A stretch of DNA of 64,000 bases, from contig JBBHKE010000498.1 in the NCBI GenBank assembly GCA_037447655.1, positions 1 through 64,000 on the forward strand, written 5' to 3'. Made by a program: the position numbers and the translations under genes. Origin of the DNA: Zygnema cylindricum (lineage: Eukaryota; Streptophyta; Zygnematophyceae; Zygnematales; Zygnemataceae). Positions within the stretch are counted from its first letter, which is position 1, and every line of letters begins with the position of its first letter. The notes below the pieces were generated by a model. That model had not been told where the DNA came from, made no database searches, and saw nothing but the letters and a program-made list of their open reading frames with translations. Positions 1-64,000 of this stretch are shown here, piece by piece.

Positions 1-900
1 ATTCAAAGTTGACCCATCTTTACATTTTTGAAATTCAGGAATTCATGACAGTGAAGTCCAAAAAAACCACCGTAGCCAAACTATGTTTCAAAACCAAATT
101 TCACCACATGTAGACATAATGTATCATAATTCGGTGCACAAGAACTAGAAAACACTTGAAAATTGATTTGAGAATGGGATCCAGAATAGAGGTCAATATG
201 TCTACACCAATTTTATGCAATTTCAAATAAAACCGAGTGAATCATTTAAGTAGGCGGCAAAGATGTACAACATTACCGTGGTGAAGTTATCGAATAATAC
301 GAGGATAACAATGTCGCAGGATAAATCAAAGCGTTACCATACAAATTTATTCACCTTTAGGACATCCTTTTGGCAAAAGAAAATGCTACTTACGAGCTTG
401 TGGTAAACTACCGAGTTCACAAAGATAACCAATCAAAGCTCTACGAGTGGCACCCCATCCATTGGAGCTCTGAACATAACCATTCTCAAATCCATGGATC
501 AAGGGAAATAATTAGAAAGTCTAACCACACTATTTTTTTTCTAAAGTTAGATTCGAATAACTTCAATATCCAGTCAGATCCGATTGCTTTTGCCGCTAAA
601 ATAGGAAAGTACAAAACAACATGTAGGACTCTTAGTAACTAGAAAACTTTCCACTACTTTCATATGTTAACAAGCAACAAACTCACAGTCCCACAAACTC
701 AATGTTTATGGTTCGTGATACCAAACAATTCAAAAACTTGTAACAACTATATAATCTTTTGCTTTTTGGCCATATTTTAACAAGTCAATAAATCATACTC
801 CACAGTCTACAACTCCAAACTAATCTATCTCCAATCTCAGGTCTTAATTTTGCTTTTATACTATGTCTTGCATTTGCCACAAATTCTGCATAATAACAAA
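1..900. other. Anonymous AT-rich sequence, no gene seen
   Basis: No ORF here has a recognisable motif or splice-supported exon. The longest open stretch (370-642, + strand, 90 codons) has no family signature that I can see and is within what AT-rich noncoding DNA gives by chance. I annotate nothing in it. Confidence 0.5.
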
Positions 901-929
901 CCCTTTTCAACCCTCGAAAAACCTAGGGA

Positions 930-2060
930 AATTTATATAAAAAATGATGGGTTCTAGAGGGTTTAGATTTTTTGTATATAAGGGTTTAAATTTTTTAATT
1001 TTTTTTAGGGTTGCTAAAGTTTTTTCGAGATTTTAGGGTTCTTAATGTCCTCCGGTTTCTAGGTTTTTCAGGATCCTAAGATTTCTCGGGTTTATAGGTT
1101 CTTAGGCATTAATATTCTTAGGGTTTATTTAGTAATTTATATCTTATAGTTTTTAGTGTCTTCAGGGTTTTAAGGGCTTGAAAGTTCTATAAGGTTTCAT
1201 AGGCTATTATTCAAGATTTTTATGGTTTTTATGTTTTTTAAGTTTTGAGTTTTGATTTTTTTTAATATATTTAAAGGTTTTAGGGTTGGGTCCCAGATTT
1301 CTATGATTTTCGTTTTTTGTGACTTAAGAGCCTGACGGTTTCACAACCCCAAATTTAGAATTTATAGTGTTCAAGGTCCTAAGGGTTTTTAGCTGCAATT
1401 AGATTTTTACAATTTTTCAGGTATTAAGGATTTTTTAGGATTTGTATGCTTTTTGGACTTTTTAATGTTTCTAGCATTTAGGAGGTTTTTAAAATTTATC
1501 GCTATTTAAGTCTATAAAGATTTGAGGTTTAGGATTTAAGAGTTTTAGGGTTTTTAGGGATCTATTGCTTTTACTGTTTTAATTTAGTCTAAATGATTTT
1601 CAGTTTCTCTAAGGGTTTTAGGGTTGTTTTGGATGTTAGTATTTTTAGGATTTTATGGACTTTGGGCCCCAAAATCTCGAGTTTTATGATTCTAGTGATT
1701 AAAGGCCTTTGGCTCCACTGTTTTGCCTCACAACTCAACGTTTCCTAACCTTCTGGGCTTCTTTAACATTTTATGCTTGGCAAATACCTCAGGCCTTTGC
1801 AACTCAAATGGTTGTTGAGGTTTTACTCTTTTTCAATTTTCTCGATTTTCTGAGATTTTTTGTTTATGGAAATAAAGGGTTTTAAGGTTTTTTTGAGTTT
1901 TTGGTATTTTGAGAGTTTGTACGTTTTTATAGCCTTTATGATTTTATGGTTTTTAGGATTTTCTTTCTATGTTTTTTCAAGGATTTATGCTTTAAAAAGT
2001 TTTAACGTTTGCTTTCAGTGTATTTAGGGTTTTAGTGTTTGTAATTTTAGGATTTTTACA
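930..2060 (+). repeat. T-rich degenerate telomere-like (TTTAGGG-type) tract
   Basis: Over about 1.1 kb the + strand is strongly T-rich and carries many scattered copies of TTTTAGGG, TTTAGGGTT and close variants, for example near 1010, 1280, 1545, 1615 and 2020. The copies are out of register, with T runs between them, so this is not a clean telomere array. TTTAGGG is the usual telomere repeat of land plants and many green algae. The tract could be a decayed interstitial telomere, or simply a T-rich low-complexity repeat that resembles one. No coding potential is visible. Confidence 0.45.
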
Positions 2061-2495
2061 TTTTCATGGTTTTAAAGATGTTTAAGTTTTTATTTTTTTC
2101 TGGTCAAACCCCGAATTTTCACAATGAATACACAAAAGTGTTGATTGATATATGGTTAAGGGTCCTATCATGGGTTGAGGGGTGGGCCTCCCCTCTCCCA
2201 CTCCCACGTTCTCCCTCTCCCTCTCTCTCCCCCTCTCCTTCGCTCAATGACCCAAGTAGATGTTCCTATATATTTAAATGTTTAAACTTAATGGAAAGAG
2301 AGAAAAGGGCGAAAACGGGAGGGGGGGGGAAATGAAGGTCTTGTTTGGCAAATAAATGGGGCAATTCAAATTTGGGGGAATGTCGTATTATGGTGGTGGT
2401 ATAGATATCTCTCTAGTTGGACCAAAGAGGAGTGTCGGGAAGAGGGGGAAAGGATGAAAGGATATTATTTAACGACTTTTTAAAGGGGGGTGCAG

Positions 2496-2567
2496 TAATT
2501 TAGGCAACTACGGACTAAAAGGGACCATAGCGACGGAGATTGGTAACCTCACAAGATTGAGATTTTT
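2496..2567 (+). CDS. Locus B exon: first LRR
   Basis: Exactly 72 bp between an acceptor (tgcag) and a GTGAG donor, in phase 2-2. It encodes a typical plant LRR with the core GLKGTIATEIGNLTRLRFL. The NYGLKG opening followed by TEIGNLTRL is usual for the first repeat after the N-cap. The 3' end of the exon and its donor are duplicated in tandem about 161 bp downstream. Confidence 0.6.
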
Positions 2568-2865
2568 GTGAGTGGTTTTTGTGGGATAGGGGATGTATCC
2601 ATGACCAAAACTATTGAAAAGACCAAGTTCGTAATGTTTATGATTACATTAGAAGAAAAAATCAAAAATTTCATTTAACATTAGTTTTTCTTTTTGACTT
2701 TTTGTTTTTGATCAAGATTGAGATTCTTGTAAGCGAACACTAGGATAGGAGATGTATGCATGACCAAAACTAGTGAAAAGATCAAGTTAATAACTTTGTA
2801 TTTACATCAGAAGAAAAAGTAAAAGATTTTATTTAACATCAGTTTTTCCATTAGTTTCCATTAGT
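2552..2865 (+). repeat. Tandem duplication (about 161 bp) covering a splice donor
   Basis: Two copies start with caagattgagat, at 2552 and 2713, and share runs such as gatgtatccatgaccaaaac and its near-copy. The first contains the end of the LRR exon and its GTGAG donor; the second carries the same exon end followed by GTAAG. Both donors would end the exon in the same frame. The second copy is imperfect. Confidence 0.6.
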
Positions 2866-3710
2866 TTTTTTTTTTAAATTAGTTTTTTTGTAGTTTTTGT
2901 TTTTGATCATCGAAGTGGAAGCGGCGAAGGGTTTGGGTGGGAGTTGATATGGGTGGGAAGGGGGGATTTCTTAATCTGTAGATGATAAAAGAGGGAACAA
3001 AAGCAGTTTTACCTCTGATATTTTTAGTCAACATTGGGGATTTTTTTTTTCTTTTGAAGTCATATGCTGTATTTGTAACGTATAGCTTTCTTGTTTGATT
3101 CTTATTTATATTTTAAAAAGCGTAGATATGGAATATTAAAGATTATGATGGAGGAAAAGGCGGGTCAAGGGTGGGATCAGAAGGGGTTGTGAAATCGGTG
3201 TGGTGTGAAAAACATAAAATCTATGAATATTTTTGTCTATGCGGAAGGGGTTTTTTTTATTAAACTTGTAAATAATTACGTTGTTATCATGGAGAAAAGT
3301 TGTAAGGGGGGTGTGATTATAACAATAGCCATTTGGTGAGAAAACACAAAATGTTGCAAATATGATTTTTTGTTCCATTTTTTATTTTTTTATTTTATTA
3401 TGTTTTTTTTTAACATTTTCTTCTTAGAGGTGGGGGTAACTACCCTGTGTGGCCGGGCAGGTATGCAAAAAATATCAAATTTCTGTAGCTATGGTGTGTG
3501 CAACGTTCACCCTATGAAATATAACAAAATCATATTAAGTTTAATATTCATCATTTTTTTTGAAGTGTGACAGTGGATTTCAATCCATCATATGTCTTTG
3601 CTAGGAATTTGAATTCGGTTCTCCTGAACGTATATCTTGCACTCTATACCAACAAAGAGACACTTTGGCGGGATGGGGCGCTGGTCGGGTGTGAATATTT
3701 TGTGTCAAAG

Positions 3711-3782
3711 ATATCATAACGGAAACCAGTTGAGTGGCGGCATTCCATCGTCCATCGGTCAACTGACATCCCTCCGAGAATT
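3711..3782 (+). CDS. Locus B exon: LRR
   Basis: A 72-bp phase 2-2 exon after an AAAG acceptor and before GTAAGG. It encodes an LRR with core NQLSGGIPSSIGQLTSLREL. It is nearly the same as the LRR exons at 6450 and 43991, and the similarity runs on into the introns on both sides, so the three are copies of one segment. Confidence 0.65.
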
Positions 3783-4384
3783 GTAAGGCACATGACATAA
3801 GGCTATATTGCTCGTCAAAAGTGTGCCCCACATCCACAACTTGTTGGATCGCCATAATCAGTTTTTAGAATTGATACGGAAGAATGTGTTTGAGAGTGTG
3901 GTATTATGGCTATGTTTCGCATCAACGTGGGCCCGAAACTTGTATGGCTTGAGAATCTTGTTATTCATCTGAAACGAAATATAATTTGTAAAGGAAGGTG
4001 CGAAAATATTTAACAATTAAATTACTTAAAAGTATATTTACAGTAATGAAAGTGAGAGTAATTAATAAAAAGTAGCATTAATTAGGAATCAAAAAAATAA
4101 TTAGTAAAGATGATAATAACAGTTATTATAGTCATTTATGATATTAAATGGGGGAAAGAAAAGGATTTTTAGGAGGAGAGGTATAGCGAAGGAGGCCAAA
4201 AAAGACCATTGAGATAGAGAGTTATGGCCCATTCTTGGGGGAAAGGGGAGTGAGAGAGAAAGTGGTGTAGGGAGTATTTCTAAGGGCGTTGTTTTGTAAG
4301 GGTTTATACAATATTTCCAGATATCAATTCAGTGGTCTTTAAGAAAACAAGATAATCATTACAATCGAAATAAATAAGAAACAG

Positions 4385-5960
4385 CAATTACAAAAATTAA
4401 AAAGTAATCATAAAACAGGAAGGAAGGAGGGAGAGGGGGAAAGGTGGGGCCGGGGGAGAGTGAGACAGAGAGAGGGTGAGAGGAAGAGAGATAGAGAAAG
4501 ACAGAGAGACGGAAGGAGGGACGGAGGTAGGGAGGGGGAGAGAGAAAAAGGGAGCGAGGGAGAGAGGGAGAGAGGAAAAGAGGCAGTGAGGGAAAAGGGA
4601 AAGAGAGAGAGGGGGAAAGAGGGAGAGGGGGAAAGAGGGAGAAGCGGGGAAAGGAGAGAGAGAGGGTGAGAGGGAGAGAGAGAGATGGAGAGGGGGGGAG
4701 GGAGGGATGGAGGGTGGGAGGAGAGAGACAGAGAGGGAAAGAGGGGTAGAGAGGGGGAGAGGGAGAAAGAGGGGGAGAGAGGGAAGGGGGGACGAGAGAA
4801 ACAGAGGGAGGAGAGAAGGGGAGGGAGAAAGGAAGAGAGGGAGAGAAGGTGAGAACGTGAGGGGCAGAGAGATAGATAGGGGGAGAGAAATATAGGGAGG
4901 GAGGGATAGTGAGAGAAAGGGGGAAAGGGATTGAGGGAGTGTAGGAGAGAGGGGGAAAGAGAGAAAAAGAGAGGGAGAAAGAAAGGAAGTGCGCGAGGAA
5001 GAGAGGGAGAGAGATAGAGGGATGGAGGAAGAGAGAGAAAGGAAGCGTGGGAGAGAGCGAAAGGGAGAGAGGAGAGAGGGAGAGAGAGAGAGGGTGAGGG
5101 GAAGAGAGGGAGTGAGGGTGAGAACGTGAGGGAGACGTTGGGAGAGGAAGAGAGGCATAGAGGAAGAGAGGGAGTGAGGGAGAGTGGGAGAGAGCGAGAG
5201 AGAAAGGGAGAGAAAGAGAGAGAGGGAGAGGAGAGGGAGGGTGGGTAAGAGCTAGAGAGATAGAGGGAGAGAGGGAGAATAGAAGATAGGGAGAGATGGA
5301 GAGAAGGAGAGAGGGAGAGAGTGACAAAGACAGAAAGAGAGGAAAAGCAAGAGAGAGAACAAGAGACAGAGAGAGAGAGGAAGAGAGAGAAAGAGGACGA
5401 AAGAGAGAGAGACTGAGAGAGAGAATTTGAAGGAGGAAGGGAAGGAGGAAGGGACGGAGGTATAGAGGGAGATAGGTAGGAAGAAGGGGCGCAAAAAGGA
5501 TTGGGGAGAGGGGGAGAGGAGAGAAGGGGGTGAGAGGGAGAGAGTGGAGGAGAAGTGGAGAGGGCGAGAGGCAAAGAGGAAGGAGAGTGAGGGAGGGAGG
5601 GAGGTGGGAAAAAAGTGAGAGGGAGGGAGAGGGAGAGGAGGGGAGAGTATAGGAGAAGGAGAGAGGGAGAGAGGGATGGAGGGAAAGAGGGGAAGCGGGA
5701 GAGAGGGAGAAAGGAAGAGAGGTAGAGAGGAAGAGAGGAATGAAGGAAAGGAGGGAGGTAAAGTAGGAGAGAGAGGGAGAGAGAGTCAAAGGGCTGGAAA
5801 GGGTTTGAGAAGGAGACAGGGAGAGTTGGACAGAGGGAAAGAGGAGGTGAGGGTTAGAGGAAGATAGGGAGAGAGGGAGAGAGTGAGAGAGGGAGAGAGG
5901 GAGAGATTGATTGAGTGAGAGGGTGAGTGGGGTATAAAAAGGGAGAGAGTGAGAGAGAGA
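4385..5960 (+). repeat. 1.5-kb polypurine (GA-rich) low-complexity tract
   Basis: Almost every base on the + strand is A or G, built from irregular gagaggga, gggagagag and aggaagag units. The complementary strand therefore gives very long open frames made of Ser, Leu, Pro and Phe; these are composition artefacts, not genes. The tract lies between two LRR exons of locus B. Long polypurine mirror tracts can form triplex (H-) DNA and stall polymerases, but nothing here shows that it does. Confidence 0.9.
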
Positions 5961-6120
5961 TCAGTATTAATAGTCGATAATAATGATATTTTAAGTGTCA
6001 ATATAAATACGGGCAAAACATATATACCTATATATCTGTTTCGGTTTTTTCGCCAATATTTGAGGTTTTTAACTTATTAAATTTTTTATCTTCCCCACGC
6101 AGAGTTAATTTTTCTTATAT

Positions 6121-6470
6121 TGTAGACTTTTTAAAGAAGTGGGTGTTGGTGTGGTGTGAATGTTCGATGTCAGAGAGCTGTACATAACAACCAGTTAGTT
6201 GTCTTTTTTTGGTTGTTTCAGTTGTTTCTCTTACTATTTTTTTTTTATTATTTCTATTTCTATTTCTATTACTGTTTCTGTTTCTATTTCTGTTTCTTTT
6301 TTTTTTTCTATTTCTGTTTCTATCGCTGTTCTTGTTACAATTTATGTTTCTACTTTTTTTTCTATTTCTGCTTGTTGTTTCTTTTTGTTTCTATTGTAGA
6401 CTTTTTAAAGAAGTGGGTATTGGTGTGGTGTGAATGTTCGATGTCACAGAGCTGTACATAACAACCAGTT
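6121..6470 (+). repeat. Partial duplication of an LRR exon edge around a TTTCTR microsatellite
   Basis: The 76 bp at 6121-6196 and at 6395-6470 are almost identical and contain an intron end plus the first codons of an LRR exon. Between them lies a (TTTCTA/G)n tract at about 6240-6390. Only the downstream copy continues into a full LRR exon. The upstream copy breaks off after the ccagtt of the LRR. A slippage or repair event at the microsatellite is a likely cause. Confidence 0.7.
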
Positions 6471-6520
6471 GAGTGGAAGCATTCCATTGTCCATCGGCCG
6501 ATTGCGACCCTCCATTACTT
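6450..6520 (+). CDS. Locus B exon: LRR, 71 bp and frame-breaking
   Basis: Starts after atgtcacag and encodes HNNQLSGSIPLSIGRL, then diverges where the other copies read SLREL. It is 71 bp instead of 72 and ends at a poor GTAGGA donor, so it would shift the frame of the next exon. This is one of the reasons to call locus B a pseudogene. Confidence 0.5.
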
Positions 6521-6880
6521 GTAGGACACATGACACGACAACTATGTTGTGCATCAGAAGTTTTCTTCACGTAAATATTGTTTGCCACAAAAGAAAAGTT
6601 ATCATTTTATGGATTTGAAAAACCAATTTGTAATATTTTTTTTTTTATCAATTGATATTTAAAATTATATTTGGGAGAGGGAGGGTAGGATGGTGGAGAG
6701 AGGGAGAGGGGTTGTGGGGATAGTGAGATGGGATTTTAGTATTTCGCTAGATTATTTGCTATAAAATAGTAGATTAATAGTGACAATGTTTGTGAACATT
6801 TTTATTTTTTATGCGTGTTGCCATGGATTTTCATGGCTTACCAAGTTGTTTTCTTTTACAATTGTGGGCCATGTCTACAG

Positions 6881-7164
6881 TGATATTACAAACAACTACT
6901 TCACGGGGCCGATTTTTAAAGGCAATGGACACCCAAACTGTGGAGAGTTGGGTGCCAATTGCCTGTTTGGCTCAAACCTCCCATTCGGGTGCGTATCCAA
7001 AGATCAACGAAGTAAAAGCAATTGTGAAGCGTTTTGCAATGCCACCCAAGTGGGAGGGCCTTGTGGGGAAGGCGGTATTTGCTCCAATGGCACGAATGGA
7101 ATTTCACGTATATGTACATGCAATGTCGGATACGATAATCAAGCGAACAAGTTCGTTTGCAAAT
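6881..7164 (+). CDS. Locus B exon: last LRR remnant plus cysteine-rich EGF-like module
   Basis: Begins after a tctacag acceptor with DITNNYFTGP, the end of an LRR, then a cysteine-rich segment with the motifs CEAFCNATQVGGPCGEGG and CTCNVGYDNQ. The order of cysteines (C..FCN.TQ.GG.CG..G.C, then C.C..GY) matches exon F of the main gene and the locus C exon. Start phase (one base) and end phase (one base left over) are also the same. The open frame runs on past 7164 to 7196, and the GTTATG at 7165 is a weak donor, so a terminal exon ending at 7196 is possible. EGF-like modules of this kind are extracellular. Confidence 0.6.
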
Positions 7165-7500
7165 GTTATGTCTTCTTTTGGCAAGATCTATGCTAAATGT
7201 GTTTGCGAAGAAATAACAACAAATTGCTGGTTTTTTTCCTTAATTCTCATGCTTATTTCGACAATTAAGATATTCATAGTACTATTGTCATGCATGACAA
7301 TTATTTTGGTCGATGAAGTATAGAAAAATAAAAAATACATTTTTTTTTATTGAATGAGACATCTCTATTTGTCGTAGCTACAAGATATACTTGTAAGGAC
7401 TGATGAAATAATATTTTTGTATATAACACATTTACTACAATCGTTTGACATGCGTGACAAGTTTGGAAGCTATTTTGAATATGCGTGATTTTGCTAGTGC

Positions 7501-7544
<44 letters not shown>

Positions 7545-10500
7545 GTGTATATGTACATATATATACTGTATGTTTATATTGTATGAATATATAATGTACA
7601 TATATATTTATATATATAAACATATACATGTGTACATGTATATGTATGTTTATATATAGTATGTACGTACGTATTACTTCCGCCACTGTGGAAAAAAAAA
7701 ACGGGTTGTAAAATATATTTCAACAACTGGTCAAATTGTTTTGTTATTTTAAAAACAGATGATTCAAACTTGTTTTCACCAAACCGCGGCTCTTGGAGAT
7801 AATTACAACCACAAGATTAAAAATCCGTAAAAAACAAGCCTCAAAAATATATCGTCCCATGCCAATGTTTTATAGAAATTTGCGGAACGATTTTATATAT
7901 TTTATATCTGTGTTTATTTATAAAACGAGAAAGAAAGTATAGCAAAAAATTACTTGAATAATACACAAACCCAAAGAGATCTCAGTCAAGAGCAAAATTC
8001 TTGGAAAAGTTTTTGGTAGATACTAAGGCAAGGGCTTTCAGATGTTGTACTTTATGACTGGTTTACAAAAGGATACCCGATATCACGCTAAATTAATTGT
8101 TTTTTACATCTGCAAACCGTCACGGTTGTGCACACTGTTATAATAGGTGATGGTGACGTTTGTACCTCTAAGATTTGAAAGAAATAGGAAAAACGGGAAT
8201 ATTGCCACGTGTGGTAGATAAGGTCGAGACGAGCCCGGCAAATGTTTCACGCAAACGGAAAAATTTAACGAAGTTACGTGTAATACCATGACCAGCAAAA
8301 CACAAATTTTTGGTGTATTCTCATTGTACACGATGATAACCTCCTGTTGTGATGGTATTATTGTTCAAAAATTCCAAAACATCTAATTGCGGGTCGCATC
8401 GTGTAGGTAACACTGACAGCTACACAACATTTGTTTTTTAAGCAAAGCAAAAATTTTGGTTAATTTGTTCTACATATTTTTTTCTTTCTTCTCAATCATT
8501 ATGGTTCATATTGTCTACAAAAACTGGAAAACGATCCATTTTTGCCTTGAGAAAAAACTTTGTATGATACTCAAGCTTTCTATGTTTTCTGCGCATGAAT
8601 AAAATTTAGTTGGGTAACATGGTGTCATTATTTGTAAGACTAATCTTCAGAAAAACTCAAAATTCTACATTAATTAGCTAAGATTTGTTTAGTGTCTTTG
8701 TGCACAATCGGACTACCATTTTAGCTAAGTGTGGCTTAACTAAACAGATTCCTACTTTCTAAAAATAATCTGTGATGTTATGACGGTGGTTAGTTTGAGT
8801 ACAATCATACTCTTTAATTTTAGGTTTATAGGAAAATTACATTGGAACAAAAAACTGCTACTGTAGTGTCTATACCTCTACTTTCGCTATTATTTCAGGC
8901 TTTATTGACTATCTTAAGAGAGTGTTGCATGTCGGGGTATTAGAATTCTTAGTGTTATTTTCCCAGATTTTATTACCACAAGGGCCTGTAGGAGGATTGG
9001 ACTAAATTTTTTCATTATTAGTACTGTTTATGGCCTTTAACTCTTTAAAATTCTAAAACTCCATCATGCATTTTTCCCATAGTGATTGCACTCGTGATTG
9101 TAATTTTGGAATTTTTGTTTGGCAAGATGAAATCATTCGATAGAACGTAGTCGGGTCTACAGATTAGACTAGTCGGTTATATAGATTAGACTTTACAATT
9201 CTTTTTGGGACGTCCAAATCCTTTTCGCAGGATATCCGTGCACGTGTTTTTTTTCGCTGACGATTTTGAAGGAGGTTAAATTTTCAGCCCTTCTACTCCA
9301 CTAATTCCCTCCAACATTAAAACTTGTCTCTGTAAATTCCGTGACTTGTAATTTTTTGTTGCAAAATCAGCAAAAGTTAATTTTACAGATCGACAACCTT
9401 CAAATTTAACCAGCTCGTGAATTTGCCGGCGGAATTTTCTTGCGTTTTTTTAAAAAGCGGCCCCTACAATGAGTATTCGACTATGAAAGAATCTTCGAAC
9501 ACAGGGCTAAGATTTTTCCTAAAATCGTCAAAAGAAAAAAAACTTGAAGTGGGTTTTATGGTGGTCACTTTTGTGCCATTTCTTGATGTGTTTGTTTAAA
9601 TCAATCGTTCTTATCGAGAAAGAATAGCACCAAATTTTAAACTTTACTGCTGGTTGATCTATTGGATTTTCATGACCAAAGGAGAACACTGAAAAGTGCT
9701 TAAGATGAAAAAATTCTGCAAGCGGATGTTGAATTAAACAAAAACATGTAAACTTGATGAAATGTAAAATAAAAATGGCTTAAGCACGCGTAAGTGTGAT
9801 GTAATGCTAAACAATAACGCACACAAGTATTATGATATAGGCGAGAATGCATAGAAATTGATGTCTTGTTAAGGAAGACTCAGGTTTTTTGTTTTTCTTT
9901 ACATTCTAATTTTAATTATATGTATGTTGTTAGAAAATGGTCAGCTCTAGATAGAATGTTAAGTTGAAAAAATAAATCTAAGTTTCGAGAAAGAAAATCA
10001 CTAATTTAAGCATAAGGTACTTCTAGCTTCAAACTATATTTTAAATGAACGGCAAGTTGTTTAAAGAATTCAAGATGCGAAATATATGTAGAGGAAACCA
10101 GCTTAGACAACTTTGATGTTGGTAAACTCAAATTAATTTTTTAATCGACAAAAAAAGAGTATTAAAAAAAAAATACATGAGATGATGCCCTCATGTCTTA
10201 GCCTTAATTTAATTCATCTCACCCTCTTTAGACACTTTCTAAACCCGAATTTGCCACCCTATCCACTTTTCTCATAATCTTCTTCAACTTTGCCATTAGC
10301 GATTCCTTGGCCCTCTCCCATTCAACTATTTACCCTCCCCTTCTCAACTTATTCTTTTTCCTTTCTTTACCTCCCTCTCGGCCTCAACCATCCTTCCCTC
10401 CCCTCCTTTCCATCCCAATTAAAATGAAGTGCAAATCAATTCTCCTCCCTAATCGTTTCGTACCTCTGTAATCTTTTTGGGACTTTCCTGAATCACTGGA

Positions 10501-12744
10501 AGATTTCGTGACTTTTTTTTTCCTCTATCTCGATTTCTGATTATCCTTTTCTGATTTTCTCCTCCACCATACCCGGTATCCAAACATCTTACGACTTTCC
10601 CTCTTTTGACCTTTCTTGATTTTATTCCCGTTGAGATTTACCCCATTTGATTCCCAAACCCCCTCACCTCCAAACCCACAACCTTTTCCATGGACGACTC
10701 CTAGAATTTCGCCACCACCACCAAAAGGTAATATGTTATTTTGTTCATTTTTTAACCTATAACACCACCTCTTGATTCCCTAGTTCCACCCTCCCTTCCC
10801 TTGTCTTTTTTGCATTAATTTATCCTAGTTATTGTTGTTATTTGTTACGTTGTATTGGGCATTAATGAGAAAAAATCTATTCTTTAACCAAAAAATTTAA
10901 ATTTCATGGCGAATTAAAAATAGTACAAGTCCATCACAAATAAAAAAATGAAATTTTTTTTTTCTAACCCCCCAAATCGAGGTTCAAATTTGATCCGTTT
11001 TTTTGTTTTTTACAGTATTAAAATTCTTGACAGATTTTCGGCTAATTGACTTTTTGAACCAAATATATAATTTGTGTTGATAAATTTTATGCACTCCAAA
11101 TAAAATAAAAAAAACTGAAAATATCTGACTATTTGGCCAAAGGAAAAAAGTTGGGGAGGCAGACCTGCTTGGTAGTTGTGAAAAAACTTACAAAAAAAAA
11201 AACCTACAAATGTATCATAATAACATAGATCAAGGGTTTAGAAACAAACTCCAATGCTAGTTGACATTTTAAAAACTAGAAAAAGAATACATAAATTTGA
11301 TAATGTTTCATCCACCGAACTCTTACCAAACGTAGCAAATGTTCAGATTTTCCTATAATTGACGTCTTTGCCAATTTGGGGTTCACATTCACAAGTTTTT
11401 CATGCTCAAGCGCACACTCCAACTGACTATCTTTGTCAATAAAAAATGTTTGAAGGAAATTTTGTCTTGTATCGTAACTCACCAACTACACAATAAGACA
11501 AAAAAATTGCGTTTTGGATTAATGTGGGTGTTTGTATTTTTAAAGAACAAATCGACTGGGACGGTGACGTGGACTAAAAAACGCCTATTTTTCACATTTA
11601 AGGTTCTAAATTCTTACTATTTTCATGTCCATCTGTGTTACATATATGCCCAACTTCCACGCTGGTCGTCGCCTTGCTTAACTTGATTTGGACCAGCGTC
11701 ACCTGGTAATACTCCGGACCAAAAAAAGGATCAGCAAAATACATTTTTAACAAATGCCTCGTAGTTCCCATACCATCTTTACACTCCAAATTTTTTTTTT
11801 TTGAAGCCAATGACATTAACTTATCAAGAGCACCTCCACGCAAAAAAACATAAAACTTACTCATTTGATTATGTTTAATAAATTATGATGATTTCAATGT
11901 GTTATATCTATTTGAAATAAAAGAGAACATGATCGATTATCTTGCCATCGATGGACCTCACCAGTTATAACTTTTTACGCATTTATTTCCTAAAGGCTTC
12001 GGTGTTTTAAAACAATAATGACTAGCGAAAAAGGTATGCAAAGAGTCTAGAAATATTGTACATAACTTCTATCATAATTATTATTTGAGTAAACGGAAGT
12101 TTAATATGTAACGATTTGAATAACCATCCCAGGTTTCTATCAAATTGCACACATGCAATGAGAACCGGAAACTTGAGAAAGGGAATTTTAAAAAGGTGAG
12201 AGTTTGGGAGACAAAAGCTATCAGTCTATCACACATATGGTCAATCATTAGCCTATTGCCACATTTTGTAATAATTGTACCAGTGATACTCTATGTCCGA
12301 ATATAGGTGTCTATTTTTGTTCGATATTTAAAATTAATGAGGTTAAAGATTGTGAGTGTTTCCACAACATTTAGTAGTAAGAAAATGGCGTACTATTTTT
12401 CTCCTTTGTAATCCTTTGTATTGTCAGAATTTCCTTCTTTTTCCAAGATTAGACCATTATAGAGAATATTTACTGTTGGAACAGAGTCAAATGTGTGATG
12501 CACAAACATTTTATTGCACACATCTATGGCTTATGAACCAGTAAAGTGAGCATTTGAAATTCGTAAGAGCGTGAGAACTTTACGATTTTTTTCATTACAA
12601 GACACCAATGACATCTTGCCCTAAGTGATTTCTTTCCTCCATGGCCAGTTTACATCTTCCAAACAAAAAAGCCAAAATCCCAAAATTTGTAGCAGTTAAA
12701 TAGTTGTTGGTAACCTGCAATAATTATAGACGTCATGATAGTCG
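7165..12744. other. Gene-free interval with AT microsatellite and pyrimidine-rich patch
   Basis: I found no convincing exon here. The first 300 bp after 7165 still match the intron behind the locus C exon. A (TA)n-rich stretch occupies about 7500-7660. The + strand is pyrimidine-rich at about 10220-10720 (repeated ccctc, ttctc, cctcc). Short ORFs at 8104, 9417, 11402, 11598 and 12356 show no family motif. The stretch just before 12745 probably holds the promoter of the main gene, but I see no clear TATA box. Confidence 0.5.
7500..7660. repeat. AT-rich (TA)n microsatellite
   Basis: A near-pure (TA)n run at 7505-7550 is followed by tatgtacatatat-type units up to about 7660. It is low complexity and explains the Ile/Tyr-rich open frames on the minus strand. 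Confidence 0.9.
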
Positions 12745-12783
12745 ATGGCTAACATCTTGGCGACCATCATATTAAGAATATTT
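12745..12783 (+). CDS. Main gene exon 1 (tentative): start and signal peptide
   Basis: ATG at 12745 opens a hydrophobic stretch, MANILATIILRIF, that looks like a signal peptide. The frame must be changed to reach exon 2, and a GT at 12784 joins phase 0 to the acceptor at 12860 (caatag) across a 76-base intron. The donor (GTATTT) is not strong. If the site is wrong, another upstream exon or a start at the ATG at 12890 (no signal peptide) is possible. Confidence 0.4.
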
Positions 12784-15700
12784 GTATTTGCCACGTGTAC
12801 ATATCCAGCTAGACCTTTAAAAAGTTACATTGCAGTGCAAGATTGGAAGCTCTCAATAGATAAACACTGATGCTTATTGTGAATTCTCTATGGATGATGT
12901 GGGTCCAGAAAGCATCTTGTTGGAATTCAAAGCTGGATTGATCGATCCAACAAATAAACTTTCATTATGGAATGGCTCGCGCAACGTATGCTCTTGGTGG
13001 TTTGTGTCTTGTGAGAGAAAGATCGTAACCAAATTGTAAGCCCTTCAAATTTTTGATAGGTATAATATGCATCGTGTAAAATATATTACAACGTATAAAA
13101 AACTAAGAGAAATCAATTTCTTATTCATATAAAACAAAGTTATGGACATATGTAACAAAAATATAACTAGTCTGATAAATGTATGGTGATTTACCTAGCA
13201 AAATATTTCGATATTATAAAAGCCTCATTTCCTTTTCAGTGCAGCCCGTCCTAATTACAACAATGATACACCTCCCACGATTCTGAATTAGTCACTCACT
13301 ACTTCCCCAAGATGTATCTAAAATTTTTACATTGCATATTCATGAAGTTTGCTATCTGAAATTCTTAAAAATTTCTTCCAAGCAAATTTAATAAGACGTC
13401 CACCCAAAGAGGACTGAATGGAAGAAGATATTGAATATATTTTTTACCGATTTTCAAGATCAGGGAATAAGCAGCCAAGTGGATTTATCACAATTATAAC
13501 ACCCTTGTTTAAATCCTATTCTTTTATATAGGCAGCCAGGGCAGCCCCTCCCCTCGGATTAGCAATACAAAGAATGCCTAAACCCCTCCGTCAATCTTAA
13601 TCCTTTAATAGAAAAAATAATCAATTGGAAATGTTATCGGTTTTTCCTATTACCATCACTGAAATGCTTCGTAGAGGGGAAGTCAAGGTTCATAAGATGA
13701 GCCCGACCTGGCTCTAAAGCACCTTCCAGCGAAGAAGTACATTCTCTTCTCTATTTTGAGAGAAGATAGTGATTGGAAGACTTTTGACCATGGGGTAGCA
13801 TTCGAATTTTTATCAATGTTACTTGAACATATGTTGTACTATCCATACATTTTAACTCCAACACTCATGATTTTATATGCTCGTCTGATTGGTGGCTCTC
13901 GATATATGCACCAGTTGCACAAAGAATGAGTGATTCTCAAAGGCTCCTCTTTTGTGACGCAGGACACTCGCTGGGGCCGTCTCTGGAGGAACCATATCAG
14001 AAGCCATAGGCCTCTTGGATACGCTTGTAGAATTGTACGTGAAAAGATGGGCACTTGTTTAGGCTTCATTACAGAAAAATACATGTGTGTTAGAGACTAG
14101 AATTTGTGATACAATCTCCTTTTTTTGCATTAACAACTAATGAAGTAAAACCATTCATGACGGTTCAGAAGTTCTTTAATTTTTTTTTACTTTGATGGAG
14201 ACGGCGTTTAAAAAAAGATTTAATTACATGCTGTAACCTGATTATTACCATTTTTCAAAGATTCATCTTTCAGGGATTTATCCTTTAATAACTTGAGCGG
14301 ACCCGTTCCAACGTCTCTGGGAAATCTACAAAATCTTAGAATATTGTAAGCATAACAATTTTTCTTTCCCTCCCTCCAATTTCTCAAAAATGGCTGTATT
14401 AAAATTACATGTATGGCTGCTATCAATCTTTTTTTTTTGTGGAAGCACGCGTACATTTATAAAAATTGTATTTAGTGTGAAAACTTGTGGGATTTTTTTT
14501 AAGTGCAATAAAATCATAAGTGGAGGCTACCAAAGCTCATAATTTTGGTCATCTCATTTGAGCTGTCTTTTATTAGCACCTCTTTTTTTCTTGTCTTAAT
14601 CATTCCTTCATCGGCTTTTGCTTGTCTATTTAAATCTTCAATTCACAAGAAAAATATTATTACACAGGGTTTTTTATTACCCTAAAAAACCCTCCAGGTT
14701 TTCTCTGACTGATCGAATTAGCGAACTCGGGATGAGGGAATGTTTTCTGTCCGTTTGTTGCTGGCGGAACAGTTGTACAATTATCAAAAAATTTGAAAAA
14801 TGTATTTTTGTTGATTTTTACTGCTGGGACCCATGTGCACGCAACATTTTTTATTCCTCCAATCGGATTTTCAATCGAGAGGCCACGCCAGAGAGCGCGA
14901 CCCCAAAATGACAAATAAAATATGTCTTTACGAGTTGCAAAAACGGTCCTAGAGCCTTCCAAAAAGATAAAAACAAGTGTGATTATTGTAGGATTTTCAG
15001 TTAACATTAGTATTTAGGCGAATAAAAAAAAAGATGAAATGGAGTTTATTCAATGGAGTTAAGCCCATCGGCATGGCCCACAACTTGGCAACTTAAAAAT
15101 CCTAAAACTCGTCCAAATTCGTACTGGAATTTGAAGGTCATCTGGATTTAGATTTTCAAGTTTCTCTTTGTCGAAAATCTCATTGGATATTATGATCATG
15201 ACAATCGTTTTATCATTTTTTTTTTCTAAAGACATGGACAGTCAATTTCAGAGCAAACCATCTTCTTCATAACCAGAAACATTATTTAGAGTGTTGACAC
15301 ACAATTTGTAAATCGGCACATCGGCCGAGTGTTCACGCAGTAAAGAGCAACAATATGTTTGTATTCGGTCTTGTTAGTTTGGTACGGTCAATCTCACTCT
15401 ACTCTATTGACATGATTGTTGCTGTGCAGACGCCTCTCTAAAAACAACCTTATAGGTCCATTTCCCTCTGGTCTTACAAATTTACCAGCACTCCAACAGT
15501 TGTAAGTATTAAAAGTACCCAGACCCTCCATTTCTCTTTAAATCAATGTGGTGCACTTGTAAATTCTTCTGTTTAGCATCCCCAACGTATAATTTACAAA
15601 AATTGTGTTGGGTTGCATACTCATATGGAGATGAGTAGTGTTAGCTTCTGGCTAAAGGTCGATTGTATGCTGGGTCAGAGATGAGGGCGTTCGATTTTAG

Positions 15701-18700
15701 ATCTCAGGCAACTTCTTCAATTGAATGTTTCAGGTATCTGGATCAGAACAACTTCAATGGTATTTTACCAGCAAATATAGGCAGCCTCAGCAATTTGCGA
15801 ATTTTGTAAGTTGATCCGCGTTCTACCCAGATTTTTGGCTTTATTACAAAGAGATATTCAAGCTGTCGAGTTACTTTTGGACCGCAAAAGACCAAATTTC
15901 GCTTGCTTAACCTTTGATGGCGTATCCCGATTTCAATGCAGAGATTTGTCCTTTAACAAGTGGATGGGCACCATGCCCGCAAGTTTTTCTAGTCTTACAA
16001 AGCTTAAATATTTGTAAGTTACATATCTTTATTTTGTCTTTAGGCTTGAACGCGTTGACATATAAGCATTAACGTTGTAATGACCATTGTTGTCCAAAAC
16101 TTCAGATATTTTTTGGTACCTATAACTTGAAAAGTAAAAGGAACTCTTCCTTTTTCGTTTGGTTTACAAATTATAAAAAAAATAAAAAATCGGTTATGTT
16201 CGACTCCCCAAGAAAATTCGGACATTCTAAAAATCAACAATTTGGTTTTCTTTATTATTAATTTCTTCAAATATCGAAAGCTTTTTACTTTTTACATCTT
16301 CATCTAAAAATCGACTAATGTGGATGATGATGCATAGTCAAAAAAAATGATGCGGAGGGTCAAATATTGCATCCCAGTGGGGGACGCACCCAAGCTACCT
16401 AATATTAAAGTGGGCAACCGTGTTTTTGTGTGTGCATAATCTTGTTGAGTTAAATTTAAATGTGGTCGAGAGAATTCTTGCGTGGCAAATATTACAAGCG
16501 GGGAGACCAACAACGACCCATCCTTTACCTAGTGTCGTGGTTATTGCAGGAGTTTGCGGAACAACCTTCTCACTGGCGATTTCACTCTTGAACTCCAAAC
16601 TTTGGTGGACTTGAGAGTTGACATTAGCAACAATTTTTTCTCCTCATCGAGCATCAGGGTGAATAGCAATCCAGCTTATGCCATTGTAGAAAACAACTGT
16701 TTTGATGTTGACAACTCAACAATATGTCAAGGCCCAAACCCTGTCAGGAAAGATGTATGGGTTTGCGAGAGGTTTTGTAATACAACACAGCCTGGGGGGG
16801 TTTGTGGAGGTCGTGGCTATTGTATGGGTTTGGACGTGCCATGTACTTGTGACAAGGGGTACGCCACCGGTGAAAATAATGCAACTTGTACCTTCGGTAA
16901 GTAGCGTGTATTGTCTCACATGTCTCTTCCCTTTGAGAATTCAAAAATTTCGTCAATTGTTGTTTGTGCACGTTTATATGAATATTAAGTTCTATCAACT
17001 ACACGCTAGGAAGCAGATAAAGGCATGCTATACAAACGCAATAAAGTTGAAAAAGCAAGATGAACAATGAACCACTCAGGTTTTGCAAATGGAATTGGAG
17101 GCCTGATTTTATCATCTATAAAAAGGTGACCATATACCGAGCTACTAGACTCAAATAAAATAATGCTTAACCTTAGTTTCAATTTGATTTTGCAGAGGGA
17201 CGTGGTCTAGGGCTCAAAATTTTTGAAGGAGCAAAGCCTAAAAATTTGAACAGATATTTCCGCTACGTGAGCATAGGATACTTATTATCTGATAACGACA
17301 ACAAACCATCTTGGGCGGTTGCTACCAGCTGGAATTGGGTGAAACGACGAGCTGTAGCCCCAATCAAGGACCAGCAAAACTGCAGTAAAAGACGATTCCA
17401 ACATGGGACTTGTACTTAGAAAAGTGGTCAATTAAACCTTCACACATTGGTATAAAGCTGGTTATAGCTTTTACTATTATTTAGTCAGGCCATGAACCAT
17501 GTCTAGAGCTCGATGGAAAATAATTAACGTGCTTTGTGTGATTTCAAATTATATGTTATTGCAACAAAAGTATGAAATTCAGAAAACACCGCCCAGAATC
17601 GTCTTGGAAACAGAAAGATGAAATCAGGCCATTTAATTGATTTACATTCTGGTCACGAACATTATCAGTTTTTCCGATAACGATTTTTTGTTATTTTAAT
17701 AAATTAACATATACCTCAACAACTTGACCTGCATGTCTGGCACCTTTCATCGTGTATAATAATAGCAGCAAATTTTGTTTCTTAGACAGCACGAAATATC
17801 GAACCATGTAACCTTAACTCCACTTTGATTCAAAAACTAATGAACAACGTTTATGGCTCTTCCAGGCACTTCTTGGATCTTCGCATCCACTTCGGCTATT
17901 GAAAGTGCCGTTTACATTACAAATGCGGGAAGTTCAGATGTTCGGATTATTGCAGTGGAGCAGATATTGAACTGCTCAAGCTTGGCACGTGACTGCTCTG
18001 TCGGTGGATGGCCAACAGAAGCCCTCGACTATGCCTCGAAAAATCCCCTCATGTTGATTTCCGACTATACTCCAGGCATTTGCTCAGGAGAGCAAGTAAG
18101 TTTTTTACCCACATGCATTCGAGTTAAAACCAGGAAAAAAAGAAGTGAACAAAAAAACAAATCTCTCGATTCTATTCTCTTGCCACCCCTCTTCTCTTCT
18201 CCCCTCTCTCTTTTCCCTCTCTCCCTCGGTCCATCAAAAAGCCGATCAACTCGGTTTGAAATATGACCGATGCCACCTTTTTGAATGAATTCTGATTTCG
18301 GGTTTAGCTATTGTTTTGAACTGTTTGAACTTTTAAGCTTCAGAACAATTTGCTGTTTGTTCCTTTCGTTGGGTCAACATTTAAAAAATTTTGGAGACTA
18401 TATTCTTGTCATGGTATGAAATTGTAAAGTTTCTGGTCACATTGAAACGCCATGACTAGGTCGGTTTTTGCGGGAAAAATCTCAAATTTTTGTCACATGT
18501 ATTTTCCTGTGACTTCTGCCATGCCACTAAAATTTGGATTTTCCTGTTAGGACGGAGGGAGATATGCCAAGGCGCAAAACCAGCCGATTTGCCTACTTCA
18601 CCGAGAATTTCGGTTCATTAACTTTCAGTTCTAGTGTTAAGTTTTGTAGCATGTTTATGAAGATTTGCGCTATGTCGTCAGTATTTGTTGGAGTCCACCG

Positions 18701-21700
18701 GATGGTCAATTTTTTGTAACTAGTTAAGTGGCACATCCCATGTGATGTTGGTCTTTGGTTCGTTTAACAAGCTGCTACTTGGATTCTACAGATAAGAAAC
18801 TCGTGGACCATATCGTCTTTTGAGAGAATCCAGCTGAATGGCTGGCTAGGATTGCTTTTGGCTCTCCAACAGCAAACAGCAATCGTGGGCTTAGAAGCAA
18901 GTGGAAGCACTTTTCTGAATTATGGTCCCAAAATGGTGAGTTATCTTCAAAGTTGGTAAGCCAGTAAACCATCATATCGGATATGTTTTAGATGTTAGAA
19001 TTTGCGTTTAGTCACCTGTCAAACTTTTATACTCTCGTGAACCAAATTAGGTTGTTGAGACCTTATAGTCTTGCTTTCTTATTCTCCTTGGCTGTTATGT
19101 ATTTTTAATTCTCACCCATATCACTATATAGCCTAGAAAGAGCATCCGCGCAAGAGTATCCTTAAACTTTTCAGAGTCCCTCGTTTCCCCTTCAAGATCA
19201 ATTTAAATTCAGCATTCGATAATGGGGAGGTCCAGGTCAATAGTCTACAAACATGGTGAACTTTGAAAACTACCTATAGTAGGCGACTTGCCTGTTTCCA
19301 AAAAAACAAAGTGTTTCATCTTGAAAAAAAAGAAAATATGTGAATTCAAATTGTTTTGGAGGCAAGGTTTTGTTAAAAAAATTAGGAGTTGACAGTTTTG
19401 GGCCCACAACATGTCATAAGGCTCTCCCACTCTTCATTCTCTCTCTTTTTCTCTCTCTCTCTCTTTATCTCTCTCCCCCTCTCTCTCTCTACTCCATTCT
19501 CCTTGCCCGCTATATCTCGCCCCTCTCCTGTCTCTTTCCTCACTCTTTTTTTCTCTCCCTCTCTCCACTTTTCTCTTTCTCTCTCCCCTCTCTCTATGTC
19601 ATCTCTCCCTCTCCTCTCTCTCTCTCCGTTCCATGCTTAAAATTAATTAGGTTTGATCTTCCTGTGGTTCCATTTCCAGTGGTGGTCAAAGCAGCTTCTC
19701 TTGTCGATTTACCAATGGGGAAGGTGTCCTATTTCCGCGCATCAGTCCTACGCAGTACCCAGCCTGATTAGGTTCTTTCGGGGACAATTGTCCTTTAATA
19801 CTAATGTCCAAATTGACAATATCGTTTTTATCACGAAAATGGTTTGTGTAAGTGTGTCAATCCGGTCTAATTCGTGGCCTCTGACATTTTTTTACAGGGA
19901 GTGTTTGCTGATGAAAACTGTTTTTCCAATGGAGTGGACCACGCGGTCGTTGTGGTTGGCTATGATTTGGCCTACACTCCGCCCTATTGGCTCATTCGAA
20001 ATTCATGGGGCCCAAATTGGGGTGACAAAGGATACATGAGATTAAAAATTACTGGAGGACCCGGAATTTGCGGAATAAACACCTCGCCAGCACTTTTACC
20101 AATTGTAAATACTCCAAGTAAGATACTTGCTGCCCTTGGTGTTTACCATTCTTTCCACAGTGTATTATGTTTCAATTATTTGCTTGACTCAAAAGATAAA
20201 TTTTATTTTCCACTTTGTTCGTAATATCATCAACACCAACTTTTGAGAAATTTTCAGTCATAGATATTGAAAAGTAACGTATGTTGTTGTAAAAAGTTTT
20301 GATTTCTTGCCAGAAATGACTAAATCCTTTTCGGTTCCTTTCCATAACTATAAATCCTAACGCTCTCACTTTTGTAAAAAATAGAACGTTAAAGAGCCAG
20401 TATATAGGTTTGGTTGAAAGGTTGTTCACTCTTATAAGATTAACAACCCCAATTGTATCATGAGGATTATCCTCCAACTAAAAAAAAACGAAGTTTTGGG
20501 TGTTTGTGCTTTTCCCATTTACGCAGGCGACCCTTGTAGGCTAAACAATTCTGCAAAGATTAAGCTCAATGTGGCCAATGGTCCCGGCCTCATGAATCCA
20601 TGCGGCAACGGAATATGCATTGTGTCCGGCACAACCAATCTATGCAAATGCGGCGAAGACTTCATAGCTGTCACCAACACGGATGGGACGCAAACTTGTG
20701 CTCCAGGTTTTGTCCTTAAACTTCTACACGGTACTCTAGTTCATACGTTATCCAAGACAACACCGAGGATCGCTGTTGTCATAAAAAAATAAATGTTTAA
20801 GGAGCACGACTGTCGCACTTGTCATGTTTTTATTAGAGTTCTTGTAATATGTCCTTTAAACCAGCCCAAGTGGTGAGTTAATGCAAAATGTAGTCGTAAA
20901 AATTATAAACCAATTGTTCGCGTTTTTCACAAAGTATACCCTCCACTCGCTTTTCCAAATTTCACACATGTTTTTTGGATGTACGAAAACAAAAACTGTT
21001 GTGCGCAAATTTTCTTTCAAAGCCAGTGGGAAAGTGGTGGAAAAAGAATATGTGGAGGTCACGATAAAAAGTGTCATTTTTTGCGTTCTAGCCTCAAAAT
21101 GCCCCTTCCCTATTGCTGCGCATTTGGCCGCCATGGTTGACCATCATCGCTCATGGTGTTGACTACGGATGAGCCAAGACTACATTGGACGAAAAATTAA
21201 TGTAAAAAGAAACATTTATGAGGTTGGTTTTTTGAATAGCCATAATCCATATCCCAAGCAAAAACATAAAAAAGAATAAAAATCAGCCATGGATGGCGGT
21301 GAACCTCTCAACTTTCGTTTGATTTTATCTTTTGGTTTGCTATGTAAATTTAAGACAATCTCTCGTTGATGTTAACAACTTTACATGAGAACATCCCCAT
21401 CATTTCTGTGGTGTTCTCACTAAAAATGTCACAATTTTTCTGGAATGTTGAGTCACATATGGTGAGACGAAAATATTTCTATGGATTTTTTTTGCCACAC
21501 GACAAAATACAGACGCTAAATAGCAGCTACAGCAAAACGTCCAGTAAGTTTGGTACCATTTAAAATCAGCCTCCTCCGCTACACATTTCTTGTTAGAATT
21601 ACATCGTGCGAACTGGCATATCGGCCATGTTTTCATCTGTACGTTTAGTTTCGCTCAGTATGTTTGGTTTTATATGATATGTTGATTTCTTGCCGGTTAC

Positions 21701-24700
21701 ATGGCACTGCCTTCCGTTTCAGTAACGATGTATCTTAGTAAGCGAAACGTGTTTGTCTCATAGTTTGTGTTCGGAGGAAGTCTGTCCCTTGTGTTAGTGG
21801 GGAAAGTCTCAGCTTGGTCATTATGTATTTATTTTATACAGTTAGCTAACACTTAATCAGATTGTGAGTAGTGAAAAAAATTCTGTGTAAGGAGAAGATT
21901 GTAAGACTGAGCCCGAGGATAAAATCTCCACTTTAAACATGCGTGTTTCGCCGAGACCTTGTGTAATGATGAATGTTTCTGTGTTTTACTATGCATTTGC
22001 TGCGGACACTGTGTGAGGCTTAATTGCGTTCTCGATTCTATAAATCGGTGTCAGAGCGAAGCTGCAACTTCAGTTTGTGAGTGCGTGAAGGAGCTATGAG
22101 AGGACGGGAAAAAAAAAAAAACGGCCTCGCCATCTGGTCTTAGGACCATGTCGGAGCCTTCAAAAGATTCACGTTCTCCGGACGTGCCATCCCATAAGCC
22201 AAATGAGTTAGAGTTCCGTTTTGAAGGCGCAAAGTACAAAAAATGGCTTTTTTTTTATCCCCACGAATAGGATAAGTTCGGAGGCAACAACAATGTTGTA
22301 ACTGTCCCAGACATATGTTTGAAGATTGGTTGAGATTCGTTGAGGAAGAATGGTTGAGATTCCTTGATGAGAAAGGAGAGATGGGGAAGCAGGAAGAAGA
22401 AAAACCCGTGAAGGAGGAAGCGAGTTTGAATTCCGGGGACTTTGACAATTCAACGAGTGAAGGCAAGAAAGCGAAGAAAGAAAGAAAACAAAAAAGCCAG
22501 CAAAAAGTGGAGGGTGAAGATCTTGACATTGACAGCACGATAGAGAATGAGGTCAAAGTCCATCCTCTTCAATGGTACAAATTATGCCGTTTAAAAAAAG
22601 TTCATAAAATGACACCGTAATTTGAATAAATTATAGCAGGTCGTCCTTTGGGAAGAGCCGAAGCTAAAGGAAGAAGTTACTGCTGAAAGAAATCGTGGCT
22701 ACAACAGGATTGATACCGAGTTGCACGGATTCTATGCACAATCATTTTTTACTGCACGACACTGTTGATAAGTGTTGGAGGGCGCCAGAGAGTTAATTTG
22801 AGAAAGGTATCTTAGATTAGGGTCATTATGTTTTCTAGAGTTCTATGCAGTATAAGTTTGGGAGTAATTAGTCGACAGATGATGGCCTCAAGATGTTTAG
22901 TATTTTGGTTCAGTGATTAACTAGTCTTGGTAAGATGTTAAAGGAAAGTAACAAAGTAAAAGCATTTTTGAATAGCTTGCCTGATAAGTTCACACACCTA
23001 AAAATAAATTCTTCAGGCGAAAAGAAATACTGCTTTTGAGTTTGCAGTGAATTTCTTAAAGACAGTAGAGAAGTAGTCAAGAGTGATCGTCGAAGGTTCA
23101 GTAGTATAAGAAATTTGAATGTAAGCACACTTGAGAGCCGGAGCTAACTTCACTCAAAGAGAGAACGGTGCTAGACACACAACTAGAGTTCGGTGCTACC
23201 AGTGCCAAAGAGTCCAGTACTGGCTGCAAACTCCCGAGTAAGGACAAGAAATGTTGTCCAAACTGAACGAAGAAGGAAAAACAATGCTATTTTTGTGGGC
23301 GATGGGATACGTCAATGCTCAATGTTATGACCGTGGCAATGGTGGCTCTTAAATGGGCCTTGGTAAAGGAGACCAAGACCGTGGCTAAAGAGATTGAGGT
23401 TGTGGTCGTGGAAAGGGCCAATGTCGTGGAAAGGGCCAATGTCGTGGAAAATGTCGTGGTGGCGGTCGAGGAAATTATTTCGAGTTCGAGGATAATTCTA
23501 GAGACGGACCCTTTAACTTTGCCATTTCCCTGGACATTTCATTGGGTTCAGCTTGTGAGAACAAAAAGAAGACTACGGAATAGATAATTGACACATGAGT
23601 GACGCATCACGTGTGTACGGATAAGAATGTGTTGAGGATATGAGAACCTTAGCAATTTCGAAGGGGACTCTAAGGGCTAGTGGTTACGCCATTTCGGTTG
23701 ATCCGATGGAGACCTTCAAGTTGGACATGCCAGTTAGGGATTACTACGAGAATGAAAAAAGTTACAGCTGGTTTCATAACGCCTTGTATATTCCCAATGG
23801 CGCAGTGAACCTCGTCAGCTATTAGCAATTCGCAATTCGCAATTCGCAATTTTAAAAGGCTAACGCCCGAGTTATGGCGATGGAGGACTTTAGTATCGCG
23901 AATAAGAATTCTGAGGGGACATTGATTTGTAAAGGATCCGTGCGTACGTGAGTATGCACAATAAATTGGCGTGGAGGAGACTTAAGAGCAAGGCCAATCC
24001 GTGGGCTCGATGGACTACGTTCCAAGTAGAAAGGTGACGTGAGCTTGTGGCACCATTAGATGTGCCATACTTCTGAGGAAAACTTGAAATGGATGATTCA
24101 AAGTCGTTCATTGTATGGAATTGCAACCAGTGAAAAATTGAATGGTTGTGGAGGTTGCAATACGGTGGGCCAAGTTCAGAAATCACATCCGGTGAAGGAC
24201 GTCATGTACCAAGTTCGGACTCCCTTAAATCTCGTACGTGTGGCTTTTTGTGGACATGTGAAATTCATGGCCTTAGCAACAGCCAGAAATAAATACATCC
24301 AGCAGATGGTTGTTGAAACATCGTTTTTCCATAGTGTTCTTAAAGTGGAGGAATGTAAAATGTTCTTCACAGGTAGACGGCAAAACCTGGTATGGTGTGG
24401 TAACTGCAAAAGGCGTCGTACATGGCACCGAAACTGAAGCAGGCACCGAGGCCATGGTACCTACGACTACATAGTGACAGAATTCAGTTTTATAAGAACA
24501 ATGTTGAATTCCGAATTGTTTGTGGATAGTGACGGGGAAAATAAAACCATCTTTCACCCTTGACAAGGACGATTATATTATGGTATGTATACATTTTGGA
24601 CCGAATAAATGAGTTAAGAATGAACTTGACTATGTACTTCACGTGACAGATATGGGTAAAATGAAATATATACTAGGAATTCTCGTGATTCGGGGAACAT

Positions 24701-27700
24701 CAAGTTGAGTTGGCTTTAGTATTGTTAGAAGGTGTAAGGAGGTTTTGACGCAATTGTCCATGATAGACGCGAAACCACTTTCGACATGTTCAGACTTGAA
24801 AGTGCAGTCGAACAAGTCAAAGAATCTGGAAACAGTGAATGTCCCGTACAAGGAGCAACCGGGTGCCTCATCTCATTGATTATCAAGACAACGCTGGATA
24901 TTGCTATTGGAGTTTCAATGGGCAGGAGATATTGCCAAGCTGTGAAAAAGGTTCACGAGGAATTCGTTAAGTGAAATTTTTGGTACCTAGTTCGTACCCT
25001 GGGTATAGGGTTAATATTTCAATCACGAAGACCGTTGGACTGTTACGATATTGTGACGTGAACTGGGGCGAAACTTTTACTGTGACTGTTTGGAACAGTC
25101 TACATTTGCCTATGCTTTTCTTTTCGGTGGAGGCGTGGTTTCATGATGTTCTCGCCTCCAGTTGGCAATGGTGTTAAGTTCTACGGAGGTCGAGGACTAG
25201 GAATGCTTCAATTTAAATGTAATTTAAAGAGTGAGGATTTATTGTTGGGTGCGTGGAAATTTATTTGGACAGTATGAGTTTTATGGCGTTGGTAACAAAT
25301 CCAGTATTTCATAAGTGTATAAAACATTGAGTTGCATTTTTTTATAAACTAGGTGAGTATTAAGGCGTTGAAGTTCGGTTATATACCTACGGTTGAGGAA
25401 GCTGCAGATATGTTGACTAAACCTGCCATGCGTGATGTCTAGTTAAAGTGAGGACAGGTGATCAATATTCCCACGATGAGAGGGGGACTTGTGTAAATTG
25501 GTGTATCGCCCAAGTTTGCATATGTACTTTTGGTTTGGTACGGTGAATTTGGTTTAGCATGGTGTGTTGATTCGATGCTAGTTATTTGGTACCGTGTTCC
25601 ATGTCTAGTGCACGTTTGGTATCGGTGAAGATGTATCTTAGTAGGCACAACGGGTTTGTTTAGGTGTGGAACTCTGTCACTTGTGTTAGTGGAGAACATC
25701 TCGGCTTGGTCGTTATGTAATTCTTTTGTACAGTTGGTTAAGGGTTAATCAGATTGTGAGTAGAATGTTTATGTGTAAGTTGTTTAAGCTTCCGCTTGTA
25801 TTGTGAATTTTTTGTGCACTCTGTGTGAAGCTTAAGTTAGTTACCGATCCTATCATTTGCCCAGGACTTACTCTGGGCTGACATTTTATTTTTCGAGGCT
25901 TGTTGATTTCAATTTAATTAGCGTGGATTATAGTATTTGTTTGGTTTTACCTTCACTGTGTTTGCTATTACATTTCTTTTCCATGTTTGGAAATATTCCT
26001 TCAGGGTGTACCCTTGATTTTTGTCATCTCACCTAATGACAATGAATGGGACCACCGCAGGTTAGTATGCATGTGAACTCTGATTTCTCATGTTTTATTT
26101 AATGTCAATAACTACTCTATCGATTATTTGTTTTCTCAAATAATTTGTAAGGTGCTTCAAGGTTGCTCAATCGTTCTCAGTGCAGCCAGTTGGGCCAATT
26201 TTCTTTTCAGAAGACCCTCGTTTTTAAAAACTGGATAACCCGCAAAAATAATGTTGGAGACGCTAAATGATTGCGATAGTCACGGGAATTGGGCGAACCT
26301 ATTGTTTTGTTAGGTGTTTAAGTTAGGGAAAATATAAAAGAACCAAGAATCATTGCCTGTTAACTTTTCGAGAAACTCTTCTTGTCTTAGCAGACAAAAA
26401 TCTGATTCGCCCAAATTTGAAAAATAAGTCGCGTCAACCAGGCGTAAAAAAAAAAATTCACGAGTTTTTCTTTCATTCTTCCCGCACAATAATTTGTTTT
26501 TGTTTGCAATGGCCATGCGGCAATTTCTGAATGGCCAAAAATTTGACCTGCGTCATGCAATGGGCGCATCAATCGGGTCATTTGTGCAAAATGAGAATTT
26601 ATGTCCCAAAAAGGGCCCAATGAGTCCCATCCCTTGCAGGTTTTGATGTGCAGATCGAGAGCTTAACATTTGACATCTGGATATGCTGTACAATAGTGAT
26701 GTCTATAAGGATTTTGCTTTGGCGATGTATTTTGCATGTGCTACAGACCTTGTGGTTGTTGACCAATGACATGACAGACGTGTTTTTATGCCTTTGTTGC
26801 GTTAGAAAGTAGTAGAGAAATAAGAGCAAATGCCCATGGAAATGGAGAGCCCTCCCTTTGCCGAAAAAGTTAGCAAGCCAAAAAAATCGGCTAATTGAAT
26901 ATTAGTGTCCGTCACCATCATAACGTGCGACAGCCAAACGGACTAGTTTCTATTTCAATGGGTATTTTCCCTGCAGACGCCTTTTTCTACATAGAAACTG
27001 ATGCTTTATGTGGTCATGCAGCCAATCCGTGCATGTTTACCTCCAAAAATCCATGTGGCGTGGGAGTTTGCGTGAATTCTGTGGTTTATCCGGGAACCTA
27101 CCTTTGTGTCTGCCATATGGGCTATTCGGCGAGCGAAGCTGAGAACCTTCTTACATGTGTGCCAGGTCAGTACCAACGTACACCGTGTATCGCTATTAGT
27201 GTTAATATTTTTTTTGCCGCTTAAAACATCTTTTCTCCGTACACATTTGTCCGATTTTCAATGTGAGAGCGCTAATCGGAAGCTAAGAATCGTACCTTTA
27301 AATCGCAACCGTCATATCCACAATCCGACATGTGTGCACGAAGAAAACCTGTTTTAAGAGACTAAAAAAACATCAACACTAATAGCGATTCGCGGTGTAT
27401 TGAACTCACATGTGTGCCTGGTCATAGGGTGATTATTCATATTGTATTGCTACCGTTTTTTGGCTATTGTTACAAAAAAAATGTACGGTACGATATGAAT
27501 ATACAACTTTTTGTACGATTGTCAACGTCAAAAATAGCGTAGGTCGAGTTGCCCTACCAATTATAATGTAAACAAAAAACGAGCTCACACGTGTGTCAGG
27601 TAATAAACTCCCCTAGGTTTCTGACATGACAGAAAGCAGATTGGAGCGGCAATAGATAACTCGGTTATTTCACATGCTGTACAGTAGTATCTTTGATGAT

Positions 27701-29630
27701 TGAAACAGTTTGAATTGGTGCTACATTCAGATTTTTATCCGGCATGTGACGTTCGTACGACATCTCTAATCTATCCACCGTGGTCAATTTCTTACAGCTG
27801 TCATCTTCGGAGAAGCCCAAAACTATTATAGTGTGCCAGATAGTGGAAATGTCACCTGCAATACTATTTCCAGTGTGTATGGAATTTCAAAAATCGACTT
27901 CGCAAATCAGAATGAGGTATCAACATCTTTCTATGTCTTGTGTTATCTACTCCATTGTCGTTTTTCAAAAATTCAGTCATTACCTTATCCTTATCTAGCT
28001 TTTGCGTTTTAGTTGTTTTTTTGAATTGGCTTGTGTCTTATTCGTTAAAAAATAGAAAAGAAAAAAAAACGTGAACGCTTGGTGGAGCTCACAAAATTGG
28101 GATATTCAAAAGATAACAAGGATAGATGAGTAATCATCAGTGTGTATTTATGTGGACGCATCTGGTTAAAAATGTATGCATAAAAAAAAAATCTTTTATG
28201 CTTGTTTACGGTTCAATTTTTTTTGTAATCTCAACGGTTGGTCAAACCCATGTTCACGTGAAATACCTTCTTTTTGCTTAAAATAATAGCTAAATTAGAT
28301 ACATCTGAACACCAGAAGCCTTCCATCCAGTTAACTTGATCGGATTATTTTCGTTTTGCAGCAAGTGAACTGCAGCATCCCATTGTCTCCAGGAACAATT
28401 GTTAATGTGACTGCTTATCGCAACTGCTCTCTTCCATATACCATGGCTGAGGTCAGTTAATCTTTAGCATTGGCGCAGCAGTTGGGTGAAATGACAACAA
28501 GGTGCTTTTCCCAACACATAATGGATGCTAATTTTTTATTTCATTTTTTTTATGGAATTGTTTCCAACAATGCTTGCAATATTTTTAGCCTAAAAGACGT
28601 AATTTTGAGCACATTAAGAGTTTCTTCAATTTTTTTCTTCTTTTTAATCAGCTTTATGAGGCTGTCCATGATTTTTAATTGTGACTTATGTTCAATTAAA
28701 CTCTTGTTTTTTGCTTGCAGTGTGACACTTGTGCATCGATTCAGAATATGTTTAATCGAACAGCTCTCTTCGGACTAGAATCAGCAAACCCAGATGTTGA
28801 TTGCTTCTACCTTCAGCCGTTCCAGCAGGTTTGGAAAACATTCTGTTACTTCTGAAATGAAAAATTATAAAACGGAAGTTAAATGCACTTCAGTTGAGGA
28901 TTCACGTTGACTACTAACTACGTATATTTTGTCAATCTGATGGATTATTGTTTTCCAGGTCTGCATCGAACGAGGAAATCTTCCGTACCCTTTACCATGT
29001 GTGACGTTTTATGAAGTTAAACCAAAAGATACATGCAATTCTATTATTGCAAAAATTATGGATCCTGGTGTTGGGAAGCTTCAAAATACCATAAAGTTCT
29101 ACACGCTAAATGTCGAAATATTTTGCTCACGCGTTGGTACCTCTGTCACCTCTATGATAGGTCCTAATGAAGAGGTATGTCATAAAAAACGACAATCAAC
29201 AATAAGCCAGCCCAAGAGTCTGACATTGGCAGTCACGTCAACAAGATGGTCTAAAATTTTGTGCTTGCAATTCCTTTTCTGTTTTACATAATGTGTACAT
29301 TTTCTTATGGAATGAAATGGCGATGGATTTTATGAAATTTTGTGCTTACAACTCCCTTTCTGCTTTACACAATCCATAAATTTTGTTGAGGAGTTTTTTT
29401 GAATTCAGGTTTGTCTTGATGCTGGAGATTTGGGGTCGAGTAAGGCGAACTGTACAGGCAGGCGTTTTCGATTCCTCGAATTTTCCACGTGTGCAAATCT
29501 GAAAAAATGTTTCAGAAAGCCGGAAACGTTCAAACGGTTAAACAACTATGCGTGTTCAACCAATTATTTGCGGTCTCTTTGGAAAAAACCAGATCCCACT
29601 ATTTGTGTTTCCAAAGCTGGCCCATGTTAA
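12745..29630 (+). CDS. Main gene: secreted LRR - EGF - papain-like (Cys to Ser) - EGF - LysM protein
   Basis: I assembled 17 exons: 12745-12783 (tentative), 12860-13035, 14274-14345, 15430-15501, 15734-15805, 15942-16013, 16550-16896, 17196-17384, 17866-18095, 18792-18935, 19898-20117, 20527-20706, 26977-27165, 27798-27916, 28362-28451, 28721-28828, 28959-29174, plus the terminal 29409-29630. All join in frame with GT-AG introns and no internal stop, giving about 918 residues. Domain order: signal-like segment, LRR N-cap, LRRs, EGF-like, C1A papain fold, two EGF-like, three LysM-like. No transmembrane segment or kinase follows, so the protein is probably secreted and apoplastic. LRRs usually bind proteins, and LysM binds GlcNAc polymers such as chitin or peptidoglycan; the ligand here is unknown. 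The papain nucleophile is Ser. The intact frame across 17 introns argues for a live gene. Confidence 0.85.
12860..13035 (+). CDS. Main gene exon 2: LRR N-terminal cap
   Basis: Encodes a standard plant LRRNT: a Cys at the front (DAYCEF), then ESILLEFKAGLIDPTNKLSL, then W-N-G and the pair VCSWWFVSC before ..VTKL. The stop codon just before 12860 in this frame forces an acceptor there, or a start at the ATG at 12890. The exon ends in phase 2 at a GTAAG donor, as plant LRRNT exons do. Confidence 0.85.
13225..13690 (+). repeat. Dispersed repeat inside intron 2, second copy at about 48.87-49.35 kb
   Basis: This stretch and 48870-49350 share ordered blocks in the same orientation: ttcc..tgcagc.cgtc, ttctt.tatagGCA.CC, cctaaacccct, ccaattggaa and gctatcgg-type runs. 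Identity is moderate and gapped. The second copy lies just upstream of a gypsy pol relic, so this may be a gypsy-derived fragment, but I see no coding motif. Confidence 0.5.
14274..14345 (+). CDS. Main gene exon 3: LRR
   Basis: 72 bp, phase 2-2, between ttcag and GTAAGC. It encodes DLSFNNLSGPVPTSLGNLQN and ends LRIL, a textbook 24-residue plant extracellular LRR (LxxLxxNxLSGxVPxxLGxLxx). Confidence 0.9.
15430..15501 (+). CDS. Main gene exon 4: LRR
   Basis: 72 bp, phase 2-2, between gtgcag and GTAAGT. It encodes RLSKNNLIGPFPSGLTNLPA and ends LQQL. Canonical LRR spacing. Confidence 0.9.
15734..15805 (+). CDS. Main gene exon 5: LRR
   Basis: 72 bp, phase 2-2, between tttcag and GTAAGT. It encodes YLDQNNFNGILPANIGSLSN and ends LRIL. 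Confidence 0.9.
15942..16013 (+). CDS. Main gene exon 6: LRR
   Basis: 72 bp, phase 2-2, between tgcag and GTAAGT. It encodes DLSFNKWMGTMPASFSSLTK and ends LKYL. The usual Leu after Asn-Asn is a Trp-Met here, a mild departure from consensus. Confidence 0.88.
16550..16896 (+). CDS. Main gene exon 7: last LRR and first EGF-like module
   Basis: Begins with SLRNNLLTGDFTLELQTL, the last LRR, then DISNNFF, then a cysteine-rich segment. Key motifs are CERFCNTTQPGGVCGGRG and CTCDKGYATGENNATC. The C.C..GY ending is typical of EGF-like modules. This exon is homologous to the exons at 6881 and 45009. It ends in phase 1, where the EGF-type exons begin. Confidence 0.85.
17196..17384 (+). CDS. Main gene exon 8: linker and start of the papain domain
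   Basis: 189 bp, phase 1-1. About 45 linker residues (EGRGLGLKIFEG...) lead into SWNWVKRRAVAPIKDQQNC, which aligns with the papain N-terminus (..W(R)..GAV.PVK.Q..C). Gln19, which forms the oxyanion hole, is present in KDQQNC. The linker is too short for the roughly 100-residue papain propeptide, and no ERFNIN motif is visible. The exon ends after the codon for Cys22. Confidence 0.85.
17866..18095 (+). CDS. Main gene exon 9: papain active-site helix, catalytic Cys replaced by Ser
   Basis: Joined to exon 8, it reads C-STSWIFASTSAIESAV, where papain has C-GSCWAFS...A.E. The catalytic Cys25 position is Ser (codon TCT, 17871-17873). Trp26 and Phe28 are kept. Further on come EQILNCSSLARDCSVGG, matching the conserved EQ.L.DC....GC.GG with both cysteines of the disulfide. 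The fold is therefore kept while the nucleophile is changed. The exon ends in phase 0 at GTAAGT. Confidence 0.88.
18792..18935 (+). CDS. Main gene exon 10: papain domain, central part
   Basis: 144 bp, phase 0-0, between tctacag and GTGAGT. It encodes LLLALQQQTAIVGLEASGST and FLNYGPKM. This matches the papain stretch LL.AI..QPVSV.LEA.G..F..Y..G, and joins directly to GVF at the start of the next exon. Fit to the family is strong here, which is why I prefer it to a competing open stretch near 19.7 kb. Confidence 0.85.
19425..19640 (+). repeat. Intronic (CT)n-rich tract
   Basis: The intron before exon 11 holds about 215 bp of ctctctctcttt-type low-complexity DNA on the + strand. The open frames through it (Ser/Leu/Pro-rich) are composition artefacts. 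Confidence 0.85.
19898..20117 (+). CDS. Main gene exon 11: papain domain, catalytic His and Asn
   Basis: 220 bp, starting after tttacag with GVFADENCFSNGVDHAVVVV. The His of VDHAV is the catalytic His159, and the Asn of RNSWGPNWGDKGYMRL is Asn175. GICGI near the end matches the C-terminal G.CGI of papains. The exon ends in phase 1 at GTAAG. Confidence 0.92.
20527..20706 (+). CDS. Main gene exon 12: EGF-like module
   Basis: 180 bp, phase 1-1. It encodes a cysteine-rich module with NPCGNGICIVSGTTNLCKCG and ends TQTCAP. Six cysteines are visible in an EGF-like order (C..C.NG.C....C.C......C). The exon is symmetrical and codes for just one module. Confidence 0.85.
21592..25855 (+). mobile_element. 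Degenerate Ty1/copia element in intron 12
   Basis: Two diverged LTRs flank it: about 21592-22042 and about 25490-25855, sharing runs such as gatgtatcttagta, cttgtgttagtgg and taatcagattgtgagtag. A primer-binding site resembling the plant initiator-Met type (tcggtgtcagagc, 22045-22057) follows the left LTR. A polypurine tract (gatgagaggggga) precedes the right LTR. In order I see gag (22315-22617), a broken zinc knuckle (CYFCGRW, about 23287), an RG-rich segment, a protease remnant (THHVCTDKN, about 23600), the integrase zinc region (SEENLKWM at about 24070), and RNase H ending EEAADMLTKPAMRDV (about 25395). Most of the RT is missing, and stops and frameshifts are many. Confidence 0.85.
22045..22057 (+). 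promoter_or_regulatory. Copia primer-binding site
   Basis: The run tcggtgtcagagc sits just after the left LTR and differs little from TGGTATCAGAGC, the site complementary to initiator-Met tRNA used by many plant copia elements. Confidence 0.6.
26977..27165 (+). CDS. Main gene exon 13: EGF-like module
   Basis: 189 bp, phase 1-1, after ccctgcag. It contains NPCGVGVCVNSVVYPG, preceded by CMFTSK, then LCVCHMGYSAS and LTCVP. The pattern C..NPCG.G.C....Y.C.C..GY is EGF-like and parallels exon 12. A MITE is inserted only 15 bp downstream of its donor. Confidence 0.85.
27181..27397. mobile_element. MITE with long TIRs and TA flanks (family copy 1)
   Basis: 217 bp with imperfect terminal inverted repeats of about 75 bp that begin CACCGTGTATCGCTATTAGT on the left and, reverse-complemented, CACCGCGAATCGCTATTAGT on the right. 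Both ends abut TA (27179-27180 and 27398-27399), which suits a Tc1/mariner-like target site. No transposase. The copy at 55289 has the same ends and shares the middle as well. Confidence 0.85.
27798..27916 (+). CDS. Main gene exon 14: first LysM-like module, N-terminal part
   Basis: Encodes FGEAQNYYSVPDSGNVTCNT and ISSVYGISKIDFANQNE. This fits LysM: a Y.V..G....I...Y.IS...L...N core. The intron splits the module, which is completed by the next exon. Confidence 0.8.
28362..28451 (+). CDS. Main gene exon 15: end of LysM 1, start of LysM 2
   Basis: 90 bp, phase 0-0. QVNCSIPLSPGTIVNV completes the first LysM (N...C..I.PG..V.V), and RNCSLPYTMAE opens the second. The cysteines are of the kind seen in plant and fungal LysM proteins. 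Confidence 0.78.
28721..28828 (+). CDS. Main gene exon 16: LysM 2
   Basis: 108 bp, phase 0-0, between ttgcag and GTTTGG. It encodes CDTCASIQNMFN, then ESANPDVDCFYLQPFQQ. DTC.SI...F....L...NP.V.C..L.P...VC is a good match to plant LysM with its conserved cysteines. Confidence 0.85.
28959..29174 (+). CDS. Main gene exon 17: LysM 3
   Basis: 216 bp, phase 0-0. After VCIERG it has CVTFYEVKPKDTCNSIIAKI, the Y.V..GDTC.SI start of a third LysM. Its middle (TIKFYTLNVEIFC..) is longer than usual, with an extra stretch before PNEE, so this module is less regular. Confidence 0.78.
29409..29630 (+). CDS. Main gene last exon: cysteine-rich tail and stop
   Basis: Starts VCLDAGDLG, which closes the third LysM, and goes on as a basic, cysteine-rich tail (CANLKKCFRKPETFKRL) to a TAA at 29628-29630. 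There is no transmembrane helix or GPI-like hydrophobic end, so a soluble secreted product is likely. The terminal exon boundaries rest on the ttcag acceptor and the open frame. Confidence 0.8.
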   Translation, partial: VCLDAGDLGSSKANCTGRRFRFLEFSTCANLKKCFRKPETFKRLNNYACSTNYLRSLWKKPDPTICVSKAGPC

Positions 29631-30459
29631 GGAGCATGGAGAGTATTATACGAGTTATTTTTTACTATTATGTCTGATTTTATCTAGTTAAAAGATTCAA
29701 AACGAGTTGTAATACCTAAAATTGTTGGAGTTTTGACAACGTCAGAGTTTCCTTTTGGTGTCCGTCCTGAACATATCATTGATTATTTACCTTGGAGGTT
29801 GCTTATCTGATGTTGCTTAATAGGAAAAAGACCATCAACTAACCAAGTTAAAATTTTAAAATTTTAGACTTAGTATTCTGTGTTACGGCATTCAATCTGG
29901 TCGTATTTTGATTGCAAACAGTTGGGTCCAATCTATCCATGATGGTCAAAAAAGTATAGACACGATTCAGTTTAATCAGATATTCAGTGGTTAAAGACAG
30001 GTTAAGAAAAGCAGTTGTCCCTTAGCAAACACATAGCAGAAAAACGAGGGGCAAGTGAGTGAAAGGCAAAGTGTTTGAAGGTAATACGGGAGCAAGAGAG
30101 AGATCTACCATAAATTTGAAGGGCGCTAAATGCTGGAAATGCCTTAAGTAGTCAACAAGCATATTTTTATTTTTAAATTGGTGTTCATTTGTTTGGTTTC
30201 TGTTTTCTTTTCTTCAATGGATAATGGTTTCTTTGATTAGGATTGAATGACACGTTTCTTGTTTGAACAAATGCATATTGGTATTTTTTGTTGTTCTGAG
30301 AAAACTGCTGGTACTGAAGATGAAGAAGAGGCAGCAGCAGTAGTCATTGTAGAACAAATCAAGAGAAGAAGCTTCCACAAATACCGAAGGCAGAACAACA
30401 ACTTTGACAGACAATAACTTGCAATATAAAAACACAATAGTCCTACAAATCTACCACGG
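29631..30459. other. 3' flank of the main gene, no gene seen
   Basis: Presumed 3' UTR and intergenic DNA. I see no further exon. The minus-strand open frames at 30214-30503 run through a Ser-rich (gcagcagcag) stretch and have no family motif. Confidence 0.45.
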
Positions 30460-31141
30460 TGTAGATAACATACAAAAGAACATACACACAAAATTTCACT
30501 CAATTCTGCTTACAGATCTGTGAGACATTCAAAGATGAAATTTACATAAAACTGAATGTACAGTTTTCATATCATTTGATCATAATCAATCAAAATTACT
30601 AAGTCCTACTTAAATACACTAAATCTACACTAAGATGTACGGAGGCATTCCAGTCGTACGTCTAACATCCTAACACAACAAATACTGTGAGTATACTCGT
30701 GTACGGTATGTCTTAAATCACATAGTCTACACTAATCAACTAATTCGCTACAGACAAAATTATATTCTACCAAATATTTACACCAACGTTCAGACAACAA
30801 ACAAGTTATAGTGATCTAGTCATGCCTCGTCAGTATTCGTTGGCGGCGGCTGTCAGCCGTCCGATTAGAGAATTTGGCACCGTAGATGTAACTTCAAGAA
30901 GTCCAGGGGTCCTCTCGAATTTATGTACGTCCACAGAGGACATACTCACGCATTTATCTCAAATGACGACGTGTGTCCCAAGTGTGAGTGAATCGTGAAC
31001 TCCCAACTTCACTGTCAAACTAATTCCGGTAAATACTTCACCTGAACCGGACTCAGACAAAAAATAACCTAAGTCCTGAACAACTCTCTCTCTCTCTCAC
31101 AACCGAAAAATAGAGAGGACTAAAGCTTTCCAAAAACAACA
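30460..31141 (-). repeat. 3' LTR of a minus-strand copia element (left end approximate)
   Basis: On the minus strand a polypurine tract (ttTAGGGGAG) is followed at 31141 by TGTTG, the usual start of a copia LTR. The next few hundred bases resemble the LTR that starts at 42061, sharing for example aaagctttc and the ctcagacaaaa...taagtcct block. The outer end is not sharp, so 30460 is an estimate. Confidence 0.55.
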
Positions 31142-31149
31142 CTCCCCTA

Positions 31150-33567
31150 AAGCTTTAGACTGACTAGTCTCTTAACCCACATGCATCCCTACAGAATTCT
31201 AATTTGGGTGTGGGTAGAGGTTTTGTCATCATGTCAGCAACCATTTGCTCATCCGGTAAATAACTCAGCTTCAGGACTTTTCGCATCACTTTCTCTCTCA
31301 CAAAATGCAACTTGATGTCAATGTGCTTACTGTTAAAGTGATGGCTTGGATTAGATGCAATTGTTATGGCTGCCTGATTATCACACCACACTATTTGAGG
31401 TCCAGATTGCATAAAGAGAAGCTCTTGGAAAAGAGACTTTACCTAAAGCAACTATTTAAATGCCGAGCTGGCAGCCATGTACTCAGCCTCCATGGTAGAC
31501 TGAGCTGTGACCTTCTAAAGTTTGTTGCTCTAGCAGCAAGTTCCACTTCTGATCTTCAGAATGTATCCGGTGGTGGAGCGTCGGCTGGGCATATCTTCAT
31601 AACTCGCATCACTCCAAGAATGAATTTTGACTTCCTCTCCACCCAGTGAGAGTCTAAGACTTCGAGTTCCTGCAAGATAGCGAAAAACTCTCTTTGCTGC
31701 CTCCTAGTCTGACTTCCTCGGATTTTGCAAGCTTCGGGTCAAAGCTCCAACCGCGGCTGCGATGTCTGGATGAGTACAGTTCATGAAATAAATGAGACTT
31801 CTGACAATATGCCTGTAAGGAATAGAGGACGTAGAATCTGCCTCCCCTAAATCCAATAAATCATCAACCAAAACACCACCATCCGTTTCCGTACCCTCCA
31901 ACTTCTGCCTGAATTCCATAGGGGTGGCACTCCCATTTGCTTCTAACATGCCAAACTTTTCTAGCATGTTCCAGATTGCTTCTTTCTGAGTTAAATAAAT
32001 AATTCACTGTTTCCTATCTCTTTCTACCAGAATTCCAATGATATACTTTGCCTCACCCAAGTCCTTCATTTCAAACGGAGAATTTAGAGCTGCTTTTATT
32101 TTATTAATTTCATTGATAGATTTGCTAATCAACAACAAATCATCTATATACACTGCCACATAAATCACTCCATCCTCACCTTGCATTACATAGACTAGGT
32201 GATTTGAAATGATCCTGGTAAAGCCAAGATTGGGTAAAAACTCATCTAACTTCAGGTTCCATTGTCTCAAAGCCTGTTTCAGACCATACAAGGACTTCAA
32301 CAGTTTACAGACCAGATTTTCTTTTTCTTTTTCTGCATACATCTGTGGATGCTTCATATAAATTACTTCCTCTAAATCACCATACAAGTAAGCGGTCTTA
32401 ACCTCCATCAGATGCTGTTCCATATCCTCTATTGCAGCAAGAGACAACAAAACTGTAACAGTAGGAAAGTGAACCACAGGAGAGAAGGTCTCTTCATAAT
32501 CAATTCCCTTCTTCTAACTTAATCCGTTAGCAACAAGTCTAGCATTATATCTCTGAATTGTATTATCAAGATTCAATTTTAATTTGAAGACCCACTTACA
32601 ACCGATAGCTTTGCGATTCGGTGAGAGCTCCACAAGTTCCCAAGTTTGGGCTTCCATAATTGACTTTATCTCATCATTTGCAGTCGAGATCCAATAATCC
32701 TTTTCAAGAACTGAAAAGCTTCCTGAATAGTAAGCGACACCCCTATGCTTGCAAAAAAAGCACTCTCCACTCGGTCGCCTGGAAAGCGGCTACTTTGCCT
32801 TCTTTCCTTGTGAAAATCAGACGCGGGTATTGTTGGTCCCCTAGTGTGCCGCAGAGGGCGTATAGTGGTAGGAGCAGCTCAAAAAGTAAAATTTGACGCC
32901 CCAGAGGCATTTGGCAAAGATGTAGAGGTAGTAGAAGGAGACAGAGTTAAAGGTACCTGCTCAAGAATGATATTCTTTTGTATTTTCTCATTCCTTTCAG
33001 CTGCATCCATACTAAAAACATCCACAGATTGACTCTCTTCTTTAATCTGAATATTCTAGGCTGTCTGAAGGCATCCTCTTTGAGGATTATACACTCTATA
33101 ACCTGCAGATTCATCATCATAGCCTAAAAAGACACCAGCTACAAATTTTGGACTAAGCTTCCAATTAGGAAGATTATCCAAGAAAAAACATTTTCTACTA
33201 AAGGCTCGAAAATGACTGATATTTGGCTTTCTGCCTGTCCATACCTCATAGGGTGTCTTACCCTTAACACCTCGGTTTTCCACTCTATTTCTGATGTAGG
33301 AAGCACAATGAAAAGCTTCCCTTCAAAACTTTGGATCCACACCTTTATCGGCCAGCATCGAGGGAGCAAATTCAGTCAAAGTTCGATTGAGTTTCTTGGC
33401 CACACCATTTCGTTCTGGTGTGTACAGACCAGTAAGTTCACGAGAGATGCGATTTTCTTTCAAAAATTTAGCAAAGGCATGGGATAGCATCCGTCCGCAA
33501 AGCAACAATAGATTTGCCGTGAAGTTTCTCCGCCCAGATTTTGTATTGTTGAAAGTGAGTTAAGACT
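31150..33567 (-). pseudogene. 5'-truncated Ty1/copia pol (integrase, RT, RNase H), broken
   Basis: Reading the minus strand from 33567: the integrase core (about 33562-33323, with IWAEKLHGKSIVALRTDA), ERNGVAKKLNRTL, the integrase C-terminal part (GVKGKTPYEVWTGRKPNISH), then RT (32477-32004) with SLYGLKQALRQW and the YIDD active site at 32150-32139. RNase H follows (VWCDNQAAITIASNPSHHF, then MVADMMTKPLPTPKLEFC). Frames are broken by stops and shifts, so it cannot make a full polyprotein. Gag and protease are absent; the element is cut at about 33567. It belongs to the same lineage as the array at 57.5-64 kb. Confidence 0.88.
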
Positions 33568-33779
33568 TCTCTCTTATTACTAGTAGACGTTAAACATGTC
33601 GCATAGTTTGATTAGACCGCCACTTAGAGTGCTTTATTTTACATATCCGTAGAGCAAAATTTTACACATGTGACTATTTTTTTCTCTACCTACATAAATC
33701 TGAAATCTACCTTTGTGATTTATCTACGTTCGCTCATCTCTGATATTTGAATCTGAAACGTGCGTAGTCTTAGAAATCT

Positions 33780-34870
33780 TCCGATAACCCGAGATGGTCG
33801 ATTTTGGATCTCGGGTTATTGGCCCATAAGGCTCCCTAGATAAATGCGAGGGTGCAAAGTATCAATAATGGATGTGTAGGGCCGAGGCAACCTCGAGGAA
33901 AAAAAATGTTTGGTGATCATTACCTAGACAAAGTTGCCTCCAATTTTTGTGGATGCAAACAACATAAAAGTAGACGAGAAAAAGGCGATGAAAGACTAGG
34001 GCATGCGAATTTTTTGAACCAATAACACACTGATACGTGGTCTAGCCGATAACCAACACAAAAATGTGACTCCCCTCAATACTTCCTAAGATATTTAGGA
34101 GCCATTAGCGGCAACTCACAATTTTTAAGAATGGTAGTAAGAAACAAGCTTAGAAAGGCGCTAATGAAACCACTCTATTAAGATGGCATATCAATGGAAG
34201 CTTACACCTTCATTTTACGAATCTTTTGGACGAAGTCGGGGCAGTTGGCTTCACCTTCATCATCGACACAAAAATGACACTTCTTAGGTTTTCCTTGCCT
34301 ATTGAATACACGCCAATGCTCATGGGTGGATCAAAAAGACGTTACAACTTTGACGTGGAACTAGGCTGTCGGGGCACCCCTCAATACTATATTTAACACT
34401 AAAATTATGATAAATCGTGAATCCCACGTCAAGATTATCGCGTTTGTACGAGTAAACGACAATATCACTTGCAAAGACAAGCGCGAACATCAAAACTGTG
34501 ATAAAAAAACTGACAAAAAATGTTATTACTATGGCGAAGTAGGCCATTATTATCTCACTTTTTTGAAAGCACCTACGACAAGCAACACCAAAAAATAGAT
34601 AATTTGAGGTTGGAAAGAGTTAAAATAAAAGAGAAAGTGATAGTAAAGCTATAATGGGGTCATTTTTTGCTACAATGATTAGATATTTGACACCTGCGCG
34701 TCCTACCACGTGTTTCCGACGCGAGTGGTTCACGAATTTTACATAGACCGCTATTTTATTGATTTACATGAGCGACAATCATACGACGTTTGCCACCTGC
34801 ACAAGATATTTTAACATCGAGGTGTCACTGAATGGCAAGATCTCCATCCAAATCATGTCATATTAGACCC
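33780..34870 (+). pseudogene. Degenerate copia gag-protease fragment
   Basis: On the + strand, broken frames give EGAKYQ*W near 33855 (as in the copia gag start at 22.2 kb), a zinc-knuckle relic CYYYGEVGHYYLTF at about 34520, and the protease motif DTCASYHV at about 34698, equivalent to the D-[ST]-G-A-S-x-H of copia proteases. A + strand LTR follows at 35327. Many stops; coordinates approximate. Confidence 0.55.
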
Positions 34871-35326
34871 AAATTTGAAAAAAAAAAAAAAATCTATTCC
34901 CCTAGTAGACGACAACGAAATCATTTCAATATGGCAAATTAGAGGAATTGTCAATCCCATGATAGATGGTCTTATTTTGTAGAAAGAGAATGAATGGAAA
35001 ACAAAACGTAGAAGTTCAATGGAGTCACAAGCCACGACTACTCGCCTTTAAAACACGCACGGTCCTCCCTACGCGAGACAAAGAGGCGCTCCCATCTGAA
35101 AAGAAAAAAAAGTGAGAATGATGGCCAAATTGGTCGAAGTAATAGCCATGAACAGCAAAGCCGATCAACCAACCTATTTTCAGCTACTATGGCATCAAAG
35201 TTTTTTCATCTTCACACAGATGGCATGAGATATCTATCAAACACAATCTGATGAACAAAATAAATATTACCTACGTGAACAACTCTTTAGAGCCGTGCTA
35301 CAGATGTGAGATGAGGAAAGCTCGTT

Positions 35327-35660
35327 TGTTATGTACATTGTGAGACGAGGTCTCAGAAATGTTGAGCGTTGTAATTTATGTTTATTTCGTTTGTTTGTGT
35401 TTTGTTTTGTGTGACGTTTTAGTTGTGTTACAGTTTGGATTGGTTTTGTTTTGCATGCACAATATTATTTAGGATTGTTCGGCTGATTACGTTTTGTTTG
35501 GTACTGCGTACATAATGTAATTTCTTGTATATTGCGTGATAAGTTCGCGCACATACTTGTGTACGTCACCTGTGAGGTATTTATGACTTTAGGCGTTTTG
35601 GTGAAGTGTTATCTTTGTAAAAGGGGGAAAATTCTAGTAAAATATACTTGTCTTTTAAAT
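35327..35660 (+). repeat. Copia LTR, + orientation (left arm of an inverted pair)
   Basis: Starts TGTTATGTACATTGTGAGAC and matches the LTR at 40173 (+) and, inverted, the one ending at 36094. Shared blocks include ttttgttttgcatgca, gtttggtac and acataatgta. The inner end is estimated from where the inverted match stops (acttgtctt). Confidence 0.75.
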
Positions 35661-35734
35661 GTTGGATACACAAGATAACAGAGGGATGAACATAAAATAA
35701 TGCAAAAGTAAAGATCAAGAAAAGAGAGCACTCC

Positions 35735-36094
35735 AGCAGAAGACAAGTACATTTCACCATAATGTTTTCCCTCTTACAAAGATGATTCTTCACGACAACG
35801 TCTAAGTCCTAAGTACCTCACACACATGAACCAACAAATACTATATGTCAAGCGACATACAAAAGTACTTGCGTGAACCAATCACGCAATAATACACACA
35901 AAACTACATTATGTACGAAATACCAAACGAAACGTAATCAGTCGTACAATTTTAAATAGTACTATGGAAGCAAAAAAAACCAAAGCAAAGTATAACTAAA
36001 CTAAAACGTAACACAAATCAAAACACACGCTAACTAAATAAAAATATTACGACGCTCAACAAAACTGAGATGTCATTTCACAATGTACCTAACA
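35735..36094 (-). repeat. Copia LTR, minus orientation (right arm of the inverted pair)
   Basis: Read on the minus strand it starts TGTTAGGTACATTGTG at 36094, preceded by a polypurine tract (tgagaggagga). It mirrors 35327-35660 with a spacer of roughly 75 bp. It serves as 3' LTR for the minus-strand copia remnant at 36.1-38.3 kb. Confidence 0.78.
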
Positions 36095-36109
36095 TTCCTC
36101 CTCTCATTG

Positions 36110-38310
36110 CGAAACCACGTCTCAAACTGAAAACAATCCTAACTTAGGTCAACCTCTTATTGAAACATCATAGATGGCTACTTTTGTCAACATATCCGCG
36201 GCCTCCTCCAAAATCGACATGTGGAGAAACTCAATCTCTTTTGCTGCCACCAAATCTTGAACAAAGTGACATTGAATGCGAATATTCTTTGTCCGCTTTT
36301 GAAAGACCAGATTTTTCATGAGCGCCATCAAGCTCATGCTTTCGGTGAAGATTTTTAGACAGCCAATTATAATTCCCAACTCACCAAGCATTTCCTTGAT
36401 CTATACGGACGCTTTTGACGTATGATATGCACGCATGTACTCGGCCTCCGTGGAACACAAAGCGACCATTGGTTGTAGCGACGAACTCTACGAAACACCC
36501 GTGCCGCCCAAATAATTGGTAACCTCACATGGACTACGATTACAAATGTAGTTTGCAGTCAAAATTGCATCCCTCCATACATGGACGTTACCACTCGAAC
36601 CGTGAATCATAGATCTCACCATCTCTTGAAGTGTCCGATTTTTCTTTTCGGCGATACCATTTGACTTCGGTGAATATGAAGCCGTAAATTCTTGGAAAAT
36701 CCTCTATTGCTTGCAATAAGTGTCAAAAAATTTAAATTCCCCGCCATTGTCGGATTGGACTATCTTTAGTTCCTCTCACATTAGTATTCCGCCATCACAT
36801 GCCGCTCCTCAACTCGTGTGGATGCGTGGAATTTATGCTTGGGGAGAAATTCCCAAGTAAATCGTAAATAATCGTCCACAATTACCATAATGTATTTATT
36901 TCCTCCCAAGCTTTCATGTTTGACATCTCCACATAGACCCACATGGACTAGCTCAAGAGCATGTGATAAGCAATGTTTTTTATCTTTAACTGGATACGAT
37001 TTTCTGACACCCTTGACTGCAACCAGCGCAACCGTTGATTTTCTAGCCATAAGTAAATTCAAGACCGCGCGTGCATCTAGCTTTAATCATGCGTTTAAGA
37101 TTTCGTTTTGACGAATGGCACATACGATGATGGCGGCGTTGACTTTTTCGCCAGAAGTCAAGTCATCCTGCGCGTGTATCCAGCTTTAATCATGCGTTTA
37201 AGATGTTTTTTGGACAAATAGCAGATTTTTTTTGGACAAATAGCAGATTTTTTTTGGACAAATGGCACAGATGATGATGCCATAACGCCAAATCTCCTTT
37301 AATTTTAACGATTTGGCTTATTATTCTGCCATTATTGGGAGGAGATCTAGGACACCTCCACAAATGTCTACCGTGGAATGCGTTAGTGACTTTGCCCTCG
37401 CCAATAATGATTCTATCAAATCTCAAGATTTTTATTGATGAGTCACCAAACACATAAACACTCGCGCTTGTCCGTTAGATTTGCGGCCCGCTTAGCAGAT
37501 TTGCAGATCCGCCAAGTACGTACAAGACATTTAATTATTTGATCTTTGAGATCTTGTCTTATCCGTTTGGATCTTTAGAAATTAGATCCAAACGTACGGT
37601 CTCAACTGTTTTTACCGTTAGGACTTCGCCGCTATCAACTGTAATTATTTTTGGGATCGTAAGAGATCTCATTTTGTCGAAAAGCGTCGCGTCTGTACAA
37701 ACGTGATAGGACGCTCTAGAATCAATGATATATTCTCTATTTTTTTTTTAATTATCGGTCAACGAGTCAATCGTATTACTCAAAATCAAAAAAGTGTTTG
37801 CGTTTGCGCCTCTTTTGTCATTTTCCCCTTCTCTTTCAAAGTGGCCATAATGGCCGAATCATCCGCCACATCCACTTTGTCACCCACCACCAAAGCGGCT
37901 TGTGCTGCGTACACCAAATCTGCTACCATGGCTGCCGCCTCCGTCACACTTTGCATAGCATTAAGGGCTAATGTGCCCCCATTTCCCACAAAAATGGCAT
38001 CGCTTCTCGATGTACAAACGATTCTCTATTTTTTTTTGAATTATTGGTTAACGAGTCAATTGTATTACTCAAGATCAAAAAAGTGTTCGCGCTTGCGTCT
38101 CTTTTGTCATTTCCCCCTTCTCTTTCAAAGTGGCCATGGTTGCCGAGTCATCCGCCACACCACCTCGTCACCCACCACCAAAGCGGTTTGCGGCGCATAC
38201 ACCACATTTGCTACCATGGCCGTCTCCTCTGTCAGACTTTGCGTAGCATTGAGGCTAATGTGCCCCCATTTCCCACAAAAATGGCATTGCTTCTCGATGT
38301 AGAAACGAAA
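36110..38310 (-). pseudogene. Minus-strand copia internal remnant (gag knuckle, integrase, RNase H tail)
   Basis: Next to the LTR is the RNase H tail (NIRIQCHFVQDLVAAKEIEF, EEAADMLTKVA) at 36391-36149. Then come integrase core pieces (36781-37062, with CGDVKHESLGGNKYIMVIVD) and the pre-integrase motif LWHHHLCHLSKKNL (37190-37453). Finally there is a zinc-knuckle segment CHFCGKWGHIS that is present twice because of a 289-bp tandem duplication. RT is mostly missing. Stops and shifts throughout. Confidence 0.8.
37732..38307 (-). repeat. 289-bp tandem duplication inside the copia relic
   Basis: Two copies start at attctctat, at 37732 and 38021, and both end in the CHFCGKWGHIS knuckle region. They differ by scattered substitutions and small indels, so the duplication is old or arose before much decay. 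Confidence 0.85.
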
Positions 38311-40172
38311 AAGGAATCTTGTAATTGAGAACGATTCAACTCTTGAATACGAATCTGTTGATGAGGTGCCAATCTTGCCAGGGAAGATTGTTCTCTTTAA
38401 CGGATTTAATGATGAAATATGGAAGAAATACATTGAATATCACTTTGATCTCTCTCGCCTTTAGAAGATCATCAATGGGGAAGTGAAAATGCCTAACGTA
38501 CATCCAAAGGCTCGCTGGCTATGGAAGAAGAAAAATCTAACCGCCGTTATTGGTCTTATGCAATCATGCATCGTTTTAGTGCATGATTACTTTCTCACTC
38601 GAGACACGGCCGACGAGTATAGGAAGGCTCTTTAAGGTCAATTCAAGAGAGGTCTTCAAAACAATGGCCTACAAAATACAATATCATCGTGGAGCAACTT
38701 TCGAATAATGGGAGAATCATCATTGAGGAGGATAAAGTGACCGGTTTGATCAACTCTTTACACGGCAATCTCTCCTACCTCAAAGAGATTCTTTGGGCTC
38801 AAAATACTATGAGCTACAAATTTGTTGTAAATTATCTCACAACGATTGAAAAAAATCTAGAAGGCTTTTCCATGGCTTCTGCCTCGGTTGATGCCTCGGT
38901 TGAATCCCAACAGAGGCTCTCAAGAATCTGCAGATCTACGTTTTCGCCGTGGAGGAAGAGGGGGAAGGGGAAGAGAAAGAGGATCTCAAGGAAGGGGGAG
39001 AAGTACTAAAGGAGGGGAATTTTTTCAAAGCAGCCTCTTTTCCAATATCAATCGATTGTTACATGCTTTTGATGTAACACGACCGGCCATATGTCTTTTT
39101 TCGTTCGAACAAGGAGAAATAATGTCATTTTTGTGGGAAATGGGGGCACATTAGCCCTTAGTGCTTCACAAAGTCTCTCTCGACGCCACTAGATTAAAAA
39201 GTACAGTATAAAAAGTGTGAAGAGGAAACGAATGTAGTCGTACCATATCGTGAGGCGGTTGGTAGTTTGATGTACTTGAGTGTTGGCACGCGTCTGGATA
39301 TCGCGGCGATAGTTTCAGTCGTTCGTCGCTATTGTAATGCTCCAAAGAAGATTCATCTGGAGGTAGTGAAACGAATATTTCGATATTTGGTTGGTATTAT
39401 GGAATACGGTTTGGTGTATAAGTCCGATTGGGACTCTTTGCAGTGTATCAGTTACTGCGACGCAGGTTGGGAGGGAGATCTTAATAATAGAAAGTCAACG
39501 TCAATGTGCTCATTTATTTTGCGACGCAAGTTGGGGAGGAGATCTTAATAATAGAAAGTCCATGTCAATATGCTCTTTTATTTTGGCCGTCACGGCTGTT
39601 TGGTGGAGTTCACGGTTACAACCAACGGTCGCTTTAAGTTCCACTGTAGTACATGTCGGCGTATTTGGCGTGTCAGACATCAAAAGTATCTGTATGGACC
39701 AAACAAATGCTAGGTGAGTTGGGGATTGTAATTAGCTGTCTAAAAATCTTCACTAAAAGCATGAGTTTGATGGTGCTCGTGAAAAATCCGGTTTTTCACA
39801 AGCGGACAAACAATATTCGCATTTTGTGAAATTTCGTTTGAGATTTGGTGGCAATGAAAGAGATTGAGTTTCTTCACGTGTGGAATTTTGAGGAAGCTAC
39901 AGATATGTTAAAAAAAAAGGCGGTCTATGATGTCTAATGAAGAAGTGGACCTAAGTTAGGCTTGTTTTCAGTTTGAGATGGGGTTTCACAATGAGAGGGG
40001 GAATGTTCAAGATTTGGTGGCAATGAAAAAGATTGAGTTTCTACACGTGTGGACTTTAGAGGAGGCCGTGGATATGTTAACAAAAGCGGCGGTCTATAAT
40101 ATCTTATTAAAAGGTAAACCTAAGTTACGTTTGTTTTCAATTTGAGATGGGGTTTCACAATGAAAGGGGGAA
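38310..40172 (+). pseudogene. Plus-strand copia relic with internal deletion
   Basis: Gag of the same family as the minus-strand relic: ILPGKIVLFNGFNDEIWKKY at about 38369, WLWKKKNLTAVIGLMQSC at about 38519, an RG-rich run (38940-39010), then the knuckle CHFCGKWGHISP at about 39123. It then jumps to the RT/RNase H end (AVGSLMYLSVGTRLDIAA at 39250) and RNase H. Protease, integrase and most RT are gone. A 64-bp tandem repeat (39457/39521) breaks the frame, and the 3' end with EIEFLHVWNFEEATDML is itself duplicated (about 39840-39990 and 40010-40165). It meets the minus relic head to head near 38310. Confidence 0.8.
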
Positions 40173-40440
40173 TGTTATTACATTGTGAAATTGCGTCTCA
40201 CTTATGTTGAGAGCCGTAATTTATAATTATTTAGTTAGCGTGTTTTTTGTGTTACGTTTTAGTTTAGTTATAGCTTGGTTTGGTTTTGTTTTGCATGCAT
40301 ATTACTATTTATAATTGTAAGGCGGATAACGTTCCGTTTGGTACCGCGTAAATAATGTAGTTTCGTGTGTACTATTGTGTGTACCTGCTTTTCTCCATTA
40401 AGGACTCTAGACGTTGCTTCCTCTTCTAATATATTATTGA
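40173..40440 (+). repeat. 3' LTR of the plus-strand copia relic
   Basis: Follows the polypurine run tgaaaggggga and begins TGTTATTACATTGTGAAATT. It matches the LTR at 35327 through gttttgttttgcatgca and gtttggtaccgcgta. The right end is where it meets the antisense gag of another element. Confidence 0.75.
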
Positions 40441-40492
40441 TTGCTAACTGAAGTGTCCAACTTCACTTATCATGTTGTATCATGTTGTTTCA

Positions 40493-40599
40493 GCTTTACA
40501 AATGCATCTTTCATACTGTTTGGTAGACCTCTAGTTACCAATGCAGCTTTACAAATGCATCTTTCATACTGTTAGGTAGACCTCTAGTTACCAATGCAG
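40493..40599. repeat. 53-bp tandem duplication in copia gag
   Basis: The unit gctttacaaatgcatctttc... starts at 40493 and again at 40546, almost identical. On the minus strand it repeats the gag segment VTRGLPNSMKDAF. Confidence 0.85.
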
Positions 40600-40984
40600 C
40601 CTGCTGGAATTCAAGAAAAGTACCACAAACATATGTATGTGCATCGATAAGTGTCCGAAAAATATCGGTATACCCTGCCATTGTTCCTCCCGAGTATTTT
40701 TAATCCCATATTTTCCCTGCCAACAAAAGTTCCTCTTGAACATTCGCCTTTTCGTAAGACACTTAAAGTGATTTCCAAAAATCAATTGCCTTCTTCATCT
40801 TGATTCGCGACATAACCAAGTTCTCTGAAAGACACAGTTTCACAGTGTTTCGAGCTTGCGAATTCTTTTTCGTCCATGCTGGATCCGTTTCATCAAGTGA
40901 TCTATCCAATATATCCAATAAGTTTGTTGTGTCAAAGTAAAAATCCACCATAACCGCCCAGTAAGCATACTTCTGTCTATTGAA

Positions 40985-41060
40985 GATAGGAATCCTTGAG
41001 GAAAGGCCTGTGGGAATCCTTGAGGAAAGGCCCGTGGGAATCCTTGAGGAAAGGCCCATA
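40985..41060. repeat. 24-bp tandem repeat (x3) in copia gag
   Basis: Three copies of ggaatccttgaggaaaggcc plus four bases, which code in frame on the minus strand for GLSSRIPT repeated. Confidence 0.9.
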
Positions 41061-41177
41061 ACCTGTTGTTCTATGACCAGGAGCTGCAGCAGTAGTTGTA
41101 GAAGTTGACTTGTAGAAGTTGACATGTTTAAACCAGAAGCTAGCAAGTATCTTATCAAACAACAGTTTTACACTCAT

Positions 41178-42061
41178 TACAAAAACCAGCTCAAGAGTCC
41201 AATTAACACCAATTTAGGCACAGATACAAAACACCATACACACTGTAAATTCCCAAAATTACAGCCTAAATGACCCAGTAAACCATAAGACAGCATCTTG
41301 GAAGTTTCCCAAAAATTGCCCTTAGATTACCATAGTCTCAAAACTGGATAGATTCATTTCTCTAAGTCCTAAACTTTATACACTGAGTGAGTGTCTACTG
41401 CTCACAGTCAAATCAGGAGTCTCTACCTGGAATAGTGGTACTGTACTACAATATGACAAAGTATCTAAATTGTACGTCACTGTTCCGATAGTACTTCCAA
41501 AATCCTAATTGCTACTTGCCGCTAAATAAACAGTGAAACACTATTTACTAATGCGCTAAACTACAAACCATAGTTCTTCAAATATTCACAAATATAAAAC
41601 CGTACAATTAATGTTGCTGTCGCTTAGTCAGCATTGATCACAAAAGTTCACTTGCCTGCGGTCATGCAGTACGAAACACCCGAGTACTTACGGCGTACTT
41701 CGTCACTTGTGGTCCCCGCTCGAATCGCATCCGTGGACTCGATTCGTATCAACGATTCATAATTGTTCCCGTACAAGACATTTTCCGGATGTTTGGTTCA
41801 GACTCCGTCCGTCCGATTATGCGAATCCGCTCGTTTGATGTTTGACACGTGTATGTGGGCTTCGGCGCCATTCCGAAATACCTGCAAGGTCCTCAAGTGT
41901 TGACGCGTGTCCGTGTAGAAGTACAATACATTCTGTTGTCCTTTTTCTACTGTAATCCTATAAAAGGTAAGTAATGTATCTGACTTAGACAAAAATATTC
42001 TAAGTCCTAAAGCTCCCCTCACAGCTCGATCGACTGAGGACAAAGCTTTCTAAATCCAACA
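41178..42061 (-). repeat. Putative 5' LTR and leader of a minus-strand copia
   Basis: Begins (minus strand) TGTTGGATTTAGAAAGC at 42061 and resembles the LTR starting at 31141 in its first third. The gag fragment follows downstream. I could not fix the LTR end or a primer-binding site, so part of the span may be leader. Confidence 0.5.
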
Positions 42062-42109
42062 GATGCTAGTATCATATCCTCTACACTCGAGCTAAAGACA
42101 AGTGTATCC

Positions 42110-42820
42110 AACGCCTCAAAATGAGTTATAAATTCCTTCTACCGCAAAGCAATGGGAGCTTTGATCTACGCCAAAAACTGTACTAGGCCCCACATCGCCA
42201 CTGCCGTCAAAATTTCGCCACTGCCGTCAAAATTCTGCCACTGCCGTCAAAATTCTTATCAGATTTTGGCACAAGCTAGAAAAGGAACTATAGACGGCTA
42301 CCAAACGTGCTACTGAACGAGACAATGGATCTTACTATCATTCACGATGGTACTTACGATAACATTGAAATCCACGTATTTGCAAATTGAGAGTAGTAAA
42401 GGGATTTGACAAGGTGGAAATAAACCACGAGTTACCTCTACAACATAGGAAAGTGCAAGGTTCGTCAGACTAGTAAATAGCTGAAGATAGTCGGAATATC
42501 CACCATCGATACGAAATACATGGTTGTAGCAGCAAACGGTGAAAGAAATCTTAAGGATTTTGGGGCTTTCTAAACGAACTTAAATTCACACATATCATAA
42601 GAACCATGAATATGGAAAACCAATTTTGTCTTGCACATATCCAAAATCCGATAAATCACTGTAAAACAAAGCAAGTCGCAATGAGATTCCATTTTATCCT
42701 TGATAACGCTATGGCAAAAGCGGTGGTGTTTGAGAACATGCTTTACAAGGAAAATGTTGCGGAAATGCTTATTAAGGCAATTGGAAAAGAAAGATTTACA
42801 CTTGTGCATCTAAAGTAAGA
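42110..42820 (+). pseudogene. Copia RT/RNase H C-terminal fragment
   Basis: Plus-strand relic: YRKAMGALIYAKNCTRPHIA at about 42142 is the copia YR..VGSLIY...TRPDIA motif. An AT-rich broken middle follows, then MRFHFILDNAMAKAVVFE and ENVAEMLIKAIGKERF, the RNase H tail (..HFIR......N.AD.LTKA). A 20-bp repeat (cgccactgccgtcaaaattc, three units from 42198) interrupts it. Confidence 0.65.
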
Positions 42821-42829
42821 CTAAAAGAG

Positions 42830-43840
42830 TTATATCTGAGAAAGGAGGATTTAACATCTGGGCATGAAAGCAAGAAATGAAAACTAACCAAGGTCGAATG
42901 TAGACCTTGGATACGAACTCTGACTTGTTACTGAGGAGAAAGGAATAATAGTGTTTTTTTTCTTTTGGTTTCTTATGAATGATATTTCGGGTTTTGTCTT
43001 TTTTTTATTAGGTTTTCCTATTGTAAAGTTCAAGTTTCTTAACTTTGTTTATATGAAATTTGAATTTTAGGAAATTAAACGACGTGGAGGAAGAGGGGGG
43101 TGGGTGGGAAGGGAGAGTCCTGTCACCTGAAAATACAAAACAAAACAGGAAACAAACAAACAAATGCAAATACATCTACAAACAAATACATCTACTTCTT
43201 AGCAATTACTTTTAGTTGGTTTTGTAGATTATTTTTTTCTATGAGGTAGGTAAAGAGGGTAGGGTCAGGAGGAGATTGTGACAAAAGCCATGTTCTGTAA
43301 AAACAGAGTGTATTGCAATATTTTATTCTTCCAATATTTAGCGGTTTTTACTTTTTAATTGGTCGCAATTTCGTATTTGTGATTTATTTTTTTTAGTTTT
43401 CATTTGATATTGAAAATTCTATGTTAAGCAAGGTAGGGAACTCCAAGGGGAGGGAGGGCAAGAGTAGGATGTATATGCATAGATGTTTATTATTTATATG
43501 CATATGTATATACGGAGGAGTGATTACTAGACATGTATTTTTTTTTTATTTATTTGACATGATTATCACAAATTTGCATTTTTTTTTGGTCAGCCATATT
43601 TTAGTTTCTTTGATTTTAAATTGGTTTTGTTGACTGTTTTCTTGTTTTAATAAATCACTTAAACTAAAAAAGTAAGCGGCGAAATAAGAAAGCAAGATGA
43701 GGGAGAAAAAGGGAGGGGAGGAGAGGGAGAGGGAGAGGGATTACGCAAACGAATGCAATTATGTGGATATTTTGTGTGCGAAGGTCAAACCTATCAACTA
43801 CATAAAAGAACCAAATCGAGATTAAGTTTACTTTTCTATC
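42830..43840. other. Purine- and T-rich spacer, no gene seen
   Basis: Contains two short GA-rich patches (near 43085 and 43690-43740) and long T runs. It resembles the sequence between LRR exons in locus B in composition, but I could not recognise an exon. Confidence 0.4.
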
Positions 43841-43990
43841 TCAAGTATGACGTTGGATTCCAAGCCATCAAATGTACTTACCAAAAATGATCACCAAATA
43901 TTCATTTTGTCTAACTTGTATCCAATGCTGACTAGGAAACACTTTGGGGGGTGGGGTGTGTTGGTGGGGTGTGCACGTTTGGGGTCACAG

Positions 43991-44062
43991 ATATCTCAAT
44001 GGGAACCAGTTGAGTGGAAGCATTCCATCGTTCATCGGTCAAATGCCATCCATCTATGCCTT
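43991..44062 (+). CDS. Locus C exon: LRR
   Basis: 72 bp in phase 2-2 after gtcacag. It encodes YLNGNQLSGSIPSFIGQMPS and ends IYAL. The donor is GTATGA. Confidence 0.65.
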
Positions 44063-44150
44063 GTATGACACGTAGCACTATGGATATGCCGTGTAAGACA
44101 CGTGGCACTATGGATATGCCTTGTAAGATACGTGGCACTAAGGATATGCT
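44056..44150 (+). repeat. 30-bp tandem repeat across the LRR exon's splice donor
   Basis: Units beginning atgcc at 44056, 44086 and 44116, with a partial one at 44146, each hold the exon end and a GTGTAAGA- or TTGTAAGA-like donor followed by (a)acgtggcactatggat. The exon's own donor is in the first unit. The later ones give further, in places better, donors. Confidence 0.85.
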
Positions 44151-45008
44151 GCGTATCAAAAGTGTACTCTAAATGGTTTTTGTTTTTGGCGGAAGGAGAG
44201 GAGAGGAGTGTGGGTATTGTGAAAAAAAGTCTTACGATGTGAAAACATCATAGTTCACAATTGTCCTTTTTTGTCTTTCAATTTTTAGCAGGTCGTTTTT
44301 TTCTACGGTTTTACAAAATAAACAGCCGTTAACTTTTTTTTTTACTTATTATGCATCAAAAATGTGATCGAAACATTGACGGTTTGCAGTAAAAAACATT
44401 ACACCATTTTTTAAGTTAAAACAATTAATAGTCTCTAATTTATAAGACCTTAGAAGTAAGAACTGAAAATATATACTTTTATACATTAGATATTCATATA
44501 CAGTCCTTTTAATTTGTTTAAGCATAAATTTCATCATTTTAGGTATTCAGGTGTTATGTTTTCTAAAGGCTATTGCAGTTGTGACTTTCAGAGGAGAGAC
44601 ATACTTCAAATATGCCCACAAAATTTCTAGAATATTTACAAACATTATATGCATACCCATTAAAATTATATTATTCCTAAATAATTCTCACTGGCAAATG
44701 AGCATTTTTTCTGTATTAGATACGCCTAATTTTTTTAAAAATATCCCAAATCCAAATTCCAGTTTAGTAAACACATACTTTTAACCTTGAAGTCAATTTA
44801 TCGTGTCGTAGACACCTAATTTTAAACCAAACCCTAGATTCAAATCCCTATTCGTCATACAAATGGCTTAGTACACACCCTTTTTCTCCGATTCGTTGTA
44901 TACGAATCAAGAGCTTCATGCCTTCATTTCTAAAGCTTAATCATTTATGAATTTTCATATCTTACCAAGCTCGTCTTTTTTCCCAACTATGGCGCCCTTT
45001 ATTTACAG

Positions 45009-45286
45009 TTCTATCCAAAACAACTACTTTACCGGACCAATTGTCAAAATTAACGGACGCCCATCATGTGGAGAGCTGAGCGCCAATTGCATCTCAAGCC
45101 TTCCACCTGAATGCCAATCCAGCTATCAGCGAAATAAAAGCGATTGTGAAGCGTTTTGCAATGCGACTCAAGTATGAGGGCCTTGTGGGGGAGGCGGTAT
45201 ATGCTCCAATGGGACGAACGGAATATCACCTAGATGTGCATGCAATGAAGGATACAGTAATCAAGGGGACAAGTTTGTTTGTAGAT
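45009..45286 (+). CDS. Locus C exon: EGF-like, interrupted by TGA
   Basis: Starts after atttacag and ends before GTACGT, in the same phases as the locus B exon. It holds nine or more cysteines in the family pattern. The TGA at 45175-45177 replaces a conserved Gly codon. Confidence 0.65.
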
Positions 45287-45299
45287 GTACGTATGCCCT

Positions 45300-47060
45300 C
45301 TTTTTGGAAAATTTCACATTATAGAAAAATGTCATCTGGAAGAAATAACGAGTAGATTGGTTAGGTTTTCATTTAGAAATAAGGTATCCATGTACCTATC
45401 TTTGTGCATGACAATAATGTTAGGTCGATGTTAAGCGCAAAATATTTTGAGAGTTAATGAAGTATTATTTGAAGCAATTTTTTTCCAAGGAAATGTTTTG
45501 TCCAAGGAAATAAAAATTTATTGTTTAGTTTTATCTTCATTTTCTGCTGTTTTTTTTGTTTGCGAATAGGATATTCACGTTGCTGTGCTGTCTGTATGCT
45601 TGACGATGTTTTTCGGTCAATGGAGGGATTAATAAGTAAAACCATGAGAGTTTTTTGTAAGCCACGAGTTTTAATACGTTGAATGAGATATCTTTATTTA
45701 GTATACTAGCAAAGTAGACTCGTTAAGGACAAATAATATGTGCATTATGTTTATACCACATTCGACATGGTTGTTTAAAAAAGTTTGGAATCTTTTTAAA
45801 GGTGTAAAGCAAATGCTGAAATGTTGAATTTGACGATGTACACAATCTTTTAAGTAATTTTTATTTTTGCTTCTTTGAGGAAAAAAAAAACCTCGTGATA
45901 TAGAAAACAAGTCAGGCTATCTTCAAAAGAATGTCCGACTTCGCTGATGGAAACTCTTAATGCCTGTTTTTTGTTCTTGTTGGAAGAAAAATAAAAGAAA
46001 AATTAATATCCTGAAGAAAAAAAAAATGAATTGGCAAAAGATTCACTATGATCCCATTATAATTGCCAAAAATTCAGAACAACTGGATTCAATGCTAAAC
46101 ATTATCCGCTCACAAAGGGTTACAAAGGAAAATTTCACTTCGTGTTAAACAAAAATAGATAAGAAGTGACGTTATTATAAACAACAGTGCAAGAATGCTA
46201 AACAATAACAATTCATTCCGTTTTTTTTTACCCTTTTTAGTAGGTCAGATATTTCTCCTTTTCCTTGCCTCTTTTTTTGTCTCCAGATGGTTTAGCCACC
46301 GCCTTTTATGTAATCCTTTCGATTCGTAAAAAAAAGAAAATGTTCCCCACAAAGTGGCGGATATCAGATATTCAATTGAAATACTAATGACGATTATAGG
46401 GACTATGATTTCTCCTAAAAGCGCGTAAAAACATACTCCGAAGCAGTTTTTATAAGCTTTGTTTAAGATTTTCAAATTATGGTTTAGAGGTCTTTTTTGG
46501 GCCAATTAAATGTGGGATTAGTCAAATAAACTTTTACTATTGCCCAAAAGTATAGTTGACTAACGCATTTTACTGTTATTTAATATTTTCATTTTAATAA
46601 ACCGATTCAAAAGCCGAAAAAATCCTAAACTTTAGGCCATCTCTTGCTAAATAAGTATGCATAGAGAGAGAGAACGCATAGGATTTATGTAGTGTTAAAA
46701 CGAACTCATAGAAGTGGTAAAATATTAACAAAAACAAATTTCAAGAGAGATTAGCCATACCATTTCCTTCATCGCTACATTTACACTAAGAAGATGTCAA
46801 GTGTTTTTTAAATGAAGTCCTATTAATAAAGTCAGGTTTTGAAAAAAATGTCGTTGATCGATATCGATATCGATCGTTATCGTATCATATCTTTGTCATC
46901 GTTGTCGTTGTCCTTTTCGTCGTTAATTTTTTTTTTCAAACCATATTGCTGTTTATGCTGTGAGAAATAGTGTGATTGACAATGAAGCTTCTTCCTGCAA
47001 TGTTTTGCAGTGTTGGAAAAACCACCGCCACCTCGTTCATCCCTTCCTCCCACTAGTCCA
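45300..47060. other. Intron remnant and anonymous sequence
   Basis: From about 45560 to 45810 the sequence still aligns with the intron behind the locus B exon (gatattca..gt, gaatgagatatct, gtttggaatct blocks). After that I recognise nothing. A short alternating cgatatcgatatcgatcg run lies at about 46858. Confidence 0.45.
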
Positions 47061-47235
47061 CCTCCATCCCCATGAAACTCTGAGACCTCCATAAGTCCTC
47101 AGAGTGGACAGCGTCCAAGAAGCCTCTAGGATAATCCTGACCCCTTTGTGTTTAAGCAAAAATAACTGCCACCCTGGCAGACAAAAACTCTGACCAACTT
47201 CACCCCTGTGAAGACAAGACTCCCCTGAGTCGATA
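47060..47235 (-). mobile_element. Copia LTR-end / leader fragment
   Basis: The minus strand here is about 85-90% like the end of the LTR/leader at 62898-63070, including tgccagggtggcagttatt, cctagaggcttcttgga and ggacttatggaggtctcaga. No pol follows. It appears to be a stray piece of the copia family that forms the array at 57.5-64 kb. Confidence 0.75.
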
Positions 47236-47600
47236 GCAAACCCCTCTCCTTCCTCTCGTCCCACTCCACCATCCTCACCACCTCCTCCACACCCTCCTGC
47301 CTCTCCACCCTCTCCTCCAAAATCCACACCTCCTCGTCCCCCCCCCTCTCTCTCTTCCACCACCATCCCCACCATATCCACTCCCTCGTCCTTATCCTCC
47401 TCCACCATCCCCACCTTCTCGTCCTCCACCTCCTCCCTTTCGTCCTCCACCTCCTCCTTCTCGTCCTCCACCTTCGCTACCTCAACCCCCACGCCTTCCC
47501 TCTGTACCCTTTCCACGTCCTCCATCCTCCCCTCCTTCCCCTCCGACTTCACCTCGTCTTCCACCCCCTTTTCCTCCAACATCTCCTCGCCCCCTCTAAA
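47235..47600 (+). repeat. Pyrimidine-rich (CCTCCTCCA)-type tract
   Basis: The + strand is made of cctcctccac, tcgtcctcc and similar units. The long minus-strand frame (Glu/Gly/Val-rich) reflects this composition and I do not call it a protein. Confidence 0.8.
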
Positions 47601-47629
47601 CTACGATCAGCCACTGACGGTTTATGCCA

Positions 47630-48245
47630 GAGGAAGAAAAGGCGCCAAGCATAACAGAGAGAGAGAAATTGAAGCAGTGATTTTATCTGACAGTGATTGC
47701 ATAGCTGCAGTGTTTGCAAAGTGATTATGTTAGAGGAAAATAAGGTATCAAGAAAATGAAGGTTGGCAGATTGCATCTAGAAGGGATGGAATAGATGCAG
47801 TGACTGCACAGTGATTACAGTAGAGGAAGAAAAGCCACCAGGCGTAACAAAGACAGAGAAAATGAAGTAAGAAAAGCCACCAAGCATAACAAAGACAGAG
47901 AAAATGAAGTAAGAAAAGGCATCAAGCATAACAAAGACAGAAAAATGAAGTAAGAAAAGGCATCAAGCATAACAACGACAGAAAAATGAAGCAGTGATTT
48001 CATCTGACAGTGATTGCGTAGATGCAGTTTTTTCACAATGATTACGTTAGAAGAAACAAAGGCATCAAGAAAATGAAGGTTGGTTTGTGAATGAAGCAGA
48101 TTGCATCTATAAGTGATTTCATATATGCAATGACTTCACGGTGATTGCGGTAGGAGGAAAGTCATCAAGCATAACAAAGACAGAGAAAATGAAGCAGTGA
48201 TTGCATAGATGAAGTAACTTAACAGTGGTTGCTGTGATAAAATGC
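47630..48245. repeat. Complex minisatellite (about 41-bp units and longer blocks)
   Basis: Units like gtaagaaaaggcatcaagca followed by taacaaagacagagaaaatgaa recur four times at 47826-47990, and singly at about 47645 and 48165. They alternate with a cagtgattgcatagatgcagt block. This suggests a higher-order tandem array. Confidence 0.8.
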
Positions 48246-48249
48246 TTGC

Positions 48250-48865
48250 ATAGAGTCAATTTTTTTTTTAAAACGTGATTTAATGTCTATGACACATGGC
48301 ATTAATGATATTCACTATGACATAATCTATGACATTAATGTGCATTAAGTAAAACTAAATCTCCATCCTGTTACTTATTTGATGTGTTAATTGGCTAATT
48401 GTTCAACTTAATCACAAAATCGTTGATATAAATGAATCGTCTTCTTATTTTTCAGAAGTCCAGATCAGTTGCATGCATTCTTTTTAACACTACTCCTTTT
48501 TGCAATAGTGTACACACAACACGACATTTTGACGGCTGTCACTCAAAGGACCGTCTCAACGAATCTCGACTTCTTGGAGAACCCGTTCTCCATCATCTTT
48601 TAGTCGACAGGACACTACCGCCCCAATCAGCTTCCCGATGATTGAAACCATAGAAAAGAATATAAAATTAGTAAAAGATTCTTTTTTTAACAAATTGGAA
48701 GAGAATGGAAAAGAACGTGATCGATTTTGGATATAACATGCATCTAATAAGGTTCAAAATTATGTATGGGACACTTTAAAAAATATCAGGATTCATTCAA
48801 GAAGTTTGTAATTTAAACCTTCTAAAACAAAAATATCAAGAAATTGTGACAATATTATAACTAAT
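48250..48865. other. No gene seen
   Basis: AT-rich DNA with no recognised motif. The 69-codon + frame at 48432 has no family signature. Confidence 0.4.
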
Positions 48866-48869
48866 TTGA

Positions 48870-49350
48870 CAAATATCAGTATGTTGAGCTATCTTTCAAA
48901 ATCTTTCACTATGACCAATGCCTAGTTTCCTTCAATGCAGCTCGTCACAGTCCCAAAAATGTTATAAATCCCAAGTAAGTCACTTACCACGTCCCTTAAT
49001 TCTTCCACATAAGTATCTACAAATATGAAGTTTCATATAAGTCAAGTTTTTTATCGTATTTCGCTTAAAATATTAGCCTTTTCTTTTCTTTCACAATTAC
49101 CTGATTTCCGTACCTTTTCCCGGAGACTATCCTCTTCTATAGGCAACCGACGGCGAACCTCCCTTGGGAGGATTATTTCAAAGAATCCCTAAACCCCTAC
49201 ACGGATCCTAAGCTTCCACTAAGACTAACCAATTGGAAGGCTATCGGCTATCCTAAGCGGTTTTCCTTTAATGCTAACAGCCATTTCGCTTTTTAGAGGA
49301 GATTCAAGCTTATCTAATGCTTAAAGTCCCTTGACTTAGCGTAGGGTTCT
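48870..49350 (+). repeat. Second copy of the dispersed repeat seen at 13.2-13.7 kb
   Basis: Shares ordered blocks with 13225-13690: tgcagctcgtc, ctataggcaacc, cctaaacccct, aaccaattggaa and tatcgg. It lies directly 5' of the gypsy RT relic on the same strand. Confidence 0.5.
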
Positions 49351-49399
49351 CTTAAGATTCGATAATAGATGGTTGATGTGCAAACAAACGGGCTCAATA

Positions 49400-51600
49400 T
49401 TTCAACTGAACATTTTCATTTTAAGATCTTCTCTTTGGTTTCACAAATGTAATGGCAACATCCCACAATGTGGTGAACAACATGTTCCGCCGCTCCCAGG
49501 GAGGTTTGTGCTAATTTAGCTCGTTAATCTTAAAGTTTAGGCGCACACCGGAAGACCATGCCACACATGACCGAAAAGTATTAAAGATTTTGCTGAAAAA
49601 ATCACATTCTTCAAACAAGAAATCCTACTTTGCGTTCTAAAATAATGAACGCTTATACCTTAACACACTAATGTGTTTGCCTAGATGCAAAAACACTTTT
49701 AGCTGTACATAATTTGTAAGATTTTTAAATTGATGTCGTAAGTTGAGGTCGCTCGTTGGATTTGCTAATTATTTTAGGAATTTCATCTAAGGTTTCACCA
49801 CTTTCGTTCTATCCTTCACAAAATTGACACGTTCTAATACCACGTGGGAATGCACGGCCAGCTATACAAAGGCATTTGAAGGGGTAAAGTGGGACTTCAC
49901 TCACGCTACAACATTGCGCCCCGCGGAAAAATCGAAGTATGGTGAGTGCATTATTAATACCTCCAATTTTGCACTAAGTATCGTTATTTTATAGGGTGGT
50001 CGCCGCCTTGGTTCTGAACTGAGACTCGTGAACTTGACTGAACTTACGTACTTTGCTAGAGAGCAAGAATTGTTAGCCATTGTTTACACTTTGAGAGTCT
50101 ATCGATTCTTGTTGGTATTGTGCCAAGGTTTTGTGATCGAAACCGATCACAAACCTAACACCTTTGTTCTTGCACATGAAAATGTATTTCGTCGAAAAGA
50201 TAGATCGGTTCACTTTCTCCAACGATTTTTTTTTGAGCTGCAATATTGTACAAAACGGATGTGTGTTGAAAATTCACTCAACATAAAATAAATCTTAAGC
50301 GTCGTGTTAACACCGTTGACGGTCCGACCTAAAAAGTTGCAATGTTTATAGGAAAAGTACATTCTTTCACCTCAACCGACATCCTCGTTCGATTAAGGCC
50401 TTGTTCCTCAAGAAGATACATATCAACCTTTTACTCCAATGACTTCATTTGATTGCCCTAAAGAGGTGTATCCTTGTGACGCGAAGTGTCCGAATATTGA
50501 CACGCATTTGATAAAGGGAGTTGTGCACCAAACACTACAAGTTAGATAGACATTGAAGTGGGCATTCATAAGTTTGACGAGTAATTGTTTGCGCCATGGT
50601 AGTGAGGGATTCATAAAACCATTATTTAAGAGTTTGATGACACTCCATTAGCTTGAGGTTTGATCATCCATGGACACAAAACACATCCAATGGTTATTTA
50701 TTCAACCGTCAATTGTAATGGGCGTTAAGTAATTTGTACGTGCCTTCGGTGCATAACAATGTAAAAACTTACAAATTTGGTGAAATTTGGATTAACATAA
50801 AATTTGTAGAATCCTCCACGATTGTTAGCCAATATATGCATGCAATCGTGTTGAAAGCGATTTCATGGTAGTGAGAATTTGCAATAACTTTGATTGTTGA
50901 TCAACTGGCGAAGATGGTGCATGTGTTTAAAGGCATTTGGTTTTGTGGGTAGTTAGGACAACCCCGTTGCATTTGAACAACGTGTGGAAGGTGCATGAAA
51001 TGTGATAAGAGGTTGCGATTGACGATGATGTTTGGTTCCCTACACTATTTTAGGATGATTTTTCCAAAATTTGAAAACGAAACGATCTAAGTCCACCACA
51101 TGTCCTCCACAAATGGTTTGCTAAACAAACCGCAAGCCCCAATCATGGAAAAGAGGATGTTTTTTCACCATTTGTTGAGTACGTTGACGACAATGCGCAT
51201 CGCAAAGGTGCTAAAACTACATTGGTACTCAATTGGGGTCAACATCTCATAAACCCTTTGAAATTGTCTTGTGAAACTGGAGGTCGTCGGGTCAATAAAT
51301 TGTTATCCATACTTTTTTCGCTAATACATTGAAGGTTGGGAATCATACAAATCATTGCTCGAAAGAGCCTCGTGATCGAAAAAAAACATACGCGAAATAA
51401 TACCCACCACATCGGTTCTTTCAATTTGAACTTAGAATAAACACCAAGTAGTTGGCTTTTAAGATCAAATACCTGGGGAAATTTTCACATAATTGATTGG
51501 ACCATTTCCAATAGTTACTCTTCATAGGCGTGTCACATTTTAACCTGATTTGGAAAGAAACATAAGGTGTCAAGGTTCGAAATGTGTTTACTTAAGGTAT
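49400..51600 (+). pseudogene. Decayed Ty3/gypsy pol (RT, RNase H, integrase)
   Basis: Plus strand, broken frames. RT: FGFTNVMATSHNVVNNMF at about 49432, equivalent to FGL(T/C)NAP.TFQ..M...F. RT thumb: DHATHDRKVLKILLKK at about 49556. RNase H: FAREQELLAIVYTLRVYRF (50051-50107), VIETDHKPNTFVLA and RSVHFLQRF, the TDH.(S)L and R..RW..FL.. motifs. Integrase core: LIVDQLAKMVHVFKG at about 50895. Further on, SHKPFEIVL at about 51250 matches the integrase's (T)HSPFEVVYG. No LTR or gag is confidently seen. The order RT-RH-IN is that of gypsy elements, not copia. Confidence 0.8.
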
Positions 51601-51889
51601 GGATGACGTATGGACGACTTCAACCACAGTCTTCGTTGTATCAATTCATGGCGTTCAATATTATGAGCTAGAAGACATCCCTGATCGAGATCCGAGCTTT
51701 TAAATAACAATTTGCTTCTTTTCAAGCTTGATAGTCTTTTCCTAAAATAGCTTCACAAAAAGAAAGCCTTTAATAATTCACCAAAATATCACATATGCGA
51801 ATAATTCAACACTTATATGTATTTGCAATTTTTTTACGAGTTCACACTAAGGTAGATAGTCTTAAGCATAAGCAGTCTTGGGCATAATC

Positions 51890-53560
51890 ATCGGGAGTAG
51901 CGGAGATTCGAAAAATTAGGCGCAGATTTGGCCGCGCCTGCTCATTTTTAGGAAAAATTTCCATAGTTTTGAGGGTTCCGTCCTTTTGTCAAGAAGATGA
52001 GTGTGTTTTTCAAAGATAGATAGTCATTAGCATAAGCACCAATAGTAGGCAGTTTGAAGTGGAAAACCTTATAGCAAAATTTGTGATGGTAAAACCATCT
52101 TTGTACAAAATAGGTAAAATGAAAAAAAAAATATAGACTACAAGAGTCACAAGAACGTAAACTACGTCTTATAGATTTGAAATAAACAGCTCGGAATGAA
52201 AAAAACAATATTCAAAACAAAAGTACCAAACACGACCAGCTACAAAAAGAACTAGCCCATGTTAGGAGTCTACTAACAACCCAAACAAGACAAGGTCCAC
52301 AACCATATAGATCATGGACGTGGACCGGGTTACTTGGTGGAAAATGTGGAAGACCCTTATGTCATCTACCACCGTGCTTTGTCAAAAGAGGTGCGCAGCT
52401 TATACTCGTTGAAGGGCAGTTGGTACTCGTTCGTTGAAGAAGGTGGCTAAAATGCTCGACCAAAGACTCTTGTGACCCCTAGCTTCAAACGTTTTTTGTG
52501 CACAGTGGTAGAGGAATTCATCTAAGAACTTGTCGAAGGATCCTAAACTCCATTGCAAATGCGGCAAACATATGCGACGGGTCTCGGTGAGCGTAGTCCT
52601 TTTTCTTGGTAGCCACTGCCTCTCGAGCCACCACACTCGTATGTAATGTCGCGTGAGATAAAATGTGCATACCAATGGGATCCGTGAGGACCACATCACT
52701 AAGGGTACTCCCACCACCATGGAGGAAAACCAAGTCAACTCGAGGGCTTCTAAAACCCATAGAATGAGGGCAAGGAGGGAGTTTATGAGAGCCTCTCGTT
52801 TGGCGGTGTAGCTTGCCTCAATGTCTATGGCAACAATTGCGTCGCACACTAAATCATAAGCGGCAGTACTCTCCCCACCATGTGAGCATTGAAATAAGTG
52901 TATCCCCCAGTCAATAGGTTGGTTGCAAACACAATGCCCCCTCTCCTAAAAGAGGAGGGTGAGGCGAACCTAAACATAAGCATAAAGCAGGCCGTAAATA
53001 CAAACTTAAATGAGTACTCGATTGAGGAAAAGGTTGCACCTACGAGTTTTTTCAAAATTTGACGACAACTATTTGCTTAGATGTTTGTTGCTGTTGGTGA
53101 AAGTTATTTTCAACAATGAGGCATTAAGAGATTGAAAAGGTGGAAACTGGTTTCCAATGTTGCCGGGCAATAGTGCACGAGCCGAAAGGAAGGCTTGTTG
53201 AAATGGTAAGAGACCTTCTCCACCTTAGAGACAACCTAAGCTAGAAGAGGCACATCATCAATGATAAAACGAGCTGTAATAGTAAGTGCCACCAAAGCCT
53301 ACTTGCCCAAATATGTCGCTGGCGCAATTTTGGCAACGGGAACCAAGTCTAGACCGTCTAGTCTAAAATCGTTAGACTGGCTTGTTGAAGAGCGAACCAC
53401 CCTTCCGAACGAAAGAATATTTCAAAAATAGGGAGTTTCCAAAAAATAGGCGCAAGATAGGCCGCGTCCACCCCGTGGAGAATCCCTAAAATTTCCACAG
53501 TTTTAGGGTTACGTCCTTTTGCTAAAACAGTACAAGGAATATTTGTTGTTATTTTGACAT
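51890..53560. repeat. Pair of short direct repeats flanking about 1.4 kb of unknown sequence
   Basis: About 90 bp at 51910-52000 and 53430-53525 share attaggcgcagatttggccg-type sequence, aaaatttccatagttt.aggg and ccgtccttttg. Between them lie minus-strand open frames (149 codons at 52849-52400, 68 at 53055-52849) that I do not recognise. The layout could be a small non-autonomous LTR-like element, but primer-binding and polypurine sites are not evident. Confidence 0.4.
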
Positions 53561-53646
53561 CGTACATGAAAGAAAATTTGACAGAAATAATCTTCAAACT
53601 TAAAGATCGAACTAAACTATAAATCTAGTACACCAATGGTATAGTA

Positions 53647-53845
53647 CATCGTCGATCGTATTTAGCGTGTAGAAATTATTAGAGTAAAGAAAAAATTAGC
53701 GTCATTAATTCTAATTTAGTGCCAGGAGACGTGGCAAATTATGGTCCACGTCCTTAAATAATGTCATTTATTATATTTAAGGTTCAAGGGTCAAAATTTA
53801 GGGGCGCCAAATTAGTGTTCAACACGCTAAATACGATCGACGGTG
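53647..53845. mobile_element. MITE, TA-flanked (family-related copy)
   Basis: Inverted ends of about 27 bp: left CATCGTCGATCGTATTTAGC, right (reverse-complemented) CACCGTCGATCGTATTTAGC. TA stands at 53645-53646 and 53846-53847. The ends are related to those of the copies at 27181 and 55289 (CACCG...ATCG.TATTAG). Confidence 0.7.
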
Positions 53846-54281
53846 TACAGTTTGCTTTCAATGTTCGCACGGAAAGCTGCAACATGCGACAACTCATGTC
53901 CTCCGTTGACCGGCGCTCGTTGACGAAATTGCTTTCGATTAAAAGCCACACCGTACGATAATCGATGTGATCCGTACAATATTCTTGGCGGCCCATTGAA
54001 AACCGTGTGCATTTTCGGCATTTGTCAACTGCATAGTTGAAAAGTAGGCGTTTTTTGGTAGGCCTTTTGTAGGCCTCCTTTAGCGTAAGTTGTGTTACGG
54101 GCTTTCCATGTGATCTTCTTAGATTGCTACTTTCATCAGCGACCTTCCGATCGTCCGAATCTGACGATAGTCCTATCGTAAGTTGTGTTATGGGCTTTTC
54201 ATGTGATCTTCTTAGATCGTTACTTTCATCAACGACCGTCAGTTCGTCCAAATCTGACGGTTTAAATAAAAAGTCGCTCAA
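53784..54281 (-). CDS. Hypothetical ORF with internal 31-residue repeat (doubtful)
   Basis: 165 codons on the minus strand. The N-terminal half has two copies of a 31-residue unit, with DESNDLRRSHEKPITQLT and DESSNLRRSHGKPVTQLT. They correspond to a DNA tandem repeat of about 93 bp (54085-54262). A later part has CRKC and other cysteines. Its 3' end lies inside the MITE at 53647-53845, which argues against a real conserved gene. I recognise no family. Confidence 0.2.
   Translation of the reverse strand: MSDFLFKPSDLDELTVVDESNDLRRSHEKPITQLTIGLSSDSDDRKVADESSNLRRSHGKPVTQLTLKEAYKRPTKKRLLFNYAVDKCRKCTRFSMGRQEYCTDHIDYRTVWLLIESNFVNERRSTEDMSCRMLQLSVRTLKANCTPSIVFSVLNTNLAPLNFDP
54085..54262. repeat. 93-bp tandem duplication
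   Basis: Units begin gtaagttgtgtta, at about 54085 and 54178, with atgtgatcttcttagat and actttcatcarcgacc in both. They differ at about a dozen positions. Confidence 0.8.
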
Positions 54282-54416
54282 AACTCACAAAAAAATATTT
54301 TTTTGTCCGATTATTTTTTCAAATTTAGACATGACGTTTAATTCTCTATCCCATGTGCAACTAAACCCTGTTACTATTATATTTCATTTTGCGGCCAATA
54401 CAATATGGGTCTTAAG

Positions 54417-54879
54417 CATAGTTGTTTACGGCGTTTAGTGCGAACGATTTAATCGCGACGCATTATACCTAACAAACGCATTGAACCTTTGAAAAATAGT
54501 AAAATCGTTAATGAATTTCGTCCATACATTCCGTACATGTAAACAAAATAAATTTCACATATCCCAGTTTGTACCATTTCGTACATTTTCCGTATCTTTT
54601 CGTAATAGTCGTACATGTTTGGTACAATTCCGGCCATTCTAAAATTTCTGTTCAGTTTACCGAACAGAAAATACACTTGTCGCATCTTTTCGTCAAATTT
54701 CGTACATTTACCGTACAAAACCGTACAGCTATCGTAAAATACCGTACAGTTTCTGTGAATTAGCCGTTCAGTTTACCGGACAGAAAGTACATCGCGCTTT
54801 TTTCCGATTTATTCAAAAGTCACGAATTATACGTTTTAATCGGAAAAAAGGAAAAAATCGCGTGATTTGAACAACTATG
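54417..54879. mobile_element. hAT-like non-autonomous element with 8-bp target duplication
   Basis: 463 bp bounded by inverted CATAGTTGTT / AACAACTATG and by an exact 8-bp direct repeat GTCTTAAG on each side (54409-54416 and 54880-54887). An 8-bp duplication is the mark of hAT transposition. The inside has no transposase but many copies of CGTACA and CCGTACAG, which could be subterminal transposase-binding repeats. Confidence 0.75.
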
Positions 54880-55288
54880 GTCTTAAGGCCATATTGTATG
54901 TTTTGCATACAATAGGCATATTGTATGGGCGTACGGTCACCTACTTTTGAACTATGGTCAATTGTCTTCAGATATTTCTGAGATTTTCCCCGGCTGGCAG
55001 TTATTTTTGTACAATCCGACGAGTTAATCCAATCATAAGGCCAGAATCGAAATTGTCTATACTTCACCTTGCCGGAAACAAAAGCCGAAAAGTGGAACCG
55101 CCGGCCACACTAGATCGGATTGACCACTTATGGAAACTTGTCTTCTTCCTTGTTAAAATCATAAACTCACAATTAAAATTGAATTACTCCACATTAAACT
55201 AGAATTACATATATTACGGTGTACGAACATCCTCAAAATAGTCCTTTCAGTGACTTTATAATAGTGTGGTTCGCGCTACAGTACAGTA

Positions 55289-55503
55289 CACCGTGTGTTA
55301 CTATTAGGGTTAATATTTGTTTCGTCCCTTAAAGCATCTTGTTTCCGTACACACTTGTCCTATTTTCAATCTGAGACAGCCAATCGGAAGCTAAGAACCT
55401 TACCTTTCGATCGCAACCGTCACATCCACAATCCGACAAGTGTGTACGGAGAAAAGTTGTTTTACGAGACGAAAAATACATTAACACATAGCGATACACA
55501 GTG
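55289..55503. mobile_element. MITE with long TIRs and TA flanks (family copy 2)
   Basis: 215 bp. Left end CACCGTGTGTTACTATTAGG; the right end is its imperfect inverse (..gcgatacacagtg). TA at 55287-55288 and 55504-55505. Internal sequence (caatcggaagctaagaacct, tcgcaaccgtcacatccaca) matches the copy at 27181 along its whole length. Confidence 0.85.
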
Positions 55504-55678
55504 TATTTTAAATATTTAGGAATCACCTAAAAGTCAAAATGATTCTGATTGGAAGACTTGAATTCTGTTAACTGCTGAACATTGAAACCGTACCGTGGCC
55601 AGTCATCCAAACGGATGAGTACGACAACACATGTCACCAAGCACTTTTGGTGAGTCGCACTGTCGCACTTATAAAGTA

Positions 55679-55848
55679 CACCGCCAATCGTTATTAGCGT
55701 TGTGTACACTAATTCCGTCCCGTTTTTCTTTTAAATTATTCTCCATTAGCGTAGTTCATTCTATTTTTTTCTGTATTCTATTTAGGGTTAATTTTCAGGT
55801 ACCGTACAAAACGCTAGTACGTCATCATGTAATTAGTGTGGTGTACGG
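55679..55848. mobile_element. Possible third TA-flanked MITE
   Basis: Left end TACACCGCCAATCGTTATTA resembles the family ends. A right end could be taattagtgtggtgta near 55850. The inverse match is weak beyond the first 8-10 bases, so the boundaries are uncertain. Confidence 0.4.
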
Positions 55849-55849
55849 A

Positions 55850-56640
55850 TAGTGTCAGACCGTACGGAATTGTACCTTTTTAAGGTAAAAGGTACAATTT
55901 ATTATGTTTAATAGCTGCGGACGCATGAGAATGTGCGGTCTTAGAAAGGGTTCAATCCGGGTCTTAAAAAATTACGTTCGCACTTATTAGACCAACAACC
56001 GTATTGTCAACAGTGTGAACGTCAAACAAATTCGCCTGTGGAAAGTCATTTTTTCAGTAAATGAACTTAACTGAATGCAATGTCGCGGCGGCGTATAACT
56101 GTAACTTTGATATATAGCGTTTCAACAACGAGTAGGTTCCTTGTAAGCACTTATAGTTACTATTAATGCTATTTTATGGTTATGGTCCATTTAGCGTAAA
56201 AGTTTATTGTAATAAGGTGAAGATGGTCCCATTTAGTATAAATGTCCATTGTTATATGGTGTCGAACACAAAATAAAGTAAACATTTATGTCAATACGGG
56301 GTTGATGTGCCAAAAAACACTAAATTAAGGTTGTTATTGTATTTTTTAGAATAAAACAACATCATTTGGCGTTGGTGATATTTAGGGATAGGAAACGCCA
56401 AATGCGGACAGTCCATAAAAAAAAAAAAATATGTTTTTGGCGAATCACAACCAACCGTTTTTTGGTGGGATTTGTACGGCGTTATTTTGACAAATATTTT
56501 ATTTTGTTCACCGCGAAGCATACGAACGCTCCGCCGCCTGCTCCACATTTCATCCATGGATTCTTCCCTATCAACCTACCATTTCGTCATCCAGCCACCT
56601 TGTCTCTTCGATATCTCCTTAACTTTATGGTGAATAGCCA
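55850..56640. other. No gene seen; small perfect hairpin at about 55868-55902
   Basis: The run aattgtacctttt / aaaaggtacaatt forms a near-perfect 13-bp stem with a short loop. The rest shows no recognisable coding or repeat structure. Confidence 0.45.
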
Positions 56641-57070
56641 TCCCTCTTCGGGTTTGTGTGTCCCTCACCTTCGCCGTGCTCCGCTTCCCCCCCACCCCCC
56701 CTTTTCCTCTCTCTCTACCTCTGCTGCACTCTCTTTATTTTCTCCTCTCCCTGTCTCTCCTTCTCAGTGTGTGTCGCTTTAATTGTTTACATGTTCTCCA
56801 CTTATATTGTTATCCCCTTTTCTTCTCCCCGTCCTCCTCTACCTCTCTACCCTTGCCTCTTTCTCTCCCAATCTCCCTCTCCCCCTCTCCCTCTCCCCCT
56901 CTCTCCCTCTGAATCTCTTTCTCCCTATCCGTGAATCCCACTCTCTCCCTATATTCTTATATCTTTCCCTCCTTCTGATAGTGAAGGTGCCTATCGCACC
57001 CCTCTCAATGTGTCTACCTTCTCCCCGCTCCCCATCCCCCCCCTTTCAAATACCACCCCTTCGCCCTCAA
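56640..57070 (+). repeat. Pyrimidine-rich low-complexity tract
   Basis: The + strand is ctctccctctcc, ccctctc and similar. Overlapping open frames rich in Ser, Pro and Leu come from composition only. A short purine-rich stretch on the + strand (57325-57420) follows. Confidence 0.85.
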
Positions 57071-57480
57071 TCTATTTCATTCCTTTTTTGTAGCTCTCTT
57101 GAATTTGTTTCTACTTAGTTGAATTTTTTTTAACCTTTTGTCGTATTTTGTTTTATTTGTTTGTTTTGCTGTCATTCGAATTATGTTGGTTGTGGTCGCT
57201 AATTTCTCATTGATTCTTTTTTCTTGTTTGTCTAATTTGCAATTGTGACATATGCAATATTCCTTCTACAAATGGAGATAACGAGCATACTATTAAAGTA
57301 TAAAAGAATAAGTTTTGAACGATAGGGGGAAAGTGAAGGAGGAGAGGAAAGAGGGAAGGGGAGGAAAGGAAGAGAGTAGAGGTGAGGTTGGAGAGGGGGG
57401 AAAGAAAATAGGAGAGATTTTAAAAGAGGTAGGGTATGGGTTGCTTTGATGTTTATTGAGTTTAGTTTTTTACTACACAG

Positions 57481-58662
57481 GAAGGAGAGGAAAGCAAATT
57501 CTGCAGACTTATAAAGTCCTTATATGGACTAAAGAAGGCCCCCAAACAATGGAATAAGAAACTAGATGAGTTTCTTACCAGTCTGGGGTGTATTTGGATC
57601 AGTTCTGACCATTCTATTTATATGTTTGAGGATGAGAATGGTGTGATTTTTATTGCAATTTATGTGGATGATTTACTGGTATTCAGTAAGTCTATGGAGA
57701 AGATAAATAGGTTAAAGAAAGATATGGGAAGTAGATTTGATATGAAGGATTTAGGAGAGGCTAAATATATTATGGGAATTCAAATGGAAAGAAATTGGGA
57801 GAAGAGGATCATCAGACTTACACAGAAAGAAGCTATAGGAAATATGCTGGAGAAATTCCACATGGAAAATGCAAATAGTTATACCACTCCCATGGACTTG
57901 AAGAAAGTAAGTGATGGAAGTGTAGAAGGAGGAGTGATAATGTTAGATGATCAGATGAGTCCTAAAGAGAGGCAGTTTATAAAGTCTATTCCCTACAGAC
58001 AGGTTGTAGGAAGTTTGATTTACTTTATGAATTGTACTAGGCCTGACATAGCTGCAGCAGTTGGAGTCCTCAGTAGGAGTCTTAATGATCCTAGAAAGAG
58101 AGACTGGGAGGCAGCCAAGAGAGTAATGAGATACCTGGTGGGAACTAGGGATCTATGGTTGCATTTGGGAGGGGAGCACACTGACATCACTACTTCGAGT
58201 GATGCCAGTTATGGTGATGCACCTATGAGAAGATGCACTTCTGGGTATGTATTGTATGTGGGGAAAGGTGCTTGTTGTTGGAGCATTAAGCAACAAAAGG
58301 TTGTTGCTCAGTCCACTATGGAGGCTGAGTACATGGCCTCTTGTTCTGCTGTGAAAGAGCTGATGTGGGTGAAGTCTTTGTTGCAAGAATTGGGGTACAT
58401 GAAGAAGGGAGTACATGAAGTGTTTTGTGACAATCAGGCTACAATTGCAATTGCAGCCAATCCAAAACACCATTTCAAAGCTAAGCATATGGATATAAGA
58501 TTGAGCTTTGTGAGGGAAAAAGTGGAAAATAAAATTGTGAATTTGGTGTATAGGAGTGATGGGGAAATGGTGGCTGATATGATGACAAAGCCTGTGCCGT
58601 CTCCCAAGCTAAAGTATTGTAGAGAAAAATGTGGACTAAAAGAGAAATTAAAATTAGACTAG
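57481..58662 (+). pseudogene. 5'-truncated copia RT / RNase H, reading frame intact
   Basis: One open frame from about 57481 to the TAG at 58660-58662, about 393 codons. It starts in mid-RT: CRLIKSLYGLKKAPKQWNKK, then YVDD (57661-57672), DMKDLGEAKYIMGIQ, YRQVVGSLIYFMNCTRPDIA, then RNase H (STMEAEYMASCSAVKELMW, FCDNQATIAIAANPKHHFKA, MVADMMTKPVPSPKLKYC). The 5' boundary is abrupt: non-element sequence ends at about 57480. Gag, protease, integrase and the RT fingers are missing, so this is a fragment, but the lack of stops points to recent activity of the family. Confidence 0.92.
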
Positions 58663-58885
58663 AAAATAAGGGGAGTGTTGAAATCACTAGATTTAGGGGA
58701 GGTATTTTCTAGGTCTTAATTAAAATAAGAAGGAAAAGAAAAGCAGAGGTAGCTTGCCTCCACCTTCTCTCTCTGACCCCCATACTTGTTGTAGTCACTG
58801 AAGGAGAGAGAGGGCGGTGGAGCCATGGCTGCCTTAGCTCCATAGGCAGGGCTTAAGAGTGACCTAAGTCACTCTCAACCAAAAA

Positions 58886-58943
58886 GGTTGAGTCCGGCAG
58901 GACTCGAACCTCCGACCGGTAGGGCGAGGCATAGCCGTCAACC
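58886..58943 (-). promoter_or_regulatory. tRNA-like module (A/B box), antisense in LTR 1
   Basis: The minus strand reads GGTTGACGGCTATGCC, then the B-box-like GGTTCGAGTCC (58910-58900), then ..GGACTCAACC. The B box is a perfect match to GGTTCRANTCC. The ends GGTTGAC and CTCAACC could pair 6 of 7, like an acceptor stem. The spacing between boxes is shorter than in a tRNA. Confidence 0.6.
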
Positions 58944-59305
58944 CTTACCAGTCTGTCGTAGTAGTCCGTTAGGATACATAGGGTTCGATAGCTATTTAAA
59001 CAATAGATAGACGACTAATCCGATTAACGGAATTACAAATAGGATACATAGAAACTAGTTGGGAAATTAAGTGCGCACGAAACAAATGTACCGGACATTT
59101 GTTTTGAACAGCTGGGAATTAAAGCCGACTTAGATCCCACGGCTCACATCATTGCCGAGATCATAGAATGACCGCTTTGGCGGTTTGCGGATGTAAAATA
59201 ACTTGGCGACACGTGGCAATATGTCATAAGGAAGCCGGAATCTCGGGGAGCGTGAGGACAAGTTCGGAGGAGACAAGCGTCCACTCGATGGCCTTGTTGT
59301 ACACA

Positions 59306-59353
59306 GGCCGTATAGAAAGTACATCGGCCATGGTACTTTCTGTACTATACGGT
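59306..59353. promoter_or_regulatory. Hairpin in LTR 1 U3
   Basis: ggccgtatagaaagtac and gtactttctgtactatacgg form a long imperfect stem about 100 bp upstream of the TATA box. Equivalents occur in LTR 2 and LTR 3. Confidence 0.6.
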
Positions 59354-59449
59354 CTCCTGATTGGTCCCGTACTTCAGTAGATAGGTGTTGTGAGAGGGTT
59401 TGGGACTTAGTGGATTGAGGAGGTAGCCGCCTCTCTCCCAACAAGCTTG

Positions 59450-59457
59450 TATAAATA
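59450..59457 (+). promoter_or_regulatory. TATA box of LTR 1
   Basis: TATAAATA, with ttgattgg-type CCAAT-like sequence about 80 bp upstream. It is the best core-promoter motif in the LTR. Confidence 0.55.
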
Positions 59458-59639
59458 TTGGCATCTTTGCCGCTTGATAATTAATCGCCTGGTAAGGCGT
59501 TTTCAGTGATTCTTTTTGTTGTGGACTTAGGGGAGTCCAGACTGCACACGGGTGCAATGAGTTTATCTATTTATCTGCTAGGGTAGCAGTTGCTCTCGTT
59601 GAAATTGGGTTAGTCAAAAACTACCTAGAGGCTTCCTCA

Positions 59640-61983
59640 TTCTTGGTCCAAATGGAGGACACAGAAGTGCAGAAAGGTTAAATAGAACACTAAGTGATAG
59701 TGCTAGAAGTATGTTGTCGGAAAAGAAGATAGGAAAAAGGTTTTGGGCAGAAGCAATGAACTGTGCTAATTACCTCAAAAATAGAGTTTTTACTTCAGCT
59801 ATAAAAGATCAAACACCATATGAGAGATGGACAGGCCGTAAACCAGACATATCTCACTTAAAGGTTTTCGACAGTCAAGTATTCAGTCTAGATACAGATC
59901 GGTCTAATTAGGAACTAGATTCTAAAGGAAAACCAGGATACTTATTAGGATATGATGAGGATGTTAAAGGATATAGAGTTTATGATCTAAAAAAGGAAGA
60001 CATAATCTTAGTAAAACATCTAGTAGTTATGGATGAAGGAAAGTCTGTGGATCCCTTGAAATATACAAAGTCAGTAAAAATCAGATTTGAGTCAGAAAAT
60101 TCTGATGACTTTGAGCTTCATAACTATCCAAATTTTAGTGAAGATGACAATCTTGCAGGTACAAATTAGACCGAAAAGGACTCGGCTGTGGAAACTCTAT
60201 TGACAACTCTACTCGAAGCGGAAGACGTGGTGGAAATTTATTCGGAATCAAGGGATAGGGGAGAAGCCGAGATTGTTTGAAAGAATCCACGAGAACCATC
60301 TATTCCGGCCTCAGATTTTGAGGGGGGAAGGAGAAGTAGCAAAAGACTGCAAGAAAAACACGTTAATTACAAGGTAACAAAACTATCTGATCAAGATGAA
60401 CCTCAAACTTATGGAGAGGCGATGACTTGTCCAGAAAGAAACCGGTGGAAGACAGCCATCAACGAGGAGATGGCCTTAATTATGGCAGCCGATACTTGGG
60501 AGCTAATGGATTGTCCACCTTACCGAAAACCAATCGGTTGTAAGTGGGTTTTCAAATTAAAACTGAACCCAGATAACACAATCGAGGGCTACAAGGCACG
60601 ACTAATGGCAAAGGGATTTACACAAAAGGAGGGAATTGACTACGAGGAAACCTTTGCTCTGGTGGTCAGATTTCCCTCCGTCCGCATACTTCTCAGTCTG
60701 GCAGCAGCAGAAGACATGGAAGTGCACCAGATGGACCTCAAAACAGCCTTTTTGCATGGAGAATTGGAAGAGGAGATCTTCATGCAACAACGCGAAGAAT
60801 TTGTGGAGAAAAGAGAGGAGGGTAAGGTATGCCGGTTGATTAAATCCCTTTACGGTTTGAAACAGGCGCGTCGACTGTGGAATAAGAAACTTGATGAGTT
60901 TCTTACCGGTTTGGGATATATCTCGATCAGCTCAGATCACTCAAACTATGTTTTTGAGGATGAGGAAGGTATTATATTTATTGCAATTTATGTTGATGAT
61001 TTAGTTATTTTAAGTAAATCAATGAAAAAAATAAATAAACTAAAAACCGATCTTAAAGGGAGATTTAAAATTAAAGATATGGGAGAATCAAAATATATTT
61101 TGGGAGTTCAAGTAGAAAAAGACCGAGAAAGAAAGATTATAAGATTGACTCAAAAGGAAGCAATAGGGAACATGCTGGAAAAATTTCAGATAGATAAAAC
61201 TAATAGTTGTACAACTCCAATGGAGTTAAAAAAGGGAAGTGAGGGGAGTGAGGAAGAAGGAGTCATAGTTTTAGACGAGAAATTATCTCCTGAAGAACAG
61301 AAGATCATGCAGACTATTCCTTACAGGCAAGTAGTGGGAAGTCTAATCTATTTTATGAATTGTACCCGGCCGAATTTAGCTGAAGCTGTAGGAGTGCTGA
61401 GTAGAAGTCTAAATGCACCCATTAAGAAGGATTGGGAGGCAGCTAAAATAGTCCTTAGATATCTGATAGGAACTAGGGATCTATGGTTGCATTTGGGTGG
61501 GCAGAATACTGACATCACTACTTGGAGTGATGCCAGTTATGCTGATGCTCCGATGAGGAGATGTACTTCTATATATGTATTATATATGGGTGATGGGGCT
61601 TGCTGTTGGAGTAGGAAACAACAAAAGGTTATTGCTTAGTCCACCATGGAGGCTGAGTATATGGCCTCTTGCTCTGCTGTAAAAGAATTGATGTGGGTCA
61701 AATCTTTGCTTGGTGAGCTTGGTCACCTTAAGAGTGGTGTGCATAATCTTTTTTGTGATAATCACGTTGGAATCGCTATTCTGCCAATCCTAAACATCAT
61801 TTTAAAGCTAAACACATGGACATTAGACTCAGCTTTGTTAGAGAGAAAGTAGAAAAAAAAATAATCAGTTTAGAGTACCGACCAGATAGTGAGATGGTAG
61901 CAGATATGATGACCAAACCTGTGCCTTCCCCTAAACTAATTTTCTGCAAGGAGAAGTGTGGTCTGAAATTAAAGATTGACTAG
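59640..61983 (+). pseudogene. Copia internal fragment: integrase C-half, RT, RNase H, with few lesions
   Basis: Right behind LTR 1 the frame begins inside integrase: GGHRSAERLNRTL (about 59650), FWAEAMNCANYLKNRVF, TPYERWTGRKPDISHLKVF. RT follows (60422-61639): RWKTAINEEMALIMAADTWE, GCKWVFKLK, GFTQKEGIDYEETFALVVRF, SLYGLKQARRLWNKKL, YVDD at 60989-61000, then the RNase H start. Lesions: TAG at 59909, TAG near 60167, TGA near 60278, TAG at 61637-61639 where the relative has CAG, and a one-base shift near 61780. The RNase H tail ends PVPSPKLIFCKEKC and stops at 61981-61983. Gag, protease and half the integrase are deleted. Confidence 0.9.
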
Positions 61984-62224
61984 AAAATAAGGGGAGTGTA
62001 GAAATCAATGGTTATTTCATTATTTTCTAAGCCTAAATTGGAATATAGAAAGAAGCTGAGGAAGTCTGCCTCTAACTTCTCTCTCAAACTCACACACTTG
62101 TTGCTATCACTGAGAAGTTGGAGAGGAAGCTAGAGCCATAGCTACCTAGGCTATCCAGAAGTTTACGAGAAATAGATTATTCAATTTACAGATAGGAAGG
62201 TTTATTTACTAATTGGTTTATGTC

Positions 62225-62310
62225 GGTGACAGGATTTGATCCTGACATCTGCCGACCGTCAAAGCGCTGGTAGCCGGTAGCCGGTAGCCTTAGCCGTTAA
62301 GTCTAGAAGT
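62225..62310 (-). promoter_or_regulatory. tRNA-like module, antisense in LTR 2
   Basis: Minus strand: TTAACGGCTAAGGC (A-box-like), three CCGGCTA units, then GGATCAAATCC (B box with one change from GGTTCAAATCC). The ccggtag triplet repeat lengthens the gap between the boxes. Confidence 0.5.
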
Positions 62311-62682
62311 TCCGATACATTCTATTAGGTTTGATTCGTATTCATATGTTACGACGTAGGAAATTTCATTTAAAGGCGGATGTTTACGGTTACATAGAAC
62401 CCGTTATGTAAACGTACGGATTACGGTATGGATAAGAAACAAGTACCGCGCATTTTTTTTCTTTTACGAAACAAATATCGCGAATGTATTTATGACGGCT
62501 ACGATTAAAATCTGCATTTTATCGAACAATCGGGAAGAAAGCTGAGATCGCGGAAGAGATTCTCGACGGTTAATGGTCATCACCACATTGGATGACATGT
62601 GGGGAAATAGCGTTGGATCGCGGTATCTCCGGGGATTACGGCACCGAATCCGCATATGACATGTGTCGACTTTTTCGGCCAT

Positions 62683-62736
62683 GTCGTACACTTTCCGTAC
62701 ATAAAGTACACCGGCGGCTGTACTTTTATGTACGAC
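62683..62736. promoter_or_regulatory. Hairpin in LTR 2 U3
   Basis: gtcgtac...ataaagtaca and tgtacttttatgtacgac can pair over about 18 bp. Position and motif match the LTR 1 hairpin. Confidence 0.6.
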
Positions 62737-63071
62737 AGTTTAATATGATTGGTGCCTACACCAGTAGATAGAGTTTGTGAGAGAGATAGGACTTAGAAAA
62801 ATTGGTAGATAGGACCCTCTCTCCCAGAGAGCTTCTGTAAAAAAGGTCAAATTTGACCCTCCGTAACTTACTGCTCAAGGGAGCAAATTCAGAGATTCTT
62901 TTTGCTATCGACTCAAGGGAGTCTTGCCTTCACTTGGGTAAAGTTGGTGAGTGTTTTTGTCTGCCAGGGTGGCAGTTATTCTTACTGAAACACAAAGGGG
63001 TTAGGGTTATCCTAGAGGCTTCTTGGAAGCTATCCACTTTGAGGACTTATGGAGGTCTCAGAGTTTCAGTT

Positions 63072-63421
63072 GCTGAGTCCACTATAGAGGCTCAATACAT
63101 GGCTTCTTGTGCAGCAACCAAAGATTTAATGTGGGTTAAATCTCTCCTTGAAGAACTTGGGTTCATGAAGTCTAGAACTCAAAATGTGTTTTGTGATAAT
63201 CAAGTTGTTATCTTTATTCCAGCTAATCTGAAACATCACTTCAAAGCTAAACATATGGATATTAGACTAAGCTTTGTCAAAGAGAAGGTAGAAAATAAAA
63301 TAATTAAACTGGTTCATAAAACTGATAAAGAAATGATTGTAGACATGATGACAAAACGAGTGCCTTCTCGTAAGTTGATTTTTGTAGAGAAAACCGTGGA
63401 TTAAAATTAAAAAGTGACTAG
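63072..63421 (+). pseudogene. Copia RNase H fragment fused to the leader
   Basis: After the LTR 2 leader the sequence passes straight into RNase H: ESTIEAQYMASCAATKDLMW, FCDNQVVIFIPANLKHHFKA, MIVDMMTKRVPSRKLIF. A one-base shift near 63390 hides the proper end (tgactag at about 63415). All of gag, protease, integrase and RT are deleted. A 184-codon frame runs from the leader into RNase H but is chimeric and not a real gene. Confidence 0.85.
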
Positions 63422-63434
63422 GAATTAACGGAAG

Positions 63435-64000
63435 TGTTGAAAAGAGGTAATTAGTAGTTTACTTCTCTAATTTATTTCCACTTTAAAGAGAGAGAGTGAG
63501 GATCAAAGGCACGCCATGGCTGCCGCGATATTTAGAAAGTGGCAGAGTTAAAAGTAGAGGATATTTTACCAAAATCGTGCCTAAGTCCGGATTTGAACCT
63601 GATCTGTGAACCTCTATACAGTCGTACGTCTTAACCACTAAGGCGTTATCGAAACGATACACGTGACGGGTTTCAAAGATATATAAACATTGACTCAACA
63701 ACAAATTAACACCAGACTAAAAAAGAGGAACAATTTATGCATGTAAGCGAATCTGAACCGTGTAAAATATGTTTTGATCGGACGGTCGGCATCATAGCCG
63801 CCACACGAAGTGAGCTTTTTGCGGCATATGGAGATAGCGTCACGCGGTGCCATGTGGTGCCACATTATTTGATAACGGAGAAGATGGGAGGATGAACCAT
63901 GGCTTCTGATTTGACAAGTGTCACTTTGTAGACCTTGTCATTCAATGGTCGTACAATAAGTACATCGCCCATTGTACCTTTTTGTACTATATAGTGTTCC
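63435..64000 (+). repeat. Copia LTR 3, cut by the window end
   Basis: Starts TGTTGAAAAGAGG after gaattaacggaag. It carries the best preserved tRNA-like module (63588-63653) and a hairpin at about 63947-63995, then leaves the window before the TATA region. Confidence 0.75.
63588..63653 (-). promoter_or_regulatory. tRNA-like module, antisense in LTR 3 (best preserved)
   Basis: Minus strand: GCCTTAGTGGTTAAGACG (acceptor-like start plus A box), then GGTTCAAATCC (B box, exact) and GGACTTAGGC at the end. GCCTTAG and CTTAGGC pair at 6 of 7 positions, and the A-to-B distance of about 42 bases is that of a true tRNA. I see no clear anticodon arm, so I do not call it a tRNA gene. Confidence 0.65.

Follow-up and report, generated by a model that had tools for sequence, protein, structure and literature searches.

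The 64,000-nucleotide stretch of Zygnema cylindricum DNA analysed here (the window) carries a gene that is almost certainly a member of a large gene family with the architecture LRRNT-LRR-EGF-papain-EGF-EGF-LysM. In the window copy the papain domain has serine at the position of the catalytic cysteine, and the same replacement recurs among its homologs.

Gene model and paralogs

Eighteen exons on the forward strand (12860-29630; Table 1) splice into a single frame that is open for 929 codons and encodes 929 aa. All 17 introns are GT-AG with intact splice sites, and the remaining two frames of the joined exons contain stops throughout. The encoded protein consists of an LRRNT_2 cap, plant-type LRRs, an EGF-like module, a papain domain, two further EGF-like modules and LysM modules, in this order, with five LRR exons of exactly 72 nt in phase 2. 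A preliminary description had proposed that 18 exon segments join in frame into one protein, and the GT-AG introns, the 929-codon frame and the colinearity of the paralogs bear this out. The start it had placed at 12745 fared less well. The 18-exon model lacks a start codon, with an in-frame TAG directly 5′ of 12860; a 39-nt exon beginning at ATG 12745 and encoding the putative signal peptide MANILATIILRIF can be spliced on in frame, but by eye this exon is not conserved across the paralogs, and one of them (C1949) has a stop within the 5′ part of exon 1.

Table 1. Exons and other features of the gene in the window
Feature	Position	Strand	Basis
Exon 1, LRRNT_2 cap, 5′ end of model	12860..13035	+	splicing, Pfam
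Exon 2, LRR, 72 nt, phase 2	13963..14034	+	splicing, paralog comparison
Exon 3, LRR, 72 nt, phase 2	14274..14345	+	splicing, Pfam
Exon 4, LRR, 72 nt, phase 2	15430..15501	+	splicing, Pfam
Exon 5, LRR, 72 nt, phase 2	15734..15805	+	splicing, Pfam
Exon 6, LRR, 72 nt, phase 2	15942..16013	+	splicing, Pfam
Exon 7, final LRR, cap and EGF-like module 1	16550..16896	+	EGF-type models below cut-off
Exon 8, linker (no I29 prodomain match) and start of papain domain	17196..17384	+	splicing, Pfam
Exon 9, papain, contains catalytic position	17866..18095	+	splicing, PDB-sequence alignment
Codon TCT, Ser at catalytic Cys position	17871..17873	+	TGT/TGC in 9 paralogs read
Exon 10, papain	18792..18935	+	splicing, Pfam
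Exon 11, papain, catalytic His and Asn retained	19898..20117	+	Pfam, alignment, paralogs
Exon 12, EGF-like module 2	20527..20706	+	cysteine pattern; no Pfam match scanned alone
Intron 12: degenerate LTR element, by eye Copia-like	21716..25763	+	two LTR pieces, 84% and 80% identity
Exon 13, EGF-like module 3	26977..27165	+	PF00008 E 0.0011, just under cut-off
Exon 14, LysM module 1, first exon	27798..27916	+	Pfam, homolog-built LysM profile
Exon 15, LysM module 1 (remainder) and LysM module 2 (first part)	28362..28451	+	Pfam, homolog-built LysM profile
Exon 16, LysM module 2	28721..28828	+	homolog-built LysM profile
Exon 17, LysM module 3	28959..29174	+	homolog-built LysM profile
Exon 18, diverged LysM-like module 4 and stop codon	29409..29630	+	weak profile match; P0001 has fourth such unit

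Searches of the genome (352.8 Mb, 2689 contigs) gave 150 matches to the papain domain (150 of 303 candidates scored) and 170 to the LysM tail (150 of 463 candidates scored). We compared ten paralog regions, taken as 10-kb stretches, with the window gene exon by exon. All 18 exons were colinear in six of them (C235, C1822, C845a, C2153, C1949 and C1930), with per-exon identities to the window copy of 47-93%; the other four, one of which contains 2500 N, were partial or out of order in this comparison, with exons missing from the 10-kb stretch or LRR exons cross-matched. When co-location was counted on partial lists (95 of the 150 papain rows, one of them twice, and 51 LysM rows), a papain exon lay on the same strand at most 19 kb upstream of at least 33 of the 51 LysM matches, and at 25.6 kb for one, while 17 had none in these lists; the figure of 33 is a lower bound, C2033, C2015 and C70 having further papain matches nearby that fall outside the count. 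The C1822 region (L018/L019) also contains a partial tandem duplicate: 3′ of its complete copy, at 16235-16339 and 16507-16725 in the joined and oriented sequence, the last two LysM exons occur again.

Intron 12 measures 6271 nt in the window and about 0.2-2.7 kb in the ten paralogs, and much of the extra length of the window gene is the Copia-like element within it. Although this 6.3-kb intron with its LTR element, between the second and third EGF-like exons, is where adjoining LRR, papain and LysM genes might have been wrongly merged into one model, such a merger is highly improbable, because the paralogs keep the exon order with a shorter intron at this point and single-protein homologs, including the transcript-derived ORFs P0001, P0004 and P0084, span both sides. 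Separate LRR, papain and LysM genes were ruled out on the same two grounds, paralog colinearity and single-protein homologs.

The window holds further sequences of related type. At 2500-7160 (+) there are LRR-type stretches (2500-2568, 3712-3783 and 6463-6507) and an LRR-cap/EGF exon resembling exon 7 (6882-7160, 35% identity, E 1.6e-12); no significant papain exon match was found in the window before 12.8 kb, and this stretch is perhaps an LRR-EGF gene without a protease. A second LRR and EGF exon set lies at 43992-45282 (+), comprising a weak LRR (43992-44063) and an EGF exon (45013-45282; 30% identity, E 8e-13) whose matching part is interrupted by an in-frame stop. Copia-type pol fragments with reverse transcriptase and RNase H motifs, recognised by eye and several of them broken, occupy 31164-32789 (-) and 57466-58662, 60281-61639 and 62841-63404 (+), and a 1.4-kb purine-rich tandem array of the GAGAGAGG type with extreme strand skew extends over 4468-5906. 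For Zygnema cf. cylindricum SAG 698-1a_XF, the available part of PMC11096116 gives a genome of 360 Mb with 29.8% Copia.

Domain architecture and its distribution

The preliminary description had predicted a set of Pfam domains that was recovered in part. Peptidase_C1 (E 1.9e-35, 123 bits), LRR_8 (E 5.9e-15) and LRRNT_2 (E 1.1e-6) scored above the Pfam cut-off in the window protein, but LysM was called once, exactly at the cut-off (E 3.5e-4), and the EGF-like modules stayed below theirs, exon 12 on its own giving no match. The single LysM modules, which are diverged, are weak in the Pfam scan. A profile built from the LysM-like modules of homologs and run on the window tail gave good scores to three modules (698-734, 740-787 and 798-844), the number that had been claimed, as well as a weak score to a fourth (883-909, i-E 0.025); it gave no match on one shuffled window tail.

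Neither a kinase domain nor a membrane anchor had been expected, and in agreement with this the Pfam scan of the window protein gave no kinase match and hydropathy gave no strong hydrophobic stretch (best 19-residue mean 1.37). In the homolog P0001 there is one internal hydrophobic window (mean 2.1) inside the first LysM module, where a membrane span is formally possible. Granulin was absent among the 15 families listed for the window protein, and the I29 prodomain (PF08246) had no match in the window model, the N-terminus of which is incomplete. Hydrophobic N-termini were seen in all seven homologs checked; the proposed secretion of the protein is thus consistent with its homologs rather than drawn from the window gene.

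The architecture is not singular to this gene, as had been supposed, but is common to the paralogs and to proteins from Mesotaenium, Closterium and eukprot transcriptomes. P0001, a eukprot transcript with a complete ORF of 1041 aa, has the LRR-EGF-papain-EGF-LysM order in one protein, is 37% identical to the window protein over 97% of the searched part, and has a fourth LysM-like unit. The same order is found in single proteins of Mesotaenium (P0009, Mesen1 ME000065S09001) and Closterium (P0013, CLOP_g13511). Some Closterium members have a Lectin_legB domain between LRR and papain, beside the LysM modules or replacing them; P0006, for example, reads LRR, lectin, papain, EGF-like.

Among the matches listed, all proteins that combine Peptidase_C1 with LysM or Lectin_legB come from Mesotaenium, Closterium and eukprot transcriptomes, and the named relatives of the family are zygnematophyte algae only. 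The matches listed (including the best 120 of 367 and the best 120 of 1038) contained no land-plant protein of this kind; candidates had to share words with the query, so that absence from other lineages is not thereby proved. A search of charophyte and bryophyte proteomes for the same order had been proposed; the order is present in Mesotaenium and Closterium, with no land-plant match listed. Because plain LRR proteins dominated the matches to a profile of the full alignment (A2), one made from proteins without LRR annotation (A3) was used in its place. Among the best 120 of the 1038 A3 matches, ordinary papains, nearly all with I29, ranked below or among the weakest combination proteins, and I29 was absent from every protein combining C1 with LysM or lectin.

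Plant papains include the granulin-tailed RD21 type. The papain domain of the window protein, whose best PDB matches are protease omega and caricain, resembles plant C1A papains (PF00112) in fold, His, Asn and overall sequence, but the protein differs from them in having no I29 or granulin match, in its added LRR, EGF and LysM modules and in the Ser at the catalytic position. In a PDB comparison of the P0001 model, which covered its LRR part and is uninformative on papain and LysM, that part was structurally like the LRR domains of FLS2 and PGIP. LysM modules are shared with LysM/LRR receptor kinases; unlike these, the window protein has neither a kinase match nor a strong membrane-like stretch by hydropathy. 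The animal proteins TINAG and TINAGL1 belong to the cathepsin B-like branch, and LRR or LysM modules are not mentioned for them in the source excerpts consulted.

We found no published description of the LRR-EGF-papain-EGF-LysM architecture among the literature records listed for Zygnema, Closterium and Mesotaenium. The statement that no described protein of this order was known thus held as far as these records go, but the order is family-wide rather than unique, and it is the family-wide architecture that is apparently undescribed. The available part of PMC11096116 reports 209 Pfam combinations unique to Zygnematophyceae and 26 architectures that include Lectin_legB; its main text mentions neither LysM nor cysteine protease, and the combination could be in the supplementary tables. 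The architecture is likewise unmentioned in excerpts of PMC11289646 and PMC9915684, and in those of a study of the Penium secretome, which contains two annotated cysteine proteases, one of them predicted to be vacuolar (PMC6027541).

Serine at the catalytic position

In an alignment with the protease omega and caricain sequences, the window protein reads NCSTSWIF where these have SCGSCWAF, placing Ser at the catalytic Cys, while the catalytic His and Asn are retained, as judged by both the alignment and the paralogs. The full C1A papain fold that had been claimed is thus complete by profile, but with the catalytic Cys replaced. The exon was located in nine paralogs, and all nine have a Cys codon here (TGT or TGC), against TCT in the window. 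An exact DNA motif run over the genome, which sees exact-matching copies only and, for Ser, TCN codons only, returned 23 Cys copies and a single Ser copy, that of the window.

We then read the position in 93 homologs with the family EGF motif. A motif allowing nine residues was readable in 62 of them, giving 43 Cys, 19 Ser and no other residue (31 unread), so that the majority of readable relatives differ from the window copy in having Cys. Local alignment gave 38 Cys, 21 Ser and one Gly and left 33 positions unread; the catalytic His was present in 90 and the Asn in 92 of the 93 homologs. The Gly, in P0045, is likely a gene-model error. Ser occurs in five Mesotaenium proteins (P0009, P0011, P0051, P0200 and P0257) and, in Closterium, in the P0201-P0206 and P0091 groups.

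A tree was built from 78 papain domains, with the catalytic residue masked in the 72 family rows; long branches leave parts of it unsure. The Cys/Ser label requires eight changes on this tree, and well-supported branches force six of these. It contains a Ser-only Closterium clade of 11 rows, and the window copy nests among Cys paralogs from its own genome; Ser therefore arose separately here, and the family shows this replacement repeatedly. Judging from these sequence comparisons, the window copy has very probably lost ordinary cysteine-protease chemistry.

Constraint and proposed function

Our best reading of the family as a whole, to which we give an even chance, is that of a papain-type family whose secreted members would bind glycans and proteins and in which the window copy would be a non-proteolytic scaffold or decoy. 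The proteins would be exported and reside at the cell surface, in the wall or in the mucilage, where LysM modules (in some Closterium members legume lectin, also or instead) may anchor them on GlcNAc-type or other glycans, whether these come from microbes or from the coat of the cell itself. A partner protein would dock on the LRR face, and in Cys members the papain domain would cleave proteins at that surface. We hold the secreted, glycan-addressed role predicted from the domains with moderate confidence, and the legume lectin in some Closterium members suggests that glycan addressing is a recurrent theme. It is possible, although we lean against it, that the family functions not in defence but in the wall, mucilage or mating of the alga itself: the architecture is of extracellular type, and the available part of the Penium study reports secreted wall proteins together with the two annotated cysteine proteases in cultures (PMC6027541). 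Nothing specific speaks against this use, but LysM, LRR and large families are common in defence, which is an argument by analogy.

To what extent the Ser copy is maintained was judged from its substitutions. The branch dN/dS of the window copy was 0.35-0.39 over the whole protein, with all intervals below 1, and 0.24, 0.27 and 0.49 over the papain domain in three triplets, one of the three intervals being uninformative. Papain-domain values on two Cys branches (0.14 and 0.07) were nominally below those of the window, and some degree of relaxation of its papain domain is possible. In a first count of changes at otherwise invariant positions the window copy had 26/419. Counts were 6-9 of about 400 in five close paralogs, 8/233 in C845b and 14-29 of 338-418 in four farther paralogs; most of the close paralogs have sisters in the set, which reduces their counts. 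With sisters left out, the window copy had 37/513 against 31, 12 and 31 in nearer siblings and 82/558 in C1930, and in a second set 32/476 against 20, 18, 43 and 70/514. The faster evolution of the window copy suggested by the first count thus shrank toward the siblings' range, although its private changes are still at the upper side of that range. Within the papain domain, private changes numbered 9 against 10, 3, 10 and 26, and 10 against 3, 4, 13 and 24 in the second set. Collectively, the substitution patterns argue for a window copy evolving under constraint, with no free decay.

These data bear on the alternative view of the window copy as a young pseudogene or relaxed member whose frame is open by chance. 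Such a copy might be expected to look as this one does in several respects: the catalytic Cys is lost, a conserved Cys in exon 7 has become Tyr, a large LTR element is inserted in an intron, neither a start nor a signal exon was found, and private substitutions are somewhat above those of most near siblings. We nevertheless consider it unlikely, given a frame open over 929 codons with every splice site intact, whole-protein dN/dS intervals below 1, and papain-domain private substitutions within the range of the Cys siblings.

The Ser copy, which keeps the fold, His and Asn, would most likely be non-cutting and could act as a binding scaffold or decoy beside active siblings. Sponge silicateins are a known Ser-bearing case. 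They lend some support to the idea that the Ser copy works instead as a serine-type enzyme through a Ser-His-Asn centre, as does the finding that Ser is the sole replacement of Cys in the 62 of 93 readable homologs, with His and Asn retained; however, SERA5, the closest studied analogue, has Ser and no detected proteolysis in the available account (PMC4671257), and we consider an active serine enzyme very unlikely. The scaffold or decoy role, which we put forward tentatively for the window copy, is favoured because SERA5 is the best analogy. As far as the available portions of PMC7132891 and PMC4671257 go, the Plasmodium SERA genes are a generally tandem multigene family that, like the present one, has both Cys- and Ser-type papain-like members, and the Ser-type SERA5 has no detectable protease activity but an indispensable non-enzymatic role. 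LRR and LysM are unmentioned there and the organism is distant, so the likeness is one of working and not of membership. Of the two roles first suggested for the papain domain, effector or scaffold, Ser thus favours scaffold or decoy for the window copy, and all nine paralogs read have Cys.

A bolder reading, which we consider improbable enough to offer as speculation, is that these are much-duplicated, lineage-specific extracellular proteases, self-addressed via LysM or legume lectin and LRR, that repeatedly spawned Cys-to-Ser decoys guarding or regulating their active siblings. If so, the sister lineage of land plants would possess an enzymatic system for surface defence or for the wall; we know of no land-plant counterpart to such a self-addressed surface-protease system. 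Should the secreted scaffold or decoy reading of the family be true, the close algal relatives of land plants would have fused receptor-type recognition modules and a protease in one secreted molecule and greatly expanded the fused family, in contrast to wiring such modules to kinases. The recurrent change from Cys to Ser, with His and Asn kept and in a like architecture, would also provide a natural test set for the origin of pseudoenzymes.
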